This document shows, one piece after another, positions 1-64,000 of a stretch of 64,000 nucleotides of DNA. Where the stretch lies: positions 27,655 to 91,654 of the IMG/VR virus record IMGVR_UViG_3300023179_000057, one strand, 5' to 3'. Below the pieces are notes generated by a model. It did no database searches. It was not told the DNA's origin and saw only the letters and a list, made by a program, of their open reading frames with translations. A program made the position numbers and the translations under genes. Source of the DNA: a virus. Within the stretch, counting starts at the first letter, position 1, and each line of letters starts with the position of its first letter.

Positions 1-1
1 A

Positions 2-292
2 CAAGCAAATCGTCAAGAATTCCTTGATGGTGGAGCACAGACACTAGGTAACTCACGTACAACTCGTGTACTTGGTGTAGATGTTCTTGAGGTTCCTTAC
101 TATCCTGCAGGTTATGTTGATTTAACATTCCCTCAGAACCGTGTATGGGGCTTCCAGAGAGACATCACTGTAAACCGTGAATACAAGCCAAAGAAAGACA
201 CAATTGAATACACAGTATTCGTACGCTTTGGTATTCAATGGGAAGAACTAGATGCAGTCGCATATGTTGACTCAGATAGCGCTGATTCCTAA
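2..292 (+). CDS. major capsid protein, C-terminal fragment
   Basis: The frame is open from the left edge of the window and ends at TAA 290-292, giving the last 96 residues of a larger protein. The fragment has the look of an HK97-fold capsid C-terminus: a stretch rich in beta strands (VLGVDVLEVPYYPAG, then a basic RDITVNREYKPKKD segment) and an FVRFGIQWEEL strand near the end. It is followed by a strong terminator and then head-tail connector genes, the usual position of the major capsid gene. Codons here often end in C (TAC, TTC, AAC), unlike the AT-rich codons of most neighbours, as expected of a very highly expressed gene. The assignment rests on position and general appearance; the N-terminus lies outside the window. 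Confidence 0.75.
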   Translation, partial: QANRQEFLDGGAQTLGNSRTTRVLGVDVLEVPYYPAGYVDLTFPQNRVWGFQRDITVNREYKPKKDTIEYTVFVRFGIQWEELDAVAYVDSDSADS

Positions 293-313
293 AATATAAC
301 AATCACGTACTAG

Positions 314-345
314 GGAGGGCGGTATAAAAACCGTCCTCCTTATTG
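314..345 (+). terminator. intrinsic terminator after capsid gene
   Basis: A 10-bp stem (GGAGGGCGGT 314-323 with ACCGTCCTCC 330-339, one G-T pair) closes a 6-nt loop and is followed by a T-rich run. It probably separates the abundant capsid transcript from the connector genes. Confidence 0.8.
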
Positions 346-354
346 TTATTCTGA

Positions 355-363
355 TGGTATAAT
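355..363 (+). promoter_or_regulatory. extended -10 promoter (TGgTATAAT)
   Basis: TG at 355-356, one spacer base, then TATAAT at 358-363, right after the capsid terminator and before the connector operon. A transcript starting about 7 nt downstream would include the AGGAG at 377-381 and the ATG at 386, supporting that start over the ATG at 368. Confidence 0.55.
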
Positions 364-385
364 TACAATGGAGTACAGGAGAATT

Positions 386-742
386 ATGAATACAACAATG
401 GAAGAATTATCAACTAAAAGTGTATTAGCATTAAAATCATATGCTAAAAAAAATAATATAGAGTTATTTGACGCAAGTACTAAACTTGAAATTTTGGAAA
501 TTATTGCTAGTTGGTTTCCACCAGAAAATAAAGAAGAGCGTGTAGAAGAAGCAGACAAGGCTGAAAACCTAATAAATAAGGTAGCCTTATACTCAGACAA
601 AAACCTTCACATGGATAACCTAGGCGCATTAAAAGTGGGGTATAACATAGTGTCAAAGGAGGCATCGGAAAAGTGGCTAACTCACAGGCTGGTACGAATA
701 GCATCACCTGAAGAATTAGCATCTTATTACCGTAAAGATTAA
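386..742 (+). CDS. head-tail connector region protein with SAP/HeH-like N-terminus
   Basis: A 118-aa protein. I chose ATG 386 because AGGAG lies 4 nt upstream; an in-frame ATG at 368 sits too close to the -10 box. Residues about 7-40 form a helix-extension-helix pattern (LSTKSVLALKSYAKKNNI...), as in SAP/Rho-N-like domains. The C-terminal part (VGYNIVSKEASEKWL, then a VRIASPEELASYY ending) is like small proteins that follow the capsid gene in many actinobacteriophages. It starts the connector operon and its stop overlaps the next ATG (TAATG). The exact role in the capsid or connector is inferred from position only. Confidence 0.55.
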   Translation: MNTTMEELSTKSVLALKSYAKKNNIELFDASTKLEILEIIASWFPPENKEERVEEADKAENLINKVALYSDKNLHMDNLGALKVGYNIVSKEASEKWLTHRLVRIASPEELASYYRKD

Positions 743-1743
743 TGTCAACAATACTCCGTTTACCACCATACCCGCTTTCTGTAACTTACAAAGTGCCAGA
801 TGAGACAGCAGACTATATTCTTGTTGTTGAAGATGTACCAGAACAAACAGAAATTGAAGAATTTATTAGCGGAGAATCTGGCTTAACATCATCATCAGAA
901 GGAACAATAACATTTGAACTAAGCGGAGACTTTATTAAATATGATAAGTCCTATGCAGTAACTATATACGAAGATATTAATGGAGAGCGTGGCGACATTG
1001 TAGTTGAAGATAACCTACAAATTGAACGACCATATGTAGATCCAACAGCGCTAGCAATTGCAAATGGTGAAACATCTGCAACAGATATTGCTAAATATAA
1101 AGAGTATGAGTCTTTGGCAAGAGCAATTATTGATACAATAGTTGATGGTTTTTATTACAAGCGCAAATATCTTGAAGTAGTTGGACAAGAAACGGATTAT
1201 ATTCCGCTTTGGGATAGAACACATAAAATATTAAAAGCATATGAAAATGCAGAACTAGTCTATGACATTGATGATGCAGATGGTCCAGCATTGGGAGACT
1301 ATAATTATTTAATTACTAAAGATAAGACTGCAATTACAAAAGACCCAGTACAGACAACAGACTCTCTTAATAGAGCAGAGAGACGTCCTTCAAGAATTCC
1401 TGTAGCGTCATCAGATTCATTTGCAATATTTGATACAGAAGATAGCGGAAATGTTCAAACTATCACTGCTGGTGTTGGATTTCCACAAGGCACAGATTAT
1501 ATTTTCTTAGTAGAAACAGGGTATAAAGTAGTTCCTATTGACATTCAAGATGCAACAAAGTTATTAATTAATGATATTAAATGTGGCAAACTAGACTATT
1601 ATAAGAGATATGTCAAAAACTACAGCACTGATCAATTTAAAATTGAGTACGACAAGAGAATGATTGAGGGTACTGGAAATATTATTGTAGACAAGATTTT
1701 GTCTAAATATGTTGATAATATTGTTCGTCCTGGAGTTTTATAA
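742..1743 (+). CDS. head-to-tail adaptor-like structural protein
   Basis: A 333-aa protein translationally coupled to the genes on both sides (TAATG junctions). The first about 110 residues look like a beta-rich domain. Residues about 115-180 are helical and include YKRKYLEVVGQETDYIPLW and a following HKILKAYENAEL helix, reminiscent of gp6-like head-tail connector proteins. The order capsid, adaptor, stopper, tail completion and terminator is the conserved one for long-tailed phages. The call depends mainly on gene order; no enzymatic motif is seen. Confidence 0.5.
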   Translation: MSTILRLPPYPLSVTYKVPDETADYILVVEDVPEQTEIEEFISGESGLTSSSEGTITFELSGDFIKYDKSYAVTIYEDINGERGDIVVEDNLQIERPYVDPTALAIANGETSATDIAKYKEYESLARAIIDTIVDGFYYKRKYLEVVGQETDYIPLWDRTHKILKAYENAELVYDIDDADGPALGDYNYLITKDKTAITKDPVQTTDSLNRAERRPSRIPVASSDSFAIFDTEDSGNVQTITAGVGFPQGTDYIFLVETGYKVVPIDIQDATKLLINDIKCGKLDYYKRYVKNYSTDQFKIEYDKRMIEGTGNIIVDKILSKYVDNIVRPGVL

Positions 1744-2192
1744 TGAACTCATGTGAAGTTACAGACTTTATGTATCCAATGAAGGCTGATGTATACTTTC
1801 CAATTCTTACACAAGGTGATTATGGTCAACCTAAAAAAGACTGGGTTTACGATAGAACAATAATCTGCAATGCAACACCAGTAGGTGGATTAGGAACAGA
1901 AGATATTAAGCCTGAAGCATTTTTACAATACGAAAATAAACTTATTGCAAGAACTCAAAATGATCCTAGACTATCTTCAAATAATGCAAATAATGCAACA
2001 ACAAATATACTTGTTACAAACGTAAGAGATGCAAGCGATAATATAATTTATAAAGAAACTGCTGGGCCAAGATCTGGCAGGGGAACAATTTATGAAATAG
2101 CAACAGTTGAGCCATTTACTGGCCCATTTGGATCTACGGAATATTATAAAATGTTGTGGCGTAGAACTGAAAATCAGACTGTAGGTGACTAA
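1743..2192 (+). CDS. head-tail stopper (head closure) protein
   Basis: A 149-aa protein whose start overlaps the previous stop. The N-terminal half has the pattern MKADVYFPILTQGDYGQPKKDW followed by DRTIICNA, typical of SPP1 gp16-like head closure proteins, which are small beta-barrels with an oligonucleotide-binding-like fold. The C-terminus continues with beta strands (YEIATVEPFTG...YYKMLWRR). It would plug the DNA channel and form the interface for the tail. It sits in the expected slot between adaptor and tail completion genes. Confidence 0.55.
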   Translation: MNSCEVTDFMYPMKADVYFPILTQGDYGQPKKDWVYDRTIICNATPVGGLGTEDIKPEAFLQYENKLIARTQNDPRLSSNNANNATTNILVTNVRDASDNIIYKETAGPRSGRGTIYEIATVEPFTGPFGSTEYYKMLWRRTENQTVGD

Positions 2193-2869
2193 TGATTGTC
2201 AATACAAATACCCTTTCTTTTACTAAACAAATGAATAATATTGTAAATTATTCTCTTGGATTTTTAGAAGGTGTAAATCGTGGTAAAAAAATATTTCTTG
2301 ATAAATTAGGTCTAGGCGTTATTCAATCTTTATCACAATATATAGATGTACAAGCAAGAGCAAATCCAAGCGCCTTACACCATGTTTATGAATGGAACCA
2401 AACTGGAAGTCCAAGTGCAAGATTGTTTGATTTAAGATACACAGTTAGTAATCTTGGATTATCTGTTGGATCTACCTTTAGACAATCAAGAAGTGTATCT
2501 GAAAATATGACAGCACCATTTTATGACAAAGCAAGAATTATGGAAAATGGTATTCCAGTTACAATTGCACCAACTAAATCAAAAGTATTAAAATTTAACG
2601 GTCCTAATGGAGAAGTATTTACAAGTAAACCAATTAAAGTAGAAAATCCAGGAGGAGATGCTGTATATAAAGGCTTTGAGTCTACCTTTGATGAATTTAT
2701 GACAAGATATTTTAAACAATCATTTTTAAGAGCATCTGGCTTGTATGACTATATTAAAAAACCAACACTATACAAAAAGAATCTTAAGGCTGGATCAAAA
2801 ATGGGAAGAAACAAAGGTATTGATACAGGATTTAAGTGGATTACTAATGCAACAATTGGGGTAGAATAG
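2192..2869 (+). CDS. HK97 gp10-like tail completion/neck protein
   Basis: A 225-aa protein that follows the stopper gene with a TAATG overlap. The N-terminal helix (VNYSLGFLEGVNRGKKIFLDKLG) followed by a region with LHHVYEWNQTGSPSARLFDL is the pattern seen in HK97 gp10/neck-type proteins. A long insertion at about 70-150 has beta character. The C-terminus is basic and glycine-rich (KAGSKMGRNKGIDTG). It probably joins the connector to the tail terminator. Confidence 0.5.
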   Translation: MIVNTNTLSFTKQMNNIVNYSLGFLEGVNRGKKIFLDKLGLGVIQSLSQYIDVQARANPSALHHVYEWNQTGSPSARLFDLRYTVSNLGLSVGSTFRQSRSVSENMTAPFYDKARIMENGIPVTIAPTKSKVLKFNGPNGEVFTSKPIKVENPGGDAVYKGFESTFDEFMTRYFKQSFLRASGLYDYIKKPTLYKKNLKAGSKMGRNKGIDTGFKWITNATIGVE

Positions 2870-2873
2870 AGTC

Positions 2874-3467
2874 ATGAGTTTATTAACAGATACTGGTTTT
2901 CCACCAACATTTTTAAATAGGTACGTTTTATCTGAATTAGCATTTTATGGGCTTGTTGCAGAATCAGACCTCGTTAATCCAACTCCTATGGTTCCAGCAC
3001 AATTTCCAACCAATATTGAAGACTTATATAATGACAGTATTCAAATAAGACAAACCGAAAGTCCAGTTCTTATTGTTTACGATAGACTTATGAGATTTAG
3101 GCCTACTCCATTTTATGCTCATAAAAGAGAGCAACTTATATACTTTATATATTCTACAGATGTAGGTAAATTGATAGACTCTGTACGTGTTATTTCAAAT
3201 GCCCTTGATCGTGAAGATGCTTCAGCCCAAGAAGTAAATTCTTATAATATTTCAAATCCAATATTAAATTCTGCTGGAGAGGTATCTATTCCATATAATA
3301 TTTATTTTCATAATACCAGGGTATACCAAGCAGATGAAAGCAGAGACGTAGCAGAACTAGCCTCAGCCAGAACCCTTTTTGTAAATAAATTAATTGTTGA
3401 GTATGATTATCACATAAGCAGCCCAATGACAATTAATGGGGTTTCCGTAAAGTCTAGATATACATAA
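2874..3467 (+). CDS. tail terminator protein
   Basis: A 197-aa protein starting 4 nt after the previous stop. It has an alternating helix-strand layout: an initial helix, PVLIVYDRLMRFRPTPFYAHKREQ and LIYFIYSTDVGKLIDSVRVIS, then strands near the C-terminus. The Y-S-x-D-x-x-K-L block is like tail terminator proteins that cap the tail tube after polymerisation. Its place directly before the tail tube gene supports the call. Confidence 0.55.
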   Translation: MSLLTDTGFPPTFLNRYVLSELAFYGLVAESDLVNPTPMVPAQFPTNIEDLYNDSIQIRQTESPVLIVYDRLMRFRPTPFYAHKREQLIYFIYSTDVGKLIDSVRVISNALDREDASAQEVNSYNISNPILNSAGEVSIPYNIYFHNTRVYQADESRDVAELASARTLFVNKLIVEYDYHISSPMTINGVSVKSRYT

Positions 3468-3474
3468 AAGGCGG

Positions 3475-3520
3475 TATAATTAAGTTTGAGGAAACACGCC
3501 AAACAACTTAATATACTTTA
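3475..3520 (+). promoter_or_regulatory. tail tube promoter region with leader stem
   Basis: Two possible -10 boxes are visible: TATAAT 3475-3480 and TATACT 3512-3517. Between them TTAAGT and ACTTAA can pair around AGGAAACACGCC, giving a leader stem. The tail tube ATG at 3539 has a good AGAGGTGA ribosome binding site. An own promoter fits a tail subunit needed in many copies. Confidence 0.4.
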
Positions 3521-3538
3521 TGAAAGAGGTGAAAGAAT

Positions 3539-4171
3539 ATGCCATATAGCCGTGGTACGTCAAACAACATTATCGTTGGTGCAGCAGCATTATTTATTGC
3601 TGATACAACTTTAACTCCAGGAACACTGGAGGCTTTTGATGCAAGCGAGTCTTTTAAAGACACACTTACAGACGAAGCAGATTACACTAACATAGGTTAT
3701 ACCATGAATGGTTTGGAATTACAATTCCAACCAGACTTCGGTGAAGTTCAGGTAGACCAAATCCTTGACGTTGCAAAACTATATAAGCAAGGTATGCAGG
3801 TTAATCTTGCAACCGCTTTTGCTGAAGCAACCCTAGAAAACTTGCTTCTTGCATTAGCATTTTCTGACGCACAACTTACAGGAAATAAAAACGCATCTAC
3901 AGGTCAAGCATTAAACTTGTCTGCAGGTGAACTTGGAGAATGTCCAGTAGAACGAGGAATCGTTGCAATTGGACCAGGAACTGGCGATTGCGATGCCTCT
4001 GATTCCGTTGAGCGTGTTTACACAGCATACCGTGCTCTATCAATTGAGAACGTAACTGTATCCGCAAAGCGTGACGAAGCGTCAATGTTTGAAGTTTCAT
4101 TCCGTTTACTTCCAGAAGATGCTTCAGGATCCTATGGTAAGATCGTAGATCGTACTTGGGGACAATCATAA
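3539..4171 (+). CDS. major tail tube protein
   Basis: A 210-aa protein set apart from its neighbours by an upstream promoter region and a strong downstream terminator. It has the usual tail tube features: an N-terminal strand (NNIIVGAAALFIAD), a middle region LELQFQPDFGEVQVDQILDVAKLYKQGMQVNLATAF where the strand-turn-helix of the tube fold is expected, and a C-terminal strand VSAKRDEASMFEVSFRLLPEDA. Codons frequently end in C or G (GAC, AAC, TAC), as in the capsid gene, which signals high expression. It polymerises into the tail tube on the tape measure. Confidence 0.7.
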   Translation: MPYSRGTSNNIIVGAAALFIADTTLTPGTLEAFDASESFKDTLTDEADYTNIGYTMNGLELQFQPDFGEVQVDQILDVAKLYKQGMQVNLATAFAEATLENLLLALAFSDAQLTGNKNASTGQALNLSAGELGECPVERGIVAIGPGTGDCDASDSVERVYTAYRALSIENVTVSAKRDEASMFEVSFRLLPEDASGSYGKIVDRTWGQS

Positions 4172-4193
4172 TCTAGTTTTAGATTAAACAAAG

Positions 4194-4222
4194 ACCCACC
4201 TTTAATTAGGTGGGTTTTTTGT
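4194..4222 (+). terminator. intrinsic terminator after tail tube gene
   Basis: A perfect 8-bp stem (ACCCACCT 4194-4201 with AGGTGGGT 4208-4215) with a 6-nt loop, followed by six T residues. Confidence 0.9.
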
Positions 4223-4248
4223 TTTGCCTATGATAGAATAGATAAATT

Positions 4249-4944
4249 ATGGCAACAACCGTTTATCAAAATAAAATAATAAAACTTATTGATGGTACAG
4301 AGTTAGAAATTATGCCATTAAAAATAAAATATTTGCGTGAATTTATGGAAGAATTTGAAAATGTTAAAAAGGCCAAAAATGATGATGAAGCAATAGAGTA
4401 TTTAGTAACTTGTGTAAAAGTTGCTATGAAACAATATTATCCAGAAATATCAGTAGAAAAGTCTGATGTAGAAGATGCTTTTGATATGCCAACCATATAT
4501 AAAATATTAGACGTTGCAGCAGGTATAAAAATAAATGATAAGTCAGAAGAAACTGTAAAAAATCAAGCCGAAGATAGTGGTTCCACATGGTCTGATTTAG
4601 ACTTAGCAAAAATAGAAGCAGAAGTATTTTTGCTGGGAATATGGAAAGATTACAAAGAATTAGAAGAGTCTTTATCTATGCCAGAATTAATGGCTACTCT
4701 TTCTAGCCGTAGAGAACTTGATTACGAAGAAAAAAAGTTTCTTGCTGCAATTCAGGGGGTAGATTTAGATAAACAATCTGGATCTTCACGAGGGCAGAAA
4801 GAATGGGAAGACATGAAGGCTAGAGTATTTAGTAAAGGAAAAACTAGTGATAGTAAAGACATCTTAGCACTTCAAGGACAAAATGCCAAGAAAGCAGGGT
4901 TTGGCATTGGCATGGGCCTAGAGTACGAAGATTTAACAAAATAA
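4249..4944 (+). CDS. tail assembly chaperone, long form (gpG-T-like)
   Basis: A 231-aa protein. Residues 1-100 (IKLIDGTELEIMPLKIKYLREFMEEF, MKQYYPEI, DMPTIYKILDVAAGIKI) are the tail assembly chaperone N-terminal domain. Residues about 115-231 form the second domain: DLAKIEAEVFLLGIWKDYKELEESLS, then SRRELDYEEKKFLAAIQGVDLD. In most phages this long product arises by a ribosomal frameshift at the end of the short gene; here it is one uninterrupted frame. No clear ribosome binding site precedes the ATG; a TATGAT at 4231-4236 may drive a very short leader. The short form is encoded separately at 5003-5332. Confidence 0.7.
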   Translation: MATTVYQNKIIKLIDGTELEIMPLKIKYLREFMEEFENVKKAKNDDEAIEYLVTCVKVAMKQYYPEISVEKSDVEDAFDMPTIYKILDVAAGIKINDKSEETVKNQAEDSGSTWSDLDLAKIEAEVFLLGIWKDYKELEESLSMPELMATLSSRRELDYEEKKFLAAIQGVDLDKQSGSSRGQKEWEDMKARVFSKGKTSDSKDILALQGQNAKKAGFGIGMGLEYEDLTK

Positions 4945-4969
4945 AATAATAAAAAATTAAGCATCACCG

Positions 4970-4978
4970 TGCTATAAT
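4970..4978 (+). promoter_or_regulatory. extended -10 promoter (TGcTATAAT)
   Basis: TG 4970-4971 and TATAAT 4973-4978 lie 25 nt upstream of the short chaperone ATG at 5003, in the gap between the two chaperone genes. This gives the short form its own promoter in addition to a strong ribosome binding site. Confidence 0.6.
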
Positions 4979-5002
4979 TGACATAACCTATAGGAGGAAA
5001 TA

Positions 5003-5332
5003 ATGACAACAACTACGTATGAGGAAAGTACCCTCACACTAATTGATGGCACAAAAATTACAGTACGTCCTCTAAAAATCTCTCTACTTCGTCCATTTAT
5101 GAAGAAGTTTGAGGGAGTGGGAGCAGTGGCGGAAGACAATGCAAAGTCTATGGATATTCTTATGGAATGTGTGCAGATTGCAATGAAACAATATAAGCCA
5201 GAACTCTCTGAAGACGTAAAAAAACTAGAGGAGAATATTGATCTCCCAACTGTTTACAAGATCGTAGAAGCAGCATCAGGTATCAAACTTGCCGAAGTTT
5301 CAGACGTTCTTGGCGTAACTATGGCCGAATAA
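5003..5332 (+). CDS. tail assembly chaperone, short form (gpG-like paralogue)
   Basis: A 109-aa paralogue of the N-terminal domain of the gene at 4249, sharing the blocks LIDGT, PLKI, FM..FE, IAMKQY.PE and LPTVYKIVEAASGIKL, and ending just after this domain. It has a near-perfect TAGGAGG ribosome binding site and its own extended -10 promoter. Codons are much more C/G-ended than in the long paralogue (ATC, CTC, GAC). All this suggests far higher expression than the long form, as expected for the gpG:gpGT ratio. Both forms would coat or deliver the tape measure protein encoded directly downstream. Confidence 0.7.
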   Translation: MTTTTYEESTLTLIDGTKITVRPLKISLLRPFMKKFEGVGAVAEDNAKSMDILMECVQIAMKQYKPELSEDVKKLEENIDLPTVYKIVEAASGIKLAEVSDVLGVTMAE

Positions 5333-5354
5333 TTTAAAAGAGGTGTGAAACTAA

Positions 5355-8300
5355 ATGGCTGATGTTAATGCTAATATTGACATTAATATTGATTCGTCTA
5401 ATGCATTAGCACAACTAAAAGCGTTACAACGTCAGATATCTCAGTTTCACACCTCAATAGCCAGATCAAGTGAAGCAGCAGCCCTTGCTCAAAAGGGATT
5501 ACAAAAAAATCTTTTAAATAGCATTAACGCCATCGGTGCATTTACTGCCGAGATGCGTACAGTTAGAACATCTGCAGAATCATTTACTGACTCATTAGAA
5601 AAAAATAAATTTTCAATGCGTGAGTACTTCCGCTATGCGGGAGCATCTACAAAAACTTTTGGAAGACTATTTAAATCTGAATTTGACACAATTGGCAAGG
5701 TAGCCGAAGAACGTGTAAAGAGATTACAAACTCAATATATTAAGATGGGCCGTGATACAAACGGTGCAATGAGAGCAATTGCTGTTATGCCAACACAATT
5801 GAACATGAATGATTATACAACTCAAGTTCAGATGGCAGCACAGAAACAAGCATTGTTCAATCAATTAATGAAACAAGGCTCTACCAATCTTTTAAATTTT
5901 GGTAAGAATACACAATGGGCTGGTCGTCAGTTAATGGTTGGTTTTACCTTGCCATTAATGGCAGTAGGTACAGCAGCCACTAAAACCTTTATGGACATGG
6001 AAGCACAGGCTCTTAGGTTTAGAAAAGTTTATGGAGATTTATTTACACCACAAGAAGAAACAAAACAAGTATTAGATAATATTACAGAATTAGGAAAGCA
6101 GTTTACTAAATATGGTGTAGCAGTTTCTACTACTGTCGGTTTGGCAGCAGAGGCTGCAGCAGCAGGCTTCCAAGGATTAGATTTACAACGTCAAACCACA
6201 GAAGCAACACGTCTTTCTATCCTTGGTCAAATTGATAGTCAAAAGGCACTTGAAACAACAATTTCTTTACAAAATGCTTTTGGCATGTCATCTGAAAAAT
6301 TAGCAGATGCGATTAACTTCTTAAACGCAGTAGAAAACCAAACCGTTGTATCTCTTGACGACATCACTACGGCTATTCCAAAAGTAGCCCCAGTTATTCA
6401 ACAATTAGGTGGCGATGTAAGAGATTTAACATTCTTTATGGCAGCCATGAAGGAAGGTGGTATTAATGCATCAGAAGGTGCTAACGCTTTAAAGTCTGGT
6501 CTTGCAGCATTGATCAATCCAACTAAAAAAGCATCTGAAATGCTTGCAGGATTTGGAATTAATGCAACCGCAATTGTTGAAAAAAATAAAGGAAATCTTA
6601 AGGCAACAGTAGTTGAATTTGCAAATGCACTTAATGCTTTAGATCCTCTATCAAGAGCAAGAGCAATTGAGCAGATGTTTGGAAAGTTCCAGTTTGCTCG
6701 TCTATCAACATTATTTGCTAACGTTGCAAAGGATGGCAATCAGGCTGCTCGTGTTCTTGATCTAGCAAATTCTTCAGTAGAAGAACTTTCTGCATTATCT
6801 GAACAAGAATTAGGAATGACTGCAGACTCTGCAATGAACAAGTTTAAGAAAACAGTTGAAGATCTTAAGGTTGCACTTGTTCCAGTTGGTCAAGCATTTT
6901 TAGAGGCTGTTACTCCAATTATTGATTTTGTTGGAAATGTTCTTGAAAGGTTTGCTAACCTATCTTCTGGAACAAAAAGATTAATTACCTTACTAACGGT
7001 TGGCATTGGTGCCGTTGGTCCAGTATTACTTATGACATTTGGTTTGCTTGCAAACGGTATAGCCAATATTATTAAACTATTTTTAACCCTTCGTGGAGGA
7101 TATCAAAGACTAACTGGACAAACACAAATATTGGGAGAGCAAACTCAATATATGACAAGCGAACAACTAGATGCAGCATCAGCAGCACATTCGCTTGATC
7201 AAACACACGCCAAACTAACACAAACATTTACAGCAGAAGCAACTGCTATTAATCAACTAATTCAAGCATACACATCAGCAGCAGGAGCAGCAAGAAATTT
7301 CGCAATGAATAATCCTGGAATGATGTTGCCAGGAAGAGGTGCTAAAAGACTAGCAAGCGGTATTGTTTCAGTTCCTGGACCAAAAGGAGCAGGGGATGTA
7401 GTTCCAGCAATGCTATCTCCAGGAGAAGCAGTTATTCCTACAGATATGGCAAAGAAGTATGCACCATTAATTAATGGAATGATTGCAGATAAAATTCCTG
7501 GATTCCAAGTTGGTAAAGGATTTAAGAATGCCACAATGTTCTTACCAGAAGGAATCAATACAGCAATGGGAGATCCTAGAGGTAGAGGTGTTTCAGCATC
7601 TGCAGTATCACAATATTTAGGTAGTGCTGGTGGTGGAGTTATGGGGCCATTGCTTGCAGTTATTGGAAGAGAAATTAAAGTTGGAATTAATAATCCTAAG
7701 TTTAAATCAGAATTTATTGAAGTAGCAAATCTTTTTACAAAAACAGCAACAGATGCTTTAAATCAATCTGGAAGAGAATTTATTAAAGATGCAGATCTAG
7801 AAGAAATAGTTGTTCCAGCACTTCGTGATGCAGCAAAAGGAATTAAAATTGCTGGAAAAGATATTGATGTTGCACTTGAAAATGCAATTAATCAAATTAG
7901 AACAGTAGGACCAGTTGGCGTTGGATCAGGATCTATGGGCGGAATTGGAAGAACTGCGCTTCCAGGATCTTACAGGGGAGCAAGAAAAGCAGCACAACAA
8001 TTTGCATTGTCACAAAATCCAGAAATGTTTCGTCAAACAGAACGTTTTTCACAAAGCAAAGGAAAAACATTAAAATCTTTTCAAACTTTAGACCCTATGC
8101 TAAATCAGTGGCAAGTTGCAACAATGTCACATATTACGACATCTATTACTGCAAGTGCAGAAGAATTAACAAGACAAATGACGCCATACCTTGGAGATGT
8201 TGGTGCAAAAGTAACAGAAGCAATTACAAAAAATGTTACAAGTGGAGCAATTAAACAAGCAAAAGTTGCATCTCCTTCAAGAGAAACAGAAATGGTTGGA

Positions 8301-11300
8301 GCAAGCATAGGTCAAGGATTTATAGTTGGCGGAAAACAATATATTGATGATGCAAAGGTAGTAGGTCAACAACTTGGCGCAGGCATGGTTCAAACAGCAT
8401 CTGGATTATTTGTTCCAGGTGGAGCAGTAGGACAGCCACCAAGAACAACTGGTGCGGGAGTTCCTTTATCAGTAATAACAGAAAATGCAAGACGTAATAG
8501 AGAACAACTTCTTGCAACACAACAACAAAGACGAACAGCAGCAATGAATGCAAGGATGAACTCACTCAATAAGGCATTTATGAGTGGCACTTTTGCTTTA
8601 TCTGCACTATCTGGTGTTGCTTCAATGGCTGGTGGAAATTTAGGAAAATTTTCTGAAATATTATTTCAAATAAGTGGACCATTGTTTGCTTTGTCATCAG
8701 TAATACAACTATTGACTGGAGAAAAAATAGTTGGTTTAATATCTAGATTTAAGGTTGCATTTGGATTAACATCTGTAGCGCTTCTTGCAGGAGTTGGAAT
8801 AATTAAACTTATTAACAGTGCAAGAGAAAAAGAATTAGAATATATTTATGGTCTTTCAAATGCAATGAAGACCACAACAGATCAGGTAAAAACTCTTGGA
8901 GACTTCTTTGGAGTAGTTCCAACGAAACTTCCTTTTGAGGGAAGAAATAGAGAAATTGTTAGAAAAGATGTAAGAACTGCAAGAGATAGACTAAGGGCAG
9001 ATGAATCATTTCAAAAACAATTTGCTTTACAAATTAATACACTTTCTAAGGCAACTGCTCAACAAGCACAACTAGCATTTACATCTTTAGCACTTAATTT
9101 AAGAGCACAAGGTTTTGCTGAAGAACAGGTACAGACAATTATTGATGCTCTTCGTGAAGAGGCTGGAAAAACTGATGTAAAACTAGATGTTAAATCTATT
9201 AATTTTTCTCCAGAATCAATAAAAAATATTCAGGCTCAAATAAAACCACTTACAGATAATCTTGCAGAGCAAGTTGAAAAAGGTTTAACAAAAACAGTAG
9301 TTGTGAGTGCTGGTAAGGCTGGTGCTAGAACATATACAACACAAACAAAAGAAGCAACAAAGGCTTTGTCAGAATTTAGTACATTTTCTTCAGAAGTTGC
9401 AAAATCTGCTGCTGGAATGTTTAGATTGGGAATTATTGATGGAAAACAATTTGAAGAAGGCATTTATGGAATATTAGGTGCAGTAGAAGGGCTTGATGAA
9501 ATATCAAGAAGGACTGCGCTTTTAGAACTATTTAAAAAACTTGATATGGATGCAAAGCCATTTTTATCTACATTATATACTGTAAAACAAGAAATGATGT
9601 TAGTTGCTTTATTAAGTGCTGGAGTTCTTGGAAAAGATAGTCCAATTATTAAAGCATTGTCTTCATCAGATTTAAAAACAAGAACTAGAGGAATTAATGG
9701 ATTAACAAAGGCATTTGAAAATCTTTTTGGTGCTATTACAGATGTTAATAATGCGGATAAAGACACGGATGGTGGTCCAGGTGGTGCAGGTAAGTTAAAT
9801 GCACTACAAGAAAGAATTAAAGCAATCCAACAACAAACACAGGCTTTCATAATATTACGTAATGCAAAAATTGATGAAAAAACTGCTACAGAACTTTCTA
9901 ATGATGCAGAAATAGCATCTTTGGTTATTGCTAATAGCAAGGGTAAATCATTAAAACAAATTATTGCTTTAGTAAAAGAATATAAAAAAGCATTAGCAGA
10001 TCAAACTAAGGCAGAGTTCCAATATATGTCTGGACCAAATCTATTTAAAGCACAGTTAGAAAGAGCACAGGCTCAGGCAAATCTTCGTGAAAAATTAATT
10101 GATATGCAATTTGCACCACAAATTAAAAAAGAAAACGATGCATTGGCTGTTCAAGAAAAAAGACTAGCAGACGTAAATAAGCAAATTGAAAATGTTACAA
10201 GATCACAGATTGAGCCTATACAAGCAGTTATTGATAGCAATAATTTAGCCCTTGAAAAAATTGCATTACAAGAAGATGCAATTAATGAAAAATACAATAA
10301 ACAAATAGAGGCACTTGATAAAATTGCAACAATTAATCAAGATATTGCAAACATTCAAAAACAAAGACTTTCAATTGCAGATGCCCTTACTCGTGGTGAT
10401 ATTTCTACTGCTGCACAGTTAGCACAAGAAGCAAGAGTAGAACAAGCACAGTCCTCAGTAACTGGACAAAAAGAAGCATTAACTGTTACTCGTGACGCAC
10501 AAATTGCTGCACTTGGAAGAAATGCTCTTGAAAAACAAAATAAAGAACTTCAACTTCAAATCAATATTATTGAGGCAACTCAACTAAAAACTTTAGAGTC
10601 ACAAAAACAAACAATTGAAAGCACTATTGAGTCAATCAATTTAAATATTACGGCATTAAATGAACAAGTCAGGGTTACAAAAGAAGGCTATGTATATGCC
10701 AAGGGAACAAAAGAAGAAATGGATAACCTTGACACACTAATACAATTGGCAACTGCTGCAGGTATTCCATTTACAGCGCAATTATTAGAACAGTCAAAAA
10801 ATGCACAATCTCTGGCAGCAGCATTGGGTGCAGCACTTGCAGCACAAAAGGCACTTGGCTCAGGAGCAACAACTCTTCCAGAAATTATGGCAGGCGCTAA
10901 GGCTGGAACAATTACATCACAAACAATTACGCCAGAACAAAAGGCTGTAGTTTTACAGGGCATAAAACAAACAATTGCAAAAGTAAATACAACAGTAGCA
11001 AAACTAAAAAAGACTATAGGTAAAAACTATGGTGGAATAGTTCCTAAATATATGACAAACGGTGGAAGGGCTATGGGATCTGATACCGTGCCAGCAATGC
11101 TTACACCTGGAGAGTTTGTAGTAAATAAAGCAGCAACAAAAGCATACAGGCCACTACTTGAAAGAATTAATGAATCTAAGTATCCTGGAATGCTTGGTCG
11201 TGGTGGTATGACTCAAATTCCAGTAAGTAACATTTCAACATCTGTAAGCGATAACTCAACGGCAGTGTATAATTATAATTTAGGATTCAGCATTAATGGT

Positions 11301-11390
11301 GCTAGTTCAAATGCCAACGATATTGCTAGAGCCGTAATGAGAGAGATTAAAAATGTTGACTCACAAAGAGTTAGAGGGCAGAGACGATAA
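5355..11390 (+). CDS. tape measure protein
   Basis: A 2011-aa protein, the largest in the window, sets tail length by acting as a ruler inside the tube and is ejected with the DNA. Residues about 175-500 form a TP901-type tape measure domain (NFGKNTQWAGRQLMVGFTLP, AAAGFQG, GVNALKS-like repeats). Hydrophobic helices occur near 540-575 and 1090-1155. Residues about 1500-1720 are long coiled coil. A motif DVVPAMLSPGEAVIP at about 677-691 recurs near the C-terminus as DTVPAMLTPGEFVVN (about 1908-1922). The gene begins with an AGAGGTG ribosome binding site and its stop overlaps the next ATG. The minus-strand open frames within it are shadows. Confidence 0.92.
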   Translation: MADVNANIDINIDSSNALAQLKALQRQISQFHTSIARSSEAAALAQKGLQKNLLNSINAIGAFTAEMRTVRTSAESFTDSLEKNKFSMREYFRYAGASTKTFGRLFKSEFDTIGKVAEERVKRLQTQYIKMGRDTNGAMRAIAVMPTQLNMNDYTTQVQMAAQKQALFNQLMKQGSTNLLNFGKNTQWAGRQLMVGFTLPLMAVGTAATKTFMDMEAQALRFRKVYGDLFTPQEETKQVLDNITELGKQFTKYGVAVSTTVGLAAEAAAAGFQGLDLQRQTTEATRLSILGQIDSQKALETTISLQNAFGMSSEKLADAINFLNAVENQTVVSLDDITTAIPKVAPVIQQLGGDVRDLTFFMAAMKEGGINASEGANALKSGLAALINPTKKASEMLAGFGINATAIVEKNKGNLKATVVEFANALNALDPLSRARAIEQMFGKFQFARLSTLFANVAKDGNQAARVLDLANSSVEELSALSEQELGMTADSAMNKFKKTVEDLKVALVPVGQAFLEAVTPIIDFVGNVLERFANLSSGTKRLITLLTVGIGAVGPVLLMTFGLLANGIANIIKLFLTLRGGYQRLTGQTQILGEQTQYMTSEQLDAASAAHSLDQTHAKLTQTFTAEATAINQLIQAYTSAAGAARNFAMNNPGMMLPGRGAKRLASGIVSVPGPKGAGDVVPAMLSPGEAVIPTDMAKKYAPLINGMIADKIPGFQVGKGFKNATMFLPEGINTAMGDPRGRGVSASAVSQYLGSAGGGVMGPLLAVIGREIKVGINNPKFKSEFIEVANLFTKTATDALNQSGREFIKDADLEEIVVPALRDAAKGIKIAGKDIDVALENAINQIRTVGPVGVGSGSMGGIGRTALPGSYRGARKAAQQFALSQNPEMFRQTERFSQSKGKTLKSFQTLDPMLNQWQVATMSHITTSITASAEELTRQMTPYLGDVGAKVTEAITKNVTSGAIKQAKVASPSRETEMVGASIGQGFIVGGKQYIDDAKVVGQQLGAGMVQTASGLFVPGGAVGQPPRTTGAGVPLSVITENARRNREQLLATQQQRRTAAMNARMNSLNKAFMSGTFALSALSGVASMAGGNLGKFSEILFQISGPLFALSSVIQLLTGEKIVGLISRFKVAFGLTSVALLAGVGIIKLINSAREKELEYIYGLSNAMKTTTDQVKTLGDFFGVVPTKLPFEGRNREIVRKDVRTARDRLRADESFQKQFALQINTLSKATAQQAQLAFTSLALNLRAQGFAEEQVQTIIDALREEAGKTDVKLDVKSINFSPESIKNIQAQIKPLTDNLAEQVEKGLTKTVVVSAGKAGARTYTTQTKEATKALSEFSTFSSEVAKSAAGMFRLGIIDGKQFEEGIYGILGAVEGLDEISRRTALLELFKKLDMDAKPFLSTLYTVKQEMMLVALLSAGVLGKDSPIIKALSSSDLKTRTRGINGLTKAFENLFGAITDVNNADKDTDGGPGGAGKLNALQERIKAIQQQTQAFIILRNAKIDEKTATELSNDAEIASLVIANSKGKSLKQIIALVKEYKKALADQTKAEFQYMSGPNLFKAQLERAQAQANLREKLIDMQFAPQIKKENDALAVQEKRLADVNKQIENVTRSQIEPIQAVIDSNNLALEKIALQEDAINEKYNKQIEALDKIATINQDIANIQKQRLSIADALTRGDISTAAQLAQEARVEQAQSSVTGQKEALTVTRDAQIAALGRNALEKQNKELQLQINIIEATQLKTLESQKQTIESTIESINLNITALNEQVRVTKEGYVYAKGTKEEMDNLDTLIQLATAAGIPFTAQLLEQSKNAQSLAAALGAALAAQKALGSGATTLPEIMAGAKAGTITSQTITPEQKAVVLQGIKQTIAKVNTTVAKLKKTIGKNYGGIVPKYMTNGGRAMGSDTVPAMLTPGEFVVNKAATKAYRPLLERINESKYPGMLGRGGMTQIPVSNISTSVSDNSTAVYNYNLGFSINGASSNANDIARAVMREIKNVDSQRVRGQRR

Positions 11391-12025
11391 TGGCTACTAG
11401 TGCTTATTTAACAGGTAGACGCAGGTATACAAGACCGCAGGGTATCCTATGGGCAAATAACGCTGGAACCCTCTCTAATGGCTTATACGTGCCCAATGGC
11501 ATAGAGGTGGGGGCAGACACAGAAGAGACAGATCCAAACCTACTAGATCAATTCATTATTTTATCTGATCATAATAGAGGGGACATGCAATTTAATACCC
11601 AAAGAATTGAGCAACGTCAAAGAACCATTAATGGCCGTATGCGTTCATACCACATTGCAGATAAACTGACTATGTCTGTATCTTGGAATATGTTGCCTTC
11701 ACGAGGGTATTCAGGATTGGCTAACTTTAATACAACAACAGGAGTATCACCAAGCGAAGGATCTACAACAGAGTACACAGCAGATGGCGGTGCAGGTGGA
11801 GTAGAACTTCTTGACTGGTATGAGACACATCAGGGTCCTTTTTGGATGTACCTTGCCTATGATAAATATACAAACTTAGAAGGTCAGGGTTATCAATATA
11901 CTGGTTTGAACAGATATAATCAAATTATTCAAGTTTATTTTGCAGACTTTAATTATTCCGTCGTAAAACGTGGAGCAACAAATCATGATCTTTGGAACAT
12001 ATCGGTAACACTGGAAGAAGTTTAA
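11390..12025 (+). CDS. distal tail (Dit-like) minor tail protein
   Basis: A 211-aa protein that overlaps the tape measure stop (TAATG). Its place between tape measure and hub genes is that of a distal tail protein. Visible features: TQRIEQRQRTINGRMRSYHI and a following LTMSVSWNMLPSR strand pair, LLDWYETHQGPFWMYLAYD, and a C-terminal VYFADFNYSVVKRG strand followed by WNISVTLEEV, typical of the beta-sandwich of Dit-like proteins. It likely forms a ring joining the tube to the tip. Confidence 0.6.
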   Translation: MATSAYLTGRRRYTRPQGILWANNAGTLSNGLYVPNGIEVGADTEETDPNLLDQFIILSDHNRGDMQFNTQRIEQRQRTINGRMRSYHIADKLTMSVSWNMLPSRGYSGLANFNTTTGVSPSEGSTTEYTADGGAGGVELLDWYETHQGPFWMYLAYDKYTNLEGQGYQYTGLNRYNQIIQVYFADFNYSVVKRGATNHDLWNISVTLEEV

Positions 12026-15000
12026 ATGTTTGAAAGTACTGAATTAAAAAATCACTTTGAAACATCTGCAACAATACAGACAGAGTCATTAGTTCTGGCT
12101 GAGTGGAATATGAATATGCCAGATAATATATTTAAACTTGGCAACTACAGATACAGATCTCAAGAACAAAATTCTCAGTTTTTAACATTACCAAATACAT
12201 TTGATAGCGCAGATACTGGAGAATATTACACTGGTGCAACAGATGCTGATGTTGTTATTGATGGGGGGCTTGAAAATAATAATACTCCACAAATTTTTAC
12301 ATCTACAAAAGAAAAACTAAAACTACTATACTCTTTAGAAGATTGCGTAAAACCATTTAGACCAAGATCTGGTATTAATAAAGCAACAGCATTTAAAGGA
12401 AAGTATTTAGCAAACTCTGGTAGCGACTTGGCAAGAAGACCAAGATATTATATGGCGTCACGCTATGATCAATTTAAATACTGGACTTCTTTTAGAACCG
12501 AAGAAGGAATTGAGCGAGGTATTGCTAAAACATTAAATAATGGAACTTACTATATAGACGATACAGTTCCTTTTGTTGTTTATAAAAATAATGTACCAAC
12601 AAATAGAATTATTGTTAAAATGCAAACACATGTTGGAGATATAGACCTTGGAGATTTTACAGACATATCAAAAACATTTGCAGATCCATTTTATGGAAAT
12701 TCTAATAAATCAACTCCAACAAGATGGAAAATTCAATATCTTAATGGAAACAATTGGATAGATGCTTATGTATTTAATGATGGTGATACTCGTGATGATG
12801 GCTCTGCGATAATTAAACATGATGGATATGTTGAATTACAATACGCATTAAAAAATATTCCAGATGCTTTTAAAGAAACATTTATTCATTCAAATATATA
12901 CTCTTCAGATACACTGTTACCAACAGAATCAACAAATGGTTATGCCTACTTAGTTATTGAAAATGAAGGAGATGTTGGAACATACCATATTTGGAACGGT
13001 ACAACAGAAGAATATGACACATTTGAACCAGTATATGGATGGGTATTAGGCAATGAACAAATAGACAATAAAACAACATTTGTTACTGATTTAACAAACC
13101 CATCATCATTTGAAGAGCCTACAAATGGAGAAACCACATATAGAGAGTTTCAAAATATACGTGGTTTGAGAGTTGTTATAGAAAGAATGAATAAGGCTGA
13201 CTCTACATTTGATCTAATTGAAATGTCTCCAAGATTGGTTGTGAATATATCTGATAAAACAATAGAATATAGCATTAAAAAAATTCTTTCAGACCTTGGC
13301 AATTCTGCACTACCAGTAGGACAATTATTAGCATCAACTGGAACAATATCTTTGTTTGATGATGATCAAGCATTTAATGATAATAATACAACTAGTATTG
13401 TAAAAGATTATATTCGTAAGAATATTAAATTTAATTTTTATGAAAAAATATTAAATGTAAGTGGATATGACTATTGGGTTCCAATTAAAACTTTATACTC
13501 TGATGGCTTTCCACAAGCAGACGTTACTGGCGGAACATTAGAAATATCACTAAGAGATTTTTATTTCTTTTTAGAATCAATGCCCGCACCAAGAATGCTT
13601 GTAACAGAAGTATCTCTTAGTTATGCAATTAGTTTAATTCTTGATTATATTGGTTTTAGTAATTATGCTTTTTATAGAACAACAAATGAACCAGATCCAA
13701 TAATTCCATATTTTTTTATTGCACCAGATCAAACAGTAGCGGAAGTATTAAATCAGTTAGCAGTATCAACACAAACTGCAATGTTCTTTGATGAATACAA
13801 TAACTTTATAGTAATGAGCAAAAACTATATATTGCCAGATGAAGATGATAGAGAGTTTAATATAATCTTGTCTGGCTCAACAAATCAATCAGTAAGTGGT
13901 ATTATTGAAAATCAAACATCTGGAACATTGCCTAATATTATTTCAATTGCTTCAGAAGATAAAAAAGTTTATAATAATGGAAAAATAAATTATACAACCA
14001 GATATATTCAAAGATCTTATGGCTCAGTTCGTCAAGCAAGCATGATAGATAGAGATAAGACATGGATATATAAGCCAGCATTGTTATGGGAAGTATCTGG
14101 AAGCGATTCTACTAAAACAATAAATGAAGTTGCATCTAAGCAGGGTAAGTATGTTCTTGGTGCAATGCCATTAAATTCTGATTTATCAAGCGCAGTTCCA
14201 ACAGTAGTTAATCGTAAAATGCAAAACAACGTTTTAGATCTTGGCGAAAATGTTTATTGGCTTACAAGATATCAAGGATATTTTTATTCTAATGGAGAAA
14301 TTATTAGATATGATGCTGCTCAATTTAACGTTACCCTTGCAATTTGGTACCCAATTCTATCTGACGGAATTAACTTAGATGAAACTAAGCCACAAATAGT
14401 TTTGCCTGGTAGATTAGCACCAAATAGTATTATTGATAATTTAGATAAACAAGTTGCTAATGGAGAGATTACAGAAGCACAAAAGGGTGAAGCAATACAG
14501 GCTTGGAGGGTTTCACATAGACAAGGAACTAGCAATGTTTGGATTACAAGCAACCAAGAGTATCAGAATTATTTTAAATCACTACCATTTAATGGAAAAA
14601 TTTATCCAACTGGCTTGGTTAGAATTTATTCTATTCCTTACTATGAAACAATTGAAGGAGTAACTCGTTTACAAAATGGAGCAGTCGTTGAGCATGGTCG
14701 TGGTCAATTTGGAACTCCTATAACAAGTCATTCTGCAGGAATAAGTTCTTATTGGTCAAATAATGATTATGTTAAAGGTTGTGAAATGAAAACTAATTAT
14801 TTATTTACAACAACTTTGCTTGAAGATATATCTTTACCAGCAACAACAACTGGAGCAGCAGGAGTTAATAATACAAAAGCAAGACAAACATCAAGAGGCG
14901 GAACAATTAAAAACTTTATGTCTTCTAGTTATGGAACAGAAACTTCTGTTAATAGTTCTTTATCAACTCAAACTGGAACAATTCAATCTTCTGCTTTGGT

Positions 15001-16534
15001 AATGAATGGTCCATCATTTGAAACAACAGAAACTCCTATTAATTTGGTTTCTTATGTATATAAAGAATTAGATAATGCTTATAGACATTTTGGAGCAAGA
15101 GTTAGAATTATTGGAAAAATAGAAAATAATGAAAATCGTTCACAAACTCCAACAGGAAGCGCAACGTATTATCAAGTTGCTGGAGTTCAACCAGATCAAA
15201 ATGTGAGCATTGGTGGTGGCTCTGGTGGAATTGCGGTATTATTAAATCCAACAACAAATAATGGATATTACTTTGAAATAGTTGCGTTAACTGAAAATAA
15301 CGTAGAGTCATATTTAAAATTAGATAAAAATAATCAATCTGATATATCTATAAACAATGTTGTTTTTTATAAAATTAAAAAAGATTTATCAAACAATGAT
15401 GCAATACCAATTAAATTATGGGGTGGGCTATCAAAGATTACAGTTGATGATGGTAGATTTACTGGACAATACAGAATGGTTGGTGAGGAAAATCCAACGG
15501 TGTATGATTTAGCAGTAGAATATCAAGACATAGGAAAAATCAGAAGATTCTTTTTATATATTAACAATCAATTAATTAAAGTAATAGATGATCCAGATCC
15601 ACTTCCTATTTATAATAATATGGCTCCCTTTGTTCGTGGATCTTCTAGACTTATGTTTGAAAATATTTATGCACTATCGGAAAATTATTCTCAAAATACC
15701 GTCTTTACAGTTGGAGAAACTTTGTCATCTGCCTTTGGTGATAAAGAAATAACTGCTAATGAATCAATTAGAAAATATGCAATGAATGGAATTATTCAAT
15801 CAACTTATTTGTCTGGAATTAGTGCTCAACAACCACCAAAATATAATATGTATTTTGAAGAATTTGGTTCAATCATGAGAGAATGTTCTTATTTTGACAT
15901 TAAATATGATCGTGCCTATCCAGCACTTTATGCTCAACTATCACCAACATTTAATGAAATAAAAAATTATGTAACATCTGGATTTTATGCTGACTCATAT
16001 GGCGCAGAATTTTTAATATTTAATGCTACAGATACAGCCTTAAACCTTGATGAAACTACTGGAAATTATTTAAGAATTCAAGGTATTACATTTACCCAAG
16101 ATACAACACATGAATTAACTGTTGACGAATATTTTAAAAAACGAAGTAACTTTGCTGATCCAGAATTAACTGCATCTTCTCAGATTATTTCTCCACTTAT
16201 TGAAAAAGAAAAATATGACAATATTAAAAGAAGCAGAATGATATATGGAAATAATGAATTTACATTAGATACTCCATATATACAAACTCAAGATGATGCA
16301 GAAAGCCTAATGGGTTGGCTAATTAACAAATTAATGGTTCCTAAAAAATCAATAGGAATTAAAGTTTTTGCAACACCAACAATTCAACTTGGAGATATTG
16401 TAAAAGTTAATTATAAAAACTCTAACAATTTAGATTTAGTTACATCAGATACTAAAAGATTTGTAGTATATAATATTGAATATGCTAGAAGACTTACTGG
16501 ACCAGACATGATACTTTATTTGGCAGAGGTGTAA
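12026..16534 (+). CDS. large minor tail protein, baseplate hub-like
   Basis: A 1502-aa protein directly after the Dit-like gene. The central part (about 430-640) includes ISLRDFYFFLESMP and DYIGFSNYAFYR followed by FIAPDQTVAEVLNQLAVSTQ, as in tail hub proteins of the gp27/Tal fold. The extreme C-terminus (TIQLGDIVKVNYKN, VVYNIEYARRLTGPDM) is the typical end of such hubs. Residues about 880-1230 look like an inserted beta-rich, Ser/Thr/Gly-rich domain (possibly lectin- or laminin-G-like) that could bind glycans. No peptidase or lysozyme motif was recognised. It probably forms the tail tip with the next genes. Confidence 0.6.
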   Translation: MFESTELKNHFETSATIQTESLVLAEWNMNMPDNIFKLGNYRYRSQEQNSQFLTLPNTFDSADTGEYYTGATDADVVIDGGLENNNTPQIFTSTKEKLKLLYSLEDCVKPFRPRSGINKATAFKGKYLANSGSDLARRPRYYMASRYDQFKYWTSFRTEEGIERGIAKTLNNGTYYIDDTVPFVVYKNNVPTNRIIVKMQTHVGDIDLGDFTDISKTFADPFYGNSNKSTPTRWKIQYLNGNNWIDAYVFNDGDTRDDGSAIIKHDGYVELQYALKNIPDAFKETFIHSNIYSSDTLLPTESTNGYAYLVIENEGDVGTYHIWNGTTEEYDTFEPVYGWVLGNEQIDNKTTFVTDLTNPSSFEEPTNGETTYREFQNIRGLRVVIERMNKADSTFDLIEMSPRLVVNISDKTIEYSIKKILSDLGNSALPVGQLLASTGTISLFDDDQAFNDNNTTSIVKDYIRKNIKFNFYEKILNVSGYDYWVPIKTLYSDGFPQADVTGGTLEISLRDFYFFLESMPAPRMLVTEVSLSYAISLILDYIGFSNYAFYRTTNEPDPIIPYFFIAPDQTVAEVLNQLAVSTQTAMFFDEYNNFIVMSKNYILPDEDDREFNIILSGSTNQSVSGIIENQTSGTLPNIISIASEDKKVYNNGKINYTTRYIQRSYGSVRQASMIDRDKTWIYKPALLWEVSGSDSTKTINEVASKQGKYVLGAMPLNSDLSSAVPTVVNRKMQNNVLDLGENVYWLTRYQGYFYSNGEIIRYDAAQFNVTLAIWYPILSDGINLDETKPQIVLPGRLAPNSIIDNLDKQVANGEITEAQKGEAIQAWRVSHRQGTSNVWITSNQEYQNYFKSLPFNGKIYPTGLVRIYSIPYYETIEGVTRLQNGAVVEHGRGQFGTPITSHSAGISSYWSNNDYVKGCEMKTNYLFTTTLLEDISLPATTTGAAGVNNTKARQTSRGGTIKNFMSSSYGTETSVNSSLSTQTGTIQSSALVMNGPSFETTETPINLVSYVYKELDNAYRHFGARVRIIGKIENNENRSQTPTGSATYYQVAGVQPDQNVSIGGGSGGIAVLLNPTTNNGYYFEIVALTENNVESYLKLDKNNQSDISINNVVFYKIKKDLSNNDAIPIKLWGGLSKITVDDGRFTGQYRMVGEENPTVYDLAVEYQDIGKIRRFFLYINNQLIKVIDDPDPLPIYNNMAPFVRGSSRLMFENIYALSENYSQNTVFTVGETLSSAFGDKEITANESIRKYAMNGIIQSTYLSGISAQQPPKYNMYFEEFGSIMRECSYFDIKYDRAYPALYAQLSPTFNEIKNYVTSGFYADSYGAEFLIFNATDTALNLDETTGNYLRIQGITFTQDTTHELTVDEYFKKRSNFADPELTASSQIISPLIEKEKYDNIKRSRMIYGNNEFTLDTPYIQTQDDAESLMGWLINKLMVPKKSIGIKVFATPTIQLGDIVKVNYKNSNNLDLVTSDTKRFVVYNIEYARRLTGPDMILYLAEV

Positions 16535-16535
16535 C

Positions 16536-17369
16536 ATGGGTGCTTTTGATAGTTTATATATGCCTAAAGCAAGTTCTGGAGATGTTGTTAGTAATGAAAT
16601 AGATGCTGCTAAAACGGCAGAAGCAATTTCAATAGTTGGAGCAGCAGAGGTAGAACGTAGAGGCGGAGTAAATGCTCAAGGATATTTTAACGATGTTCCT
16701 GCATATCAACAATTAACAGCAAACGAAAGAGCAAAAGTAACGCTAGAAAATGGCCACATAAATACTATGGCAATGCTTGCAATGTTAGAAGACAAAGAAA
16801 GAAAACATTTTGGAAGATCTTTAGACTCTGGAGTTATAAAGGCAGAAGCCCCACCATCTGTAAACATTACAGCAACGCCTATGGCGCCAGAACCAGAATC
16901 ATTTGCTTTAAGAAGTTTTGCTGCACCAGAACCAGTAAAAACAGCAACCCTTGATATTATTTTATTTGATGATGAGTCCGTTCCTGTAGATGGAATGTTT
17001 GATTTAATATTTGAAAATATAGGTGGACAAGAATTAATTAATATTACAAGATCTGATATTGTTAATGGTCAAAAAATATCTTATCAACCAATTAAAAATT
17101 TATCTATAATTCAGCAACGGTATAATCCAAATAATATTCTAAGCCTTCAGCAAACCGCAGATAAATACTTTGCTGGATTTTCTATTAAACTAGAAGACAA
17201 GATCCCATACGAAGGAAATGGAACAAATGGAGAAAACCTTTATTTTGATGAAGATACTGGTGATTTAATTATTGAGTTTGTTAATATAAACAATGATGAA
17301 CAAATTGAGACACAAATTACCCTAGGTGGTACAATATATAATATAGATCTTGGAGAAAATATTTCATGA
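16536..17369 (+). CDS. minor tail protein, function unknown
   Basis: A 277-aa protein starting 1 nt after the hub gene and overlapping the next gene by 4 nt (ATGA). Residues 1-95 are mostly helical and charged (AAKTAEAISIVGAAEVERRGG). A Pro/Ala-rich linker runs about 105-135 (PPSVNITATPMAPEPESFALRS begins it). The rest is beta-rich (ATLDIILFDDESVPVDG, then FDLIFENIG, ending in LGGTIYNIDLGENIS). Tight packing among tail genes suggests a tail tip or fibre-attachment protein. I do not recognise the family. Confidence 0.5.
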   Translation: MGAFDSLYMPKASSGDVVSNEIDAAKTAEAISIVGAAEVERRGGVNAQGYFNDVPAYQQLTANERAKVTLENGHINTMAMLAMLEDKERKHFGRSLDSGVIKAEAPPSVNITATPMAPEPESFALRSFAAPEPVKTATLDIILFDDESVPVDGMFDLIFENIGGQELINITRSDIVNGQKISYQPIKNLSIIQQRYNPNNILSLQQTADKYFAGFSIKLEDKIPYEGNGTNGENLYFDEDTGDLIIEFVNINNDEQIETQITLGGTIYNIDLGENIS

Positions 17370-18526
17370 TTACTAATACTGGTAAATCTATTATTGCTAA
17401 ATACCTGCTTGGACAAGCGCCAGCCTATGCCTCATATATTGCTGTTGGTTGTGGTGCTACCCCGCTTACAACTGGAGATCCAATAGGAGATTACTCTGCA
17501 AAAATAAACTTAGATTTTGAAATGTTTCGTGTTCCAATTTCATCAAGAGGCTTTGTAAATGAAAATGGTTTAGATAAAATAGTTTTAACAGCAGAATTAC
17601 CAACGGAAGAAAGATATGAAATATCAGAAGTTGGAATATATTCTGCAGGATCAAATCCATCTGCTGGCGCATATGATAGTAAAACTGTTTTTGCATTTAC
17701 GCAAACAGAAAATTGGCAACATCATACAGCAGAAGCAGCAGTAGCCATTGATACATTTTCTGCTGCATTAGATGAACCGTTATATGATAATGTTATTGCA
17801 ATTACAGATCCAGTATTTCAAACAAATGCGGATAATCCAATATTTTTTAAATCTCCAAGACCTGAAAGATATGAAAGACCAAGATTTTTAAATAACATAA
17901 TATTAATTCAAGGTGATGACGCTGACATAACAATTAATGAAGAAAGTGGTGCAGCACAAGATCATTTTGTAATAGAGGCTGGATCAAATCATATTCACTT
18001 AACTGGTGCCAGCGTTGATTTTACAAGAAACTCTCCAACAGATGAATTACGTTTAGCATTTTCGTTAATAAACAAAGATGGAAACGCTGGAGCAACACCA
18101 GAAAATGTTAGAATAATGGTAGAGTTTGCATCAACAGAAACAGAAACCGCAGAATACGCAAGATTTGAAGCAGAAGTTATTGATGATAGTAGTGGAGGAG
18201 CCTACGATTTTTCTACTGAAAGATATTTTGTTGTAACAAAACAACTTCAAGAATTATATACTAGTGCAAACTTTACATGGAATGCTGTTACAGTAGTTAA
18301 AATATACGCTTGCGTTATTGATGCTGGAGTTCCATCTAGCAATTATTATGTAGCACTAGATGCAATGAGATTAGAAAATGTTTCTACACTAAATCCACTC
18401 TATGGATTAACAGGATATTCAGTTATTCAAACTCAAGATGCATCAACAATTGTAAAGAGTTCTAATACTAGTAATTATATTGAGTTTAGATTTTCAGTAG
18501 ATGTTTCTGGCGGAGTAATATCATAA
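17366..18526 (+). CDS. minor tail / receptor-binding-type protein
   Basis: A 386-aa protein. The N-terminus (ITNTGKSIIAKYLLGQAPAY, IAVGCGATP, EISEVGIYS) is a pattern I associate with tail fibre and baseplate attachment proteins. Residues about 175-350 resemble a carbohydrate-binding beta-sandwich (VIEAGSNHIHLTGASVDFTRNS..., later YYVALDAMRLENVS), a form common in phage receptor-binding proteins. The end IEFRFSVDVSGGVIS is a final strand. It lies between genes coupled by 1-4 nt overlaps. Receptor binding is an inference from fold appearance and position. Confidence 0.55.
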   Translation: MITNTGKSIIAKYLLGQAPAYASYIAVGCGATPLTTGDPIGDYSAKINLDFEMFRVPISSRGFVNENGLDKIVLTAELPTEERYEISEVGIYSAGSNPSAGAYDSKTVFAFTQTENWQHHTAEAAVAIDTFSAALDEPLYDNVIAITDPVFQTNADNPIFFKSPRPERYERPRFLNNIILIQGDDADITINEESGAAQDHFVIEAGSNHIHLTGASVDFTRNSPTDELRLAFSLINKDGNAGATPENVRIMVEFASTETETAEYARFEAEVIDDSSGGAYDFSTERYFVVTKQLQELYTSANFTWNAVTVVKIYACVIDAGVPSSNYYVALDAMRLENVSTLNPLYGLTGYSVIQTQDASTIVKSSNTSNYIEFRFSVDVSGGVIS

Positions 18527-19026
18527 TGCCAGACCAAGGAATAAAAAAAATAAGAATAAAACAACAAGACCTTCCTTCTATAGATATAAATGAAGAAGGT
18601 TATATATTAAGATATAGAGTTGTTTCAGAAGATAAAAACCGTACATCACAGTGGTCTCCAATATCTATTATTCAACCAAATTATACTTATGTTCCTGGTT
18701 CAATAGCGTTTAACAAGGCTGGAGATGTTGCTTCGCTTGCTTGGGACTCAGTTTCAATACAAATAGATGGTAATGAAATAAGAAAAGCCCATGAGTTTGA
18801 TATATGGCTTAAGTGGCATAGAAGTGATAATGGAGATTGGATATATAAGCAAAGAATTGATGGTGGAAATATTTCTTTCCCAATTCCCAACACATATACA
18901 ATAAATGGAACTGTACAAGGTTCACCACCAAATAGACTTAATGCAGAAATATACTTAAAGGGTATTCCAATCACAAGAGACTCTGAATTTTTATTAGTTT
19001 ATGAAGATGGTCCACATACCGTTTAA
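18526..19026 (+). CDS. minor tail protein with fibronectin-III-like appearance
   Basis: A 166-aa protein beginning with a TAATG overlap. It reads as one beta-sandwich: GYILRYRVVSEDKNRTSQWSP is the typical middle strand pair of fibronectin type III-like modules in phage tails, followed by VASLAWDSVSIQ and a DIWLKWHRS strand. The C-terminus ends FLLVYEDGPHTV. Probably an adaptor or spike element at the tail tip. Confidence 0.5.
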   Translation: MPDQGIKKIRIKQQDLPSIDINEEGYILRYRVVSEDKNRTSQWSPISIIQPNYTYVPGSIAFNKAGDVASLAWDSVSIQIDGNEIRKAHEFDIWLKWHRSDNGDWIYKQRIDGGNISFPIPNTYTINGTVQGSPPNRLNAEIYLKGIPITRDSEFLLVYEDGPHTV

Positions 19027-19035
19027 TGATATACT
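19027..19035 (+). promoter_or_regulatory. extended -10 promoter (TGaTATACT)
   Basis: TG 19027-19028 and TATACT 19030-19035 lie 17 nt before ATG 19052, with AGGAGG in between. Drives the fibre-like gene at 19052. Confidence 0.55.
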
Positions 19036-19051
19036 TTAATAGGAGGAAATA

Positions 19052-19492
19052 ATGGCAAAAGTACCACTACCAGAACGAGGTCAACCACTTGATGTCACAT
19101 ATTTATATCAATTAGTTGAAGCAGTTAATGATCTTTCTACTAATGTTGCTTCAAAGCAAACTAGTAAAACTATAATTGATACCGCCTCTGCAGGTAAAGT
19201 TCCAGTTCAAACCTCTAACACCAGAGTTATAGGTGGCTTGGTTGAAGTAGCAAATAACTCAACAGTTTCGGCGGGTAACGAAAAAACATTTACTTATGAT
19301 TTTCAAGACTTTAAATACCCACCAATAGTATCAGCAACTCCAGTTAATACTGGACAAACTCCAGCAGGACAAAACGTAAATGTTATTTTAAAGAGCGTTA
19401 CAGAAACAAGGGTTGAAGGTATTGTAAGGTTTGGTACTTCTGGTGACTTATCTTTAGCAGTACATTTAATAATTATTGGTATTCCAAACTAG
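19052..19492 (+). CDS. tail fibre tip-like protein
   Basis: A 146-aa protein with an own promoter and a perfect AGGAGG ribosome binding site. The N-terminal about 45 residues are helical (YLYQLVEAVNDLSTNVASKQ), suggesting a short trimeric coiled coil. The C-terminal 90 residues form a small beta domain with FKYPPIVSATPVNTGQ, VILKSVTETRVEGIVRFG and VHLIIIGIPN, a pattern seen in small phage fibre and lectin-like head domains. It is the last gene of the tail block. Receptor-binding function is inferred. Confidence 0.5.
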   Translation: MAKVPLPERGQPLDVTYLYQLVEAVNDLSTNVASKQTSKTIIDTASAGKVPVQTSNTRVIGGLVEVANNSTVSAGNEKTFTYDFQDFKYPPIVSATPVNTGQTPAGQNVNVILKSVTETRVEGIVRFGTSGDLSLAVHLIIIGIPN

Positions 19493-19504
19493 AGGTAAAA
19501 ATTA

Positions 19505-19696
19505 ATGATTTCTTGCAAAAAATGCAAGGGTAGAGTATTTGTTGACAGACAATACAGTAGTACCCAACATTTAGAGACGTACTGCTTAGTATGTGGAGAA
19601 AGGCAGTTTTATCATCCGCCAACAGAAAGCGAAGAAGGAAAATGGTTACTAGCAAAGGAATTATTCAGGGCGAAATTTACAATAACGAAACTGTAA
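19505..19696 (+). CDS. small zinc-ribbon protein
   Basis: A 63-aa protein with two CxxC pairs (C4-x2-C7 and C27-x2-C30) and a basic C-terminus, a minimal zinc ribbon. AGAGGT lies just upstream. It overlaps the next gene by 55 nt in another frame. It starts the replication region; a role as transcription or DNA-binding factor is only suggested by the fold. Confidence 0.55.
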   Translation: MISCKKCKGRVFVDRQYSSTQHLETYCLVCGERQFYHPPTESEEGKWLLAKELFRAKFTITKL

Positions 19697-20184
19697 TAAA
19701 GGGTAATAAAAAGATATGGTTTCTTAATGGAGATTTGGTAAGGCTACACCATAGTTCAAGATCTACTGGAATGGTTTCTGTTTATAATATTACTAAAGAT
19801 AGAATTGAAACTTGTTTACGTTCTGATTTTAGAAAAAATAGAGAACGTGCATACACTGTTGCAGAGACTGCTAAATTAATTAATCGTCATAGAAAATATA
19901 TGCCAAAGTTAATTAAAAATGGAATGATTCCGCCACCAATTGGAGCAAGATTAAATGGACAAAGAGGTTGGCAAATAAGATCTTATTATTCAGAAAGCAT
20001 GGTTAGGGAGATTCGTGCTATACTGGCTACTATACACATAGGACAACCAAGAAAAGACGGATTAATAACAAATAATATGACACCTACAAGCCAAGAATTG
20101 ACAAGACGAATGGGTGACGGTATACTTACATATACAAAGACCGAAGATGGTAGATTTATTCCTGTGTGGGCAGAGAATATTTAA
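19642..20184 (+). CDS. putative DNA-binding protein with MerR/excisionase-like helix-turn-helix
   Basis: A 180-aa protein. I prefer ATG 19642 (GAAGGA 5 nt upstream) to the in-frame ATG at 19591. Residues about 76-105 (YTVAETAKLINRHRKYMPKL, then IKNGMIPPP) match a winged helix-turn-helix of the MerR/excisionase type, followed by WQIRSYYSESMVREI. The N-terminal part has strands (KKIWFLNGDLVRLHH). It may regulate early genes or open the replication origin. Homology to actinophage DNA-binding proteins is likely but not verified. Confidence 0.5.
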   Translation: MVTSKGIIQGEIYNNETVIKGNKKIWFLNGDLVRLHHSSRSTGMVSVYNITKDRIETCLRSDFRKNRERAYTVAETAKLINRHRKYMPKLIKNGMIPPPIGARLNGQRGWQIRSYYSESMVREIRAILATIHIGQPRKDGLITNNMTPTSQELTRRMGDGILTYTKTEDGRFIPVWAENI

Positions 20185-20202
20185 AGTTAGAAAAGGTGGG
20201 GT

Positions 20203-20415
20203 ATGGAAGAAAATAACACAACAAAGGTATCAGCAACACTTGGATATACATTAAATCTAGGTAATTTTGAATCATTAAGAGTTGATCTTGGCATTACAGA
20301 TTATGTTCGTCAAGGTGAAAATATTAAACAGGCACAAGATCGTGTTTATAAAACTGTTGAAACTCAATTGATTGAAAAGGTAAACGAAGCAAAGGTTCAG
20401 TTGGCTTCAAAATAA
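20203..20415 (+). CDS. conserved small phage protein, unknown
   Basis: A 70-aa protein with AAAGGTGGGG upstream. It begins with a strand (VSATLGYTLNLGNFESLRVDLG) followed by a long helix (NIKQAQDRVYKTVETQLIEKV). I associate this layout with small proteins encoded next to replication genes in actinobacteriophages. No function is known to me. Confidence 0.5.
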   Translation: MEENNTTKVSATLGYTLNLGNFESLRVDLGITDYVRQGENIKQAQDRVYKTVETQLIEKVNEAKVQLASK

Positions 20416-20416
20416 T

Positions 20417-20725
20417 ATGGCTGATCGCAAAGAACGTATGGCTTTGCTTAGTCGTTATAATAAACTTCATTTGCAAAGATATGAAAAAAGGTCTTTAATG
20501 AATCTTAATGTTGAGCAATGGGCAGCAGATGGGGTTATTGATTCTTATGGTTTGTCACAGTGCTATGATTTATTAGATTATTATTTTAATGTTGCTACTG
20601 TTCCTAGTTGGAGTTACTTTGCGTACAACGCAGAAAAAATATTGGAAGCAAAGATAGAAAAAGAGCAGGATAAAAAAGAAAGAGAAGAGCGTAGGCAATT
20701 AGGAAAAAAGTGGTTAAATGAATAA
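20417..20725 (+). CDS. helicase-adjacent protein, unknown
   Basis: A 102-aa helical protein that starts 1 nt after the previous gene and overlaps the helicase gene by 8 nt. It has an LLSRYNKLHLQRYEKR helix, a middle segment with W and Y residues (LLDYYFNVATVPSWSYFAY), and a highly charged C-terminal helix. Position right before DnaB might suggest a helicase-loading partner, but no motif supports this. Confidence 0.45.
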   Translation: MADRKERMALLSRYNKLHLQRYEKRSLMNLNVEQWAADGVIDSYGLSQCYDLLDYYFNVATVPSWSYFAYNAEKILEAKIEKEQDKKEREERRQLGKKWLNE

Positions 20726-21941
20726 TACAGAAGCAAAACTAATTAGTGCAGTATTAAGTGATAAACAAATACATGTTTTGCTACAAGCCAACGTAGATAA
20801 TCTTTTAAGAACTCATAATGATGTCTGGAATTTTATCAGGTTATATTCAGAAAATAATCAATCAGTTCCGCCAGCATCTTTGGTCGTAGAAAAATTTAGA
20901 GATTTTGCTCCAGTAGAAAATGTTGGATCAACCAAACACCACTTAGAAGAATTACAAACAGAGTATTTAAATGATAGCCTTAAAGATATATTACGTAATG
21001 CAGCATCTGAAGTTCAGGTAGGAAATGGTTCAAATGCCCTTGAGCAATTAATTACAAAAACATCTGAGTTAAAAAAGAATACCGCTGCTATTAGGGATAT
21101 TGAAGTTACAGATTTAGATTCAGCGGTTGCATATTTTGAAAATGTAAAAAAAATGCAGGATCTTGGACACATTGGAATTAAAACAGGACTACCAGGATTT
21201 GATAATTATTTACCTTCAGGAATTATGCCAGGGCAATTAGGAGTATTTTTAGCCTATCCAGGAATAGGTAAATCTTGGCTGGCATTGTATTTTGCTGTAC
21301 AGGCTTGGAAGCAAGGTCGTAGTCCACTTATTATCAGTCTTGAAATGTCTGAAACAGAAGTTCGTAATCGTGTATTTGCAATTATGGGTGAAGGACTTTG
21401 GTCTCATCGTAAACTTAGTAATGGTGAAGTAGAAATTGATATGCTTAAAAAATGGCATGCTGAAAAATTAGCAGGTAAGCCAGAGTTTCATATTATTTCT
21501 AATGATAATGGTGGAGATTTAACTCCATCAGTTATACGTGGAAAGATTGATCAATATAAACCAGACTTTGTTATTGTAGATTATTTACAACTTATGTCAC
21601 CAAATCAAAAAGCAGACAACGAGACGGTACGTATGAAAAATCTATCTCGTGAACTTAAACTTATGTCTATTAGTGAAGAAGTTCCTATTATTGCTATATC
21701 TTCTGCTACTCCAGATGACGTTAAAGATCTTTCTACACCGCCAACTTTAGGGCAGACTGCATGGTCTAGACAAATTGCTTATGATGCTGACTGGGTAATG
21801 GCATTAGGTCGTGCTACGAATAGTGATATTATTGAATGCGTATTTAGAAAAAATAGAAATGGTTTTATGGGAGACTTTTTAGTTCAAGTAGACTTTGATA
21901 GAGGCTACTATCGTTATAAGGATTTTGAAGATGATAAATAG
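20718..21941 (+). CDS. dnaB: DnaB-like replicative helicase
   Basis: A 407-aa hexameric helicase that unwinds DNA at the fork. The C-terminal RecA-like motor is clear: Walker A AYPGIGKS at about 179-186, the SLEMSE motif at about 207-212 typical of DnaB, and Walker B VIVDYLQLM at about 285-293, then the IAISSATPDDVKDLS region. Residues 1-120 are a reduced N-terminal domain. It is somewhat shorter than bacterial DnaB (about 450-470 aa). The gene overlaps the primase gene by 11 nt, matching their joint role as helicase-primase. Confidence 0.92.
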   Translation: MNNTEAKLISAVLSDKQIHVLLQANVDNLLRTHNDVWNFIRLYSENNQSVPPASLVVEKFRDFAPVENVGSTKHHLEELQTEYLNDSLKDILRNAASEVQVGNGSNALEQLITKTSELKKNTAAIRDIEVTDLDSAVAYFENVKKMQDLGHIGIKTGLPGFDNYLPSGIMPGQLGVFLAYPGIGKSWLALYFAVQAWKQGRSPLIISLEMSETEVRNRVFAIMGEGLWSHRKLSNGEVEIDMLKKWHAEKLAGKPEFHIISNDNGGDLTPSVIRGKIDQYKPDFVIVDYLQLMSPNQKADNETVRMKNLSRELKLMSISEEVPIIAISSATPDDVKDLSTPPTLGQTAWSRQIAYDADWVMALGRATNSDIIECVFRKNRNGFMGDFLVQVDFDRGYYRYKDFEDDK

Positions 21942-22857
21942 AGATTCATATACAGCAGAACAAGTTAAGCGTGTACTAACTGGCGCTGGTATTGATATTG
22001 AAGCAGAGTATGGAACTGATTATATTGTTTTTTGTCCATATCATAACAATAATAGAACTCCCGCTGGAGAAGTGTCAAAAGAGCATGGAATGTTTTTTTG
22101 TTTTGGATGTCAAACCACAAAAACTCTTATTGAGTTTGTAATGTATACATCTAATAGAACTTATTTTGAGGCTGTAAGATATATTAAAAGTAAAGAGCAA
22201 GAAACAAATATTGAGGATTCTGTTAATAAAGCATTGATCAGCAAACCTGAGTTTGTCCAATATGACGAGTTATTAATTAAAAGATTAAATAATCAAGCAT
22301 TAGAATCTCCAAGAGCAATTAGATATTTTGAAGGTAGAAAAATTACAAAAGAGTCAATAGATAAGTTTAGTCTTGGATACTCTGAAAAACAAGATTCAGT
22401 TACTATACCAATACATTCTCCAGATGGAATGTGTATAGGTTTTGTTGCAAGAACTATTGAAGGCAAAGAATTTAAAAATACACCAGGATTACCAAAAGGA
22501 AAAGTTTTATTTAATTTGCACAGGATAAAAACATCTAGCACAGTTTATGTTGTAGAGTCATCCTTTGATGCAATTAGATTAGATCAAGTAGGATTCCCTG
22601 CCGTTGCTACGTTAGGGGCTAATGTTTCTGCAGCACAGATAAGGTTGTTAGAAAAATATTTTAACAGCATTGTTTTGATTGCAGACAACGATGATGCAGG
22701 AATAATAATGAGAGATAAGTTAATTGAAAAACTTGGACCTGTTGTTACTTCTGTATATATAGATAAAAAGTATAAAGATATAGGTGACATGGATGATCAA
22801 GCAATTAAAAAGTTAGAATTCCAGTTTGACAACTCTATAATTAATATGCTACAATAA
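21931..22857 (+). CDS. dnaG: DnaG-type DNA primase
   Basis: A 308-aa primase; the ATG at 21931 inside the helicase gene is chosen because the protein then begins right before the CHC2 zinc finger (C35-x2-H38 ... C57-x2-C60). The TOPRIM domain follows: VVESSFDAIR (catalytic Glu) at about 212-221 and VLIADNDDAG (DxD) at about 251-260. It lacks a helicase-binding C-terminal domain, as in other small phage primases. It makes RNA primers for lagging strand synthesis with the DnaB next door. Confidence 0.92.
   Translation: MINRDSYTAEQVKRVLTGAGIDIEAEYGTDYIVFCPYHNNNRTPAGEVSKEHGMFFCFGCQTTKTLIEFVMYTSNRTYFEAVRYIKSKEQETNIEDSVNKALISKPEFVQYDELLIKRLNNQALESPRAIRYFEGRKITKESIDKFSLGYSEKQDSVTIPIHSPDGMCIGFVARTIEGKEFKNTPGLPKGKVLFNLHRIKTSSTVYVVESSFDAIRLDQVGFPAVATLGANVSAAQIRLLEKYFNSIVLIADNDDAGIIMRDKLIEKLGPVVTSVYIDKKYKDIGDMDDQAIKKLEFQFDNSIINMLQ
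22847..22855 (+). promoter_or_regulatory. extended -10 promoter (TGcTACAAT)
   Basis: TGcTACAAT at 22847-22855 overlaps the end of the primase gene and precedes the AhpD-like ATG (22875) with its AAAGGA ribosome binding site. It would let the AhpD-like gene be transcribed apart from the primase. Confidence 0.45.
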
Positions 22858-22874
22858 AAAAAAGGAAAAATAAA

Positions 22875-23408
22875 ATGAGTGAAAAAATATTTGACTCTTT
22901 AAAAGAAACTTCAACAATTGTTGATGTTTTTATGCAAAGACCATCAAAATATATGATGTTATTATCTTTTGCACAAGAAATATTAAGAGAAGATTCTTTT
23001 TTGTCAAAACAAGATAGAGAATTAATTGCAACTTTTACTTCAAATTTAAATAATTGTAAATTTTGTACTGGATCACACAAAGTTTTTGCATTGTCTGTAG
23101 GTGCATCTGAAGAAGAAGTTAATATTGCACTATCTGATAATTATTCTGGACATAGGCTTGAAAGTATTTTAGACTATGTTAAAAAATTAACTGTTGCTCC
23201 ATCATCAATTACAAAAAAGGATGCACAAAAGGTATTTGATGTTGGATTTTCAGAAGATGAACTAAAGGATGCTATTGCTGTTTGTGCTGCCTTTAATCTA
23301 TTTAATAGAATTGTTGAAGGGCACGGAATACAAGAAAATGCTGATACTTGGTTGCCCTCAGCAGAACAAATAAATAAATCAGGATATGATAAAAGATATG
23401 AAAAATAA
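22875..23408 (+). CDS. AhpD-like (carboxymuconolactone decarboxylase family) thiol peroxidase-like protein
   Basis: A 177-aa all-helical protein with the AhpD active-site signature: E49, then C61-x2-C64 and H68 in NCKFCTGSHK. The spacing Glu-11-Cys-2-Cys-3-His equals that of mycobacterial AhpD (E118, C130, C133, H137). AhpD-type proteins reduce peroxides or disulfides using the CxxC pair. A second half (DAQKVFDVGFSEDELKDAIAVCAAFNLFNRI) matches the downstream helices of the family. It sits among replication genes with its own promoter. A phage-encoded thioredoxin at 45526 could be a redox partner (inference). Confidence 0.8.
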   Translation: MSEKIFDSLKETSTIVDVFMQRPSKYMMLLSFAQEILREDSFLSKQDRELIATFTSNLNNCKFCTGSHKVFALSVGASEEEVNIALSDNYSGHRLESILDYVKKLTVAPSSITKKDAQKVFDVGFSEDELKDAIAVCAAFNLFNRIVEGHGIQENADTWLPSAEQINKSGYDKRYEK

Positions 23409-23706
23409 AAAAGTAAAAAGACATATGGAGTGGGTCATTGCTTTAAAAACAATGAGTCATAAAAAATATTGGAATAGACCAAACACAGTAGAATTTTTTG
23501 CGTTTGTTGCTAAAGCCTGTATAATTTTTCCAGGATTACTTTTTGGAAAAGAAATTTGGTGGCTATATATCTTTGCACTTGTTTCAAGTCTTGGATTAAT
23601 CTGGTCATCAACAATAAAAACTATACCAACCCTTATATGGTTTAATATATTGTGGAGCATTCTTGCTATTGCATATATGTTAAAATATTTTGGGTTAATA
23701 TTATAA
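23386..23706 (+). CDS. small membrane protein
   Basis: A protein of about 106 aa overlapping the AhpD-like gene by 23 nt. The start is uncertain: ATG 23386 or 23398, neither with a convincing ribosome binding site. A basic N-terminus (KNKKVKRHMEW) is followed by three hydrophobic segments (FFAFVAKACIIFPGLLFG, IWWLYIFALVSSLGLIW, LIWFNILWSILAIAYMLKYF). No family recognised. The overlap suggests co-expression with the AhpD-like protein. Confidence 0.5.
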   Translation: MIKDMKNKKVKRHMEWVIALKTMSHKKYWNRPNTVEFFAFVAKACIIFPGLLFGKEIWWLYIFALVSSLGLIWSSTIKTIPTLIWFNILWSILAIAYMLKYFGLIL

Positions 23707-23727
23707 AAATAGGAGAAAAATAAAAAT

Positions 23728-24384
23728 ATGACTATAGTAAAGGGACTAAAAAACATTAACGCCCTAGTTGACAAACCAAAATATGATGAAAACTCTCCAA
23801 AGGTAAGATGGCTAAAACTTGCCGATGGACAATCTGCAAAAATTAGATTCGTTGAAGAACTTGACGAAGATTCTGCAAACTATAATCCTGAAAGAGGATT
23901 AGCACTTGTTGTAAAAGAACACGTAAATCCAAAAGACTACAAGCGCAAGGCTGTAGACACAATGGAAACAGAAGGTCGTGACTGGGCAGAAGAAATGCAC
24001 AGAAAAGATCCAAAGGCTGGCTGGAGAGCACGTCTTCGTTTTTACTGCAACGTTTTAGTAGACGACGGCATTGAAGCACCATATACCGCAATTTGGTCAA
24101 TGGGTGTTAGCAAGCAATCAGCATTTAATACAATTCGTGAGTATGCTCTTGAAACAGGAAGCATCTCAAACGTAAACTGGAAATTAAAGCGTAATGGCCA
24201 AGGTACAGAAACAAGTTATACACTAATTCCATCTGCACCAGATAAAGAGCCATACGACTGGTCAGCAGTTAAGCCATATCCACTTGAGTTAGCATTAAAG
24301 AAAATTCCTTATGCTGAACAAGAGGCTTTCTATTTGGGGTTTGATACCCCATCTGTAACTTCATCAACCAATACAGATTGGTAA
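23728..24384 (+). CDS. single-stranded DNA-binding protein (gp32-like), putative
   Basis: A 218-aa soluble protein with a good AGGAGA ribosome binding site, placed 1 nt before the polymerase gene. The sequence has strands around KVRWLKLADGQSAKIRFVEEL and FYCNVLVDDGIEAPYTAIWSM, with aromatic and basic residues, as in OB-fold SSB proteins of actinophages; the usual acidic tail is weak (ends TNTDW). Codons are more C/G-ended than in adjacent genes (AAC, GAC, CGC), fitting an abundant protein. The functional call rests on position, expression signs and general layout. Confidence 0.55.
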   Translation: MTIVKGLKNINALVDKPKYDENSPKVRWLKLADGQSAKIRFVEELDEDSANYNPERGLALVVKEHVNPKDYKRKAVDTMETEGRDWAEEMHRKDPKAGWRARLRFYCNVLVDDGIEAPYTAIWSMGVSKQSAFNTIREYALETGSISNVNWKLKRNGQGTETSYTLIPSAPDKEPYDWSAVKPYPLELALKKIPYAEQEAFYLGFDTPSVTSSTNTDW

Positions 24385-24385
24385 A

Positions 24386-27300
24386 ATGAGTTACGTAGGC
24401 TTACACGTACACACTCATTACTCACTGTTTGACGGTGTTGCTACTCCAGAAGAATATATAAACCGAGCAGTTGAACTTGGTATGCCAGCACTGGCTATCA
24501 CAGATCACGGAACCTTATCTGGGCATCGGGAACTGTACCGAATTGCAAAAGCAAAAGGTGTAAAGCCAATTCTAGGTCTAGAAGGATATATGTGTGCAGA
24601 CATATCTGATAGAAGAGATAAGTCTGAAAGATCAGGTCAACAAGATCTTGTATATAATCATATTATCCTTCTAGCCAAGAATCAAAAAGGTTTAGAAAAT
24701 CTTAATAAAATTAGTGAAATTTCATGGACAGATGGATTTTTTAAAAAGCCAAGATTTGATTTTGCCATATTAGAAAAATATAAAGAAGGTATTATTGTTA
24801 CTTCTGCATGTCCAAGTAGCGTTCTTGTTAAAGCATTAGAAGAACAAGAGTTTGCACTTGCTAAAAAACATATTGCTTGGTTTAAAAATAATTTTGGCAA
24901 TGATTACTACATTGAAGTTATGCCACACAATGCACCAGAAATAAATAAATATTTATTAGAACTTGCGGATGAATTTAACATAAAGGCTATTGTTACACCA
25001 GACTGTCACCATTCAGATACATCTCAAAGAGAAGTACAAGAATTTAAATTATTATTAAATACTCACGCAAAAGTAAATAAAGAAGCATCCTATGAAAAAT
25101 CTAAAAAGAAAACAGATATGATGGAAAGATTAGATTATCTTTATGGTGCTGATCGTGATATTACATTTAACAAATTCAATATTCATTTGCTTTCTTATGA
25201 AGAAATAAAAGCAGATATGCAAAAGCAGGGTATTTATAGAGAAGACATATATTCCAATACATTGTTATTAGCAGATACAGTAGAAGATTATAACATTCAA
25301 GATGGGCTAAACCTTCTTCCAGTTCAATATAAAAATCCAGATCAAGAGTTAGCAAACTTAGCATTTGCAGGCCTTGAAGAAAAAAGACTTAATTCTAATT
25401 GGCTTGGTAATGATATATATGAGGAAAGACTTGATGAAGAGTTATTAATTATTAGAGATAAAAAGTTTGCACCATACTTTCTTGTAGTAAGCAATATGAT
25501 TAACTGGGCAAAAAAAGAAAACATTTTAGTTGGTCCAGGACGTGGATCTTCTGCTGGATCTTTAGTTTGTTACTTACTTGGCATAACCGATATTGATCCA
25601 ATTGAACATAATCTTTTGTTTTTCCGCTTTATTAATCCAGAAAGAAATGATTTTCCAGATATTGACACAGATATTCAAGATTCAAGACGTGATGAAGTAA
25701 AAGATTATTTAGTTAAACAATATAGACATGTTGCATCTATTGCTACCTTTTTACAATTTAAAGATAAAGGTGTTGTTAGAGATGTTGCACGAGTTTTAGA
25801 TATTCCATTAACTGATGTAAATAAAGTTTTAAAGTTAGTTGATACATGGGATGAATTTTGTACTTCAAAAAATACCCAATGGTTTAGAGACAAATATCCA
25901 GAAATAGAAAAATATGGAGAACAACTTCGTGGTCGTATTCGTGGAACTGGCATTCATGCTGCTGGAGTTGTTACTAGTAAAAACCCTATATTTAGATATG
26001 CACCACTAGAGACTCGCTCTTCTCCTGGATCACAAGAAAGAATTCCTGTAGTTGGTATTGATATGCAAGAGGCTGAAAGAATAGGTCTTATTAAAATTGA
26101 TGCATTAGGATTAAAAACTTTAAGTGTAATTAAAGATACAATTGATATTATAAAACAAAATCATTATAAAGATATTGACCTACTTTCTCTTGATATGCAA
26201 GATCCAAAAATATATGAAATGTTATCTGATGGGTATACAAAAGGTGTATTCCAATGTGAAGCAACTCCTTATACAAATTTACTTGTAAAAATGGGTGTAA
26301 AAAACTTTGATGAACTTGCAGCATCAAATGCCCTTGTTCGTCCAGGAGCAATGAATACTATTGGAAAAGATTATATTGCTCGTAAACATGGTCGTCAAAA
26401 TATTGATTATCTGCATCAGGTTTTAAAGCCTATAACTCAAGAAACATATGGGTGTATTCTATATCAGGAACAAGTTATGCAGGCTTGCGTTGAACTTGGT
26501 GGTATGACAATGGCAGAGGCAGACAAAGTAAGAAAGATTATTGGTAAAAAGAAAGATGCAAAAGAGTTCGGTGTTTTTCAAGATAGGTTTGTTTCTGGGG
26601 CGAGTAAGTTCATATCTCCTAATCAAGCCCTTGATTTATGGCATGACTTTGAGGCACATGCGGGGTATTCGTTCAACAAAAGTCATGCGGTTGCTTACTC
26701 TACGCTCTCGTATTGGACGGCGTGGTTAAAATATTATTATCCATTAGAGTTTATGTTTGCTCTTCTTAAAAATGAAAAAGATAAAGATGGTCGTACAGAA
26801 TATCTAATTGAAGCAAAGCGTATGGGAATTCCAGTAAAACTTCCACACATAAATGACTCTGATTTAGATTTTAAGATTGAAGGTAAAGGCATTAGATTTG
26901 GTCTTACTGGAATTAAATTTATTTCAGATAACATTGCTCAAAAATATATTAATGCTAGACCATTTAATACATATAAAGAATTAGAGGAGTTTACTTTTAC
27001 AAAAGGTAATGGCGTTAATAGTAGAGCGCTAAATGCTTTAAAGTTAACAGGTGCAGCAACATTTTCTGATAATCCCAGAAATGATGAAGAGATAAAAGAA
27101 AATCTTTATGAGTATTTAAATCTTCCAGAGTTTAATATTACTATTCCTTCTCATTATCATGCCTTTATTAATGAGGTTTGTGATTTTGAAGAAAAAGGAT
27201 CTTTTATTTTAATGGGAATGATAAAATCAATTAAACGAAGAAAAGGGTGGTCAAGAGTTGAAATTTTGGACAAAACTGGGTCTGTCGGTATATTTGATGA

Positions 27301-27673
27301 TGAAAATACCACGATTGAGACTGGTCGTACTTATATTATTGTTGCTAATGATAATAGGATTGTTACTACAGTTCCTATTGATGAAATAAAAGGATCGTCA
27401 AATGCATTAATTAAGTTTTTAAGTTATAAACAATTGCCATACAAAGAAGATGAAATGTTTGTAGTTTCTTTTAAACCAAGAGTAACTAAAGCAGGTAAAA
27501 AAATGGCTTCATTAACTTTAGCAGATACAGCAAGAGAATTACATTCAGTTACTGTATTTCCAACTGCATTTCCAAAAGCATATATGCATGTTCAAGAAGG
27601 AAGCGCTTATAAATTTAGTTTTGGCAAAACAAAAGACGGTACAGTAATAATGGAGGATGTAAATGTCAGTTAG
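24386..27673 (+). CDS. dnaE: DNA polymerase III alpha subunit (DnaE-type)
   Basis: A 1095-aa replicative polymerase, close to the usual 1100-1200 aa. The N-terminal PHP domain is intact in outline (HVHTHYSLFDG-like start at about 7-16, ITDHGTLSGH near 50, TPDCHH near 207). The polymerase core has VGPGRGSSAGSLVCYLLG at about 384-401, the catalytic aspartates in FPDIDTDIQDSRRDEV (about 423-438), and GIHAAGVV, followed by the helix-hairpin-helix and OB regions (GMIKSIKRRKGWSRVEI). It overlaps recA by 11 nt. With helicase, primase and SSB-like genes it forms a nearly complete phage replisome; clamp and loader would come from the host. Confidence 0.95.
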   Translation: MSYVGLHVHTHYSLFDGVATPEEYINRAVELGMPALAITDHGTLSGHRELYRIAKAKGVKPILGLEGYMCADISDRRDKSERSGQQDLVYNHIILLAKNQKGLENLNKISEISWTDGFFKKPRFDFAILEKYKEGIIVTSACPSSVLVKALEEQEFALAKKHIAWFKNNFGNDYYIEVMPHNAPEINKYLLELADEFNIKAIVTPDCHHSDTSQREVQEFKLLLNTHAKVNKEASYEKSKKKTDMMERLDYLYGADRDITFNKFNIHLLSYEEIKADMQKQGIYREDIYSNTLLLADTVEDYNIQDGLNLLPVQYKNPDQELANLAFAGLEEKRLNSNWLGNDIYEERLDEELLIIRDKKFAPYFLVVSNMINWAKKENILVGPGRGSSAGSLVCYLLGITDIDPIEHNLLFFRFINPERNDFPDIDTDIQDSRRDEVKDYLVKQYRHVASIATFLQFKDKGVVRDVARVLDIPLTDVNKVLKLVDTWDEFCTSKNTQWFRDKYPEIEKYGEQLRGRIRGTGIHAAGVVTSKNPIFRYAPLETRSSPGSQERIPVVGIDMQEAERIGLIKIDALGLKTLSVIKDTIDIIKQNHYKDIDLLSLDMQDPKIYEMLSDGYTKGVFQCEATPYTNLLVKMGVKNFDELAASNALVRPGAMNTIGKDYIARKHGRQNIDYLHQVLKPITQETYGCILYQEQVMQACVELGGMTMAEADKVRKIIGKKKDAKEFGVFQDRFVSGASKFISPNQALDLWHDFEAHAGYSFNKSHAVAYSTLSYWTAWLKYYYPLEFMFALLKNEKDKDGRTEYLIEAKRMGIPVKLPHINDSDLDFKIEGKGIRFGLTGIKFISDNIAQKYINARPFNTYKELEEFTFTKGNGVNSRALNALKLTGAATFSDNPRNDEEIKENLYEYLNLPEFNITIPSHYHAFINEVCDFEEKGSFILMGMIKSIKRRKGWSRVEILDKTGSVGIFDDENTTIETGRTYIIVANDNRIVTTVPIDEIKGSSNALIKFLSYKQLPYKEDEMFVVSFKPRVTKAGKKMASLTLADTARELHSVTVFPTAFPKAYMHVQEGSAYKFSFGKTKDGTVIMEDVNVS

Positions 27674-28676
27674 TGTAGAAGATGTATTATCGCAGTTAGA
27701 CCCAAGAATACGTAAACGTTTGGGAACAGGAGAGGGCGTTACATTTGAATATCAGCCAACTCCAAGTTTTGGACTTAATCGTGCATTAAATGGTGGTTTA
27801 CCATATGGCCGTCAAGTTTTAATTTGGGGTAGTAAGTCTTCTGCTAAATCATCTATGTGTTTGCAAATGATTGCTTTAGCACAAAAAGAAGGCAAGGTTT
27901 GTGCATGGATTGACTCTGAGATGTCATACTCTGAAGATTGGGCGAAAAAACTTGGGGTAGATCCAACAAAACTTATTTATTCACAAGCAAGAACTATCAG
28001 TGATATGGTAGAGATTGGTGTCAGCCTTATGAATGCTGGCGTTGATTTAATTGTGGTTGATTCAATTACTTCTTTGTTGCCTGCAATCTATTTTGAAAAA
28101 GATTCAGACGAAATGAAGGCTCTTGAAAACACTAAACAAATTGGAGCAGAGTCTAGAGACTTTAGCAATGCATGGAAAATGCTTAACTATGCTAATAACA
28201 AAGTAAAACCTACTTTGCTTGTTCTTATTTCACAATCAAGAAATAATATTAATGCAATGTATACAAGTCAACAGCCATCTGGTGGACAAGCAACAAAGTT
28301 TTATTCATCCTGTGTTATAAAATTATTTTCTTCTGAATCAGATAATCAAGCAATTAAAGGAAAAATTAAAGTAGGAGATAAATTAATTGAAGAAAAAATT
28401 GGCAGAAAAGTTAGATGGGAATTACAGTTTTCAAAAACTTCTCCAGGTTTCCAATCTGGTGAGTATGATTTTTATTTTAGAGGTGATGATCTTGGTGTTG
28501 ATGCAATAGGTGATTTAGTTGATACTGCAGAATCAGTTGGTCTACTTAATAGAACTGGTGCTTGGTATCAGTTAGATGATGGAACCAAAGTGCAGGGTCG
28601 TGATGGCTTAATAAATCGTGTTAAAGAAGATTTAAATTTACAAGAACAACTTAGGACAAAAATAGTTAATGGCTGA
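27663..28676 (+). CDS. recA: RecA-like recombinase
   Basis: A 337-aa strand-exchange ATPase. The Walker A is unusual, GSKSSAKS at 56-63, with Ala instead of Gly before the Lys; the strand before it (GRQVLIW) and the DSEMSY block match RecA. Walker B is LIVVDSITSLLP at about 124-135, and the L2 region lies after VLISQSRNNINAM. Compared with bacterial RecA the C-terminal domain is different (GVDAIGDLVDTAESVGLL...WYQLDDGTKVQGRDG is still recognisable). It overlaps the polymerase and zinc-ribbon genes, so they are co-translated. Role: recombination-dependent replication and repair. Confidence 0.93.
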   Translation: MSVSVEDVLSQLDPRIRKRLGTGEGVTFEYQPTPSFGLNRALNGGLPYGRQVLIWGSKSSAKSSMCLQMIALAQKEGKVCAWIDSEMSYSEDWAKKLGVDPTKLIYSQARTISDMVEIGVSLMNAGVDLIVVDSITSLLPAIYFEKDSDEMKALENTKQIGAESRDFSNAWKMLNYANNKVKPTLLVLISQSRNNINAMYTSQQPSGGQATKFYSSCVIKLFSSESDNQAIKGKIKVGDKLIEEKIGRKVRWELQFSKTSPGFQSGEYDFYFRGDDLGVDAIGDLVDTAESVGLLNRTGAWYQLDDGTKVQGRDGLINRVKEDLNLQEQLRTKIVNG

Positions 28677-28854
28677 ACAAAATTTTTCTACCTATGAAGG
28701 TAAATGGCCGTGCAAAGTTTGTCAAGAAATTGTAAAAATATTAAGATATTGGAGAGAGACTGGAGATGCTACTTGGATGTGTTCACAAAAACATATTTCA
28801 AAAGTTAATTTAATTCCTCCTAAAAAAAGAAAAAAGGATTTTGCTGATGAGTGA
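28669..28854 (+). CDS. small zinc-binding protein
   Basis: A 61-aa protein overlapping recA by 8 nt. It has C15-x2-C18 and a later C38 near H41 that could complete a zinc site, then a basic tail (PPKKRKKDF). Wedged between recA and a resolvase gene, it may help DNA binding. No family recognised. Confidence 0.5.
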   Translation: MAEQNFSTYEGKWPCKVCQEIVKILRYWRETGDATWMCSQKHISKVNLIPPKKRKKDFADE

Positions 28855-29137
28855 AAAAAATGAATCAAAGAGGATAGGTGCAAAACAACATAAAAATTCT
28901 GGTCGCAACACTAAAAAAGGTGATGCAACTTGGAAAAATTTTATTGTTGATTTCAAAGAATCTTCTAAATCATTTACCCTTAATCAAGATATTTGGGCTA
29001 AGGCAGTTACTGACTCTTTAAAGGCGGGTAAAGATAAATCACCAGCAATAATTGTTATCTTTGGAGAAGGCAATAAAAAAACTCGTCTTGCTATAATAGA
29101 ATTTGATTTATTAGATCAACTTACGGGGGAAAAATAA
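28847..29137 (+). CDS. PD-(D/E)XK nuclease, Holliday junction resolvase-like
   Basis: A 96-aa protein. ATG 28847 is preferred over an upstream in-frame TTG because AAAAAGGA lies 8 nt ahead. It shows the compact endonuclease pattern: a basic GAKQHKNSGRNTKKGDATW loop with catalytic Asp, then FIVDFKESSKSFTLN, where DFK is the (D/E)xK pair, and helices downstream. Actinophages often carry such a resolvase next to recA. It likely cuts branched DNA before packaging. Its last A overlaps the next ATG. Confidence 0.7.
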   Translation: MSEKNESKRIGAKQHKNSGRNTKKGDATWKNFIVDFKESSKSFTLNQDIWAKAVTDSLKAGKDKSPAIIVIFGEGNKKTRLAIIEFDLLDQLTGEK

Positions 29138-29448
29138 TGGAGCAAGCATCAAATAAAACAACCCTTGAAATGGTTAATGGTTTGACAGAAATTGCAGAGT
29201 ATATGCAAGATGAAGAACTTACAACTGCTTTAACAATGATTGCAAAGATCATTATTAAGCCAGACATTCCACTTCAGGTAGCAAGTTTAGAGATTGTAAG
29301 GCTTCAGGCTATTGCTGCAAAAATGTCATTTAAAGCAACTTGGATGGCAAATGTTGATAAAACTGACAGGGCAAAGAAAAACATATACTTTACAGCAGCA
29401 GAAGCAATTAATGACTTAGTATCAGCACTCAAGTACATAATGCGTTAA
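29137..29448 (+). CDS. small helical protein, unknown
   Basis: A 103-aa helical protein coupled to the resolvase gene (TAATG). It has an acidic first half (LTEIAEYMQDEELTTALTMI) and a second helix VASLEIVRLQAIAAKMSFKATW. I recognise the general type from phage recombination modules but know no function. Confidence 0.45.
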   Translation: MEQASNKTTLEMVNGLTEIAEYMQDEELTTALTMIAKIIIKPDIPLQVASLEIVRLQAIAAKMSFKATWMANVDKTDRAKKNIYFTAAEAINDLVSALKYIMR

Positions 29449-29450
29449 TT

Positions 29451-29459
29451 TGGTATACT
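29451..29459 (+). promoter_or_regulatory. extended -10 promoter (TGgTATACT)
   Basis: TGgTATACT ends 21 nt before ATG 29481, which also has an AAGGGA ribosome binding site. Marks the start of a transcript for the Cas4-like nuclease. Confidence 0.5.
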
Positions 29460-29480
29460 TAATATAAACAAGGGATAAAA

Positions 29481-30341
29481 ATGACTAAAAACTTGCTAGA
29501 ACAGATTATGGTTAAAAAAATTAACCAAAGTAAGAGTATTAATCAAGGAGATGAATCATTCGTTGATGGTTTGGCAGATGCAATTAATTCTGGATACCTT
29601 GCAAAAACAAAGCCAAAGTTTACAAAGAAAAATAATTTTTCTGCATCTGGATTAACTTATGGTGCTGGAGAATGTCCAAGGTATTGGCATTTAGCATTTG
29701 ATGGACAAATACATTATGATAATGCAGATGCTTGGGGTGTGGCAAATAGAACACAGGGAACACAGGGTCATGAAAGAATTCAAGAAGCAATACAGGCTTC
29801 TGGATTACTTGATGAAGAAATGGAAATGGATCCACTTCCAAGAAAATATAATAAACAAACTCATCCAGCAATGGAGTTTAGAGTTAAAGTTGATGATCCA
29901 CCATTTGATGGTTATGGCGATGTAATGCTTAAATACAAAGGTGAAAGACTTATCGGTGAAATTAAAACAATGCCAAATGATGGATTTCAATATAAAAAAA
30001 TTAGCAGACGTCCTAAGATGGCACACCTAATGCAATTATTAATGTATATGAAGGTTTGGAAAATTCGTAAAGGCGTAATTATTTATGAAAATAAAAATAG
30101 TCATGAATTACTTACTTTGCCTGTAGTGGTAAATGATCATTATCGTAATTGGGTTGATCAAGCCTTTGATTGGATGAGAGAAGTTTATAAAACTTGGCAA
30201 AATAAAGAATTAGCACAAAAACCATACCGCTCTAATTCAAAAATTTGCAAGGTTTGTCCTATTCAAAAAGCATGTGCTGAAGCAGAGGTTGGAACAATAA
30301 AAATCAAACCTTTGGAATTATTAAAGGATGATATGGATTAA
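29481..30341 (+). CDS. Cas4/RecB-like PD-(D/E)XK exonuclease with iron-sulfur cysteines
   Basis: A 286-aa nuclease. Visible motifs: GAGECPRYW (first Cys, C65), TQGHERIQ (catalytic His, H97), GYGDVML (D147), GEIKTM (E160-x-K162) and QLLMYM (Q185, Y189), the RecB-family order. A C-terminal cluster CKVCPIQKAC completes four cysteines typical of Cas4-type 4Fe-4S nucleases. Phage proteins of this type process DNA ends in recombination. There is no CRISPR array or other Cas gene in the window, so an adaptation role is not suggested. Confidence 0.85.
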   Translation: MTKNLLEQIMVKKINQSKSINQGDESFVDGLADAINSGYLAKTKPKFTKKNNFSASGLTYGAGECPRYWHLAFDGQIHYDNADAWGVANRTQGTQGHERIQEAIQASGLLDEEMEMDPLPRKYNKQTHPAMEFRVKVDDPPFDGYGDVMLKYKGERLIGEIKTMPNDGFQYKKISRRPKMAHLMQLLMYMKVWKIRKGVIIYENKNSHELLTLPVVVNDHYRNWVDQAFDWMREVYKTWQNKELAQKPYRSNSKICKVCPIQKACAEAEVGTIKIKPLELLKDDMD

Positions 30342-30346
30342 TTGAT

Positions 30347-30640
30347 GTGAGACTTTGTGAAAGGTGCGATAAAAGTTTTAAACCAAAAGTAAGTTATCAA
30401 ATTTACTGTGGAGATGAATGCAGAGAAATCGCAACAAAAAATAAAATAGCAGAAAGATATCAAATAACCCGAAGACAAAGAAGAAAGGGAAAGAAAAGGC
30501 TCTGTCTTGGTGGTTGTGGTAAGCAGTTGTCAATATATAATGATTCTGGTTTTTGTTCTGATTGTAATGTAAATAAAAAAGAAGTAGATAAAATGTTAAA
30601 ACAAATAAAGGGGTTTATTGATTATGAACAACAATGGTAA
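30347..30640 (+). CDS. zinc-finger protein with two cysteine clusters
   Basis: A 97-aa protein starting with GTG 30347, 5 nt after the nuclease stop. It has C4-x2-C7, C21/C25, a basic middle (RRQRRKGKKR) and a second cluster with C48/C52 and C66/C69. Such double zinc ribbons often bind DNA or RNA; HNH nucleases share the layout, but no His-Asn-His core is present. It overlaps the RuvC-like gene by 17 nt. Confidence 0.5.
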   Translation: MRLCERCDKSFKPKVSYQIYCGDECREIATKNKIAERYQITRRQRRKGKKRLCLGGCGKQLSIYNDSGFCSDCNVNKKEVDKMLKQIKGFIDYEQQW

Positions 30641-31202
30641 CCCTAAAACTATTTGTGCAATTGATGCTAGTACTAATAGTCTTGCTTTTGCAATTTTTAA
30701 TAATAATAATTTAGGAAATATTGGAAAGATTAAATTTGAAGGAAATACTAACTATGAAAAAGTTATGGATGCGTGTAAAAAAACAAAAGCGTTTTTTGAA
30801 TATTATAATGGTTTTGAAGCAATTGTAATTGAGCATACTGTTTTTATGAATAGCCCTAAAACTGCTGCAGATTTAGCATTAGTTCAGGGTGCACTGTTAG
30901 GAGCAGCAGGATTGACTGGAACAAAGACGATAGGAACTGTAGCACCAATTACTTGGCAAAACTATTTAGGAAATAAAAAACTAACTAAAGAAGAACAGGT
31001 TATAATTAGATCAAAGAATCCTGGTAAGTCAGATTCTTGGTACAAGACATATGAAAGACAGATTAGAAAAGAAAGGACCATAAAGTTAATTGAAATCAAC
31101 TATTGTAAAACTATTAGCGACAATGATGTTGCTGACGCTTGTGGTATCGGTCATTGGGCTATTAATAATTGGAATAAAGCAATAAGGGAAAATATAAAAT
31201 GA
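30624..31202 (+). CDS. RuvC-like Holliday junction resolvase
   Basis: A 192-aa protein of the RNase H fold. ATG 30624 is chosen because AAAGGGG lies a suitable distance ahead. Candidate catalytic acids are D14 (CAIDASTNSL), E70 (IVIEHTVF) and the late Asp in ISDNDVADACGIG, the RuvC arrangement. It is longer than RuvC core in the middle (KSDSWYKTYERQIRKE). It would be the second junction-cleaving enzyme here beside the PD-(D/E)XK one at 28847. The stop overlaps the halogenase start (ATGA). Confidence 0.8.
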   Translation: MNNNGNPKTICAIDASTNSLAFAIFNNNNLGNIGKIKFEGNTNYEKVMDACKKTKAFFEYYNGFEAIVIEHTVFMNSPKTAADLALVQGALLGAAGLTGTKTIGTVAPITWQNYLGNKKLTKEEQVIIRSKNPGKSDSWYKTYERQIRKERTIKLIEINYCKTISDNDVADACGIGHWAINNWNKAIRENIK

Positions 31203-32662
31203 AACAAGTAAAAAGTTTAACTGTTGTTGGTGGTGGAACATCTGGATTAATTGCTGCATTAATTTTAAAATCAAGAAGTGATATAGATGTAAAATTAATT
31301 TATTCATCAAAAATTGAAATTTTAGGAGTTGGAGAAGGAACAACAGAACATTTTGGACAATTTATGTCTTTTGTTGGAATTAAACATAGTGAAATAATTA
31401 AAGAATGTGGTGCTACCTTTAAATTGGCGGTAGTTTTTGAAGATTGGGTTCCAAATAAAAAAACATATATTCATAGTGTAAATCATGGATTTTCTCATGA
31501 ACTTGGACAATATTGTTCTGTTTATGCAAAACAAATATCTGAAAATTCAGACTACATATATAGAAAAAATATAGAAAAAAATTTAGTACAAATAAATTCA
31601 ACTAATATAGATAACTATTCACCAGTAAATCAATATCATTTTGATAATTTTAAATTAAATAAATTTTTAAGAAAAAAAGCAATTGATAAAAATATAACAA
31701 TTATTGATGATGACATTATTGATGTTGAATTAAATAATGAAGGATATATAGATAATTTAATTGGATTAAAATCAAGATATAGTTCTGATTTCTATTTAGA
31801 TGCAACTGGATTTAAAAGAATATTAATGAATAAATTAAATGCTAAATGGATTTCATATAATAAATTTTTAAAAGTAAATTCTGCTATTGTATTTCCAACT
31901 GGGGATGAAGAAAATTATAATTATTTTTCATTATCAAAAGCAATGAATTCAGGCTGGAGATTTAAAATACCAACTTGGGGTAGACATGGAAATGGGTATA
32001 TTTTTGATAATAATTTTATTACGGCTGATGAAGCAAAAATAGAAATAGAAAAAGATTTGGGTTACGAGGTTGAAATTGCAAAAACATTCAAATTTGATGC
32101 TGGAGCATTAGAAAATGTATGGATAAAAAATTGTGTTGGAATAGGGGTTTGTGGAAATTTCTTTGAACCACTTGAAGCAACATCTATTGGACTAACCATT
32201 CAACAAAGTTTTTTATTAATGCATAGAATGCAAAATTATGATGAAATAGTTATAAAAGAATATAATAAATCATTTACCAACATGGTTGAAAATATTAGAG
32301 ATTTTATTTGTTTACATTATATAACTAAAAAAAATAATACTGAATTTTGGAAAAATAATTTAAAAACGGATATTCCAGATTCTTTAAAATATAATTTAGA
32401 AAAATGGAAAAATAAACTTCCAATAAGAGAAGATTTTGTTGGAAATTCAAACTACACAATGTTTGGACCAAATAATTTTATAACAGTTATGGCAGGACTT
32501 GATTTATTTAACAAATCTGCAATTTTAGATGAATATAATTTTTTATCTAAGAATTTAAAAAACATAACTGAGTATATTTTATTTAAAATTACAGAAAGTG
32601 AAAACAGTGAAAATTATTTAACTCATAAACAAATTTTAAAAATAATAAGAAATGAAGAATAA
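31199..32662 (+). CDS. flavin-dependent halogenase (tryptophan halogenase family)
   Basis: A 487-aa FAD enzyme. It has the dinucleotide-binding motif VVGGGTSGL at about 9-17, the GVGEGTTEH segment at 43-51, and TFKLAVVFEDW with K75 at the place of the catalytic lysine of PrnA (K79). GWRFKIPTWGRHGNGY (252-267) is a variant of the diagnostic GWxWxIP motif with Phe for the second Trp. EPLEATSIG (323-331) carries the conserved glutamate. Such enzymes use FADH2, oxygen and a halide to chlorinate or brominate aromatic substrates, and need a flavin reductase, not seen here. Marine cyanophages carry related viral halogenases. It is ATGA-coupled to a RuvC-like gene and followed directly by a conserved phage gene. 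The substrate is unknown. Confidence 0.85.
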   Translation: MKQVKSLTVVGGGTSGLIAALILKSRSDIDVKLIYSSKIEILGVGEGTTEHFGQFMSFVGIKHSEIIKECGATFKLAVVFEDWVPNKKTYIHSVNHGFSHELGQYCSVYAKQISENSDYIYRKNIEKNLVQINSTNIDNYSPVNQYHFDNFKLNKFLRKKAIDKNITIIDDDIIDVELNNEGYIDNLIGLKSRYSSDFYLDATGFKRILMNKLNAKWISYNKFLKVNSAIVFPTGDEENYNYFSLSKAMNSGWRFKIPTWGRHGNGYIFDNNFITADEAKIEIEKDLGYEVEIAKTFKFDAGALENVWIKNCVGIGVCGNFFEPLEATSIGLTIQQSFLLMHRMQNYDEIVIKEYNKSFTNMVENIRDFICLHYITKKNNTEFWKNNLKTDIPDSLKYNLEKWKNKLPIREDFVGNSNYTMFGPNNFITVMAGLDLFNKSAILDEYNFLSKNLKNITEYILFKITESENSENYLTHKQILKIIRNEE

Positions 32663-33297
32663 TGCCAGAATTAAACGCCAACATACCACCAATTGAGTGT
32701 TACGTTCGTGGTAACTATTTAAGAAATCAAAAAGATAGCCACGACAAATATTTTCCATGCGTTATTTTTGGAGTTGCAAGTATAAAAAGCAGAAGTCCTT
32801 TATTCCATTTAATGATGGAAGATGGCGGTTTATGGTGGAGAATGCCAATTAATGCATTTTGTGCAAAACCTGAAGTTCCAGAAGAAGATTTGCATAATTT
32901 AGTTTTATGGAATTCCTTTAGTCATCACGTATCTGTAACAAAATTTGAAAATTTAACAAATCTTAAAATGTCATACATTGATAGAACAAAAACTATGCAT
33001 AAAGGAACATATTTATTTACCCTTGATTGGCATAATCCAGACTCTAATGTTTTAGATGATGGTTATTCAGAAAATCCAGCGGAACATAAATGTGGACATG
33101 TTATACAAAGAGATGATGGAAATTTTGCCATACAGCCAAATAATAGAGTTCGTATATATGAGCCATCATTTACTTTAAAGAAAGATTTTGTTATTGATAG
33201 AATAATTAATGAAAGAAAATGGGATGTAGAAAATCAAGATAAATGGACTTTAGAAGATTCTGATAGATTTAATTATGATATTAATGAGAAAAGTTGA
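32662..33297 (+). CDS. conserved aquatic-phage protein paired with the halogenase
   Basis: A 211-aa protein that begins on the last base of the halogenase stop. I recognise the sequence type from cyanophages and other marine phages (start MPELNANIPPIECYVRGNYL; later AEHKCGHVIQRDDGNFAIQP). It has a strand-rich core with GGLWWRMPINAFC, SFSHHVSVTKFE and LFTLDWHN, and several His/Asp residues but no clear catalytic motif. The tight coupling suggests a shared role with the halogenase, but this pairing needs a neighbourhood survey; function is unknown. Confidence 0.6.
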   Translation: MPELNANIPPIECYVRGNYLRNQKDSHDKYFPCVIFGVASIKSRSPLFHLMMEDGGLWWRMPINAFCAKPEVPEEDLHNLVLWNSFSHHVSVTKFENLTNLKMSYIDRTKTMHKGTYLFTLDWHNPDSNVLDDGYSENPAEHKCGHVIQRDDGNFAIQPNNRVRIYEPSFTLKKDFVIDRIINERKWDVENQDKWTLEDSDRFNYDINEKS

Positions 33298-33322
33298 CAA
33301 ATAATTTTATGACTGCTAAACT
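33294..33322 (+). promoter_or_regulatory. possible -35/-10 promoter for the terminase block
   Basis: TTGACA 33294-33299, a 17-nt spacer, then TAAACT 33317-33322. It overlaps the start of the small gene at 33309, so if used it would express that gene only from a later start (ATG 33360) or serve the genes downstream. Confidence 0.35.
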
Positions 33323-33464
33323 ATATACAAGCGAGGCTTGGCTCCGTAAAAGGTTTGTTATGGACAAAAAGTCTCCACAGGATATTGCCAAGGAGTGTGG
33401 AACTAGTGTTGAAACTGTTTATGTATACCTTGCAAAATTTGGACTAAGGAAATCAAAACGATGA
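33309..33464 (+). CDS. 51-aa helix-turn-helix protein
   Basis: A short basic protein: SEAWLRKRFVMDKKSPQDIA then KECGTSVETVYVYLAKFGLR is a clear helix-turn-helix of the type found in small terminase subunits and recombinase C-termini. It overlaps the following gene by 4 nt (ATGA). It may be a regulator or DNA-recognition accessory for packaging. Confidence 0.6.
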   Translation: MTAKLYTSEAWLRKRFVMDKKSPQDIAKECGTSVETVYVYLAKFGLRKSKR

Positions 33465-33796
33465 AGTTACAGCCAGTTTTTGAAGATGCAAAAGATTTTT
33501 CTTGTGGAGATCTGTATTTTCATTCTATTTCTGCACCTTCTGGAAAAAAAATTTGGTCAACATGTCATGAAATTGCACAAATGCTTATTAATAAAAATAT
33601 TGCATATGGAGATTCTGCTTTAGAACCTGTTAGAATTTTTAGTAAATCAGATGCAGTTGAACAACTTAGAGTTAGAATTGATGATAAATTAAGTAGACTT
33701 ATGAAAGGTACAGACTATATTGGAGATAATGATATAGATGATCTTATTGGATATTTAGTATTGCTTAAAATAGCAAAGGAAAAAAATGTCAACTGA
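33461..33796 (+). CDS. nucleotide-metabolism-type (MazG/DUF1599-like) protein
   Basis: A 111-aa protein with the pattern HEIAQMLINKNIAYGDSALE, then RIFSKSDAVEQLRVRIDDKLSRL and DIDDLIGYLVLLKIA. This block is well known in phages under nucleotide-modification-associated or DUF1599-type annotations and has the helical layout of MazG-like pyrophosphohydrolases, with acidic residues (E.., D..D) that could bind metal. It sits just before the terminase genes. Biochemical activity is not established. Confidence 0.55.
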   Translation: MKLQPVFEDAKDFSCGDLYFHSISAPSGKKIWSTCHEIAQMLINKNIAYGDSALEPVRIFSKSDAVEQLRVRIDDKLSRLMKGTDYIGDNDIDDLIGYLVLLKIAKEKNVN

Positions 33797-34322
33797 AACA
33801 GAATTAATTGAACATCTTGATGAAGTTAATAAAGTTGTTGCAGAATATTTAAAAGGTCAAGATCCAACAAAAATATCTAAAGAATTAAACATACCACGAA
33901 CTCGTGTTGTTGCATTAATTAATGAGTGGAAGGTTATGGCATCTGCTAATGATGCTATTCGTGCTCGTGCTAAAGAGGCTCTTGCTGCTGCAGATACACA
34001 CTACAGTAAACTTATTTCAAAATCTTATGAAGTTATTGATGAAGCATCAATGACTAATAATCTTAGCGCAAAAACTCAAGCAATCAAACTAGTTATGGAT
34101 ATTGAAAAATCTAGAATTGAAATGCTACAAAAGGCAGGCTTATTAGAAAATAAAGAACTTGCAGAAGAAATGGTAGAAATAGAAAAACGTCAAGATGTTT
34201 TAGTTGAAATTCTTAGAGAAATTGCTTCAAGTCATCCAGAAGTTCGTGACTTAATCATGCAAAGACTTTCTCAGATTGCTAAAGAAGGGGAGGTAATTAC
34301 AATTGTCCACGATGTTCAATGA
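33786..34322 (+). CDS. terS: terminase small subunit
   Basis: A 178-aa protein. N-terminal residues about 15-50 form a helix-turn-helix (YLKGQDPTKISKELNIPRTR) for recognising the packaging site; the middle is a long helical oligomerisation region (AKTQAIKLVMDIEKSRIEMLQKAG). It overlaps the large subunit gene by 20 nt, the usual order of terS before terL. It would start genome packaging by loading the motor. Confidence 0.75.
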   Translation: MSTETELIEHLDEVNKVVAEYLKGQDPTKISKELNIPRTRVVALINEWKVMASANDAIRARAKEALAAADTHYSKLISKSYEVIDEASMTNNLSAKTQAIKLVMDIEKSRIEMLQKAGLLENKELAEEMVEIEKRQDVLVEILREIASSHPEVRDLIMQRLSQIAKEGEVITIVHDVQ

Positions 34323-36087
34323 TTTTCTTGAAGTATTAAAAGAAAACCATTTTGAAACATTACCAGTAGACGTAAAGACGTTTGTTGAGTCTGCTGATTA
34401 TTTAGGTCAACCGCCCCTGTCTCCAATTCAATATGACATTGTTGAGGCTATGAGTCAAATATACAAAAAAGAAGATTTACAAGAACTTTACGGTAGTGCT
34501 GAAGGTTCAAGGTATTATGATAAATATACTAAAAATGAAATTATTTTGCAATTAGGCAAGGGATCTGGAAAAGACTTTACATCTACCGTAGCATGTGCAT
34601 ATATTGTATACAAACTTTTATGTCTTAAAGATCCAGCAAGATATTTTGGAAAACCATCTGGAGATGCAATAGATTTAATTAACGTTGCTATTAACGCACA
34701 ACAGGCTAAAAATGTTTTTTTTAAAGGTTTTAAAACAAAGATAGAAAAATCACCATGGTTTGCGGGTAAGTATAATGCAAAAGTAGACTCAATTGAATTT
34801 GATAAATCTATTACAGTTTACTCTGGACATTCAGAAAGAGAGTCACATGAAGGTTTAAATATTATGCTTGCAGTCCTTGATGAAATTTCTGGTTTTGCAA
34901 CTGAAGTAGGAACTGGTAATGAACAAGGTAAAACAGCAGACAATATTTATAAAGCATTTCGTGGCACAGTAGATTCTCGTTTTCCAGATTTAGGTAAAGT
35001 TGTTTTACTTTCTTTTCCTCGTTTTCAAGGAGATTTTATTTCAAAACGTTACGAAGAAGTAATTGCAGAAAAAGAAATAGTTGAAAAAAAACATACATTT
35101 ATAATTAATGAAGAATTGCCACACGATAACCCTGGCAATCAATTTGAAATAACATGGGAAGAAGATAATATTATTTCTTATAAAATTCCTAGAGTGCTTG
35201 CATTAAAAAGACCTACATGGGAAGTTAATCCTACTCGTAAAATAGATGATTTTAAAATAGCATTTTTAACTGACCTTGGAGATGCAATGATGCGTTTTGT
35301 TTGTGTGCCGACATTTGCCTCAGATGCATTTTTTAAACAAAAAGATAAATTAGAAAAATGTATGAATACAAGAAATCCATTAGATTCATTTAGAAGATTT
35401 GATGAAACATTTAAACCAAATCCAGATAAAGTTTATTATATTCACGCTGACCTTGCACAAAAACACGATAAATGTGCCGTAGCAATTGCACATGTTGATA
35501 AATGGGTTAACATTCAAGTTATTAAAGATTATGAACAAGTAGCACCAATTGTAGTTGTTGACGCTGTTGCTTGGTGGGAACCAAAAGCAGAAGGACCAGT
35601 AAATTTATCTGAAGTAAAACAATGGATTATTAATTTACGTAGAGAAGGTTTTAATATTGGCATGGTTTCTTTTGACCGATGGCAATCATTTGATATTCAA
35701 AACGAATTACAGGCTGTTGGAATTAAAACAGAAACAGTTTCTGTTGCTAAAAAACATTATGAAGACTTGGCAATGATGATTTATGAAGAACGTGTTGCCA
35801 TTCCTATGATCCCATTATTATTAGAAGAAATGTCAGAATTAAAAATTATGAAAGGAAATAGAGTTGATCATCCACGTAAAAAATCTAAAGACCTTGCAGA
35901 TGCAGTTTGCGGAGCGGTATTTGGAGCAATATCTCATACTCAAAGAAATATGAATCTTGAGATTGATATTCATACGTGGTCTACTTCTACACGACTTGCA
36001 GAAAAACAAAGGTCTATGGTAGAATTGGATAACAGGAAAATGCCTGAAGACGTTAGGGATTTTCTTGATCAATTAAATATAATATAG
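34303..36087 (+). CDS. terL: terminase large subunit
   Basis: A 594-aa packaging motor and nuclease. The TTG at 34303 is favoured because GGGGAGG lies about 9 nt before it; an ATG at 34312 is too far. The ATPase has Walker A GKGSGKD at 85-91 and Walker B MLAVLDEIS at about 187-195. The RNase H-like nuclease has YIHADLAQKHD at about 381-391, SFDRWQS near 461, and DLADAVCGAVFG near 531-542. It cuts concatemers and pumps DNA into heads. The next gene is not portal but an exported protein, so packaging genes are separated from the head genes here. Confidence 0.95.
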   Translation: MSTMFNDFLEVLKENHFETLPVDVKTFVESADYLGQPPLSPIQYDIVEAMSQIYKKEDLQELYGSAEGSRYYDKYTKNEIILQLGKGSGKDFTSTVACAYIVYKLLCLKDPARYFGKPSGDAIDLINVAINAQQAKNVFFKGFKTKIEKSPWFAGKYNAKVDSIEFDKSITVYSGHSERESHEGLNIMLAVLDEISGFATEVGTGNEQGKTADNIYKAFRGTVDSRFPDLGKVVLLSFPRFQGDFISKRYEEVIAEKEIVEKKHTFIINEELPHDNPGNQFEITWEEDNIISYKIPRVLALKRPTWEVNPTRKIDDFKIAFLTDLGDAMMRFVCVPTFASDAFFKQKDKLEKCMNTRNPLDSFRRFDETFKPNPDKVYYIHADLAQKHDKCAVAIAHVDKWVNIQVIKDYEQVAPIVVVDAVAWWEPKAEGPVNLSEVKQWIINLRREGFNIGMVSFDRWQSFDIQNELQAVGIKTETVSVAKKHYEDLAMMIYEERVAIPMIPLLLEEMSELKIMKGNRVDHPRKKSKDLADAVCGAVFGAISHTQRNMNLEIDIHTWSTSTRLAEKQRSMVELDNRKMPEDVRDFLDQLNII

Positions 36088-36106
36088 AACAACAACAAGG
36101 AGAAAA

Positions 36107-37723
36107 ATGAATTCATTTAAGAGAATCGCACTTGTTACGGCTGCAGCAGTAGCAAGCACATTCTTTGTTGCAGTTCCACAGGCTCAAGCAGCAGTAACTA
36201 ACGGATATGTACTATCCGATTCGTTGGCTGCAGGTGCTCGTGGAGTAACAGTATTAGCAGACACAACCAAGGCAGAGGCTGGAGTTAATGCAGTAGTTGT
36301 ATTAACTACAAGCGATACCTTGGCTTCTACAGCAGATGACAACGTTACGTTAGAAATTGCTGGACCTGCATCATTTACTGATTACACAGCAGCAGGGTCA
36401 AATCCTACTGGCGTAACACTTACCAGTTTAGGTAAATTATTTACATTTACAGCAACAACATCAGCAGCAGTAGGTTTACCAACAAATGTTAAACTAACTA
36501 TTAATGGTGCAGGTACTGTAACTGTAACTCAAAAGAAGAAGGTTGGATCAACTACTTTTACAATTGATATTAAAACAATCTACGCAGGAACAACCGCAAA
36601 GACAAATGTATTGTCTGTAGCAGATTCACATGTTCGTATTCAAGATACAGCAACACAAGGAACACTAACATCTAGCGTAGATGTTGCAACAGCAACTGCT
36701 GTTACCAATGCTGGTACAGGTTACATTAACGTCCGTGCAATGGATGCTTATGCAGCCGAATTATCAACAAGTGGTGTAATTCAAGCAAGCGCATCAGGTG
36801 GTGCAGTAGTGGCATGGGATGCTGCTCCAAGCACACAAGTAAATGCAGCAGCAAAGACTGGTACTGCTGGAGTTCTACATGTAGTTCAAGGAACTGCTAA
36901 TGAGAACAAGCCAGTAACTACAACAGTTACAATTACATTTAACGGTACAACTCTTGCAACAAAAACACTAACATTTACAGGTCGTGCAGCATCTATTTTA
37001 GTAACTGGAGTAGACATTGCACAATCTAATGGAGCACGTACAGGAACCTATGACTTTGTTGTTAAGGATTCCGCTGGTAATCAATTGGCTGGTATTACTC
37101 CAGTTGCTGATACAACCAAGTACACATCACAAGTAACTTCTGTTTCTGTAGGTGGAGCATCATCTGCAACAGCAGTACAAACTGGTGGATGGACATGTGC
37201 TTCAACATCAGGTTCAGCAACAGTGCGTATTTCACATACACACTCAGATGCAACAGTTATTTATTCAAATGATTTTGTTGCAGCATGTGCTGCTGGTGTA
37301 GACAAGTACACAGCAACTCTTGATAAGAAAGAGTACAAGGCTGGAGAAATTGCAACATTAACAATCTCAGCAACAGATGCAAATGGTGCTAAGGTACATG
37401 GTGCAGCAACTCTAGGTGCTGGCGTAGCAATTTCAGGTGGACAGTTGACAGCAGTTTCTGCTCCAACATCTGCTGACGTATTTGACACTGCTGGATCAAG
37501 ATCAATTAAGTTTACAGTAGGCAATACTGCTGGGGCATATAACTTGATTGTAGATCTACCAGCATACGTAGCAACTGATTCAGCAAAGGTAGTTTCTTAC
37601 TCCGTTGTTGATGCTTCAGGTGCAGTATCTAATGCTGAAGTATTAAAAGCAATTGTTGCTTTGATTGCACAAATCAATAAGCAAATTGCAGCATTACAGA
37701 AATTGATTCTCGCAAAGAAGTAA
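36107..37723 (+). CDS. exported surface-layer-like protein with Ig-like domains
   Basis: A 538-aa protein with an AAGGAG ribosome binding site and a classic signal peptide (SFKRIALVTAAAVASTFFVA, cleavage after AQA near residue 29). The mature part is Ala/Thr/Val-rich and beta-sheet-like, with repeated Ig-like strands (VTVLADTTKAEAGVN, YTATLDKKEYKAGEIATLTI). The C-terminal helix VSNAEVLKAIVALIAQINKQ followed by IAALQKLIL resembles the C-termini of exported surface proteins in aquatic Actinobacteria. Codon use is far more C/G-ended than in neighbours, like the capsid gene, so it is probably made in large amounts. It could be a host-derived surface protein that alters the infected cell, or a secreted virion-related protein. 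Confidence 0.65.
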   Translation: MNSFKRIALVTAAAVASTFFVAVPQAQAAVTNGYVLSDSLAAGARGVTVLADTTKAEAGVNAVVVLTTSDTLASTADDNVTLEIAGPASFTDYTAAGSNPTGVTLTSLGKLFTFTATTSAAVGLPTNVKLTINGAGTVTVTQKKKVGSTTFTIDIKTIYAGTTAKTNVLSVADSHVRIQDTATQGTLTSSVDVATATAVTNAGTGYINVRAMDAYAAELSTSGVIQASASGGAVVAWDAAPSTQVNAAAKTGTAGVLHVVQGTANENKPVTTTVTITFNGTTLATKTLTFTGRAASILVTGVDIAQSNGARTGTYDFVVKDSAGNQLAGITPVADTTKYTSQVTSVSVGGASSATAVQTGGWTCASTSGSATVRISHTHSDATVIYSNDFVAACAAGVDKYTATLDKKEYKAGEIATLTISATDANGAKVHGAATLGAGVAISGGQLTAVSAPTSADVFDTAGSRSIKFTVGNTAGAYNLIVDLPAYVATDSAKVVSYSVVDASGAVSNAEVLKAIVALIAQINKQIAALQKLILAKK

Positions 37724-37738
37724 TTTCTTAATAAAATT

Positions 37739-37771
37739 AGAGGGTAGATTAATTTCTACCCTCTTTTTTTA
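37739..37771 (+). terminator. intrinsic terminator after surface-layer-like gene
   Basis: A perfect 10-bp stem (AGAGGGTAGA 37739-37748 with TCTACCCTCT 37755-37764) and a 6-nt loop, followed by a T run. Confidence 0.93.
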
Positions 37772-37802
37772 TTGTAGTTGTTATGATTAATAAAATAAAA
37801 AA

Positions 37803-37811
37803 TGATATAAT
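37803..37811 (+). promoter_or_regulatory. extended -10 promoter (TGaTATAAT)
   Basis: TGaTATAAT lies right after the terminator and 36 nt before the TTG start at 37847; transcription of the coiled-coil surface protein and the lysis genes likely starts here. Confidence 0.6.
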
Positions 37812-37846
37812 TAGTTATACAATTACACATCGGAGTTGGCCCCCAC

Positions 37847-40327
37847 TTGAAAAGCATTAAACGTAAACTTATAATAGCCTTTGGGGTAGGTTTATGCGTA
37901 ACAATTTTTGGAATTATGGCTCCAGAACATGCTGGTGCTACAGAAAATCAAGAGCAAGTTGTTATTAGTCCTGCTCAACAAGCAGTCAATACAGCCATTG
38001 CAACCGCTACTACAGAGGTTCAACAGGCTATTACAGCCACAAACAATGCTGCAGTAGAAGTATCACAAGCACAAACCGAATTATCTCAAGCACAGTCTGC
38101 TGTATCTACTTTATCTCCATTAATATCTACAGCACAAACTGAAGTAAATAATGTTCAAACTGCAATTAATACAGTTAATGCTATTAATCTTGCAGTTACC
38201 CCAGTAGATCAAAGTTCTCAAGTAATTCAAGACGCTAAAGATACAGTTACTGATGCTCAAACTGCTATAAATAATATTGATATAACTACCGCTCAAACAG
38301 AAATTTCTCAACTAGTAACTGCTAGAACCGAAGCGGTAACTGCACAAGCAACTGCACAAACAGAATTAACTCAAGCAAACATTGCTATTGATAATGCTCA
38401 AACAGCAGTAAATAATTTACAAGCAACTATTGGAACAACTACAAATGTGCTTGCTGGAGTAGATGATGCTGGAGTTCAAATGAATCTTCCATTTGGAATG
38501 CAGATGGGCGGTACTGTTTATAACAATATATTTGTTGGCTCAAATGCTACTATAACATTTGGAGTAAATGAAGGATGGATTTATTATCAAACCCCAAATG
38601 CTCCATCAGTATCTATTGCTGGGTGGGACTGGACTACATGGAGTACTGGAACTGGGATTACATATTCAACTACTGGAACTAGTTTAGATATTGCTTGGGA
38701 TGTAAGGCCATTTCCACAACAAGATGCTTCTACACAAATGGTTCAAATAAGATTTAATGCTGATGTAAATCCAGCAGATGGTGCCTGGATGGCTAATGTA
38801 ACTGCTGTTGGTCCAATACCAGCACAGGTAAGATTTAATTATAGAGAAACAACTAATGGAACAATTATTCCAATAACAGATACTAATTCTGGCTCAGGAT
38901 TTGCAGGACAAATAAGTCAAGGTAATTCATTTACTCCATATATAGATCCAAATACTTCTTCTGTTCAAGCAGCCGTAGATGCAGCAAATGCTACAATTAC
39001 TCAACTTAATCAAAGTCTTTCTCCAGTTGTTGCACAAAATGCTACTAATAATTCTGCAATCTCAAACCTTCAATCACAAATTAATACATTAAATAATACA
39101 GTTGGACAAAAAACAACATTGCAAAATACACTCAATACAAGGGCTGCAACATTAACTAATATTATTAATAATAATATTCCAACTCCTGCCCCTATACTTG
39201 CAGCACCAGTTGTTCAAGGAACAACAGTCATAATTGCTCCTGAGTTACCAGCAGGGTATACAGCAAACACTTGGTTTTATCAAGTAATATCAAATGATCC
39301 AAATGCAGCAAATCCATACGAAGGACAAACATTAAATACAGATGGTGCTCCAGAGTCTATTGAGTTAACTGGTTTGACAGAGGGTGCTACTTATACTATT
39401 AGAGTTGCTAACTGGTCTGGACCTGTAAGTCAATATACTGAGACTGTTATTTCTATACCCGCACAACAAAGTTCTAATTTAACTGCTGGCGGTGGTTCTT
39501 ATGATCCTGTTGATAACAACGAACAAACTCAACCAGATGAGACCACTCCAGATGAAGGTGAGAATACAGAGACTGAACCGACTCCTGAAAATCCTGCAGA
39601 TGAGACACCTTCTGAAGGTGATGAATCTCAAGATACGGATACACCTGAATCTGATGACTCTTCATCCACCGACGAACAAGATAATAGTTCCGAAGAAACT
39701 CAGGATGACTCAGATGAAAGTTCACAAGATAATGATACCTTATCTGTTGAAGAAATACAAGAGGCTGTAAACGATTTAATTGCAGATGGTGCAATTACAG
39801 CATCAGATGTTGAAGCGATATTAGAAGCATTATCTGCAGATGGAGATATTACTACAGCAGAAGTTGTAAATTTATCTGAAGCCTTATCAGAAGACGGTGT
39901 ATTAACGTTAGCAGAAAAAGATTTGGTAGCAGAAGCATTAGTTGAGTCTGCAAAGGGTGCTCCAATTGAAGCAGCAGCCATTCAAGCAGCGGGACTTGAA
40001 TATAGAGATCTTCCTCCTCAAATACCAGTAGAGGTAAGAGAAGATGCTAATGGTAATCCTGTTGTTATTACAGCAGAAGTTGCTTCAGCGTTATTAACAT
40101 TAGAATCCCCTGCTGCATTAGCAGGAGCCATAATTGGATGCTTTAATCCAGATGAGGCTATTGAAGGTTTGACAGAAGAACAAAAATGTGAAGTATTTAA
40201 GGCACTTGCAAATATAGGTGCTGATATGTCACCACAAGAAAGACAAAAAGCCAAAGAAGTACTTGTTGCAGCCGTTTTGGTTGGACAGATAATTCTTGGT
40301 AGTTCAATAATAAGAATAAGAGGATAA
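37847..40327 (+). CDS. exported coiled-coil surface protein with acidic linker and C-terminal hydrophobic anchor
   Basis: An 826-aa protein starting at TTG 37847 (GGAG about 11 nt upstream). Residues 1-32 are a signal peptide (KRKLIIAFGVGLCVTIFGIM). Residues 40-200 and 370-450 are Ala/Thr/Gln-rich coiled coil. Residues about 200-370 form a Trp-rich beta domain (IYYQTPNAPSVSIAGWDWTT). A fibronectin-like piece follows, then an acidic Glu/Asp/Ser/Thr/Pro linker at about 545-640. After it come three 18-residue repeats (ADGAITASDVEAILEALS; ADGDITTAEVVNLSEALS; EDGVLTLAEKDLVAEALV), slightly EF-hand-like. The C-terminus has a hydrophobic segment (VLVAAVLVGQIILGSSII). It looks like a cell-surface or tail-associated adhesin rather than a capsid part. 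Confidence 0.6.
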   Translation: MKSIKRKLIIAFGVGLCVTIFGIMAPEHAGATENQEQVVISPAQQAVNTAIATATTEVQQAITATNNAAVEVSQAQTELSQAQSAVSTLSPLISTAQTEVNNVQTAINTVNAINLAVTPVDQSSQVIQDAKDTVTDAQTAINNIDITTAQTEISQLVTARTEAVTAQATAQTELTQANIAIDNAQTAVNNLQATIGTTTNVLAGVDDAGVQMNLPFGMQMGGTVYNNIFVGSNATITFGVNEGWIYYQTPNAPSVSIAGWDWTTWSTGTGITYSTTGTSLDIAWDVRPFPQQDASTQMVQIRFNADVNPADGAWMANVTAVGPIPAQVRFNYRETTNGTIIPITDTNSGSGFAGQISQGNSFTPYIDPNTSSVQAAVDAANATITQLNQSLSPVVAQNATNNSAISNLQSQINTLNNTVGQKTTLQNTLNTRAATLTNIINNNIPTPAPILAAPVVQGTTVIIAPELPAGYTANTWFYQVISNDPNAANPYEGQTLNTDGAPESIELTGLTEGATYTIRVANWSGPVSQYTETVISIPAQQSSNLTAGGGSYDPVDNNEQTQPDETTPDEGENTETEPTPENPADETPSEGDESQDTDTPESDDSSSTDEQDNSSEETQDDSDESSQDNDTLSVEEIQEAVNDLIADGAITASDVEAILEALSADGDITTAEVVNLSEALSEDGVLTLAEKDLVAEALVESAKGAPIEAAAIQAAGLEYRDLPPQIPVEVREDANGNPVVITAEVASALLTLESPAALAGAIIGCFNPDEAIEGLTEEQKCEVFKALANIGADMSPQERQKAKEVLVAAVLVGQIILGSSIIRIRG

Positions 40328-40330
40328 AAA

Positions 40331-40510
40331 ATGGAATGGTTAAAAAAGAGAATTATGGCAATTCTCAGCGAAAACTTTACATTTCTTGGCTTCTTTGTAG
40401 CATGGGTGGTTTTAGAGGGTAGTGCAAAGACTGTTGTAGGATATGTAACTTTAGCGTCTGTAGCCATCTGGTTCTTAACTATAGGCATTCGTGAAGAAGA
40501 GGATAAATAA
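40331..40510 (+). CDS. 59-aa membrane protein, candidate holin
   Basis: A short protein (MEWLKKRIMAILSENFTFLG start) with two hydrophobic segments (FLGFFVAWVVLEG and VVGYVTLASVAIWFLTIGI) and a charged REEEDK tail. Its place just ahead of a lipoprotein, another membrane protein and the endolysin makes it a holin candidate. It begins 3 nt after the previous stop; there is no good ribosome binding site, so it may be coupled. Confidence 0.55.
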   Translation: MEWLKKRIMAILSENFTFLGFFVAWVVLEGSAKTVVGYVTLASVAIWFLTIGIREEEDK

Positions 40511-40513
40511 GTT

Positions 40514-40522
40514 TGATATAAT
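40514..40522 (+). promoter_or_regulatory. extended -10 promoter, leaderless start (TGaTATAAT)
   Basis: TATAAT 40517-40522 with TG at 40514-40515; only 6 nt (GGGAAT) separate it from ATG 40529, so the transcript would start at or next to the ATG. Confidence 0.65.
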
Positions 40523-40528
40523 GGGAAT

Positions 40529-40732
40529 ATGTCAAAAATACGCATATTCCTACTGTCAACTGTTTTAGCCCTATGGCTGACTGGTTGTGGATATGATGGA
40601 CATTATCGTTATCCATGTCAGAATCCAGCAAACTGGGAATCAGCAGAATGCAAGCCACCAATTTGTACTGCCAATGGAGCATGTCCAGAAGATTTAGCAA
40701 AAATAGAGGTGGAGGCAACAATAAATGGCTAA
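40529..40732 (+). CDS. small lipoprotein
   Basis: A 67-aa protein with a lipoprotein signal: KIRIFLLSTVLALWLTGC, the lipobox LTGC putting the lipidated Cys at residue 20. The mature part has HYRYPCQNPANWESAEC and ICTANGACPEDL, four further Cys that may form two disulfides. I know similar small lipoproteins from marine phages near lysis genes. It may act in lysis (spanin-like, though Actinobacteria differ) or superinfection exclusion. It is likely translated from a leaderless mRNA. Confidence 0.7.
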   Translation: MSKIRIFLLSTVLALWLTGCGYDGHYRYPCQNPANWESAECKPPICTANGACPEDLAKIEVEATING

Positions 40733-41132
40733 AGAAAGATTAACTCCTCAAGAGTTAGATGCAAGATTAAAGTTTATACTAGGAATTACACTAGGATCTA
40801 TTTTATTTATAACTGCAACAGGAATTATGTATGCATTAATATTTGTTACACAACCAATTACAGGACAATCAGAAAATGATAAAATGTTTTTTAACGTACT
40901 TGGATCAGTTGCAACTTTTATTACAGGAACATTAGCAGGACTATTAATTGGTCAGTCTGGTGCTAAAGATGTAATGGCAGCACAGATTGCAAACAAGGAA
41001 ATTGATGCTAAAAATACTTTAGCAGATAAAAAATTAGAAGCAGAAATTGATGAAGCAAAAGCACGTAGACTTGCTAAGCCAGATGGTGCAATGCCAGAAG
41101 AGCAACCAGTTGATACTGATTGGGATAAATAA
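40725..41132 (+). CDS. holin-like membrane protein with two transmembrane segments
   Basis: A 135-aa protein overlapping the lipoprotein gene by 8 nt. Two hydrophobic segments at about 17-42 (FILGITLGSILFITATGIMY) and 58-75 (VLGSVATFITGTLAGLLIG), then a charged helix (NKEIDAKNTLADKKLEAEID) in the cytoplasm. This topology and the endolysin directly downstream (2 nt) fit a class II holin or holin partner. Confidence 0.6.
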   Translation: MAKERLTPQELDARLKFILGITLGSILFITATGIMYALIFVTQPITGQSENDKMFFNVLGSVATFITGTLAGLLIGQSGAKDVMAAQIANKEIDAKNTLADKKLEAEIDEAKARRLAKPDGAMPEEQPVDTDWDK

Positions 41133-41134
41133 AA

Positions 41135-41710
41135 ATGGCAAATCAAGGTACAGCAGAAAAGTTTATTGAAGTTGCATTAGCAGAAGTAGGAACTATAGAA
41201 GGTCCTAAAGATAACGAGACAAAGTATGGAGCGTATACCAAGGCTAATTTTCAACCTTGGTGTGGAAGTTTTGTGATGTGGTGTGCCAACGAAGCAGGAG
41301 TCAAAGTTCCAAACACTGTCTACACCCCAGGTGGAGCAGCAGCATTTAAGAAATCAAATTCATGGATTGATGGTGACGTTGCTGATCCTGAGCCAGGAGA
41401 TGTTGCTTATTTTGATTTCCCATCAGATGGCGTTGATCGTATATCTCATGTCGGAATTGTCGTTAAAGATAATGAAGATGGTACAGTTTGGTGCGTTGAG
41501 GGTAACACTTCTGGTGATGCAAAAGGAAGCCAAAGAAATGGTGGAGAGGTTTGTAGAAAACTTCGTGCCTATAAGAAAAATAAAAAAGGCATAATGATTT
41601 CTATTGTAGGGTTTGGTAGACCTAAGTTTGGATCTGCCCCTGCAGGTACCGCTAAAAAATCTCAAAATAAGCCTAAAACATGCTCAGAATGTGGTCAAGC
41701 CATTAAATAA
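41135..41710 (+). CDS. endolysin with CHAP domain and C-terminal zinc ribbon
   Basis: A 191-aa cell-wall hydrolase. The CHAP catalytic triad is visible: C43 in QPWCGSFVMW, His in DRISHVGIVV (about 106) and Asn in CVEGNTSG (about 122). An AEPGDV-like element (PEPGDVAYFDF) matches the family. The C-terminus after a Ser/Pro/Ala linker has CSECGQAIK, half of a zinc ribbon, possibly for wall binding or dimerisation. CHAP enzymes cleave peptidoglycan peptide or amide bonds. Partner of the preceding holin candidates. Confidence 0.85.
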   Translation: MANQGTAEKFIEVALAEVGTIEGPKDNETKYGAYTKANFQPWCGSFVMWCANEAGVKVPNTVYTPGGAAAFKKSNSWIDGDVADPEPGDVAYFDFPSDGVDRISHVGIVVKDNEDGTVWCVEGNTSGDAKGSQRNGGEVCRKLRAYKKNKKGIMISIVGFGRPKFGSAPAGTAKKSQNKPKTCSECGQAIK

Positions 41711-41736
41711 TGGTGTTTGACTAAGCCTAAAGGTTT

Positions 41737-41745
41737 TGATATACT
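41737..41745 (+). promoter_or_regulatory. extended -10 promoter (TGaTATACT)
   Basis: TGaTATACT lies 19 nt before ATG 41765, which has AAGGGG as ribosome binding site. It begins the transcript for the small membrane protein and proteasome-like gene. Confidence 0.5.
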
Positions 41746-41764
41746 AGATATAGTAAGGGGAACT

Positions 41765-41875
41765 ATGAATACATTTTATTTTTGGCACTCATTAGTAATT
41801 GGTCTATTGATGATTGGATCATTTTTTTGGGGCAAGCAATACGAAAAAAATAAAGTAACTAAAACAAATAATTAA
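41765..41875 (+). CDS. 36-aa single-pass membrane protein
   Basis: FYFWHSLVIGLLMIGSFFWG is one transmembrane helix, followed by a basic tail (KQYEKNKVTKTNN). It has its own promoter and ribosome binding site. Position between endolysin and the proteasome-like gene allows a role in lysis control, but nothing proves it. Confidence 0.5.
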   Translation: MNTFYFWHSLVIGLLMIGSFFWGKQYEKNKVTKTNN

Positions 41876-41891
41876 CTCTATAGGGAGTAGC

Positions 41892-42416
41892 ATGACTTGC
41901 CTTGCCGTAGTTCGCCATGAGAATAAAATCTATATGGCTGGAGATCGTGGTGCATCTGATGATAATACAATTCTTTCTTTAACAGCACCAAAGGTTTGGA
42001 AACTTGGTCCATACCTGCTTGGATATGCAGGGGCTTTAGACGGAGAACGTATTCGTTATAATTTTAATCCATATGTTCCAGACATAAAAGACTTAGATAA
42101 ATTTATGCAAACTAAATTTATTAAACAACTAAGAAACTTTTATAGTGACTGGTGGGTTGATACTGGCAAAGAGGCTGATCTTGGTTTAATTATTTGTATT
42201 AAAGGTCAAATATATGAACATAATGCAGTTGATATGTCCTTATCTAAATATGATTTAGATTATTTAGCCATGGGGTCTGGTTCAGAATATGCATATGGAT
42301 ATTTAAATGCAACAGAAAAATCTAAAGATGCTCGTAAAAGGGTAGTTGGTGCAGTAAATGCTGCTATTAAATTTAGTCCATCTTGCATGGGTCCTATTGA
42401 TGTGGTAAGTATATGA
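41892..42416 (+). CDS. proteasome beta/HslV-like Ntn-hydrolase
   Basis: A 174-aa protein of the proteasome-type Ntn-hydrolase fold. Removing the initiator Met exposes Thr as residue 1 (sequence TCLAVV). Counting from it, Asp falls at 17 (MAGDRGAS) and Lys at 33 (APKVWKL), the T1/D17/K33 triad of active proteasome beta and HslV subunits. LGYAGALDG (42-50) and MGSGSEYAYGYL (126-137) match the family strand-loop motifs including the GSG near S129. The C-terminus GPIDVVSI resembles the usual last strand. The family member cleaves peptides; whether it forms rings or works with a host ATPase is open. It overlaps the DUF6065-like gene by 4 nt. Confidence 0.82.
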   Translation: MTCLAVVRHENKIYMAGDRGASDDNTILSLTAPKVWKLGPYLLGYAGALDGERIRYNFNPYVPDIKDLDKFMQTKFIKQLRNFYSDWWVDTGKEADLGLIICIKGQIYEHNAVDMSLSKYDLDYLAMGSGSEYAYGYLNATEKSKDARKRVVGAVNAAIKFSPSCMGPIDVVSI

Positions 42417-43195
42417 TAATTAATCAAGAAGGTGGTCCAGTTGTTCCAGATAAAACTATTGCAATGTTTCCAGTTATAAGCGATGAAGGAATTGAACCGT
42501 TTGATTTAAAGGATATTTCTACATTTTTAAAACCATTAAATATTAATCATAAAAGAGATTGGTTTACTCCACATTTTTATAAATGTTTACCACTAGCAAT
42601 TGGAAATATGCAAGGATTTGTTTTTAGTTTACCGTATACATTTCACGTTTTGTGGAATGGTGGTAATGATGTTAATGATCTTTCAATATATTTTGAAGAA
42701 GAAATTTTAAAATATAATAATAAATCTTTTATTAAACCAGTTTCAGAATTTGGTCATGGAATTCTTACAATTCATTATCCAGTAACATTAAAAACACCTC
42801 CAGGAATAAATTTAATGACAATTGCACCACCAAATTTTCCTCTTCCTGGTTTAAGCCCTATGACTGGAGTAATAGAGTCTGATAATATTAGATTTAGTTT
42901 TACATTAAATATAAAAATAGATTTTCCAAATACAGACTTTAAAATACAGGCAAATTATCCTTTAATGGGAATATTACCAATTCCTAGAAATTTTTGTGAT
43001 TCTTTTGAATTAAAAGATTCAAATGAAATTTTTGAAAAAAATATAATACAAGATGAAATGTTAATTGTAAGAGAACACTCTAATGCAAGAGATTTTGCAA
43101 ATAAAAATAATTTGGGTCAAGATAAATTATATTATTCAGGAAAAGATTTTAGAAAAAATAATTTTAAAAATCATCAATTACCAAAAAAAATATAA
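42413..43195 (+). CDS. DUF6065-like protein, paralogue A
   Basis: A 260-aa protein ATGA-coupled to the proteasome-like gene. It has the DUF6065 pattern: RDWFTPHFYKCLPLAIGNMQ, then FHVLWNGGND, FGHGILTIHYP, LKTPPGINLMTIAPPNFP, TGVIESD and a final strand MGILPIPR. Four more relatives occur in the window (51743, 52479, 58686, 60579), but this one is closest to the named family. The C-terminal 50 residues are basic. Function unknown; the PPG...G(V/I)(I/V)(D/E)xD...P(I/F) order recalls the beta-clip fold of dUTPases (inference). Confidence 0.65.
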   Translation: MIINQEGGPVVPDKTIAMFPVISDEGIEPFDLKDISTFLKPLNINHKRDWFTPHFYKCLPLAIGNMQGFVFSLPYTFHVLWNGGNDVNDLSIYFEEEILKYNNKSFIKPVSEFGHGILTIHYPVTLKTPPGINLMTIAPPNFPLPGLSPMTGVIESDNIRFSFTLNIKIDFPNTDFKIQANYPLMGILPIPRNFCDSFELKDSNEIFEKNIIQDEMLIVREHSNARDFANKNNLGQDKLYYSGKDFRKNNFKNHQLPKKI

Positions 43196-43197
43196 TA

Positions 43198-43226
43198 TTG
43201 ACTTTTATTATGAATTAATATATAAT
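43198..43226 (+). promoter_or_regulatory. canonical -35/-10 promoter
   Basis: TTGACT 43198-43203, exactly 17 nt, then TATAAT 43221-43226. The best full-consensus promoter seen in the window; it drives the secreted protein at 43255 and possibly the tRNAs. Confidence 0.75.
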
Positions 43227-43254
43227 AAAAAATACAAACTACAAAAGGAGAAAA

Positions 43255-43944
43255 ATGAAAAAAATAGTTTATAGCATAACATGTTTAACTTTTTTAACTT
43301 TTGCAATTAGTCCTGCTAATGCAAATATGGAAGTAGTTATGGGTACTGTTGGACCACAAGTTGTAACTAATATGAATCCAGGAACAACTTTAGGACCAAC
43401 CGTAGGTGGAAATAATGGTGGAACAATTGGAGGAGTTGGTGGAGGTTATGCAGTTGTAGATAATCATGGCACAGTTACAAATATTATTGTGTGTCATCAT
43501 TATTGTGAGCAAGGAACACTTGGACCAGGTGGTCCAACAGTAGTTTTACAAACTCCTGGAAGAGAACAAGGACTTTGGGCTGGACCAGGAACAACAACAT
43601 ATGATAGAGAAACAAAAACTTTTACTGTTTTTATGCCAGAATCAGTTGAAAATAAAAATGATGGAAACAATTCTACAATAGTTTCTGGTAGAAAAGTTTT
43701 AACTTTTGCTGCTGGTAATGTATTTATAAAAGAAAATGGAGAAGTTTCTGGTGTAACTGAAAGTTGGACTGAACAATCTACAGCAATAATTTCTTCAACA
43801 AATTCTAATATTACAGAATCATTGTACTTAGGAAATAGAAAAACAAATCAAGAAGTTAGATCAATTATAAATGATTCTAATCTTTTATTATTAAATGACA
43901 AAGTAAATATTTTAATAGAGTTACTTGGAACTTGGGTTAAATAA
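43255..43944 (+). CDS. secreted Gly-rich protein, unknown
   Basis: A 229-aa protein with AAAGGAG ribosome binding site and signal peptide (KKIVYSITCLTFLTFAISPA, cleavage after ANA). The mature N-terminus is Gly-rich (GGNNGGTIGGVGGGYAV), followed by CHHYCEQG with two Cys and two His. The C-terminal half includes a beta region and a helix LLLLNDKVNILIELLGTW. It has the strongest promoter in the window. Role outside the cytoplasm unknown; might modify the cell envelope. Confidence 0.55.
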   Translation: MKKIVYSITCLTFLTFAISPANANMEVVMGTVGPQVVTNMNPGTTLGPTVGGNNGGTIGGVGGGYAVVDNHGTVTNIIVCHHYCEQGTLGPGGPTVVLQTPGREQGLWAGPGTTTYDRETKTFTVFMPESVENKNDGNNSTIVSGRKVLTFAAGNVFIKENGEVSGVTESWTEQSTAIISSTNSNITESLYLGNRKTNQEVRSIINDSNLLLLNDKVNILIELLGTWVK

Positions 43945-43954
43945 TATAAGTGTT

Positions 43955-44029
43955 GCGGAAGTAGTTCAATGGTAGAATACTACCTTGCCAAGGTGGATGT
44001 TGCGGGTTCAAATCCCGTCTTCCGCTCCA
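43955..44029 (+). tRNA. tRNA-Gly (GCC)
   Basis: A full cloverleaf: acceptor GCGGAAG/CTTCCGC, D arm, anticodon arm with GCC at 43987-43989, T arm CGGGTTCAAATCCCG, and an encoded CCA end. Read of GGC/GGU glycine codons. Confidence 0.93.
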
Positions 44030-44030
44030 C

Positions 44031-44102
44031 GCCCTCATGGTCTAGTGGTTATGACATCACCCTTTCACGGTGGTAACAGGGGTTCAATTCCCCTTGGGGG
44101 TA
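44031..44102 (+). tRNA. tRNA-Glu (TTC)
   Basis: Acceptor GCCCTCA with TGGGGGT (two wobble pairs), anticodon TTC at 44064-44066, T arm AGGGGTTCAATTCCCCT. Unlike the tRNA-Gly, no CCA is encoded (CTA follows), so host CCA addition is needed. One nt separates it from the tRNA-Gly; they probably share a transcript. Confidence 0.9.
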
Positions 44103-44110
44103 CTAAAATT

Positions 44111-44119
44111 TGATATAAT
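44111..44119 (+). promoter_or_regulatory. extended -10 promoter (TGaTATAAT)
   Basis: TGaTATAAT starts 9 nt after the tRNA-Glu. The leader to hsp20 contains an inverted repeat (TGTACC 44125-44130 with GGTACA 44142-44147) and a 9-codon open frame (44151-44180) overlapping the hsp20 start. Confidence 0.55.
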
Positions 44120-44179
44120 AGGTTTGTACCTGCCAAAAGGGGGTACATAAATGAAACTCGCTGAAAAGGAGAACATATA

Positions 44180-44608
44180 ATGGTAAGTTCATTTGCACTG
44201 GATCTTTTTAAAGATCCATTTTTTATTGGTTTCAATCGTGAATTGGAACGTTTAAGCACAGTACACAATCTAGCAACTCGTCAGGCATATCCGCCGTATG
44301 ACATTATAAAATTAGACGAAGATACGTACAAGTTATCTTTAGCAGTTGCTGGTTTTTCTCAAGAAAATATTGATGTTTCTGTAGACAATGGAACATTAAT
44401 TATTAAAGGAGAAATTACTGAAATTCAAGATGCAGAAGTAGTACATAAAGGTATTGCAGGTCGTAAATTTACCCGCACATTTGCTCTTGGAGAATATATG
44501 GAAGTAACTGGCGCTGAAATGAAGGACGGCATGTTACACATCAACATTGATCGTATCATTCCAGAAGATAAAAAACCAAAACAAATCAAAGTAAAAGTTG
44601 CTAAATAA
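44180..44608 (+). CDS. hsp20: small heat shock protein (Hsp20)
   Basis: A 142-aa alpha-crystallin-type chaperone. Features: N-terminal FALDLFKDPFFIGFNRELER, then the alpha-crystallin domain YKLSLAVAGFSQENIDVSV, GTLIIKGEI, RKFTRTFALGEYMEVTGAEM and GMLHINIDRIIPE, and the usual C-terminal P-x-x-I (KPKQIKV). It holds unfolding proteins for refolding; cyanophages and other aquatic phages often carry it. AAGGAG lies 9 nt upstream within the mini-ORF. Confidence 0.9.
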   Translation: MVSSFALDLFKDPFFIGFNRELERLSTVHNLATRQAYPPYDIIKLDEDTYKLSLAVAGFSQENIDVSVDNGTLIIKGEITEIQDAEVVHKGIAGRKFTRTFALGEYMEVTGAEMKDGMLHINIDRIIPEDKKPKQIKVKVAK

Positions 44609-44620
44609 CTAGCAAACCTG

Positions 44621-44626
44621 TATACT
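44621..44626 (+). promoter_or_regulatory. -10 box (TATACT) before FmdB-like gene
   Basis: TATACT 44621-44626, immediately preceded by TG, and a 49-nt leader to ATG 44676 with AAAGGAG. An inverted-looking ATGACCTGGACATGTCAT lies in the leader. Confidence 0.45.
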
Positions 44627-44675
44627 TATATGACCTGGACATGTCATAAAACTGTCCATATATTAAAGGAGCGTT

Positions 44676-44849
44676 ATGCCTAGATACGATTATAAATGTT
44701 CTGTTTGTTCTTCACAAGTTGAATTTGAAAAATCAATTGGTGATGACAAATATCCAATATGTTGTAATGAGTCTATGCAAAGGTTATGGAGTGCTCCTGC
44801 TGCAATTTTTAACGGTAAGGGTTTCTATTCAACTGACAACAGAAAGTAG
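44676..44849 (+). CDS. FmdB-family zinc ribbon protein
   Basis: A 57-aa protein: MPRYDYKCSVCSSQVEFEKS, then PICCNESMQRLWSAPAAIFNG is the FmdB zinc ribbon (C8-x2-C11 and C29-C30), a family of putative small regulators common in Actinobacteria and phages. Good AAAGGAG ribosome binding site 5 nt upstream. Confidence 0.75.
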   Translation: MPRYDYKCSVCSSQVEFEKSIGDDKYPICCNESMQRLWSAPAAIFNGKGFYSTDNRK

Positions 44850-44852
44850 ATG

Positions 44853-44858
44853 TATAAT
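44853..44858 (+). promoter_or_regulatory. -10 box with leaderless start
   Basis: TATAAT 44853-44858, preceded by TG and followed after 6 nt (AATACT) by ATG 44865. It overlaps the stop of the FmdB-like gene region and argues against the ATG at 44850. Confidence 0.55.
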
Positions 44859-44864
44859 AATACT

Positions 44865-45122
44865 ATGACTAGCATTGTTCAAGAACATCCAAGCGTAATT
44901 TCAAAAAAATATATATTAAATGCCAATGATCGTTGTGATCAATGTCCTGCACAGGCATTAGTTAAGGTAAAAGGTTTAATTGGAGAACTTACTTTTTGTA
45001 ATCACCACTATGAAAAAATAATGAATAATCCTTTATCTTATCAAAAAATGATGCAATTTGGTATTGAGTTTATTGATGAGCGTGAAAAATTGGTAAAAAA
45101 TAAAACAACTGGAGCAATATAA
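44865..45122 (+). CDS. DUF7455-like zinc-binding protein
   Basis: An 85-aa protein; start at ATG 44865 by the leaderless promoter rule (ATG 44850 lies inside the -10). It shows ILNANDRCDQCPAQALVKVK then GELTFCNHHYEKI: two CxxC-type ligands and CxHH, the pattern of DUF7455, a family known to me mainly from Actinobacteria and their phages. The last A is shared with the next start. Function unknown. Confidence 0.65.
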   Translation: MTSIVQEHPSVISKKYILNANDRCDQCPAQALVKVKGLIGELTFCNHHYEKIMNNPLSYQKMMQFGIEFIDEREKLVKNKTTGAI

Positions 45123-45529
45123 TGTATGAGTATTTTGTAAAAGAAGTAAAAAACGTAGTTGATGGAGATACCATTGACGTTATTATTGATTTAGGGTTTG
45201 ATATTTTATTTTCATCTCGTGTACGTTTGGCTGGTATTGATACACCAGAATCACGTACAACTGATAAGGCTGAGAAGGCTTTAGGTCTTGAGGCTAAAGA
45301 ATATTTAAAGAAACAATTAAAAGATGCAAAGTCTGTAGTTATTCGTACGGAAAAAATGGATTCTTCCGAAAAATATGGACGAATTCTTGGCTGGGTATAT
45401 GTTAATGGCGAATCAGAATCTGTTAATAATAGAATGATTAATGATGGATATGCTTGGGGATACCTTGGAGAAACAAAAATTAAAGATTTTGAAGTATTAA
45501 AAAAGGCTAGAGCAAAGTCTGGTAAATGA
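45122..45529 (+). CDS. thermonuclease (SNase family)
   Basis: A 135-aa nuclease without a signal peptide. Motifs: NVVDGDTIDV (metal-binding D14/D16), RVRLAGIDTPES (R35, D40, E43) and KYGRILGWVYV (R87), then MINDGYAW. These match the catalytic Arg-Glu-Arg set of staphylococcal nuclease. Being cytoplasmic, it may degrade host DNA or recycle nucleotides. It is coupled on both sides (TAATG, ATGA). Confidence 0.85.
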   Translation: MYEYFVKEVKNVVDGDTIDVIIDLGFDILFSSRVRLAGIDTPESRTTDKAEKALGLEAKEYLKKQLKDAKSVVIRTEKMDSSEKYGRILGWVYVNGESESVNNRMINDGYAWGYLGETKIKDFEVLKKARAKSGK

Positions 45530-45798
45530 AAACTATTTTTTATTTTACAGCAGACTGGTGTCAGCCTTGTAAAAAGGTAAAGCCTATTGTTGAAGATATG
45601 AAAAAAGAAGGTTTTCAATTTCAAATGGTGGATGCTGACTATGAACAACTTTTAGTTAAACAATTTCAGGTTAAGTCAGTTCCTACATTTATTTTATTAA
45701 AAGATGGCAAAGAAATAAATCGTATAACTGGGGTAAAAACAAGAGAAGAGTTAGAAGATTTTGTTAATTATGAAAAAACTATTAAAGAGAATATTTAA
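45526..45798 (+). CDS. thioredoxin-like protein
   Basis: A 90-aa thioredoxin fold with FTADWCQPCKKVKP (C12-x2-C15, active site CQPC rather than CGPC) and the cis-proline KSVPTFILLKDGK. Overlaps the thermonuclease by 4 nt. It could supply electrons to a phage reductase or the AhpD-like protein; no ribonucleotide reductase occurs in the window. Confidence 0.85.
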   Translation: MKTIFYFTADWCQPCKKVKPIVEDMKKEGFQFQMVDADYEQLLVKQFQVKSVPTFILLKDGKEINRITGVKTREELEDFVNYEKTIKENI

Positions 45799-46156
45799 TC
45801 CAGATGGGAAAAATATGACTTCAGATGAAAATGAAATAATTGAAAAACTTATTCTTGATGGTGGGTTAGAAGTTGCTGGTATTGATTCTGAAGATGGATC
45901 ATTGCTCTATTCATTTACCCCTAAAATTAAAGAATTAATGCCAGAGTTGTATCATGATCACATGAATTCTGTAAATACTGAAATTCTTTCTTTATGGGAG
46001 CGAGGGTATGTTGACATAGACTTTTTATCAAAAGATCCAGTAGTCACATTAGCCTCAAAATCTTTTAGTGATATAGAAATGTCTAAATTAAATAAACGTG
46101 AAAAATGGTCTATAGAGGAGTTAAAGAGACTATCTGGCAAGCATCCAAACAACTAA
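45770..46156 (+). CDS. conserved hypothetical acidic protein
   Basis: A 128-aa protein; the ATG 45770 is chosen over an upstream TTG, and a later ATG at 45815 is also possible. Features: IIEKLILDGGLEVAGIDSED, LYSFTPKIKELMPELYHDHM and FLSKDPVVTLA. I have seen this layout in actinophage proteins of unknown function. Overlaps the thioredoxin by 29 nt. Confidence 0.5.
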   Translation: MKKLLKRIFNPDGKNMTSDENEIIEKLILDGGLEVAGIDSEDGSLLYSFTPKIKELMPELYHDHMNSVNTEILSLWERGYVDIDFLSKDPVVTLASKSFSDIEMSKLNKREKWSIEELKRLSGKHPNN

Positions 46157-46161
46157 ACTAC

Positions 46162-46170
46162 TGCTATAAT
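46162..46170 (+). promoter_or_regulatory. extended -10 promoter, leaderless start (TGcTATAAT)
   Basis: TATAAT 46165-46170 with TG 46162-46163; 7 nt (AGTTAAC) before ATG 46178 and no ribosome binding site between them. Confidence 0.65.
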
Positions 46171-46177
46171 AGTTAAC

Positions 46178-47731
46178 ATGCCATATCATGTAGGTGCTAA
46201 AGGATCATACGGTTGTGAAGGCTACCCTGCCGTAAAAGACGATGGTACAGTAATGGGTTGCCACAAATCAAAAGGTGCTGCTGCACGTCAAATTTATGCT
46301 ATCAATGTAAGCGAAGGCAATATTGGAAAAGCAATGGTAAAAGAGGGCGATATGGTTATGGCGCCAAACGATGATGAAGTTTATGTTGGTCGTGTTGTTC
46401 ATGTAATGACAGATGGTATGTTAGGATTCCCTGGCTCTGAATATGCAATTGCAGCATCTGCTACAGAACCTGCACTTTTAATTCAATTGTTTGAAATGGA
46501 AGAGGGCGGATTAGAAGAAACAGAATATTTTATTGGAGTAACAGCATCAGAAGTTATGGCAATGCCATCTCTTGAATCAAATGTTGGTATGGATAAAATT
46601 GTAAAAGAAGTAAATTTTAATATTATAAGTAAAAGTTATCATTCAGAAAATGAAGAAGAAGATAAATGGGATAACATGGCTAAAGCCTGTTGGATTGGTT
46701 ATGAGCAACAAGGTATGAAAGAAAAAGACGGACGCATGGTTCCAAATTGTGTTCCAGTCAGCAAATCAAATGAAGTAGAGAAAGCAAAAAGTGTTTCTAT
46801 TGGAGATCATGTTTCATTTGCAGTTCCAAAACCACCAGACAAAACAGAATCAGCACATGGGGTTGTAGAAAGAGTAGAGCGTTCTGGTAAAGTTACTCTT
46901 CCTGGAACAAACGAAACGGTAGAAGCATCTTCAGATAATCCAGTAGCAGTTGTAAGAGTTTATGCAACAGACGAAAATGGTAAAAGGACAAGAACTGATA
47001 GACGTGTTGCAAAACCAGTTAGTTCATTAAGAGTCTATTCTGAACCAATCAGTGATGAAAAAATGTATGATGAGGATGAAGAAATAGAAAAAGTTTCTGC
47101 TAAGTTAGAATCAAGATTAAGAGAGTTGGTTGAAAATTATAACAAAGGCAAAGAAGGCGATAATAAAATTTCTGTAGGAACATTGAGACAAGTTTATAAT
47201 CGTGGTATTGGGGCATATAGAAGTAATCCATCTTCTGTACGTGGCAGCGTTTCTAGTGCAGAGCAATGGGCAATGGGTAGGGTAAATGCATTTATGGCTG
47301 GGTTACGTGGTAGATTCCCTAGAAAACCATTTGATTTAGATTTGTTTCCAAAAGGACATTCTAGATCAACAAAGAAATCAATTTTTGAAGGTTTTGCAAA
47401 AGAAATAACTGGTCCTAAAAAATTAACGGAGGTATTTAAAATGGAAAAAAAAGAATTTTCTCAAACATCTCGTGAAAGAATGGCAGAATCAGGAAATGCA
47501 ATGCCTGATGGATCATTTCCAATTGCAAATCGTGCAGACTTGATGAACGCTATTCGCTCTGTTGGTCGTGCCAAAGATTATGCAAAAGCAAAAGCACACA
47601 TTATTCGTCGTGCAAAAGAATTAGGTGCAACAAGTATGCTTCCAGAAGATTGGAAAAATACTGCTCGCAAAGACATAACTGGCTGGGGCGGATCTATTTT
47701 TGATTTAAATCCGTTTAAAAATAATGGCTAA
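46178..47731 (+). CDS. 517-aa mosaic phage protein with several small phage modules
   Basis: The protein joins modules that I know from different phage proteins. Residues 1-45 (YGCEGYPAVKDDGTVMGCHK, then SKGAAARQIYAI) occur near capsid protease proteins. About 155-195 has DNMAKACWIGYEQQGMKEKD and NCVPVSK. About 205-285 is an SH3-like barrel (SIGDHVSFAVPKPP..., VVRVYATDENGKR). About 335-375 is LRQVYNRGIGAYRSNPSSVR then EQWAMGRVNAFMAGLRG. About 425-490 has SRERMAESGNAMPDGSFPIA and KAHIIRRAKELGATSMLPED. These are often linked to portal/prohead protease or virion proteins. The function of the whole is unknown; possibly co-packaged with virions. Confidence 0.55.
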   Translation: MPYHVGAKGSYGCEGYPAVKDDGTVMGCHKSKGAAARQIYAINVSEGNIGKAMVKEGDMVMAPNDDEVYVGRVVHVMTDGMLGFPGSEYAIAASATEPALLIQLFEMEEGGLEETEYFIGVTASEVMAMPSLESNVGMDKIVKEVNFNIISKSYHSENEEEDKWDNMAKACWIGYEQQGMKEKDGRMVPNCVPVSKSNEVEKAKSVSIGDHVSFAVPKPPDKTESAHGVVERVERSGKVTLPGTNETVEASSDNPVAVVRVYATDENGKRTRTDRRVAKPVSSLRVYSEPISDEKMYDEDEEIEKVSAKLESRLRELVENYNKGKEGDNKISVGTLRQVYNRGIGAYRSNPSSVRGSVSSAEQWAMGRVNAFMAGLRGRFPRKPFDLDLFPKGHSRSTKKSIFEGFAKEITGPKKLTEVFKMEKKEFSQTSRERMAESGNAMPDGSFPIANRADLMNAIRSVGRAKDYAKAKAHIIRRAKELGATSMLPEDWKNTARKDITGWGGSIFDLNPFKNNG

Positions 47732-47882
47732 CAAATCTTCTGGCTCTTATTATCCAAATCATGGATTTAATCCAATGCAAATTAAAAATGGTAGAATTGT
47801 TCGTTTAAGAAAAGATGGTAGTATCAAGGCAGACTTAGGCGCATACAAGCCTAAACATAGAAAGGTAATGAGCAATGGCTGA
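47724..47882 (+). CDS. 52-aa basic protein
   Basis: A short protein overlapping both neighbours (8 nt each). It is basic and Gly/Asn-rich (SSGSYYPNHGFNPMQIKNGR, then IVRLRKDGSIKADLGAYKPK). It lies between two proteins built of capsid-associated modules, so it may belong to the same unit. Confidence 0.5.
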   Translation: MANKSSGSYYPNHGFNPMQIKNGRIVRLRKDGSIKADLGAYKPKHRKVMSNG

Positions 47883-48246
47883 AGAAACTTACACACCAAC
47901 ATCTGGCATGAAGGCTGCTGCTCGTCGTGCATTAAAGTGGAAAGAAGAAGGCAAAGCAACTGGCGCTGGAACTCCAGTAGGCTGGGGTAGAGCAACAGAT
48001 ATAGTTGCTGGTAGAGCAATGTCTCTTAGTACTGTTAAAAGAATGTATTCATTTTTTTCCCGCCACGAAGTAGATAAAAAGGGTAAAGGATTTTTTAGTG
48101 GTCCAAACTTTCCATCTAACGGAAGAATTATGTGGGATGCTTGGGGTGGAGATGCAGGATTTTCTTGGAGTCGTGCAATAGTAGAGCGTGAAAAGAAAAA
48201 AGTAGAAAAGGTTTGGCAGGGATCTGCTTTTAGTCTTTATAAATAG
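47875..48246 (+). CDS. conserved phage module protein
   Basis: A 123-aa protein: SGMKAAARRALKWKEEGKAT, VAGRAMSLSTVKRMYSFFSR, HEVDKKGKGFF, and RIMWDAWGGDAGFSW. This helical module is widespread in phages, alone or fused to capsid-region and protease proteins. The gene follows the mosaic protein carrying other such modules. Molecular function unknown to me. Confidence 0.6.
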   Translation: MAEETYTPTSGMKAAARRALKWKEEGKATGAGTPVGWGRATDIVAGRAMSLSTVKRMYSFFSRHEVDKKGKGFFSGPNFPSNGRIMWDAWGGDAGFSWSRAIVEREKKKVEKVWQGSAFSLYK

Positions 48247-48254
48247 GGGGGTAT

Positions 48255-48416
48255 ATGGAGAATTTAGAAAAACAAGAACTTATTCAGTTAATAGCATTTT
48301 ATAAACAAAAACTATCTGATACTGAATTAGAATTATTAAAAATACAACTTGAGGTAAATAAACTCAATTCAATTATTTTGCAATCAGCCCAAGGGCCATC
48401 TAAAAAATCAAAATAA
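48255..48416 (+). CDS. 53-aa coiled-coil protein
   Basis: With GGGGGG just upstream of ATG 48255. One amphipathic helix (IAFYKQKLSDTELELLKIQL, then EVNKLNSIILQSA) typical of a small coiled coil, followed by a basic tail. Unknown role. Confidence 0.5.
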   Translation: MENLEKQELIQLIAFYKQKLSDTELELLKIQLEVNKLNSIILQSAQGPSKKSK

Positions 48417-48419
48417 AAA

Positions 48420-48839
48420 ATGGAATATTTATTAATTATAGGCTTGACATCCCTAAGCGTATGGTCTATAATTAAAATATCAAACAAAAGTAGAATAACA
48501 TTTTTAAAAAATATCAGATATCGCCAAAGCGATATGCATGAAATAATTAAAGATGTTCTTCCAAAACAAAGGTTTGATAAGCCAAAGGCTATTACTCAAT
48601 CTCAGAAACATATTCAAAAAAATATGTTAAGGGTTGTAATAACTGAAGGCAAAGCATATTGGATATTGGATAATGTTTTTTATACTGCTAACGCTATAGG
48701 TGGCAGAGTAGATGAACAAACAATAAAAATATTAAACTTTGAAAATATGTCAAAAAAAGAATTAGACAAAATGTTATCAATACTTGATGACTTAAAACAG
48801 GGGACAGCACAGAATGATAGTGGCGGTACAAGGGACTAA
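48420..48839 (+). CDS. membrane-anchored protein, unknown
   Basis: A 139-aa protein with an N-terminal membrane segment (YLLIIGLTSLSVWSIIKI), a basic stretch, then a soluble domain (LRVVITEGKAYWILDNVFYT, MSKKELDKMLSILDDLKQ). It starts 3 nt after the coiled-coil gene and overlaps the next by 26 nt. No family recognised. Confidence 0.5.
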   Translation: MEYLLIIGLTSLSVWSIIKISNKSRITFLKNIRYRQSDMHEIIKDVLPKQRFDKPKAITQSQKHIQKNMLRVVITEGKAYWILDNVFYTANAIGGRVDEQTIKILNFENMSKKELDKMLSILDDLKQGTAQNDSGGTRD

Positions 48840-49164
48840 AGAGTTCAACGACTATAACGTATTTTTACGTGCTATGAGCGTTGCATTATCTAGTATGAAT
48901 AATGAAGATAAAGAGTTTATTATTTATTCTGCTGGTCCAGCAAAAGTAAACAACTTTGTTTCAGAGTTTTCTAATTTATCAGAACGTGGAATGAAGGCTA
49001 GGGGTAAAAAAATTAAATTTTATAATGCTGCCCCAGCATGGTTAAGTGAAAATATAAATCAAATTAATTATTTTGCTTTTTTAAGTCGTCCAAAAGATCC
49101 AAAGTCAAAATTAGTTTCAATTGCAGAAGCAAACAATATTGATGTTGGTCTTTTTAAATATTAG
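48814..49164 (+). CDS. SLOG/Rossmann-like small protein
   Basis: A 116-aa alpha/beta protein. It begins with a strand-turn (MIVAVQGTKEFNDYNVFLRA) resembling the nucleotide-binding start of SLOG-family proteins (YspA/DUF2493 type), followed by EFIIYSAGPAKVNNFVSEF and IKFYNAAPAWL. Such proteins may bind nucleotides or ligands. It overlaps the previous gene. Confidence is moderate because the typical GS motif is altered. Confidence 0.45.
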   Translation: MIVAVQGTKEFNDYNVFLRAMSVALSSMNNEDKEFIIYSAGPAKVNNFVSEFSNLSERGMKARGKKIKFYNAAPAWLSENINQINYFAFLSRPKDPKSKLVSIAEANNIDVGLFKY

Positions 49165-49172
49165 GAGAAGAA

Positions 49173-49382
49173 ATGATTATTAAAAGTTTAAATACTATGG
49201 AAAAAATTGTAAATAAAAACACGAATCTATTTTGGCGTGGGTGGGATGTTATTGATTTAAAAGAATCAGAAGTTGCCAAAACTTCTCCAATAGGTATTAG
49301 AGTGAAAAATAAGTGGTACATCCATAGAATTTATAGCCCAGATCGTAATGGCTGGAATATACCGAATAAGTATAAGGATTAA
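49173..49382 (+). CDS. small protein, unknown
   Basis: A 69-aa protein with AGGAGA ribosome binding site. Distinctive for Trp/Tyr clusters (LFWRGWDVIDLKES, KWYIHRIYSPDRNGWNIP). The segment W.GW...YSP.R loosely echoes the minus-strand protein at 61660 (LWKGWTYSPERN), hinting at a shared small domain. No function known. Confidence 0.5.
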   Translation: MIIKSLNTMEKIVNKNTNLFWRGWDVIDLKESEVAKTSPIGIRVKNKWYIHRIYSPDRNGWNIPNKYKD

Positions 49383-49384
49383 TC

Positions 49385-49684
49385 TTGAAGCAGCATTTAT
49401 GGAAAGATAACGCTGCATGTTTAGGACTTAATACTAATATTTATTTTGATAAATATGAAGATAATTTAGAGTCCAGATATAATGTTGATGCGTTTTGTAA
49501 ACAATGCCCAGTTAGAAAAATATGTTTTGCTAATGGAGTTTCTGGTAAAGAGTGGGGTGTCTGGGGCGGTGTATACTTAGAAGGTGGAGAAATATCAAAA
49601 GAATTTAATAAACATAAAAATAAAAAAGCCTGGTCTCAAATCTGGCAATCTTTAACAATGGAGGAAAAAAATGAAAAAAAATAA
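49385..49684 (+). CDS. whiB: WhiB-family iron-sulfur regulator
   Basis: A 99-aa protein starting at TTG 49385. It has the four WhiB cysteines (C12 in NAACLG; C38, C41 and C47 in AFCKQCPVRKICFANG) and the family turn GVWGGVYLEGG (58-68). WhiB proteins bind a 4Fe-4S cluster, interact with the principal sigma factor and are confined to Actinobacteria and their phages, so this is strong host evidence. The C-terminal basic tail (KHKNKKAWS) replaces the usual DNA-binding region. It may redirect host RNA polymerase to phage promoters or block host genes. Confidence 0.9.
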   Translation: MKQHLWKDNAACLGLNTNIYFDKYEDNLESRYNVDAFCKQCPVRKICFANGVSGKEWGVWGGVYLEGGEISKEFNKHKNKKAWSQIWQSLTMEEKNEKK

Positions 49685-50402
49685 CCGAGAACTTTATGAT
49701 AAAATGAATAATTTTTTTGAAAGTACAGATATTGCTTTTATGAATCATGGATATCACCCCCCATATGACTTTATTAGTAGTGAATACTTAGAATTTAAAA
49801 ATCAAGCAAGTTTATATTTTAAGTTATTTGAAAAAATTAATCCAGACAATAAATCAATACTTGAAATTGGTTGTGGTAGAGGTGGTGGAATAAACGCTCT
49901 AACTAAAAATTTTAATTTTAATAGTGTTGATGCCTGCGATTTAAATAATTTAAATATAGAATATTGCAATAATAATAATAAAAACAATATTAAATTTAAA
50001 ATTTCAGATGCACAAAACTTAGATTATTCAGATAATAGTTTTGATATAATTATTAATGTAGAGTCTTCTCATTGTTATGATAATTTAGGATTATTTTATA
50101 AAGAGGTTAAAAGAGTTTTAAAGCCAAATGGCATATTTTTATATACAGATTGTGCTGGACCAATAAATTCAGATTTTCCAAAATATTTTAACTTATATAA
50201 ATATATTAATCGTATAGATCTTACAGAAAATGTAAAAAATTCTTGTCTTAACGATATTGAAAATTTTAAAAAAATTAATAAATCAGAAAAAATGAAAGAA
50301 TATTTAGTAGAATTAGCAACTAATAAATATAGAGAGTATTCTGTACAAAACAATTTATTTATTTTTTATGCATGTTCAGATAATGAAGAGTGGTTTAATT
50401 AA
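49671..50402 (+). CDS. SAM-dependent methyltransferase (class I)
   Basis: A 243-aa methyltransferase overlapping whiB by 14 nt. Motif I is SILEIGCGRGGGINALTK at about 62-79; the following acidic loop is VDACDLNNLNIEYC; motif IV/V region IINVESSHCYDNLGLFYKEV and RVLKPNGIFLYTD match Methyltransf_11-type small-molecule enzymes (UbiE/phthiotriol-type). It probably methylates a lipid or small molecule rather than DNA, because it lacks a DPPY-type motif. Confidence 0.8.
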   Translation: MKKNNRELYDKMNNFFESTDIAFMNHGYHPPYDFISSEYLEFKNQASLYFKLFEKINPDNKSILEIGCGRGGGINALTKNFNFNSVDACDLNNLNIEYCNNNNKNNIKFKISDAQNLDYSDNSFDIIINVESSHCYDNLGLFYKEVKRVLKPNGIFLYTDCAGPINSDFPKYFNLYKYINRIDLTENVKNSCLNDIENFKKINKSEKMKEYLVELATNKYREYSVQNNLFIFYACSDNEEWFN

Positions 50403-50411
50403 TTATTAAAC

Positions 50412-50642
50412 ATGTATACAGATTATATGCGTAAAGTTGTTCATTCTATTCCTGCACCCAAAAACTTTGGAATACAGATTATTGACAACGACCACTTTCT
50501 TACGGTAAAATTGGATGAGAAAAAATTTTTACATATGGTGCATGATGAAAAAATATCAGCATTGCAGTATGTTGTAAAAATTAAAAAGGCTCTAGAGGAT
50601 TGTGGAGCCATAGTTTTAATAACAAGAGAGGCAGTAAAGTGA
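50412..50642 (+). CDS. small conserved phage protein, unknown
   Basis: A 76-aa alpha/beta protein: YMRKVVHSIPAPKNFGIQII, DHFLTVKLDEKKFL, and a helix ISALQYVVKIKKALEDCGAI ending in strand VLITREAVK. Overlaps the next gene by 4 nt. I know no function. Confidence 0.5.
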   Translation: MYTDYMRKVVHSIPAPKNFGIQIIDNDHFLTVKLDEKKFLHMVHDEKISALQYVVKIKKALEDCGAIVLITREAVK

Positions 50643-50770
50643 TTAGTCAATTACTTAAACTAACTATTTGTAAAATTAAAAAACATACATTAGTTGCTGC
50701 TGGGGCGTGTCCGTTTACTGGAAAAAGTTATAATGCTTGTACAAGATGTGGAGCAATGATAGCAATATGA
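50639..50770 (+). CDS. 43-aa DUF1660-like zinc protein
   Basis: GTG start at 50639, coupled to the previous stop. Sequence pattern: LTICKIKKHTLVAAGACPFT then GKSYNACTRCG, with C11, H16, C24, C34, C37, matching DUF1660-type prophage zinc proteins. Function unknown. Confidence 0.6.
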   Translation: MISQLLKLTICKIKKHTLVAAGACPFTGKSYNACTRCGAMIAI

Positions 50771-50892
50771 AAAAAAAGACAAAAATATTAACATTAGTAG
50801 TATTATCTTTCCTTACTGCCCTATCTCTTTGGGTAGCATCTAATTTAAAAGGATTGTCGGATCTAGATATTTTTGATATAGACGAAGAATAA
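50767..50892 (+). CDS. 41-aa single-pass membrane protein
   Basis: Basic start (KKKTK), one transmembrane helix (ILTLVVLSFLTALSLWVASN) and an acidic tail (DLDIFDIDEE). Overlaps neighbours by 4 nt and 1 nt. Possibly a membrane-targeted inhibitor; unproven. Confidence 0.5.
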   Translation: MKKKTKILTLVVLSFLTALSLWVASNLKGLSDLDIFDIDEE

Positions 50893-51380
50893 TGCAAACT
50901 TTTTTACCTTACACAGACTATGAACAATGTGCAGAAATATTGGATAATAAAAGATTAAATAAACAAATATTAGAGTCTTATCAAATCTTAAAAATCCTTT
51001 CTGGCAAATCACCTTCTGGTGCTTGGCGTAATCATCCAGCGGTACTTATGTGGAAAAATGCAGAAAGGTCATTGCGTATATACACCAATACCATGATTAA
51101 AGAGGCTAGGCTTAGGGGTATTAGGACAGATGGCAATGAGGCTAACCTAGACGCTCTGGAAACCGTTTCTGGGCATTTGTGGGGTACTGATAAGCCACTC
51201 TGGAGCACGGTATCTCATGTAAATCGTGTCAATATTACCCATAGAGCCAACCTTTATCGTAAAGATAATATTTATTATTCAGAGTTCTACAAAGATACCA
51301 AAAGTAAACATAATAAACCTTGCTGCGATAAATGTTTATATTATTGGGCAACTCACGTAATTAGAGATAGAGTACAATAG
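50892..51380 (+). CDS. pyrimidine dimer DNA glycosylase-like (endonuclease V/MSMEG_6728 type) protein
   Basis: A 162-aa protein: MQTFLPYTDYEQCAEILDNK, RLNKQILESYQILKIL, GAWRNHPAVLMWKNAERSLR. This pattern of arginine and histidine in an early helix resembles T4 endonuclease V (DenV) and the MSMEG_6728 family that is annotated as pyrimidine dimer glycosylase. In T4 enzyme the nucleophile is the N-terminal Thr after Met; here Gln follows Met, so activity could differ. The C-terminus has CCDKCLYYW, a possible zinc site not in T4 enzyme. Would repair UV damage to phage DNA in sunlit water. Confidence 0.7.
   Translation: MQTFLPYTDYEQCAEILDNKRLNKQILESYQILKILSGKSPSGAWRNHPAVLMWKNAERSLRIYTNTMIKEARLRGIRTDGNEANLDALETVSGHLWGTDKPLWSTVSHVNRVNITHRANLYRKDNIYYSEFYKDTKSKHNKPCCDKCLYYWATHVIRDRVQ
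51373..51378 (+). promoter_or_regulatory. -10 box with leaderless start (TACAAT)
   Basis: TACAAT 51373-51378, then 7 nt (AGATACT), then ATG 51386. It overlaps the end of the glycosylase-like gene. No TG extension. Confidence 0.4.
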
Positions 51381-51385
51381 ATACT

Positions 51386-51742
51386 ATGGAGATGTTGTTT
51401 ATAATATTTTTAGGTACTTTGTCATTTTCATTTGCAATAGCATATTGGGCGACCTTCCAACAATTAAAAAAATCTAACTTATTATTGGCTGATCTTTTTA
51501 TTAAAAACAAGGCATTAGAAGAGATAACATCTCAGATTAAAACTACTCACAATATGTCTGATGATGAAGTACATAAAGAAAATTTTATAAAGTTTCTTTC
51601 TGATTCAAGAGATTGGGCTTTTGATTACATTGAACAATCTCAAAAAACAATAAAAGAAGTTTCAGATGATTTAAAAAATAAAGGTTTAGTAAACTATTCT
51701 GAAAAACTTTTAGCATTATTACCCGAAAAGAATAAAAATTAA
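51386..51742 (+). CDS. membrane-anchored coiled-coil protein
   Basis: A 118-aa protein with an N-terminal transmembrane helix (MLFIIFLGTLSFSFAIAYWA), then a long helix (LLLADLFIKNKALEEITSQI and SDDEVHKENFIKFL...). It directly precedes a DUF6065-like gene with no gap. Role unknown. Confidence 0.5.
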   Translation: MEMLFIIFLGTLSFSFAIAYWATFQQLKKSNLLLADLFIKNKALEEITSQIKTTHNMSDDEVHKENFIKFLSDSRDWAFDYIEQSQKTIKEVSDDLKNKGLVNYSEKLLALLPEKNKN

Positions 51743-52489
51743 ATGAATTTTTTATTTAATAAAGATAAAACAGCAAAAATTGATTTTGTAACCACAGTTC
51801 CAGGTTTAAGTATGTTGGAAGATTGCAAACCAAAATTAGCAAAAGAATATATTCCAGATTGGTGGAAAAAAAGTCCAACAATAAAAACAGAATTTACATT
51901 TAATGGCGCACTTGCTGGAAATTTTAAAAGTTGTCCATCATTTTCAGACTATTTTTCAAAAGGATATATTCTTCCAATGTGGGTTGATTCATATTTATTT
52001 TATAATTCAGAAGATCAAAGTTGGAAGTGGTCAGTTTCAGACGCTAATTTTAGTTGGCAAACTCATGCAAACAGTCAATATTTAGATTATGTTGATCATA
52101 AATTTTTAAATAAAAATTCTTTTTTTGTTTTTAAAACAAAAATTCCATGGAATATTTTTACAAGTAAAGGATATTCATTATATCAGTTACCAACATTTTT
52201 TCATTTTAACGAAGACTTTTCTGTCATTCCTGGAGTAAGAGATACAGATGTTTATCATGAAATAAATATTCAATTATTAATTCATAGTGATAAAAAAGAA
52301 ATTTTTATACCAAGAGGAACTCCATTAGCACAATACATTCCTTTTAAAAGAGAAAAAACAAAATTTAATGTTAGAGAGGCAACAAAAAAAGATTTATTTA
52401 GAATTAATTTACATAATCTTAATTTATCAACTAGATTTCATAAAACACAAACATACAAAATAGATAGGAAAAAAAATAATGAAAAATAA
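51743..52489 (+). CDS. DUF6065-like protein, paralogue B
   Basis: A 248-aa protein abutting the previous gene. Family features: EYIPDWWKKSPTIK, FKSCPSFSDYFSKGYILPMW, VDSYLF, FFHFNEDFSVIPGVRDTDVY, IFIPRGTPLAQYIPFKREK. Here the PPG motif is replaced (TSKGYSLYQLPTF) and G(I/V)VD is GVRDTD, so this copy diverges most among the four PEWW-type members. It overlaps the sister copy at 52479 by 11 nt, a tandem pair that differs widely in sequence. Function unknown. Confidence 0.6.
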   Translation: MNFLFNKDKTAKIDFVTTVPGLSMLEDCKPKLAKEYIPDWWKKSPTIKTEFTFNGALAGNFKSCPSFSDYFSKGYILPMWVDSYLFYNSEDQSWKWSVSDANFSWQTHANSQYLDYVDHKFLNKNSFFVFKTKIPWNIFTSKGYSLYQLPTFFHFNEDFSVIPGVRDTDVYHEINIQLLIHSDKKEIFIPRGTPLAQYIPFKREKTKFNVREATKKDLFRINLHNLNLSTRFHKTQTYKIDRKKNNEK

Positions 52490-53201
52490 AAAAATTATTT
52501 TTAGGCCAACCACAGACCTCACAGAAGAAGTTACTCCAGCCCCAGAACCTATAAAAAATGATATTTCTAAATGGTATAAAAATCTTAAAAGATATATAAA
52601 TAATGGAATTATAAGTGATGGATCTAAAGATTTTTTTAATTCAAGAACAGCAAAAACATGTATTCCATTTTTTGATTCAATGACTTATGGATATTCTTAT
52701 AAACTACCTTATGATATTTTTTGTACATATAACAAAGAAGGAGAAAGAAAGGTTCAATGGGGAAAAACCGATGAGGGATATATTGGATCTCACAAAATTG
52801 AACAGATTGGCGAATATCCAATACCACAAGGATATGAAAATATTATTTTAAAAGTAAACACAACTTGGTGTGTACAAACCCCTCCAGGATATAGTTTACT
52901 TTATATGCATCCTTTAGGAAGGTTTGATTTACCATTTTATAGTTTTCATGGTATCGTTGATTCTGATAAATTTTATAAAAACGTAAATATGCCAATGGTA
53001 CTTAAAGTTGGATTTGAAGGAACAATAAAAGCGGGAACTCCAATTTCACAACTTATTCCTATAAAAAGAGAATCTTGGGTTTCTGAAAAAAAGAAATTTT
53101 ATGAAGATAATTATAATCCATATGTTGATAATATTATGGCTTTAATAAATTTAGAAGGTTTTTATAAAAATAATAAATGGGTAAAAAAAGAATGCAATTA
53201 A
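52479..53201 (+). CDS. DUF6065-like protein, paralogue C
   Basis: A 240-aa protein in tandem with paralogue B. It has NDISKWYKNLKRY, TCIPFFDSMTYGYSYKLPYD, WCVQTPPGYSLLYMHPLGRF, FYSFHGIVDSDKFY, FEGTIKAGTPISQLIPIKRE. This gives the full family order: (E/D)W(W/Y), C.PFFDS, LPYD, TPPGYS, GIVDSD, GTPxxQLIP. Two members side by side (B and C) suggest complementary subunits or substrates. Confidence 0.65.
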   Translation: MKNKKIIFRPTTDLTEEVTPAPEPIKNDISKWYKNLKRYINNGIISDGSKDFFNSRTAKTCIPFFDSMTYGYSYKLPYDIFCTYNKEGERKVQWGKTDEGYIGSHKIEQIGEYPIPQGYENIILKVNTTWCVQTPPGYSLLYMHPLGRFDLPFYSFHGIVDSDKFYKNVNMPMVLKVGFEGTIKAGTPISQLIPIKRESWVSEKKKFYEDNYNPYVDNIMALINLEGFYKNNKWVKKECN

Positions 53202-53341
53202 TATTTAACATTATTAAAAATATATTGGTTTTTGTTTATAGTATTATATTTACTATATACAAATTTCCATTTTTATTATTAATTTTTATAAAAAATATAA
53301 AATTTAATAATTTAAAAAATGGTTATAGAAAAATAATATAA
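53192..53341 (+). CDS. 49-aa hydrophobic small protein
   Basis: An open frame overlapping the previous gene by 10 nt. Strongly hydrophobic (LIFNIIKNILVFVYSIIFTI, then YKFPFLLLIFIKN), followed by a basic end. AT-richness alone favours such frames, so it may be spurious; no ribosome binding site beyond AAAAAGA. Confidence 0.35.
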   Translation: MQLIFNIIKNILVFVYSIIFTIYKFPFLLLIFIKNIKFNNLKNGYRKII

Positions 53342-53361
53342 ATCATATCCTAGGAGGAAAA

Positions 53362-53634
53362 ATGATTAATGATAAGACAAAAGCATTACTAGCATCATAT
53401 GGACGATCTGTTCTTGGTGCAGTAATTGCACTTTACATGGCTGGCGTAACAGATCCAAAAGATCTATGGGCTGCACTAGTTGCTGCACTAGCGCCCGTTG
53501 CATTAAGAGCACTTAATCCAAACGACAAAGCATTTGGTGTATTACCAGATACTGGTGCCGTTTCAGATGCACTTAGCAAGATTGTTCCTGCTAAGAAGGC
53601 TCCAGCAAAGAAAAAGACTGCTAAGAAAAAGTAG
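53362..53634 (+). CDS. holin-like protein with lysine-rich tail
   Basis: A 90-aa protein with a perfect AGGAGG ribosome binding site and C/G-ended codons (high expression). Hydrophobic segments: YGRSVLGAVIALYMAGVT and DLWAALVAALAPVALRALNP, then NDKAFG; this is a layout common in small actinophage membrane proteins annotated as holins. The C-terminus PAKKAPAKKKTAKKK is histone H1-like and could bind nucleic acid or the acidic membrane face. It is distant from the endolysin, so another role (virion or membrane) is possible. Confidence 0.55.
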   Translation: MINDKTKALLASYGRSVLGAVIALYMAGVTDPKDLWAALVAALAPVALRALNPNDKAFGVLPDTGAVSDALSKIVPAKKAPAKKKTAKKK

Positions 53635-53648
53635 TTTGTTTTTGATAA

Positions 53649-53687
53649 AGGGGGCAAACCTAAAAACTTGCCCTCTTTATTTTTTAC
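53649..53687 (+). terminator. intrinsic terminator
   Basis: A 9-bp stem (AGGGGGCAA 53649-53657 with TTGCCCTCT 53668-53676, one G-T pair), a 10-nt loop and a T-rich tail. Confidence 0.88.
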
Positions 53688-53699
53688 AATGGGGGAATT

Positions 53700-54392
53700 A
53701 TGGACTTTGTATATATATGTAAGGAAGGCGTTAACGAAGAACTAAAGTATTCTATTAGGTCTGTCGTTGAAAGTTTTCCAGATTCTAATGTCTGGGTTGT
53801 TGGCGGTAAGCCTGACTGGTATGTAGGAAATTATATTGAAGTACACCAAGTTCATACTAAATATAAAAATGCTATAGAAAATTTAAAAAAGATTTGTTCA
53901 TCACCAGAAATATCAAATGAGTTTGTTTTAATGAATGATGACTTTTATATTATTAAAAAGATAGATAGTATAGAGAATTTTCATGGCGGATATTTATTAA
54001 ATAAAATAAACTTATATCAAAAAATAAACGGTAATTCTAACTATACTAGAAAACTTAATGCTACATATAAAAGACTCAAAGGACTTGGGATTGATGATCC
54101 ATTAGATTATGAGTTACATGTTCCAATGATCATGGAAAAAGAAAAGTTACAAGAAGTATTAAATAATAACGATCAATTTTTATGGAGATCTATGTATGGG
54201 AATATATTTAAAGTCGGTGGATCAGAGATGCAAGATGTTAAGGTTTATACCAGGGGGCCATTAGTTTTTAAATCTTATAATTTAAATATAGATCAGCATA
54301 CATTTTTATCTAGTGCAGATAGTTCTTTTGATATTATTTGGAATAGTATACTCAAGACTCAGTTTAAACAAAAAACTAAATTTGAGAAATAA
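53700..54392 (+). CDS. Stealth-like sugar-phosphotransferase/glycosyltransferase
   Basis: A 230-aa protein. The first part (FVYICKEGVNEELKYSIRSV, VWVVGGKPDWY) looks like the nucleotide-sugar-binding half of a GT-A-type fold; EFVLMNDDFYIIK has the paired Asp motif seen in Stealth-family CR2 (NDDFF). The latter half includes KLNATYKRLKGLG and YELHVPMIMEK, as in Stealth proteins. They transfer sugar phosphates to surface polymers. It converges with the minus-strand glycan operon and overlaps its last gene by 17 nt, so it may act in the same surface modification. Confidence 0.6.
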   Translation: MDFVYICKEGVNEELKYSIRSVVESFPDSNVWVVGGKPDWYVGNYIEVHQVHTKYKNAIENLKKICSSPEISNEFVLMNDDFYIIKKIDSIENFHGGYLLNKINLYQKINGNSNYTRKLNATYKRLKGLGIDDPLDYELHVPMIMEKEKLQEVLNNNDQFLWRSMYGNIFKVGGSEMQDVKVYTRGPLVFKSYNLNIDQHTFLSSADSSFDIIWNSILKTQFKQKTKFEK

Positions 54393-55413
54393 GTTCTAAG
54401 TATTTATCTTTTAAGATACTTGGAGAAAAGTTTGCAACTCCAATGTTATATGCTTTTTCTTTGTAAGATGTTTTATCTTTAATAGTCATATAGTCATCAA
54501 TTGTTTTTGCTAAATATTTTTGATCTGCTTCAAATAATTCAATCCTAACTTTTGTTCTAATTGTTCCTATTGAATCACTCTTAACTAGCCACTCTGGCGG
54601 TAATATAAAATTATTAGGCGATATATTTGTCATAAAAACTGGCAAGGCACTTAGTAAAGCCTCATTCATTGGCAGACACAATCCAGCATAACGTCGTGGT
54701 AAAACCATAGCATCAAATCCATTATACATGTCTTCCCTATTGTCTGGATTACCAATTTCAATTTTAAGTCTTGAATCTTTTATATTTGTTTCTATTTCAC
54801 TTTGACTTTTGATTACTAATTCATAATCTGCTTTAGAGTGCTTAAGCATATCAATAACAGTTTCAGTACCGTTTCTATCTTTTGCTGCTTTTTTACCAGC
54901 AATATGTAAAATTCTATTATGAGACTTAGACAAGTTATTTTCTTTTATTTTATTAAATAATTCTTCATTCGTTGGTGGTGGAAGATGAATTACTTTTGTT
55001 TTGGAGCCAAACATTTTTTTAATGTGTTCAATTTGCCAAACACTTGGAGATAAAAGTGCCGTTGGTAATGGTAGATTTGGATTTACTAAATGGCCAAATA
55101 ATTCATAGTTATATTGAAGAATTGTTTTTACATTTCTTTTATTAGCAAACCTTATAAAGTTTTGATCATAAAATGTTTCACAACTTAATACAATATCTAT
55201 ATCGTTTAAAAACATTTTTATTTGTTGAAGAGATGGAAATCCATTTGTCTTAAGAGAATCATAACCTTGATACCATTCTGGATGTTGTTTATTTTTATTA
55301 AATGGAGTAGAGTCAATTAAAAGAATTTTATTAGGATTAAGCATATTAACTAATTCTCTGGTTTGATTACCAAGCCCAGTATTGTCTGATCTTGCTATTA
55401 TTCCCAATCTCAT
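54376..55413 (-). CDS. glycosyltransferase, GT4-like (GT-B fold)
   Basis: A 345-aa protein. The N-terminal half is Rossmann-like (RLGIIARSDNTGLGNQTREL with the acceptor-binding glycine motif). The C-terminal half has RILHIAGKKAAKDRNGTETV, DAMVLPRRYAGLCLPMNEAL, the E-x7-E-like retaining GT4 region (with GLCLPMNEALLSALPVF). Overlaps the previous operon gene by 4 nt. Predicted to transfer a sugar from an activated donor to a surface glycan or virion protein. Confidence 0.75.
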   Translation of the reverse strand: MRLGIIARSDNTGLGNQTRELVNMLNPNKILLIDSTPFNKNKQHPEWYQGYDSLKTNGFPSLQQIKMFLNDIDIVLSCETFYDQNFIRFANKRNVKTILQYNYELFGHLVNPNLPLPTALLSPSVWQIEHIKKMFGSKTKVIHLPPPTNEELFNKIKENNLSKSHNRILHIAGKKAAKDRNGTETVIDMLKHSKADYELVIKSQSEIETNIKDSRLKIEIGNPDNREDMYNGFDAMVLPRRYAGLCLPMNEALLSALPVFMTNISPNNFILPPEWLVKSDSIGTIRTKVRIELFEADQKYLAKTIDDYMTIKDKTSYKEKAYNIGVANFSPSILKDKYLELISQI

Positions 55414-56171
55414 TCTTTATAACCCCAGGTTTCATCATCTGAAGTAAATTTGCGGGTACCCTGACGACCATCCAAGTGATAAGATCTTTTAATATGTCCC
55501 TCTGGGTGATATATCCATAGTTTATGTTGTTGCCAACCATCTTCACTGTATTTATCATAAGGTAATATTTCATCTTGTAATTTGCCATGAAAAGTGTCTT
55601 CTATAAAGAATATATCTTTGCAACTTGGCAATACAATATCTTTGTAATAAGACTTTGTGCTTAAATGTGGTCTTTGACTCCATTGTGCTGTTTTCATAAA
55701 GCCATCTTCAATTCCAAACATTAGGTGTTCATGTTCTTTAGGAATTCTTGATTCAAAATGAAAACGAATAGTGTTAGCCTTTTTATATTCAAACATATCT
55801 AAACATTTTTCCCAATCAATTGGCATATCTGGCGTTAGTGGTGCGTCTCCTTCTACATAAAGTAAAAGAGGTGTTTTAATTTCATTGATTGTTTCACGCA
55901 TCATATTTGTTTGATGACTATGCTGTTTAAAAACAAATGGAACTATGTTTTTATATTCATGCAAACATTTCCAAAGTATACGATTTTTGTATTCATCGTA
56001 ATCTTTTTTGCGATTCTGTTGTTCTAGTCTTAATCCATCTATCTGCATTATAATTTCATTATCTGGAAAATGAACACGAAGGTCACCAATTGTTTGTTCT
56101 ATCATAGTGGTATTAGGATGATCTGGTATGACAGATGTTGCTAAAATAATCGTTATATCATTTTTATGCAT
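55410..56171 (-). CDS. glycosyltransferase, GT-A type
   Basis: A 253-aa protein. TIILATSVIPDHPNTTMIEQ starts a nucleotide-sugar-binding domain, LRVHFPDNEIIMQIDGLR follows, and LLLYVEGDAPLTPD has an EGDAP motif in the place of the metal-binding DxD. FHFESRIPKEHEHLMFG and YPEGHIKRSYHLDG-like segments follow. Within a five-gene operon with overlaps of 4-8 nt. Confidence 0.65.
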   Translation of the reverse strand: MHKNDITIILATSVIPDHPNTTMIEQTIGDLRVHFPDNEIIMQIDGLRLEQQNRKKDYDEYKNRILWKCLHEYKNIVPFVFKQHSHQTNMMRETINEIKTPLLLYVEGDAPLTPDMPIDWEKCLDMFEYKKANTIRFHFESRIPKEHEHLMFGIEDGFMKTAQWSQRPHLSTKSYYKDIVLPSCKDIFFIEDTFHGKLQDEILPYDKYSEDGWQQHKLWIYHPEGHIKRSYHLDGRQGTRKFTSDDETWGYKE

Positions 56172-57018
56172 TTATTTGCTCCATGATTTTAATAGATAAA
56201 TCTCTTTTATATTTAATCCACCAACAAACAATTTGATGCATTTCAGACACATAAACATCTAACAGGTATGGCATCATGTCAACAAGGTCTGACCAATTTT
56301 CAACTGTTTTTATAGAATGATTATCCTCAAAAACAAAATTAAAAAAATCAGTATTTATACCTTTTGAGTCTATTTTATCTCCTATTGGTAAACAAAGCAT
56401 TTCAATGGCTTCAAAAAATCTAAAAGAATCAATTACTTCCGCACCACTTGGACAAGGAACAATTTTGCTAATAAACATTTTATCGTAATAGTTTTTAGGT
56501 TTTAATCCTTCGGCAAAACCTTTGGTAGGATTATAAAAAGAATTTGGAATATTAGGCATAACGGCAGCCAATTGTTTTCTTCTTTGGTGAGTTATTTGAC
56601 CAGAAAAAAATACATCATACACTTTATTTTGATAGTCTGGCAAATTTTTTGATAAATGTTGTGGAACTCCTATTGGCAATTTATTATATTTTTGATGTTT
56701 TTTATGTGGATACTGAATCCAAATTTCACAATTGTTATGTTTAATTTTTTCAATATTAAATGTTGCACTTTCATCTCCAGTAATAAACAAAACAAGTCTT
56801 TTTATTTTTTGCAATTCTACATTTATTACATCTTCATATTCTATATTTTGTGGTCCAGGAATTACAACAAAAGCACGATCACACTCTGGTAAAGATGTTA
56901 CTTTAATTTGTTTAATTTTATTTTTATTAAATATTTCTTTTAATAATCCATAGTCCCATTTGTCAGCAGCACAATCTTCTTCTTTAACAGAATATAAATA
57001 TGTTTTAATATTATTCAT
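56164..57018 (-). CDS. exostosin-like (GT47-type) glycosyltransferase
   Basis: A 284-aa protein when started at ATG 57018, which overlaps the previous stop (ATGAATAA). Features: YDVFFSGQITHQRRKQLAAV, FISKIVPCPSGAEVIDSFRF and FEAIEMLCLPI, like the exostosin C-terminal donor-binding segment (capable of recognising nucleotide sugars). IPVG- and WSDLVDMMPYLL-type segments close the protein. Part of the glycan operon. Confidence 0.65.
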   Translation of the reverse strand: MNNIKTYLYSVKEEDCAADKWDYGLLKEIFNKNKIKQIKVTSLPECDRAFVVIPGPQNIEYEDVINVELQKIKRLVLFITGDESATFNIEKIKHNNCEIWIQYPHKKHQKYNKLPIGVPQHLSKNLPDYQNKVYDVFFSGQITHQRRKQLAAVMPNIPNSFYNPTKGFAEGLKPKNYYDKMFISKIVPCPSGAEVIDSFRFFEAIEMLCLPIGDKIDSKGINTDFFNFVFEDNHSIKTVENWSDLVDMMPYLLDVYVSEMHQIVCWWIKYKRDLSIKIMEQINA

Positions 57019-57718
57019 AATATAAATGTACTTCATGCTGATAGTCAAGCAGTGTTTCTTTATAACCCAGTCCCCATAACCAAAATCTTAAATCATATAA
57101 GTATTCATTCCATTGTTGCATCATAAACTCTGGATGACCAGATAACCATATCTTAGGCTTAAACTGTCTTAAAACGGTTTCTGCGCCTTTTAAAACACGC
57201 CCTTCACTGCCTTCTACGTCTAAAGAAATGGCGGTAGGGGCAACAATATTATGATCGTATACACAAGAATCTATAGTAATCTGACCATAAGAATTACCTT
57301 CTAAGTATAACTCTTTAAATCCGTGTGCTGAATCAATAACATTATTTGCTTCTGGTGGCCATTCATTATAATAAATTCTTGATAAATTATTTATTTTATC
57401 AGACGCAAATCCAGGAATACAGGCAATTGGTTTGTCTAAATTATTTGATTCCCATAGTAATGGATAGTGTGACCATACTTTTGGATTAGGTTCAAATATC
57501 ACAGTTTTTGCTCCCCATATTTGACAAAGAGCAACCATTTCTCCTTCTTCTCCGCCCACATAATAAACTATATCGTTTATTCCAAGATTATTATGCATTG
57601 ATCGTAATCTATTTTTTTCCCAACCTTTTTCTGTATACCACTCAGGTCTATCAGCACGATGTTTTGGTAAAACTATTTTATATTCTCCATTAACTGTTGC
57701 TTTGATCATTTCTATCAT
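57011..57718 (-). CDS. FkbM-family methyltransferase
   Basis: A 235-aa protein; ATG 57718 is chosen for its ATGA overlap with the previous stop. FkbM signs: VYYVGGEEGEMVALCQIWGA, KTVIFEPNPKVW (SAM-binding acidic residue), and AISLDVEGSEGRVLKGAETV. FkbM enzymes O-methylate sugars and polyketides. Here it likely caps or decorates the glycan made by its operon neighbours. Confidence 0.85.
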   Translation of the reverse strand: MIEMIKATVNGEYKIVLPKHRADRPEWYTEKGWEKNRLRSMHNNLGINDIVYYVGGEEGEMVALCQIWGAKTVIFEPNPKVWSHYPLLWESNNLDKPIACIPGFASDKINNLSRIYYNEWPPEANNVIDSAHGFKELYLEGNSYGQITIDSCVYDHNIVAPTAISLDVEGSEGRVLKGAETVLRQFKPKIWLSGHPEFMMQQWNEYLYDLRFWLWGLGYKETLLDYQHEVHLYYE

Positions 57719-58674
57719 TTGATGTTTAAAGTTTCTAATATTGTAGACCATCTGTGAACATAGGTATGTTCTTTTTTAGTTCGTTCATGACCAGCAATTC
57801 TTATTTTTTCTCTTGTTACTCCATCTAATATATAATAATCTATTTTTTCTTTAAGATCTTCAAGATTCCCGTGCTCATAAAATATAATTTCTTTGCCATC
57901 TTCAAAGTATTGATCAAGTCCTTTTATGCGAGGGTAGATAGTAAAACCACCACGACCAGTGCTTTCAAACAACCTATCGCTTGTATAGTATGGGTAGTTA
58001 AAGTTTATATTAAGGCTATCTCCTATGGCTACCTTGCTTTTTGCGTAGATACGATTAAGTGCATCACCACGAACTGTTCCAGTATCTCCGTCTCCACCAA
58101 CATGCAAAAATCTTTTTCCATATGTCTTTCGTAAAAAGTCTATTAGTTGTGGACGATACTTATGTTCTGGGTGATATCCTTTGCTACCAACAAAGATTAT
58201 GTCATGCTCAAAGTTATTTATATCATAATCAGAATGTATATAACACTCTTTATCATATACGCCAGCAGGCAAAAAATGTCCTTTAACACTTGTATTTTTA
58301 TTAAACCAATCACACATTAATTTATCTGTAGCAAAAAAGTGACCTATGTTTGTATAAAAATCATCACCCTTTAAATCTTTTTCACGTTCAATACCAAACC
58401 ACAAGTCAAGATGATAAGTCATTGTTGTTTTGTTTACAGCCTTTAATTGTTTTAATACATCTGTCATAGATAATTTGCCTGGGGTTTGCCATCTATGTGT
58501 GTGTACCCATATAAATAAATCAGATGCTAATGCTTTATATAAAATTTCTTCGCTTGTTGCTTTCTTTTCCTGCATTTTTTGCACGGTATGTCCAAGAGAC
58601 TCTAAAGACTTAGCATGATGATTCTCACTGCTATAGGGAACTTCAAAGTTACCAAGAAAAATTATATTAGACAT
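57715..58674 (-). CDS. glycosyltransferase, CgeB/GT-B-like
   Basis: A 319-aa protein at the head of the glycan operon. Features: NIIFLGNFEVPYSSENHHAK, VHTHRWQTPGKLSMTDVLKQ, DIIFVGSKGYHPEHKYRPQL, KSKVAIGDSLNINFNYPYYTS then RLFESTGRGGFTIYPR. The late RLFES-GRGG region fits the CgeB-type GT-B donor site. It and the GT4-like protein bracket a GT-A, a GT47-like and a methyltransferase. Confidence 0.7.
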   Translation of the reverse strand: MSNIIFLGNFEVPYSSENHHAKSLESLGHTVQKMQEKKATSEEILYKALASDLFIWVHTHRWQTPGKLSMTDVLKQLKAVNKTTMTYHLDLWFGIEREKDLKGDDFYTNIGHFFATDKLMCDWFNKNTSVKGHFLPAGVYDKECYIHSDYDINNFEHDIIFVGSKGYHPEHKYRPQLIDFLRKTYGKRFLHVGGDGDTGTVRGDALNRIYAKSKVAIGDSLNINFNYPYYTSDRLFESTGRGGFTIYPRIKGLDQYFEDGKEIIFYEHGNLEDLKEKIDYYILDGVTREKIRIAGHERTKKEHTYVHRWSTILETLNIK

Positions 58675-58685
58675 AAAGATTTCAT

Positions 58686-59405
58686 TTATTTATAAGTTTT
58701 TTTTACTCTAAGATATCTTGAATAAGATCCAATTAATTTTGTTCTAAGTTTTTCTACATTAAAATATAATTGATTTTCATTTTCTAAAATAAAATTAGAT
58801 TGCCAATCACTTCTTTTAAAAGGAATTATTTGAAACATTGGAGTTCCTTTTTCTATAATTCCTTCAAAATTATTTTTAATAAAAAATGGAGTATTTATTT
58901 CAGTTTCTAAGATATCTGTGTCCACTATTCCAGAAATTGTTTTAATTGGTATATTCTGATATCCAAAAGGATGAGTAATTAAACAAGACCATCCTGGTGG
59001 AGTTTTAATTGTCCATCCATGAATATATTTTAATACTGTTGAAGAAAAACCATCTGGTATTTCGTATTTAGAAACTTGCGTTTCATGCCAAGTATCAAAC
59101 ACAACTTCTTGTGATGACCACTGAATTAATGGAATATCATTTTCTTTTGAAACAAAAACATCTGTCCAAAGCGGAACTATGTATCCAGCAGTTAATGCGT
59201 CTAATGCTGGAGCGCATTTTTTTACAGTAACTGTAGGACCTGGATTAAGTTTAAATTTATTTTCTAAATTACTATATGGCTTCATTTCTTTCCACCACTC
59301 TGGCAGAGCATTTGACGATGGAAATGGTTTTTCTCTAACTTTCCAAACATGTTCATTCTGTGCTCTAAAAGTAATTATATTTTTATTATTTTTTTTAAAT
59401 TTCAT
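58686..59405 (-). CDS. DUF6065-like protein, paralogue D
   Basis: A 239-aa protein; ATG 59405 preceded by AGAGGT. It shows the family blocks clearly: LPEWWKEMKPYS, TVKKCAPALDALTAGYIVPL, WTIKTPPGWSCLITHPFGY, KTISGIVDTDILE, FEGIIEKGTPMFQIIPFKRS. It lies just before the glycan operon on the same strand, 11 nt from it, so it is probably co-transcribed. Function unknown. Confidence 0.65.
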   Translation of the reverse strand: MKFKKNNKNIITFRAQNEHVWKVREKPFPSSNALPEWWKEMKPYSNLENKFKLNPGPTVTVKKCAPALDALTAGYIVPLWTDVFVSKENDIPLIQWSSQEVVFDTWHETQVSKYEIPDGFSSTVLKYIHGWTIKTPPGWSCLITHPFGYQNIPIKTISGIVDTDILETEINTPFFIKNNFEGIIEKGTPMFQIIPFKRSDWQSNFILENENQLYFNVEKLRTKLIGSYSRYLRVKKTYK

Positions 59406-59607
59406 TTTGACCTCTAGCAATTGCAGCAGATGCTTCAAAGGCTTTTTGTGTTCTACGAGATTTTAATAAGCCTCTTGATTTCCAAAGTGGAACAGTTGCT
59501 TCAATATCTTTGGCTATTTGCTCTCTTATTTCTTTAACAGTAAAAACAATAAAATTCCAAACCTCTTCTTTTTGTTTATCATTAAGTTCATCTGTCCAAT
59601 TAGTCAT
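59395..59607 (-). CDS. small helical protein, unknown
   Basis: A 70-aa protein started at ATG 59607 (GAGGAAGAAG ahead) and overlapping two neighbours. Helical throughout (NDKQKEEVWNFIVFTVKEIR), with EQIAKDIEATV and AFEASAAIARGQNE. The EQIA.DIEA and AA.IAR.Q blocks recur in the next minus-strand gene at 59725, suggesting distant paralogues. Confidence 0.5.
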   Translation of the reverse strand: MTNWTDELNDKQKEEVWNFIVFTVKEIREQIAKDIEATVPLWKSRGLLKSRRTQKAFEASAAIARGQNEI

Positions 59608-59701
59608 CTTCTTCCTCAAATTCTCTCAGGGCATTAGAACTTTTATAACAGTTGACACAATCTCCATTTATCAATTTACCACCACAATAATCACAGAACA
59701 T
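59600..59701 (-). CDS. 33-aa zinc ribbon protein
   Basis: MFCDYCGGKL then INGDCVNCYKSS: C3-x2-C6 and C15-x2-C18, with an acidic end (EFEEEDD). It follows an extended -10 with a 6-nt gap to its ATG. Overlaps the next gene by 8 nt. Among the smallest genes here, but motif, overlap and promoter support it. Confidence 0.6.
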   Translation of the reverse strand: MFCDYCGGKLINGDCVNCYKSSNALREFEEEDD

Positions 59702-59707
59702 AGTTCT

Positions 59708-59716
59708 ATGATACCA
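59708..59716 (-). promoter_or_regulatory. extended -10 promoter, leaderless start (TGgTATCAT)
   Basis: On the minus strand TGgTATCAT (59716-59708) is followed after 6 nt by ATG 59701. Confidence 0.5.
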
Positions 59717-59724
59717 GATTTACT

Positions 59725-59850
59725 TTATTCTTGATTTCTGGCAATTTTTGCAGCAAGAATTTGCATACCAACCGCATTTGTTTTGCTAGATTCAATTTCA
59801 ATAGCCTCAATTTCTTGGGCTATTTTTTCACGTAATTGTTTTTCGTCCAT
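59725..59850 (-). CDS. 41-aa helical protein
   Basis: LREKIAQEIEAIEIESSKTN, then AVGMQILAAKIARNQE. It resembles the protein at 59395 (shared REKIAQ/EQIAKDIE and AAxIAR elements). The start is 1 nt after the previous gene on this strand. Function unknown. Confidence 0.5.
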   Translation of the reverse strand: MDEKQLREKIAQEIEAIEIESSKTNAVGMQILAAKIARNQE

Positions 59851-59851
59851 G

Positions 59852-60247
59852 TTATTTTTCTATAGATTTACAAGTATTATCAAATTGTTTAATAACATTA
59901 ATTTTTAATGTCATTGCATTAGTAAGTGCCTCAACATTTTTATCAGTTAGTGCAATTTTTGTATTTTTTTCTATATTGATCCAAGAAAAAATAATTGATT
60001 TAATTTTTCCAGTTGTATTTTTTTGTTTTCTAGATATCATATTAATATTAGATTCAATTTCTTCTAAAACATCATTGTCACTGGCCAAGCCATCAGCCCA
60101 TTTCACCATATTTTCTGATTTATAATTTATTTTAATATTTTTACAAGCATATTTATTATTTTTTGTGTTTAAAGATTTTGTTGCTGCCTGCACAGAATTA
60201 ACAGGAAGCATAAGAATTATTAATGTACTTATTATTATTTTTTTCAT
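59852..60247 (-). CDS. secreted protein, unknown
   Basis: A 131-aa protein with a signal peptide (KKIIISTLIILMLPVNSVQA, cleavage after QAA) and two Cys at about 35 and 125 that may pair. Mature part helical and Lys/Asn-rich. Its -10 box sits 6 nt before the ATG, so a leaderless mRNA is likely. It may act in the cell envelope. Confidence 0.55.
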   Translation of the reverse strand: MKKIIISTLIILMLPVNSVQAATKSLNTKNNKYACKNIKINYKSENMVKWADGLASDNDVLEEIESNINMISRKQKNTTGKIKSIIFSWINIEKNTKIALTDKNVEALTNAMTLKINVIKQFDNTCKSIEK

Positions 60248-60253
60248 ATTATA

Positions 60254-60259
60254 AGTATA
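60254..60259 (-). promoter_or_regulatory. -10 box with leaderless start (TATACT)
   Basis: On the minus strand TATACT (60259-60254), 6 nt (TATAAT), then ATG 60247. Confidence 0.5.
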
Positions 60260-60283
60260 CCCTATCTGTTTTGTTTTGTAAAG

Positions 60284-60454
60284 TTACTTTTTATTTTTAA
60301 TTACTGGATCAAGCCTATCCCAGTGTCCATTAGGATTACCCTGGTAAGTTTCTCCAGTTTCTCTATCTATTAATATCCATTTTTCAGGAGACTTTGTATA
60401 AACAGTAAGATTTATAGGGTTAATAAGTTCTTTAAATTTTTTTGAGTTTCTCAT
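60284..60454 (-). CDS. 56-aa protein, unknown
   Basis: Basic N-terminus (RNSKKFKELINP), then LTVYTKSPEKWILIDRETGE and TYQGNPNGHWDRLDP, a small beta-type domain. ATGA overlap with the zinc-finger gene before it. No family recognised. Confidence 0.5.
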   Translation of the reverse strand: MRNSKKFKELINPINLTVYTKSPEKWILIDRETGETYQGNPNGHWDRLDPVIKNKK

Positions 60455-60558
60455 TTATGCCTCTTTATATGATTATACATTGTTTGATATGCCATTGCTG
60501 ATCTTACTTGAATTTCTTCTTTACATATTTCGCAAATAACAATTCTATTGATTGACAT
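60451..60558 (-). CDS. 35-aa zinc-finger-like protein
   Basis: RIVICEICKEEI then AYQTMYNHIKRHK: C-x2-C with H-x3-H, a single C2H2-like finger. ATGA-coupled to the next gene. The coupling supports that it is real. Confidence 0.55.
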   Translation of the reverse strand: MSINRIVICEICKEEIQVRSAMAYQTMYNHIKRHK

Positions 60559-60578
60559 ACAATATTAATTTATTTAAA

Positions 60579-61283
60579 TTATTCATAACTTTTACGTGTC
60601 CAAAAATTTTTTTTATACCAACCTCTAAATACACTTCCTCCAGCATTATCATGAATATCTCCTATTTTGACTAAATTTTTTGTTTTTTTAGATTTCCAAT
60701 TTTCTTGACGAAATGGAATTAGTTGTGCAATTGGCGTTCCTTGTTCAATAATTCCTTCAAAATCTTTTTTAATATAAAATGGAGCATTTCCATGAGCATT
60801 CATAACAATTCCTCCATCAATTACTCCACTTATAGTCGTAAAAGGAAGATCATTTCTATTTAATGGGTGTGTAAATAATCCACTAAATCCTTTTGGTAAT
60901 GTATAAGATACACAATAATTCCATGTAAATTCTACTGGGTGGTGTCCAAATGGAACTAAACTCTCACTTGCTATATTATTTCTAATGCGAGGATGATGAA
61001 TAACTGAATTTCTAAAACCTATGGCTGGCATTCCATCATCATCAATTGTTATGTAAATATCATAAGGTAGTGTAATCATATAACCAATTGCAAAAGCATC
61101 AAAAAATGGCATGCATAGTTTTACAGTACTACCTAAACCTCTTTTTAAATTAAACATTTCATTATCTTGCCATTGTGGTATTTTTTTATACCATTCTGGT
61201 ATATTATTTTTTGCAGGAACTATTGAGTTTTGATAATACTCTAAAGATGATTCATATCTAAGTATTGGTTTTTTTTTGAACAT
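60579..61283 (-). CDS. DUF6065-like protein, paralogue E
   Basis: A 234-aa protein. ATG 61283 is chosen because it lies 7 nt after a TGaTACAAT box; an ATG at 61292 overlaps the box itself. Family blocks: NIPEWYKKIPQWQ, STVKLCMPFFDAFAIGYMIT, LPYDIYI, LPKGFSGLFTHPLNRNDLPF, TTISGVIDGGIV, FEGIIEQGTPIAQLIPFRQE. Its PKG and GVIDGG variants recall dUTPase motifs especially well. Transcribed alone from its own promoter on the minus strand. Function unknown. Confidence 0.65.
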   Translation of the reverse strand: MFKKKPILRYESSLEYYQNSIVPAKNNIPEWYKKIPQWQDNEMFNLKRGLGSTVKLCMPFFDAFAIGYMITLPYDIYITIDDDGMPAIGFRNSVIHHPRIRNNIASESLVPFGHHPVEFTWNYCVSYTLPKGFSGLFTHPLNRNDLPFTTISGVIDGGIVMNAHGNAPFYIKKDFEGIIEQGTPIAQLIPFRQENWKSKKTKNLVKIGDIHDNAGGSVFRGWYKKNFWTRKSYE

Positions 61284-61290
61284 ACTTATC

Positions 61291-61299
61291 ATTGTATCA
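61291..61299 (-). promoter_or_regulatory. extended -10 promoter, leaderless start (TGaTACAAT)
   Basis: On the minus strand TGaTACAAT (61299-61291), 7 nt, then ATG 61283 of paralogue E. Confidence 0.6.
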
Positions 61300-61327
61300 C
61301 TTTAGACAGTTTTTTACAAGGCGGAAT

Positions 61328-61504
61328 TTAATTAATAAATCTCTCTACCGTGCCTCTGGTGTCAAAACAATTTCGGCACAGTTCAATAAAAATATTACCT
61401 TTGGCCATGCCCTGAACCATATAGTCCCAGTCGTGCTCACAGGTATGTGGATCTTGGCGGTTTTTTAAGGCTTCCCGCATTTTATCTAAATTGCCATATT
61501 CCAT
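61328..61504 (-). CDS. 58-aa zinc-binding protein
   Basis: MEYGNLDKMREALKNRQDPH start, then CEHDWDYM, IFIELCRNCFDTRG: C22, H24, C43, C46 likely hold zinc. Preceded on its strand by TGaTAAACT and a 6-nt gap to the ATG. Function unknown. Confidence 0.55.
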   Translation of the reverse strand: MEYGNLDKMREALKNRQDPHTCEHDWDYMVQGMAKGNIFIELCRNCFDTRGTVERFIN

Positions 61505-61510
61505 AATATA

Positions 61511-61519
61511 AGTTTATCA
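61511..61519 (-). promoter_or_regulatory. possible extended -10, leaderless start (TGaTAAACT)
   Basis: On the minus strand TGaTAAACT (61519-61511), 6 nt, then ATG 61504. Hexamer is weaker than at the other sites. Confidence 0.35.
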
Positions 61520-61529
61520 TTAAATAATA

Positions 61530-61667
61530 TTAATTATCTTGTTGCTCAAGATCTTTTATTCTTGCCAGTATTCTATTGAACATATCCTTACGTTCTTCGG
61601 TAGATAATTCAATTCCCGTATCTATTTCTGTCATTGAAATCGCAAGGTATATCAAATTTTTATTCAT
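61530..61667 (-). CDS. 45-aa helical protein
   Basis: LIYLAISMTEIDTGIELSTE then ERKDMFNRILARIKDLEQ. Its ATG overlaps the stop of the gene before (ATGAATAA), a sign of coupling. Function unknown. Confidence 0.5.
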   Translation of the reverse strand: MNKNLIYLAISMTEIDTGIELSTEERKDMFNRILARIKDLEQQDN

Positions 61668-61854
61668 AGGCCTGATTTAAAAACTCGTCTGCCCAAAAGG
61701 CTGCCAAAGATTCATTGCCTATATCATTAAAGTAATAACGATTTCTTTCAGGGCTATAGGTCCAACCCTTCCAAAGATTTTTATCTTCCTCTGCCCAAGT
61801 TAGATTAGTTTCTTTTTGAGCATAATCTTGTCCTATACTAGTCATTTCTGTCAT
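61660..61854 (-). CDS. 64-aa Trp-rich small protein
   Basis: LTWAEEDKNLWKGWTYSPER followed by NRYYFNDIGNESLAAFWADE. Overlaps genes on both sides (4 nt, 8 nt). The WKGWTYSPER part recalls the plus-strand protein at 49173. Function unknown. Confidence 0.5.
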   Translation of the reverse strand: MTEMTSIGQDYAQKETNLTWAEEDKNLWKGWTYSPERNRYYFNDIGNESLAAFWADEFLNQAYE

Positions 61855-62060
61855 GGGTTTCTATGCCTCCAATTTAGCAGGGTCCAAACAAATTCTCCAT
61901 ACCATTTATGAGAACAACGCTTAATACCTTCTTGTCCATAATGATCATACATAAATAAACTTAGTTTAACTTTATCTTTTGTTCTAATAAACTTTCCACA
62001 ATCAATACAACATTCAAAGACATACCGATTGATTGGTTTGTCAAAATCTACTGAATTCAT
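61851..62060 (-). CDS. 69-aa zinc-binding protein
   Basis: YVFECCIDCGKFIRTKDKVK with CC-x2-C, then GIKRCSHKWYGEF with CxH. The arrangement fits one zinc site. ATGA-coupled to its neighbours. Function unknown. Confidence 0.5.
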   Translation of the reverse strand: MNSVDFDKPINRYVFECCIDCGKFIRTKDKVKLSLFMYDHYGQEGIKRCSHKWYGEFVWTLLNWRHRNP

Positions 62061-62233
62061 TTTGTTAATTCTTTTTCAATGGCTTTAATGGTTTGGCAAG
62101 GCCAAGGCTTTTTATCTTCTTGGCATCTGTGAACCAATGTGCCTTCTGGGATATGAAGTTCGGCGACGGCACGAAGAGCCTCATCCAAATTAAAACATCC
62201 TGATGCAGCAATAAGGTTAGATATATTCTTCAT
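62057..62233 (-). CDS. 58-aa protein heading the small-gene operon
   Basis: ISNLIAASGCFNLDEALRAV then AELHIPEGTLVHRCQEDKKP: Cys 13 and 37/46 are isolated, and the layout is helical, DNA-binding-like. It is the first gene leftward from the repeat-rich region, and its ATG lies 6 nt from an extended -10. The operon 62233 to 61530 is chained by 4-8 nt overlaps. Confidence 0.55.
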   Translation of the reverse strand: MKNISNLIAASGCFNLDEALRAVAELHIPEGTLVHRCQEDKKPWPCQTIKAIEKELTK

Positions 62234-63324
62234 CAGTCAATCATATCAAATTTCGGTGGGAAAAGCAAGAGAGCCTTTTATCCACATGCTCAGGTGTATG
62301 CCAGTTATTTAATGTTGCTGTCTCCCCCAACAAGAGAGTTACGACTACACGGATAAATCCATCAATCGTTCGTGCCTCTGAAATAATTATATCAAGGTTT
62401 GGCAATAAAGGCAAGGCGCAAAATAGAACTATCAAACCTTCCCATGCCCAACATGGGCAATAGCGGTTAATATCCTAAAATCTGCGGGTATACAAAGAGT
62501 ATCGTAATACCCCCAGTGTAATACAAACCCTTATATCCAGATAGCCAGATATCCCAGATATCCCTGACATGAAGGTTTGATAGTATGTCCAATATTCCTG
62601 ATCAGAAGGTTTGGTATGGACAATATGTGACCAGGGCGATGGTTTGATACCCGCTTAAAATAGGCTTTAAAGGCTGATTTGATACCCTCTAGAAGTTGTC
62701 ATAGACAAAAATAAATCTTACTGATATTTTTATGAGTGGGTAAGAGTGGAGTAAAGTGGAGAGTAATGGGTGATAGAGCGCTTTTATAGATGGCGTCGTA
62801 ATCCTCTGGCGGGCCAAACCTCCTATCCCAAACCTTCCTATCCCCATAGCGGGCATGCATTATACTCCCAAACCATGGTTTTGTCAAACCTTCATAGCCC
62901 AAAAACCCCCATAAAAACATAACAAAAAAGTTACAAAAAGTTATAAAACACCAGGAAAAAAGTTAAAAAGGTTTGATAATTATGGTAAAAGTTTTAAATA
63001 ATTCGCAATTTAAATTCCCGCCTTCGTAATGTCTAATAGTACTGTGATTCAGCGCCTGGCGGGGCTGCAAAAAAGGCGGGGATAAAAAGATATACCAAAT
63101 ACTAGTAGTATAACAAACCCTATATTCCTGATAGGAAGGTTTGGCAGATATGAGGTTTGAAGGTTTGGGATATAAAGGTTTGAAAGGTTTGGTATGAATC
63201 TGGAAAATTTTATAGGTTTCGTAATCTCCCACGATCTGGGATTTTTTTCAAAGGCTTCTTAATGTCTTTTCGTAAAATGTATGTCCAATATGTGTGGTTT
63301 GATATGATTTGCCCGAGCCAACGG
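62234..63324. repeat. gene-free region with GGTTTG iteron-like array
   Basis: About 1.1 kb without credible genes. Eighteen GGTTTG/CAAACC cores occur between 62394 and 63301. Plus orientation: 62396, 62574, 62608, 62641, 62970, 63138, 63154, 63162, 63177, 63186, 63296. Minus orientation: 62433, 62524, 62815, 62829, 62869, 62885, 63114. Many continue as GGTTTG(A/G)TA. Other repeats: TTCCTGATNNGAAGGTTTGG at 62595 and 63125; ATGTCCAATAT at 62585 and 63281; TCGTAAT at 62502, 62796, 63024 and 63219; CCAGATA three times near 62537-62560. Inverted repeats: TGCCCA/TGGGCA about 62446-62460, and CCCGCCTT 63017 with AAGGCGGG 63073. An A-rich stretch (62908-62967) lies in the middle. Candidate origin, packaging or regulatory region. 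Confidence 0.75.
62240..62248 (-). promoter_or_regulatory. extended -10 promoter, leaderless start (TGaTATGAT)
   Basis: On the minus strand TTTGaTATGAT ends 6 nt before ATG 62233; it lies at the edge of the GGTTTG repeat region and shares its TTTGATA core. Confidence 0.6.
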
Positions 63325-63591
63325 CTACGCCTGGAATCCTAACATCTCATCCAGACTTTCCCACTCTTTATCTGGTATGCCAAGAGCACCAAGTAATAAA
63401 TCATAGGTTTCATTTATATATATTGCTGACTGCTCACTTGGTAAAACAATTTCGTTCATTAACAAATAGGCTAATGGCAAACCAATATCGTTGTATTCTA
63501 TAAAATCCTCTAACTCATCATCATCACGATAGTTCATCCACAACTCAGCAAGGATAGTTATTTTGTTTTGAAGTATATTACCGCCTGCCAT
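63325..63591 (-). CDS. 88-aa conserved acidic phage protein
   Basis: ATG 63591 with GGGGAG ahead is preferred to an upstream in-frame start. KITILAELWMNYRDDDELED, FIEYNDIGLPLAYLLMN, INETYDLLLGALGIPD: an acidic helical protein type that I know from aquatic Actinobacteria and cyanobacteria phages. It overlaps the previous gene by 14 nt and borders the repeat region. Function unknown. Confidence 0.6.
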   Translation of the reverse strand: MAGGNILQNKITILAELWMNYRDDDELEDFIEYNDIGLPLAYLLMNEIVLPSEQSAIYINETYDLLLGALGIPDKEWESLDEMLGFQA

Positions 63592-63811
63592 GATAAACTC
63601 CCCTGTCCAGTTGGTCAACTTCTTTATTATACTGCATGGCTTCTAAAACTTCATTAGCCCTAGTATAAATAATATGGGGAGAAGATTTTGCTAAATAAAA
63701 TCCAATGGCTTCTAAGTCAAGAGTAAAGTCAGATAATAGAGTAGTTATTCTACCTGCGACCTTTTCCTCTTTACTTATTCCAAGCCTAATAGACCTACGC
63801 ATAAAACCCAT
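63578..63811 (-). CDS. 77-aa protein, unknown
   Basis: Basic start (GFMRRSIRLGISKEEKVAGR), then ITTLLSDFTLDLEAIGFYLA and VLEAMQYNKEVDQLDRG. The start is set by an extended -10 with a 6-nt gap (GGAGAA), which might also be read as a ribosome binding site. Coupled to the acidic protein downstream. Confidence 0.55.
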   Translation of the reverse strand: MGFMRRSIRLGISKEEKVAGRITTLLSDFTLDLEAIGFYLAKSSPHIIYTRANEVLEAMQYNKEVDQLDRGVYHGRR

Positions 63812-63817
63812 TTCTCC

Positions 63818-63826
63818 ATTGTATCA
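63818..63826 (-). promoter_or_regulatory. extended -10 promoter, leaderless start (TGaTACAAT)
   Basis: On the minus strand TGaTACAAT (63826-63818), 6 nt (GGAGAA), then ATG 63811; directly after the terminator at 63838-63867. Confidence 0.6.
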
Positions 63827-63875
63827 AAAAAGGAAGGGGGGCACAACCCCACCACAAAGTGTGCCCCACCTTTTA
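63826..63875 (-). terminator. intrinsic terminator (minus strand, maybe bidirectional)
   Basis: An 8-bp stem (GGGGCACA 63838-63845 with TGTGCCCC 63860-63867). On the minus strand it is followed by a pyrimidine run with six T residues; on the plus strand by ACCTTTT. It follows the partial gene at the right edge. Confidence 0.8.
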
Positions 63876-63877
63876 TG

Positions 63878-64000
63878 TTAGCGAGAGGTGACCCCTACCT
63901 CCGCTGCTGAGGCCCCCACAGTGGAAAGGACACTGCTGGGCAAATTATAATTAATAAAACTGTCAATGTCTTTATGGTCTACCCCATCATGACTGATAGT
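63878..64000 (-). CDS. C-terminal end of a minus-strand protein
   Basis: The frame is open from the right edge to TAA (63880-63878), giving 40 residues ending SVLSTVGASAAEVGVTSR. The terminator lies 10 nt beyond. Base composition is richer in G and C than in the small genes. Too little is visible to name it; position hints at a well-expressed protein. Confidence 0.5.
   Translation of the reverse strand, partial: TISHDGVDHKDIDSFINYNLPSSVLSTVGASAAEVGVTSR

What the first reader, a model, noticed from the sequence alone, without database searches (positions are those of the whole stretch)
41892..42416. Phage-encoded proteasome/HslV-like hydrolase with T1, D17 and K33 in exact register
After Met removal the protein begins with Thr; Asp and Lys fall exactly at 17 and 33, and GSG lies near 129, as in active proteasome beta subunits. 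Actinobacteria have a 20S proteasome, so the phage protein could form its own peptidase ring, join or poison host rings, or work in lysis timing since it follows the endolysin. It lacks a propeptide and is ATGA-coupled to a DUF6065-like gene.
Basis: partly seen in the sequence, partly recalled or inferred. Interest (0 to 1): 0.78.

Follow-up and report, generated by a model that had tools for sequence, protein, structure and literature searches.

The report
Actinophage proteasome-like peptidase with private promoter
A freshwater phage of Actinobacteria carries a gene for a small, apparently active relative of the proteasome and HslV protein shredders; such phage proteins were already known, but this virus-only branch, its private promoter and its recurring neighbour gene were found here.

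Summary
Window 41892-42416 encodes a 174-aa protein starting Met-Thr, with D17 and K33 in exact register and no propeptide; GSG is at 127-129. It is homologous to proteasome/HslV (PHROG 1040, 1.6e-19), and its AlphaFold2 model (pLDDT 94.5) matches BPH and HslV. Across 188 distinct relatives T1 and K33 never vary and D17 varies only to Glu (4). dN/dS is about 0.05. It is an active-type N-terminal-Thr hydrolase. The kind is known: Fuchs et al. 2021 described phage proteasome homologues. This one belongs to a well-supported virus-only branch carried by whiB-encoding actinophages. The lysis-timing idea loses ground. The gene sits after the endolysin but has its own near-consensus extended -10 promoter (41717-41745), present before this gene in 86% of 180 leaders and before 22 neighbour genes in 0-15%. 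In a GC-richer sister clade a covarying hairpin spans promoter and ribosome-binding site and would silence read-through mRNA, the logic known from T4 gene e. No AAA+ unfoldase reached its cut-off in the window's phage or 27 clade relatives. The optional DUF6065 neighbour is usually adjacent, on either side. Best reading: a homo-oligomeric, unfoldase-independent peptidase expressed separately from lysis. Substrates are unknown.

The parts
41717..41745 (+). extended -10 sigma70-type promoter TTGACT-N17(TGA)-TATACT
   Evidence: Only exact match to the family motif in the window; equivalent site -54 to -62 from ATG in 86% of 180 unique relatives vs 0-15% for 22 neighbouring genes. In the window a small ORF lies between promoter and HslV.
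41765..41875 (+). small one-helix membrane ORF (36 aa), inserted between promoter and HslV in this subclade
   Evidence: SD AGGGG and ATG 19 nt after the -10; by blast found in few relatives
41883..41887 (+). Shine-Dalgarno GGGAG of the HslV-like gene
   Evidence: purine-rich SD conserved in relatives
41892..42416 (+). proteasome/HslV-type N-terminal threonine hydrolase, 174 aa
42413..43195 (+). DUF6065 gene, ATGA-coupled; optional operon partner, weak dUTPase-like fold match
   Evidence: PF19541 E 1.9e-32; same strand as HslV in all 27 locus copies, downstream or upstream, 25 with gaps of -4 to 9 nt; fold search E 3.5e-4
41135..41710 (+). CHAP endolysin
   Evidence: PF05257 E 1.8e-11, endolysin PHROGs
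40331..40510 (+). g59, small hydrophobic protein of the lysis cassette (holin-like by sequence only); precedes HslV even where CHAP has moved
   Evidence: synteny
44180..44608 (+). phage Hsp20 small heat-shock protein, co-occurs with HslV
   Evidence: PF00011 E 5.9e-19; in 24 of 27 clade records
49385..49684 (+). WhiB-like regulator, marks an actinophage
   Evidence: PF02467 2.6e-12

Best explanation
A phage-encoded member of the proteasome-like (group I, HslV/BPH-like) family. SHOWN: predicted fold, conserved Thr1-Asp17-Lys33 and GSG, no propeptide, strong purifying selection, a virus-only branch in whiB-encoding actinophages, and a conserved dedicated sigma70-type promoter motif just before the gene (or before a short operon with a small membrane ORF or DUF6065). 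INFERRED: methionine aminopeptidase exposes Thr1; subunits assemble into a homo-oligomeric (BPH/HslV-like) ring; the ring cleaves unfolded or selected proteins without its own AAA+ unfoldase, perhaps fed by the phage Hsp20 or host chaperones; expression is set by host sigma70 RNA polymerase independently of the upstream lysis operon. In the GC-richer sister clade a hairpin that forms only on read-through mRNA hides the ribosome-binding site (or terminates transcription), so only promoter-born transcripts are translated. Role during infection: most likely early or independent removal of host or misfolded proteins rather than lysis.
For: AF2 pLDDT 94.5, pTM 0.90, S1-S11 with H1-H4; PDB matches BPH 5ovt 2.7e-12, TM 0.80, then HslV; family profile vs HslV 3.9e-15, BPH 8.2e-12; T1/K33 invariant in 188 sequences; dN/dS about 0.05; whiB in G000 and 25 of 27 clade records; tree: 41-row virus-only clade, support 99/94; signature pattern in at least 119 viral contigs but only 3 real hits in 257 Gb of genomes; promoter and control with neighbouring genes; hairpin mean z -3.96, SD open 0.09 on read-through vs 0.44 on own transcript, covariation in 7 of 8 pairs, 0/500 shuffles reach the score; no AAA or AAA_2 over cut-off in G000 or 27 clade records.
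Against: No activity, oligomer, transcript or substrate data. Ring assembly not modelled (monomer prediction only). The long hairpin is absent from the window's own clade (mean z 0.06). A sigma70-like promoter does not prove early timing. The phage contigs may be fragments, so a missing unfoldase is not proven. Four relatives have Glu for Asp17.
Confidence: 0.55

Rival explanations
1. Lysis-timing protease: made with holin and endolysin and acting at the end of infection.
For: Follows the lysis cassette with conserved synteny.
Against: Own promoter in 86% of relatives, far above neighbouring genes; covarying hairpin in the sister clade that would block translation from lysis-operon mRNA; in other phages (T5-like Eps7, Geobacillus E3) the homologue lies near nucleotide-metabolism genes, not lysis genes.
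Confidence: 0.12
2. Modifier or poison of the host 20S proteasome through mixed rings.
For: Many Actinobacteria have 20S proteasomes (established knowledge); shared fold.
Against: Profile and fold are nearest HslV/BPH; PrcB matches only over about 50 residues; an intact active site under purifying selection is not needed for a poison; the host proteasome is unknown and some Actinobacteria lack it (control).
Confidence: 0.05
3. Specific processing enzyme or ligase (connectase-like, or counter-defence protease) cutting one or few targets, with DUF6065 as optional partner or substrate.
For: Private promoter; DUF6065 of this subtype on the same strand and near HslV in all 27 locus copies, upstream or downstream, and 7 of the 8 copies found in 30 whole records are those beside HslV; no unfoldase.
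Against: No connectase-type insertion between S3 and S4; no substrate known; DUF6065 absent from most relatives.
Confidence: 0.25
4. Catalytically dead relic or structural protein that keeps the fold only.
For: Four relatives carry Glu at the Asp17 position.
Against: T1 and K33 invariant, GSG nearly so, dN/dS about 0.05; Glu also stands at this place in a solved archaeal beta subunit (6z46_H alignment).
Confidence: 0.03

Closest known systems
Phage 'peptidase HslV family' (PHROG 1040), e.g. T5-like Epseptimavirus Eps7, Vibrio phages phiTY18 and henriette
   Same: Full-length homology, M-T start, T1/D17/K33
   Different: About 30% identity or less; other hosts; genes lie among nucleotide-metabolism genes; outgroup phages tested mostly lack the conserved promoter
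[quoted passage not shown] Fuchs, Alva and Lupas 2021, PMC8665760)
   Same: Group I compact fold, no propeptide, also found in phages; probable AAH from Rhizobium, Streptomyces and Bacillus plasmids align full length
   Different: 24-28% identity; separate branch in the tree; the paper found no actinophage AAH
[quoted passage not shown] PMC8665760)
   Same: Viral; short 162-163 aa forms (L161, L129, L148, L162), PPH-like by length, are the sister group in the tree
   Different: PPH is about 140 aa and lacks helix H2; this protein has 174 aa and H2 (residues 68-86)
BPH (5ovt, 5ovs, 5ovu) and HslV (1m4y, 6kui)
   Same: Best fold and profile matches; BPH is also thought to work without an unfoldase (PMC8665760)
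   Different: 16-24% identity in the fold alignments; no HslU gene; phage-borne
Actinomycetia phage DSL-LC01 (OQ999401)
   Same: Lake actinophage with an annotated HslV next to whiB, plus a Trp halogenase
   Different: Distant branch with a long end branch; not next to a lysis cassette
T4 gene e / soc / 49 / I-TevI leaders (PMC3014915)
   Same: Promoter placed so that the upstream arm of an SD-hiding hairpin is missing from promoter-born mRNA (gene e case)
   Different: Here a sigma70-type promoter and a protease gene, GC-richer clade only; not tested by experiment

Membership tests
Proteasome-like (Ntn, group I) family | S1-S11 beta core with flanking helices | tested here: met
   AF2 model, Foldseek to BPH/HslV/20S beta
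Proteasome-like (Ntn, group I) family | Thr1, Asp17, Lys33, oxyanion Gly | tested here: met
   the Gly that corresponds to Gly47 is taken as G46 here (one-residue shorter loop, own alignment)
Proteasome-like (Ntn, group I) family | Ring oligomer and peptidase activity | not testable with these tools
   monomer prediction only
HslV | Curated HslV model score | tested here: not met
   TIGR03692 23.8 bits vs cut-off 157.75
HslV | Partner HslU | tested here: not met
   no AAA_2 or AAA in G000; none over cut-off in 27 clade records; records may be fragments
20S proteasome beta (actinobacterial PrcB) | Curated 20S_bact_beta score, propeptide | tested here: not met
   TIGR03690 16.7 bits vs 191.9; no propeptide
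PPH | About 140 aa, lacks H2 | tested here: not met
   174 aa, H2 at 68-86
AAH | Clusters with AAH sequences | tested here: inconclusive
   blast E 7.5e-16 to L206 and 5e-12 to a Streptomyces copy, but a separate virus-only branch in the tree; the AAH reference sequence itself was not available
PHROG 1040 peptidase HslV family | Profile match | tested here: met
   E 1.6e-19 over residues 1-174

The most novel reading that the evidence does not exclude
A self-standing proteolytic ring of actinophages, expressed from its own promoter before or apart from the lysis genes and, in one clade, kept silent on read-through mRNA by a hairpin with the promoter inside, which removes specific host (for example defence or takeover-target) proteins without an unfoldase, with a dUTPase-fold DUF6065 protein as an optional operon partner.
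Probability: 0.2. Interest if true: 0.75.

Novelty: new member of a known kind. Interest (0 to 1): 0.45.

Why it matters
Fuchs et al. 2021 left phage proteasome homologues without any functional context and found no actinophage carrying AAH. A clade of more than 100 actinophage contigs with conserved synteny, a private promoter and a recurring partner gene gives first handles on when such an enzyme is made and what it may work with. Cultured Nanopelagicales and phages infecting them (PMC10202952) could make this testable. The hairpin with an internal promoter would extend a T4-style control to an unrelated gene and phage group.

Tried and rejected
Exact 17/33 numbering as a strict rule: many relatives have a 2-aa S1-S2 insertion (51 of 97 in the two unbiased sets have the longer lengths); the alignment columns, not the numbers, are conserved. 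DUF6065 coupling as a fixed pair: rejected at first (17 of 80), then revised, because copies of this subtype lie beside HslV in either order. Long hairpin as a feature of the window itself: rejected (mean z 0.06 in its clade). Bacterial relatives by conserved-peptide scan of genomes: no relative found. phiTY18 query in viral contigs: no match. Host 20S status of Nanopelagicales: no paper in the library holds both terms and no genome handle was available. The profile comparison shares a sequence between both sides and is not used as evidence. The apparently stronger conservation of HslV than of its neighbours was not used, because loci were chosen by HslV identity.

Full report
Observation. The ORF at 41892-42416 (+) encodes 174 aa, MTCLAVVRHENKIYMAGDRG...PKVWK...AMGSGSEYAYG...CMGPIDVVSI. 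With Met removed, residues 1, 17 and 33 are T, D and K, and GSG is 127-129. A GGGAG Shine-Dalgarno lies 4 nt before the ATG. Relatives keep the Met-Thr start (one has GTG) behind a purine-rich SD and close upstream stops, so there is no propeptide.

Family. PF00227 reaches 24.3 bits (cut-off 22.4), PHROG 1040 'peptidase HslV family' E 1.6e-19 over the whole length. The curated HslV, archaeal beta and bacterial beta models score far below their cut-offs, so it is a relative, not HslV or PrcB itself. A profile of 46 sequences finds HslV (3.9e-15) and BPH (8.2e-12) in the PDB over the full length, but actinobacterial PrcB only over the first 50 residues. AlphaFold2 with these sequences gives pLDDT 94.5 and pTM 0.90, with strands and helices in the order of a proteasome subunit including H1-H4 and without S12/H5. 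Foldseek's best solved structures are BPH (2.7e-12, TM 0.80) and HslV; its best viral hits are phage proteins, one already named HslV, and include Gordonia phage Daredevil.

Conservation. 282 relatives (188 distinct) from three searches plus named phage and plasmid proteins were aligned: T1 188/188, K33 188/188, G43 188/188, G127 188/188, D17 184/188 (4 Glu). One of the sets was found with a pattern that demands M-T, G-D and P-K; the two unbiased sets alone give T1 97/97, K33 97/97, D17 93/97. Glu also stands at this place in the archaeal beta subunit 6z46_H (alignment) and, from memory, in Thermoplasma beta (Glu17), so it need not mean inactivity. Median dN/dS against 45 relatives is about 0.05. 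Dead or poison roles are therefore unlikely.

Distribution. The signature M-T-x14-GD-x14-P-K-[VIM]-[aromatic, Leu or Cys]-K in exact register occurs in at least 119 viral contigs (the scan stopped at its limit) and in only four stretches of 257 Gb of bacterial and archaeal genomes, one of which is not a homologue. Many deep branches are long and some forks are open, so deep order is uncertain.

Host. G000 carries a WhiB gene and so do 25 of 27 sampled records of the clade, while outgroups L118, L142 and L162 do not. WhiB is described as exclusive to Actinobacteriota and their phages (PMC10202952, PMC10611076). The window also has DUF7455. Fuchs et al. 2021 (PMC8665760) reported that no actinophage with AAH could be found; the lake actinophage DSL-LC01 (OQ999401) has since been deposited with an annotated HslV next to whiB, although its paper does not discuss it.

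Neighbourhood. In the close relatives the order is TerL, surface proteins, g59, lipoprotein, membrane protein, CHAP, HslV, variable gene(s), Hsp20, FmdB, DUF7455, SNase, thioredoxin. In more distant members HslV still follows g59 although CHAP has moved behind Hsp20 (L166, L109, L123). The slot behind HslV is variable. The DUF6065 subtype of 42413 occurs in a minority, but all 27 locus copies (some are duplicates of one record) lie on the same strand as HslV and 25 have gaps of -4 to 9 nt; in L273-L275 and L279 it lies upstream and overlaps HslV by ATGA. These loci were fetched around HslV, which favours such a result, so 30 whole records were searched: 8 copies, of which the 7 with at least 54% identity belong to records whose copy lies beside HslV (1.5 kb away in one), and one of 42% lies elsewhere. 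The order flip suggests more than simple inheritance of neighbours, but events were not counted.

Private promoter (found here). A near-consensus extended -10 sigma70 promoter, TTGACA/T-N17-18 with TG-N-TATACT, lies 54-62 nt before the HslV ATG in the clade: mean best score 10.4 vs 8.2 in shuffles for close relatives, 10.75 vs 8.0 for the others including outgroups, most of which lack it. With the same scoring, 86% of 180 unique HslV leaders pass, against 0-15% for 22 neighbouring genes; the 13% for CHAP includes loci where CHAP is displaced and has its own promoter, as in L166. In the window the promoter is 41717-41745, directly after the endolysin stop, and a 36-aa membrane ORF has come between it and HslV. 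In L273 the promoter precedes the DUF6065-HslV pair. In the window scan it is the only exact match. Promoter consensus hits as such are at chance level in this region; it is the conservation that carries the claim.

Hairpin. In the clade of 65-85% identity, the promoter spacer (for example GCCCTCTC) is complementary to the Shine-Dalgarno region (GAGAGGGC). Over 56 leaders the mean folding z is -3.96; the SD is open with probability 0.09 on read-through RNA and 0.44 on RNA starting at the promoter. On 41 distinct leaders, 7 of 8 pairs show double changes, and the score exceeds all 500 shuffles and all slid controls (related sequences can exceed shuffles without structure, so the slid controls matter too). 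T4 gene e and I-TevI use this logic (PMC3014915). The stem is followed by 3-5 T, so a terminator overlapping the promoter is an alternative; both insulate HslV from the upstream operon. The window's own clade lacks this stem (mean z 0.06).

No unfoldase. Neither AAA_2 nor AAA reaches cut-off in G000 or in 27 clade records; only outgroup L118 has AAA over cut-off. Hsp20 is present in 24 of 27. The same lack of a partner is noted for these homologues in general by Fuchs et al., who suggest ATP-independent work.

Mechanism and limits. Shown: predicted fold, residues, selection, clade, promoter conservation. Inferred: Met removal, ring, activity, timing, substrates. I give 0.55 to the stated explanation as a whole, nearly all doubt being on ring, timing and role. 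As a kind it is known; the clade, the promoter and hairpin, and the DUF6065 association are the additions.

Noticed in passing
window 42413-43195, 51743-52489, 52479-53201 (+), 58686-59438, 60579-61292 (-): Five DUF6065/phrog_7084 paralogues in one phage. The model of the first (pLDDT 82) weakly matches dUTPase/dCTP deaminase structures (E 3.5e-4), and paralogues carry GVIDSD and GTPISQLIP-like stretches reminiscent of dUTPase motifs, so DUF6065 may be a diverged dUTPase-fold family.
   Followed up: partly
window 31199-32662: Flavin-type tryptophan halogenase (PF04820 E 3.6e-89) in this actinophage; DSL-LC01 is reported to carry one too.
   Followed up: no
L051, L055, L068, L253: Asp17 replaced by Glu, each time in a protein of the longer length with the S1-S2 insertion, in two separate subclades.
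   Followed up: partly
L203:8217, L150:6119, L120:4170, L216:78, L240:474, L264:76, L005:143: A second extended -10 motif (TTGAC...GTGATACAAT) 64-84 nt before the secreted surface protein MNS[FL]KKIA..., within or near the end of TerL; may be coding conservation or a second private promoter.
   Followed up: no
window 36107-37723: Secreted 538-aa surface-type protein directly after TerL, with no family match beyond a weak Ig-like hit.
   Followed up: no
L085:3626-4537 (Vibrio phage phiTY18): The gene after the HslV homologue looks like a SohB/SppA-type S49 peptidase (from sequence reading only).
   Followed up: no
window 43955-44103: Two tRNA genes (Gly-GCC, Glu-TTC) in the variable slot between HslV and Hsp20.
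   Followed up: no
window 54376-59438, minus strand: Run of ORFs on the minus strand, opposite to the rest, some reading like sugar-transfer enzymes by eye; GC skew flips there. Not annotated with a library.
   Followed up: no
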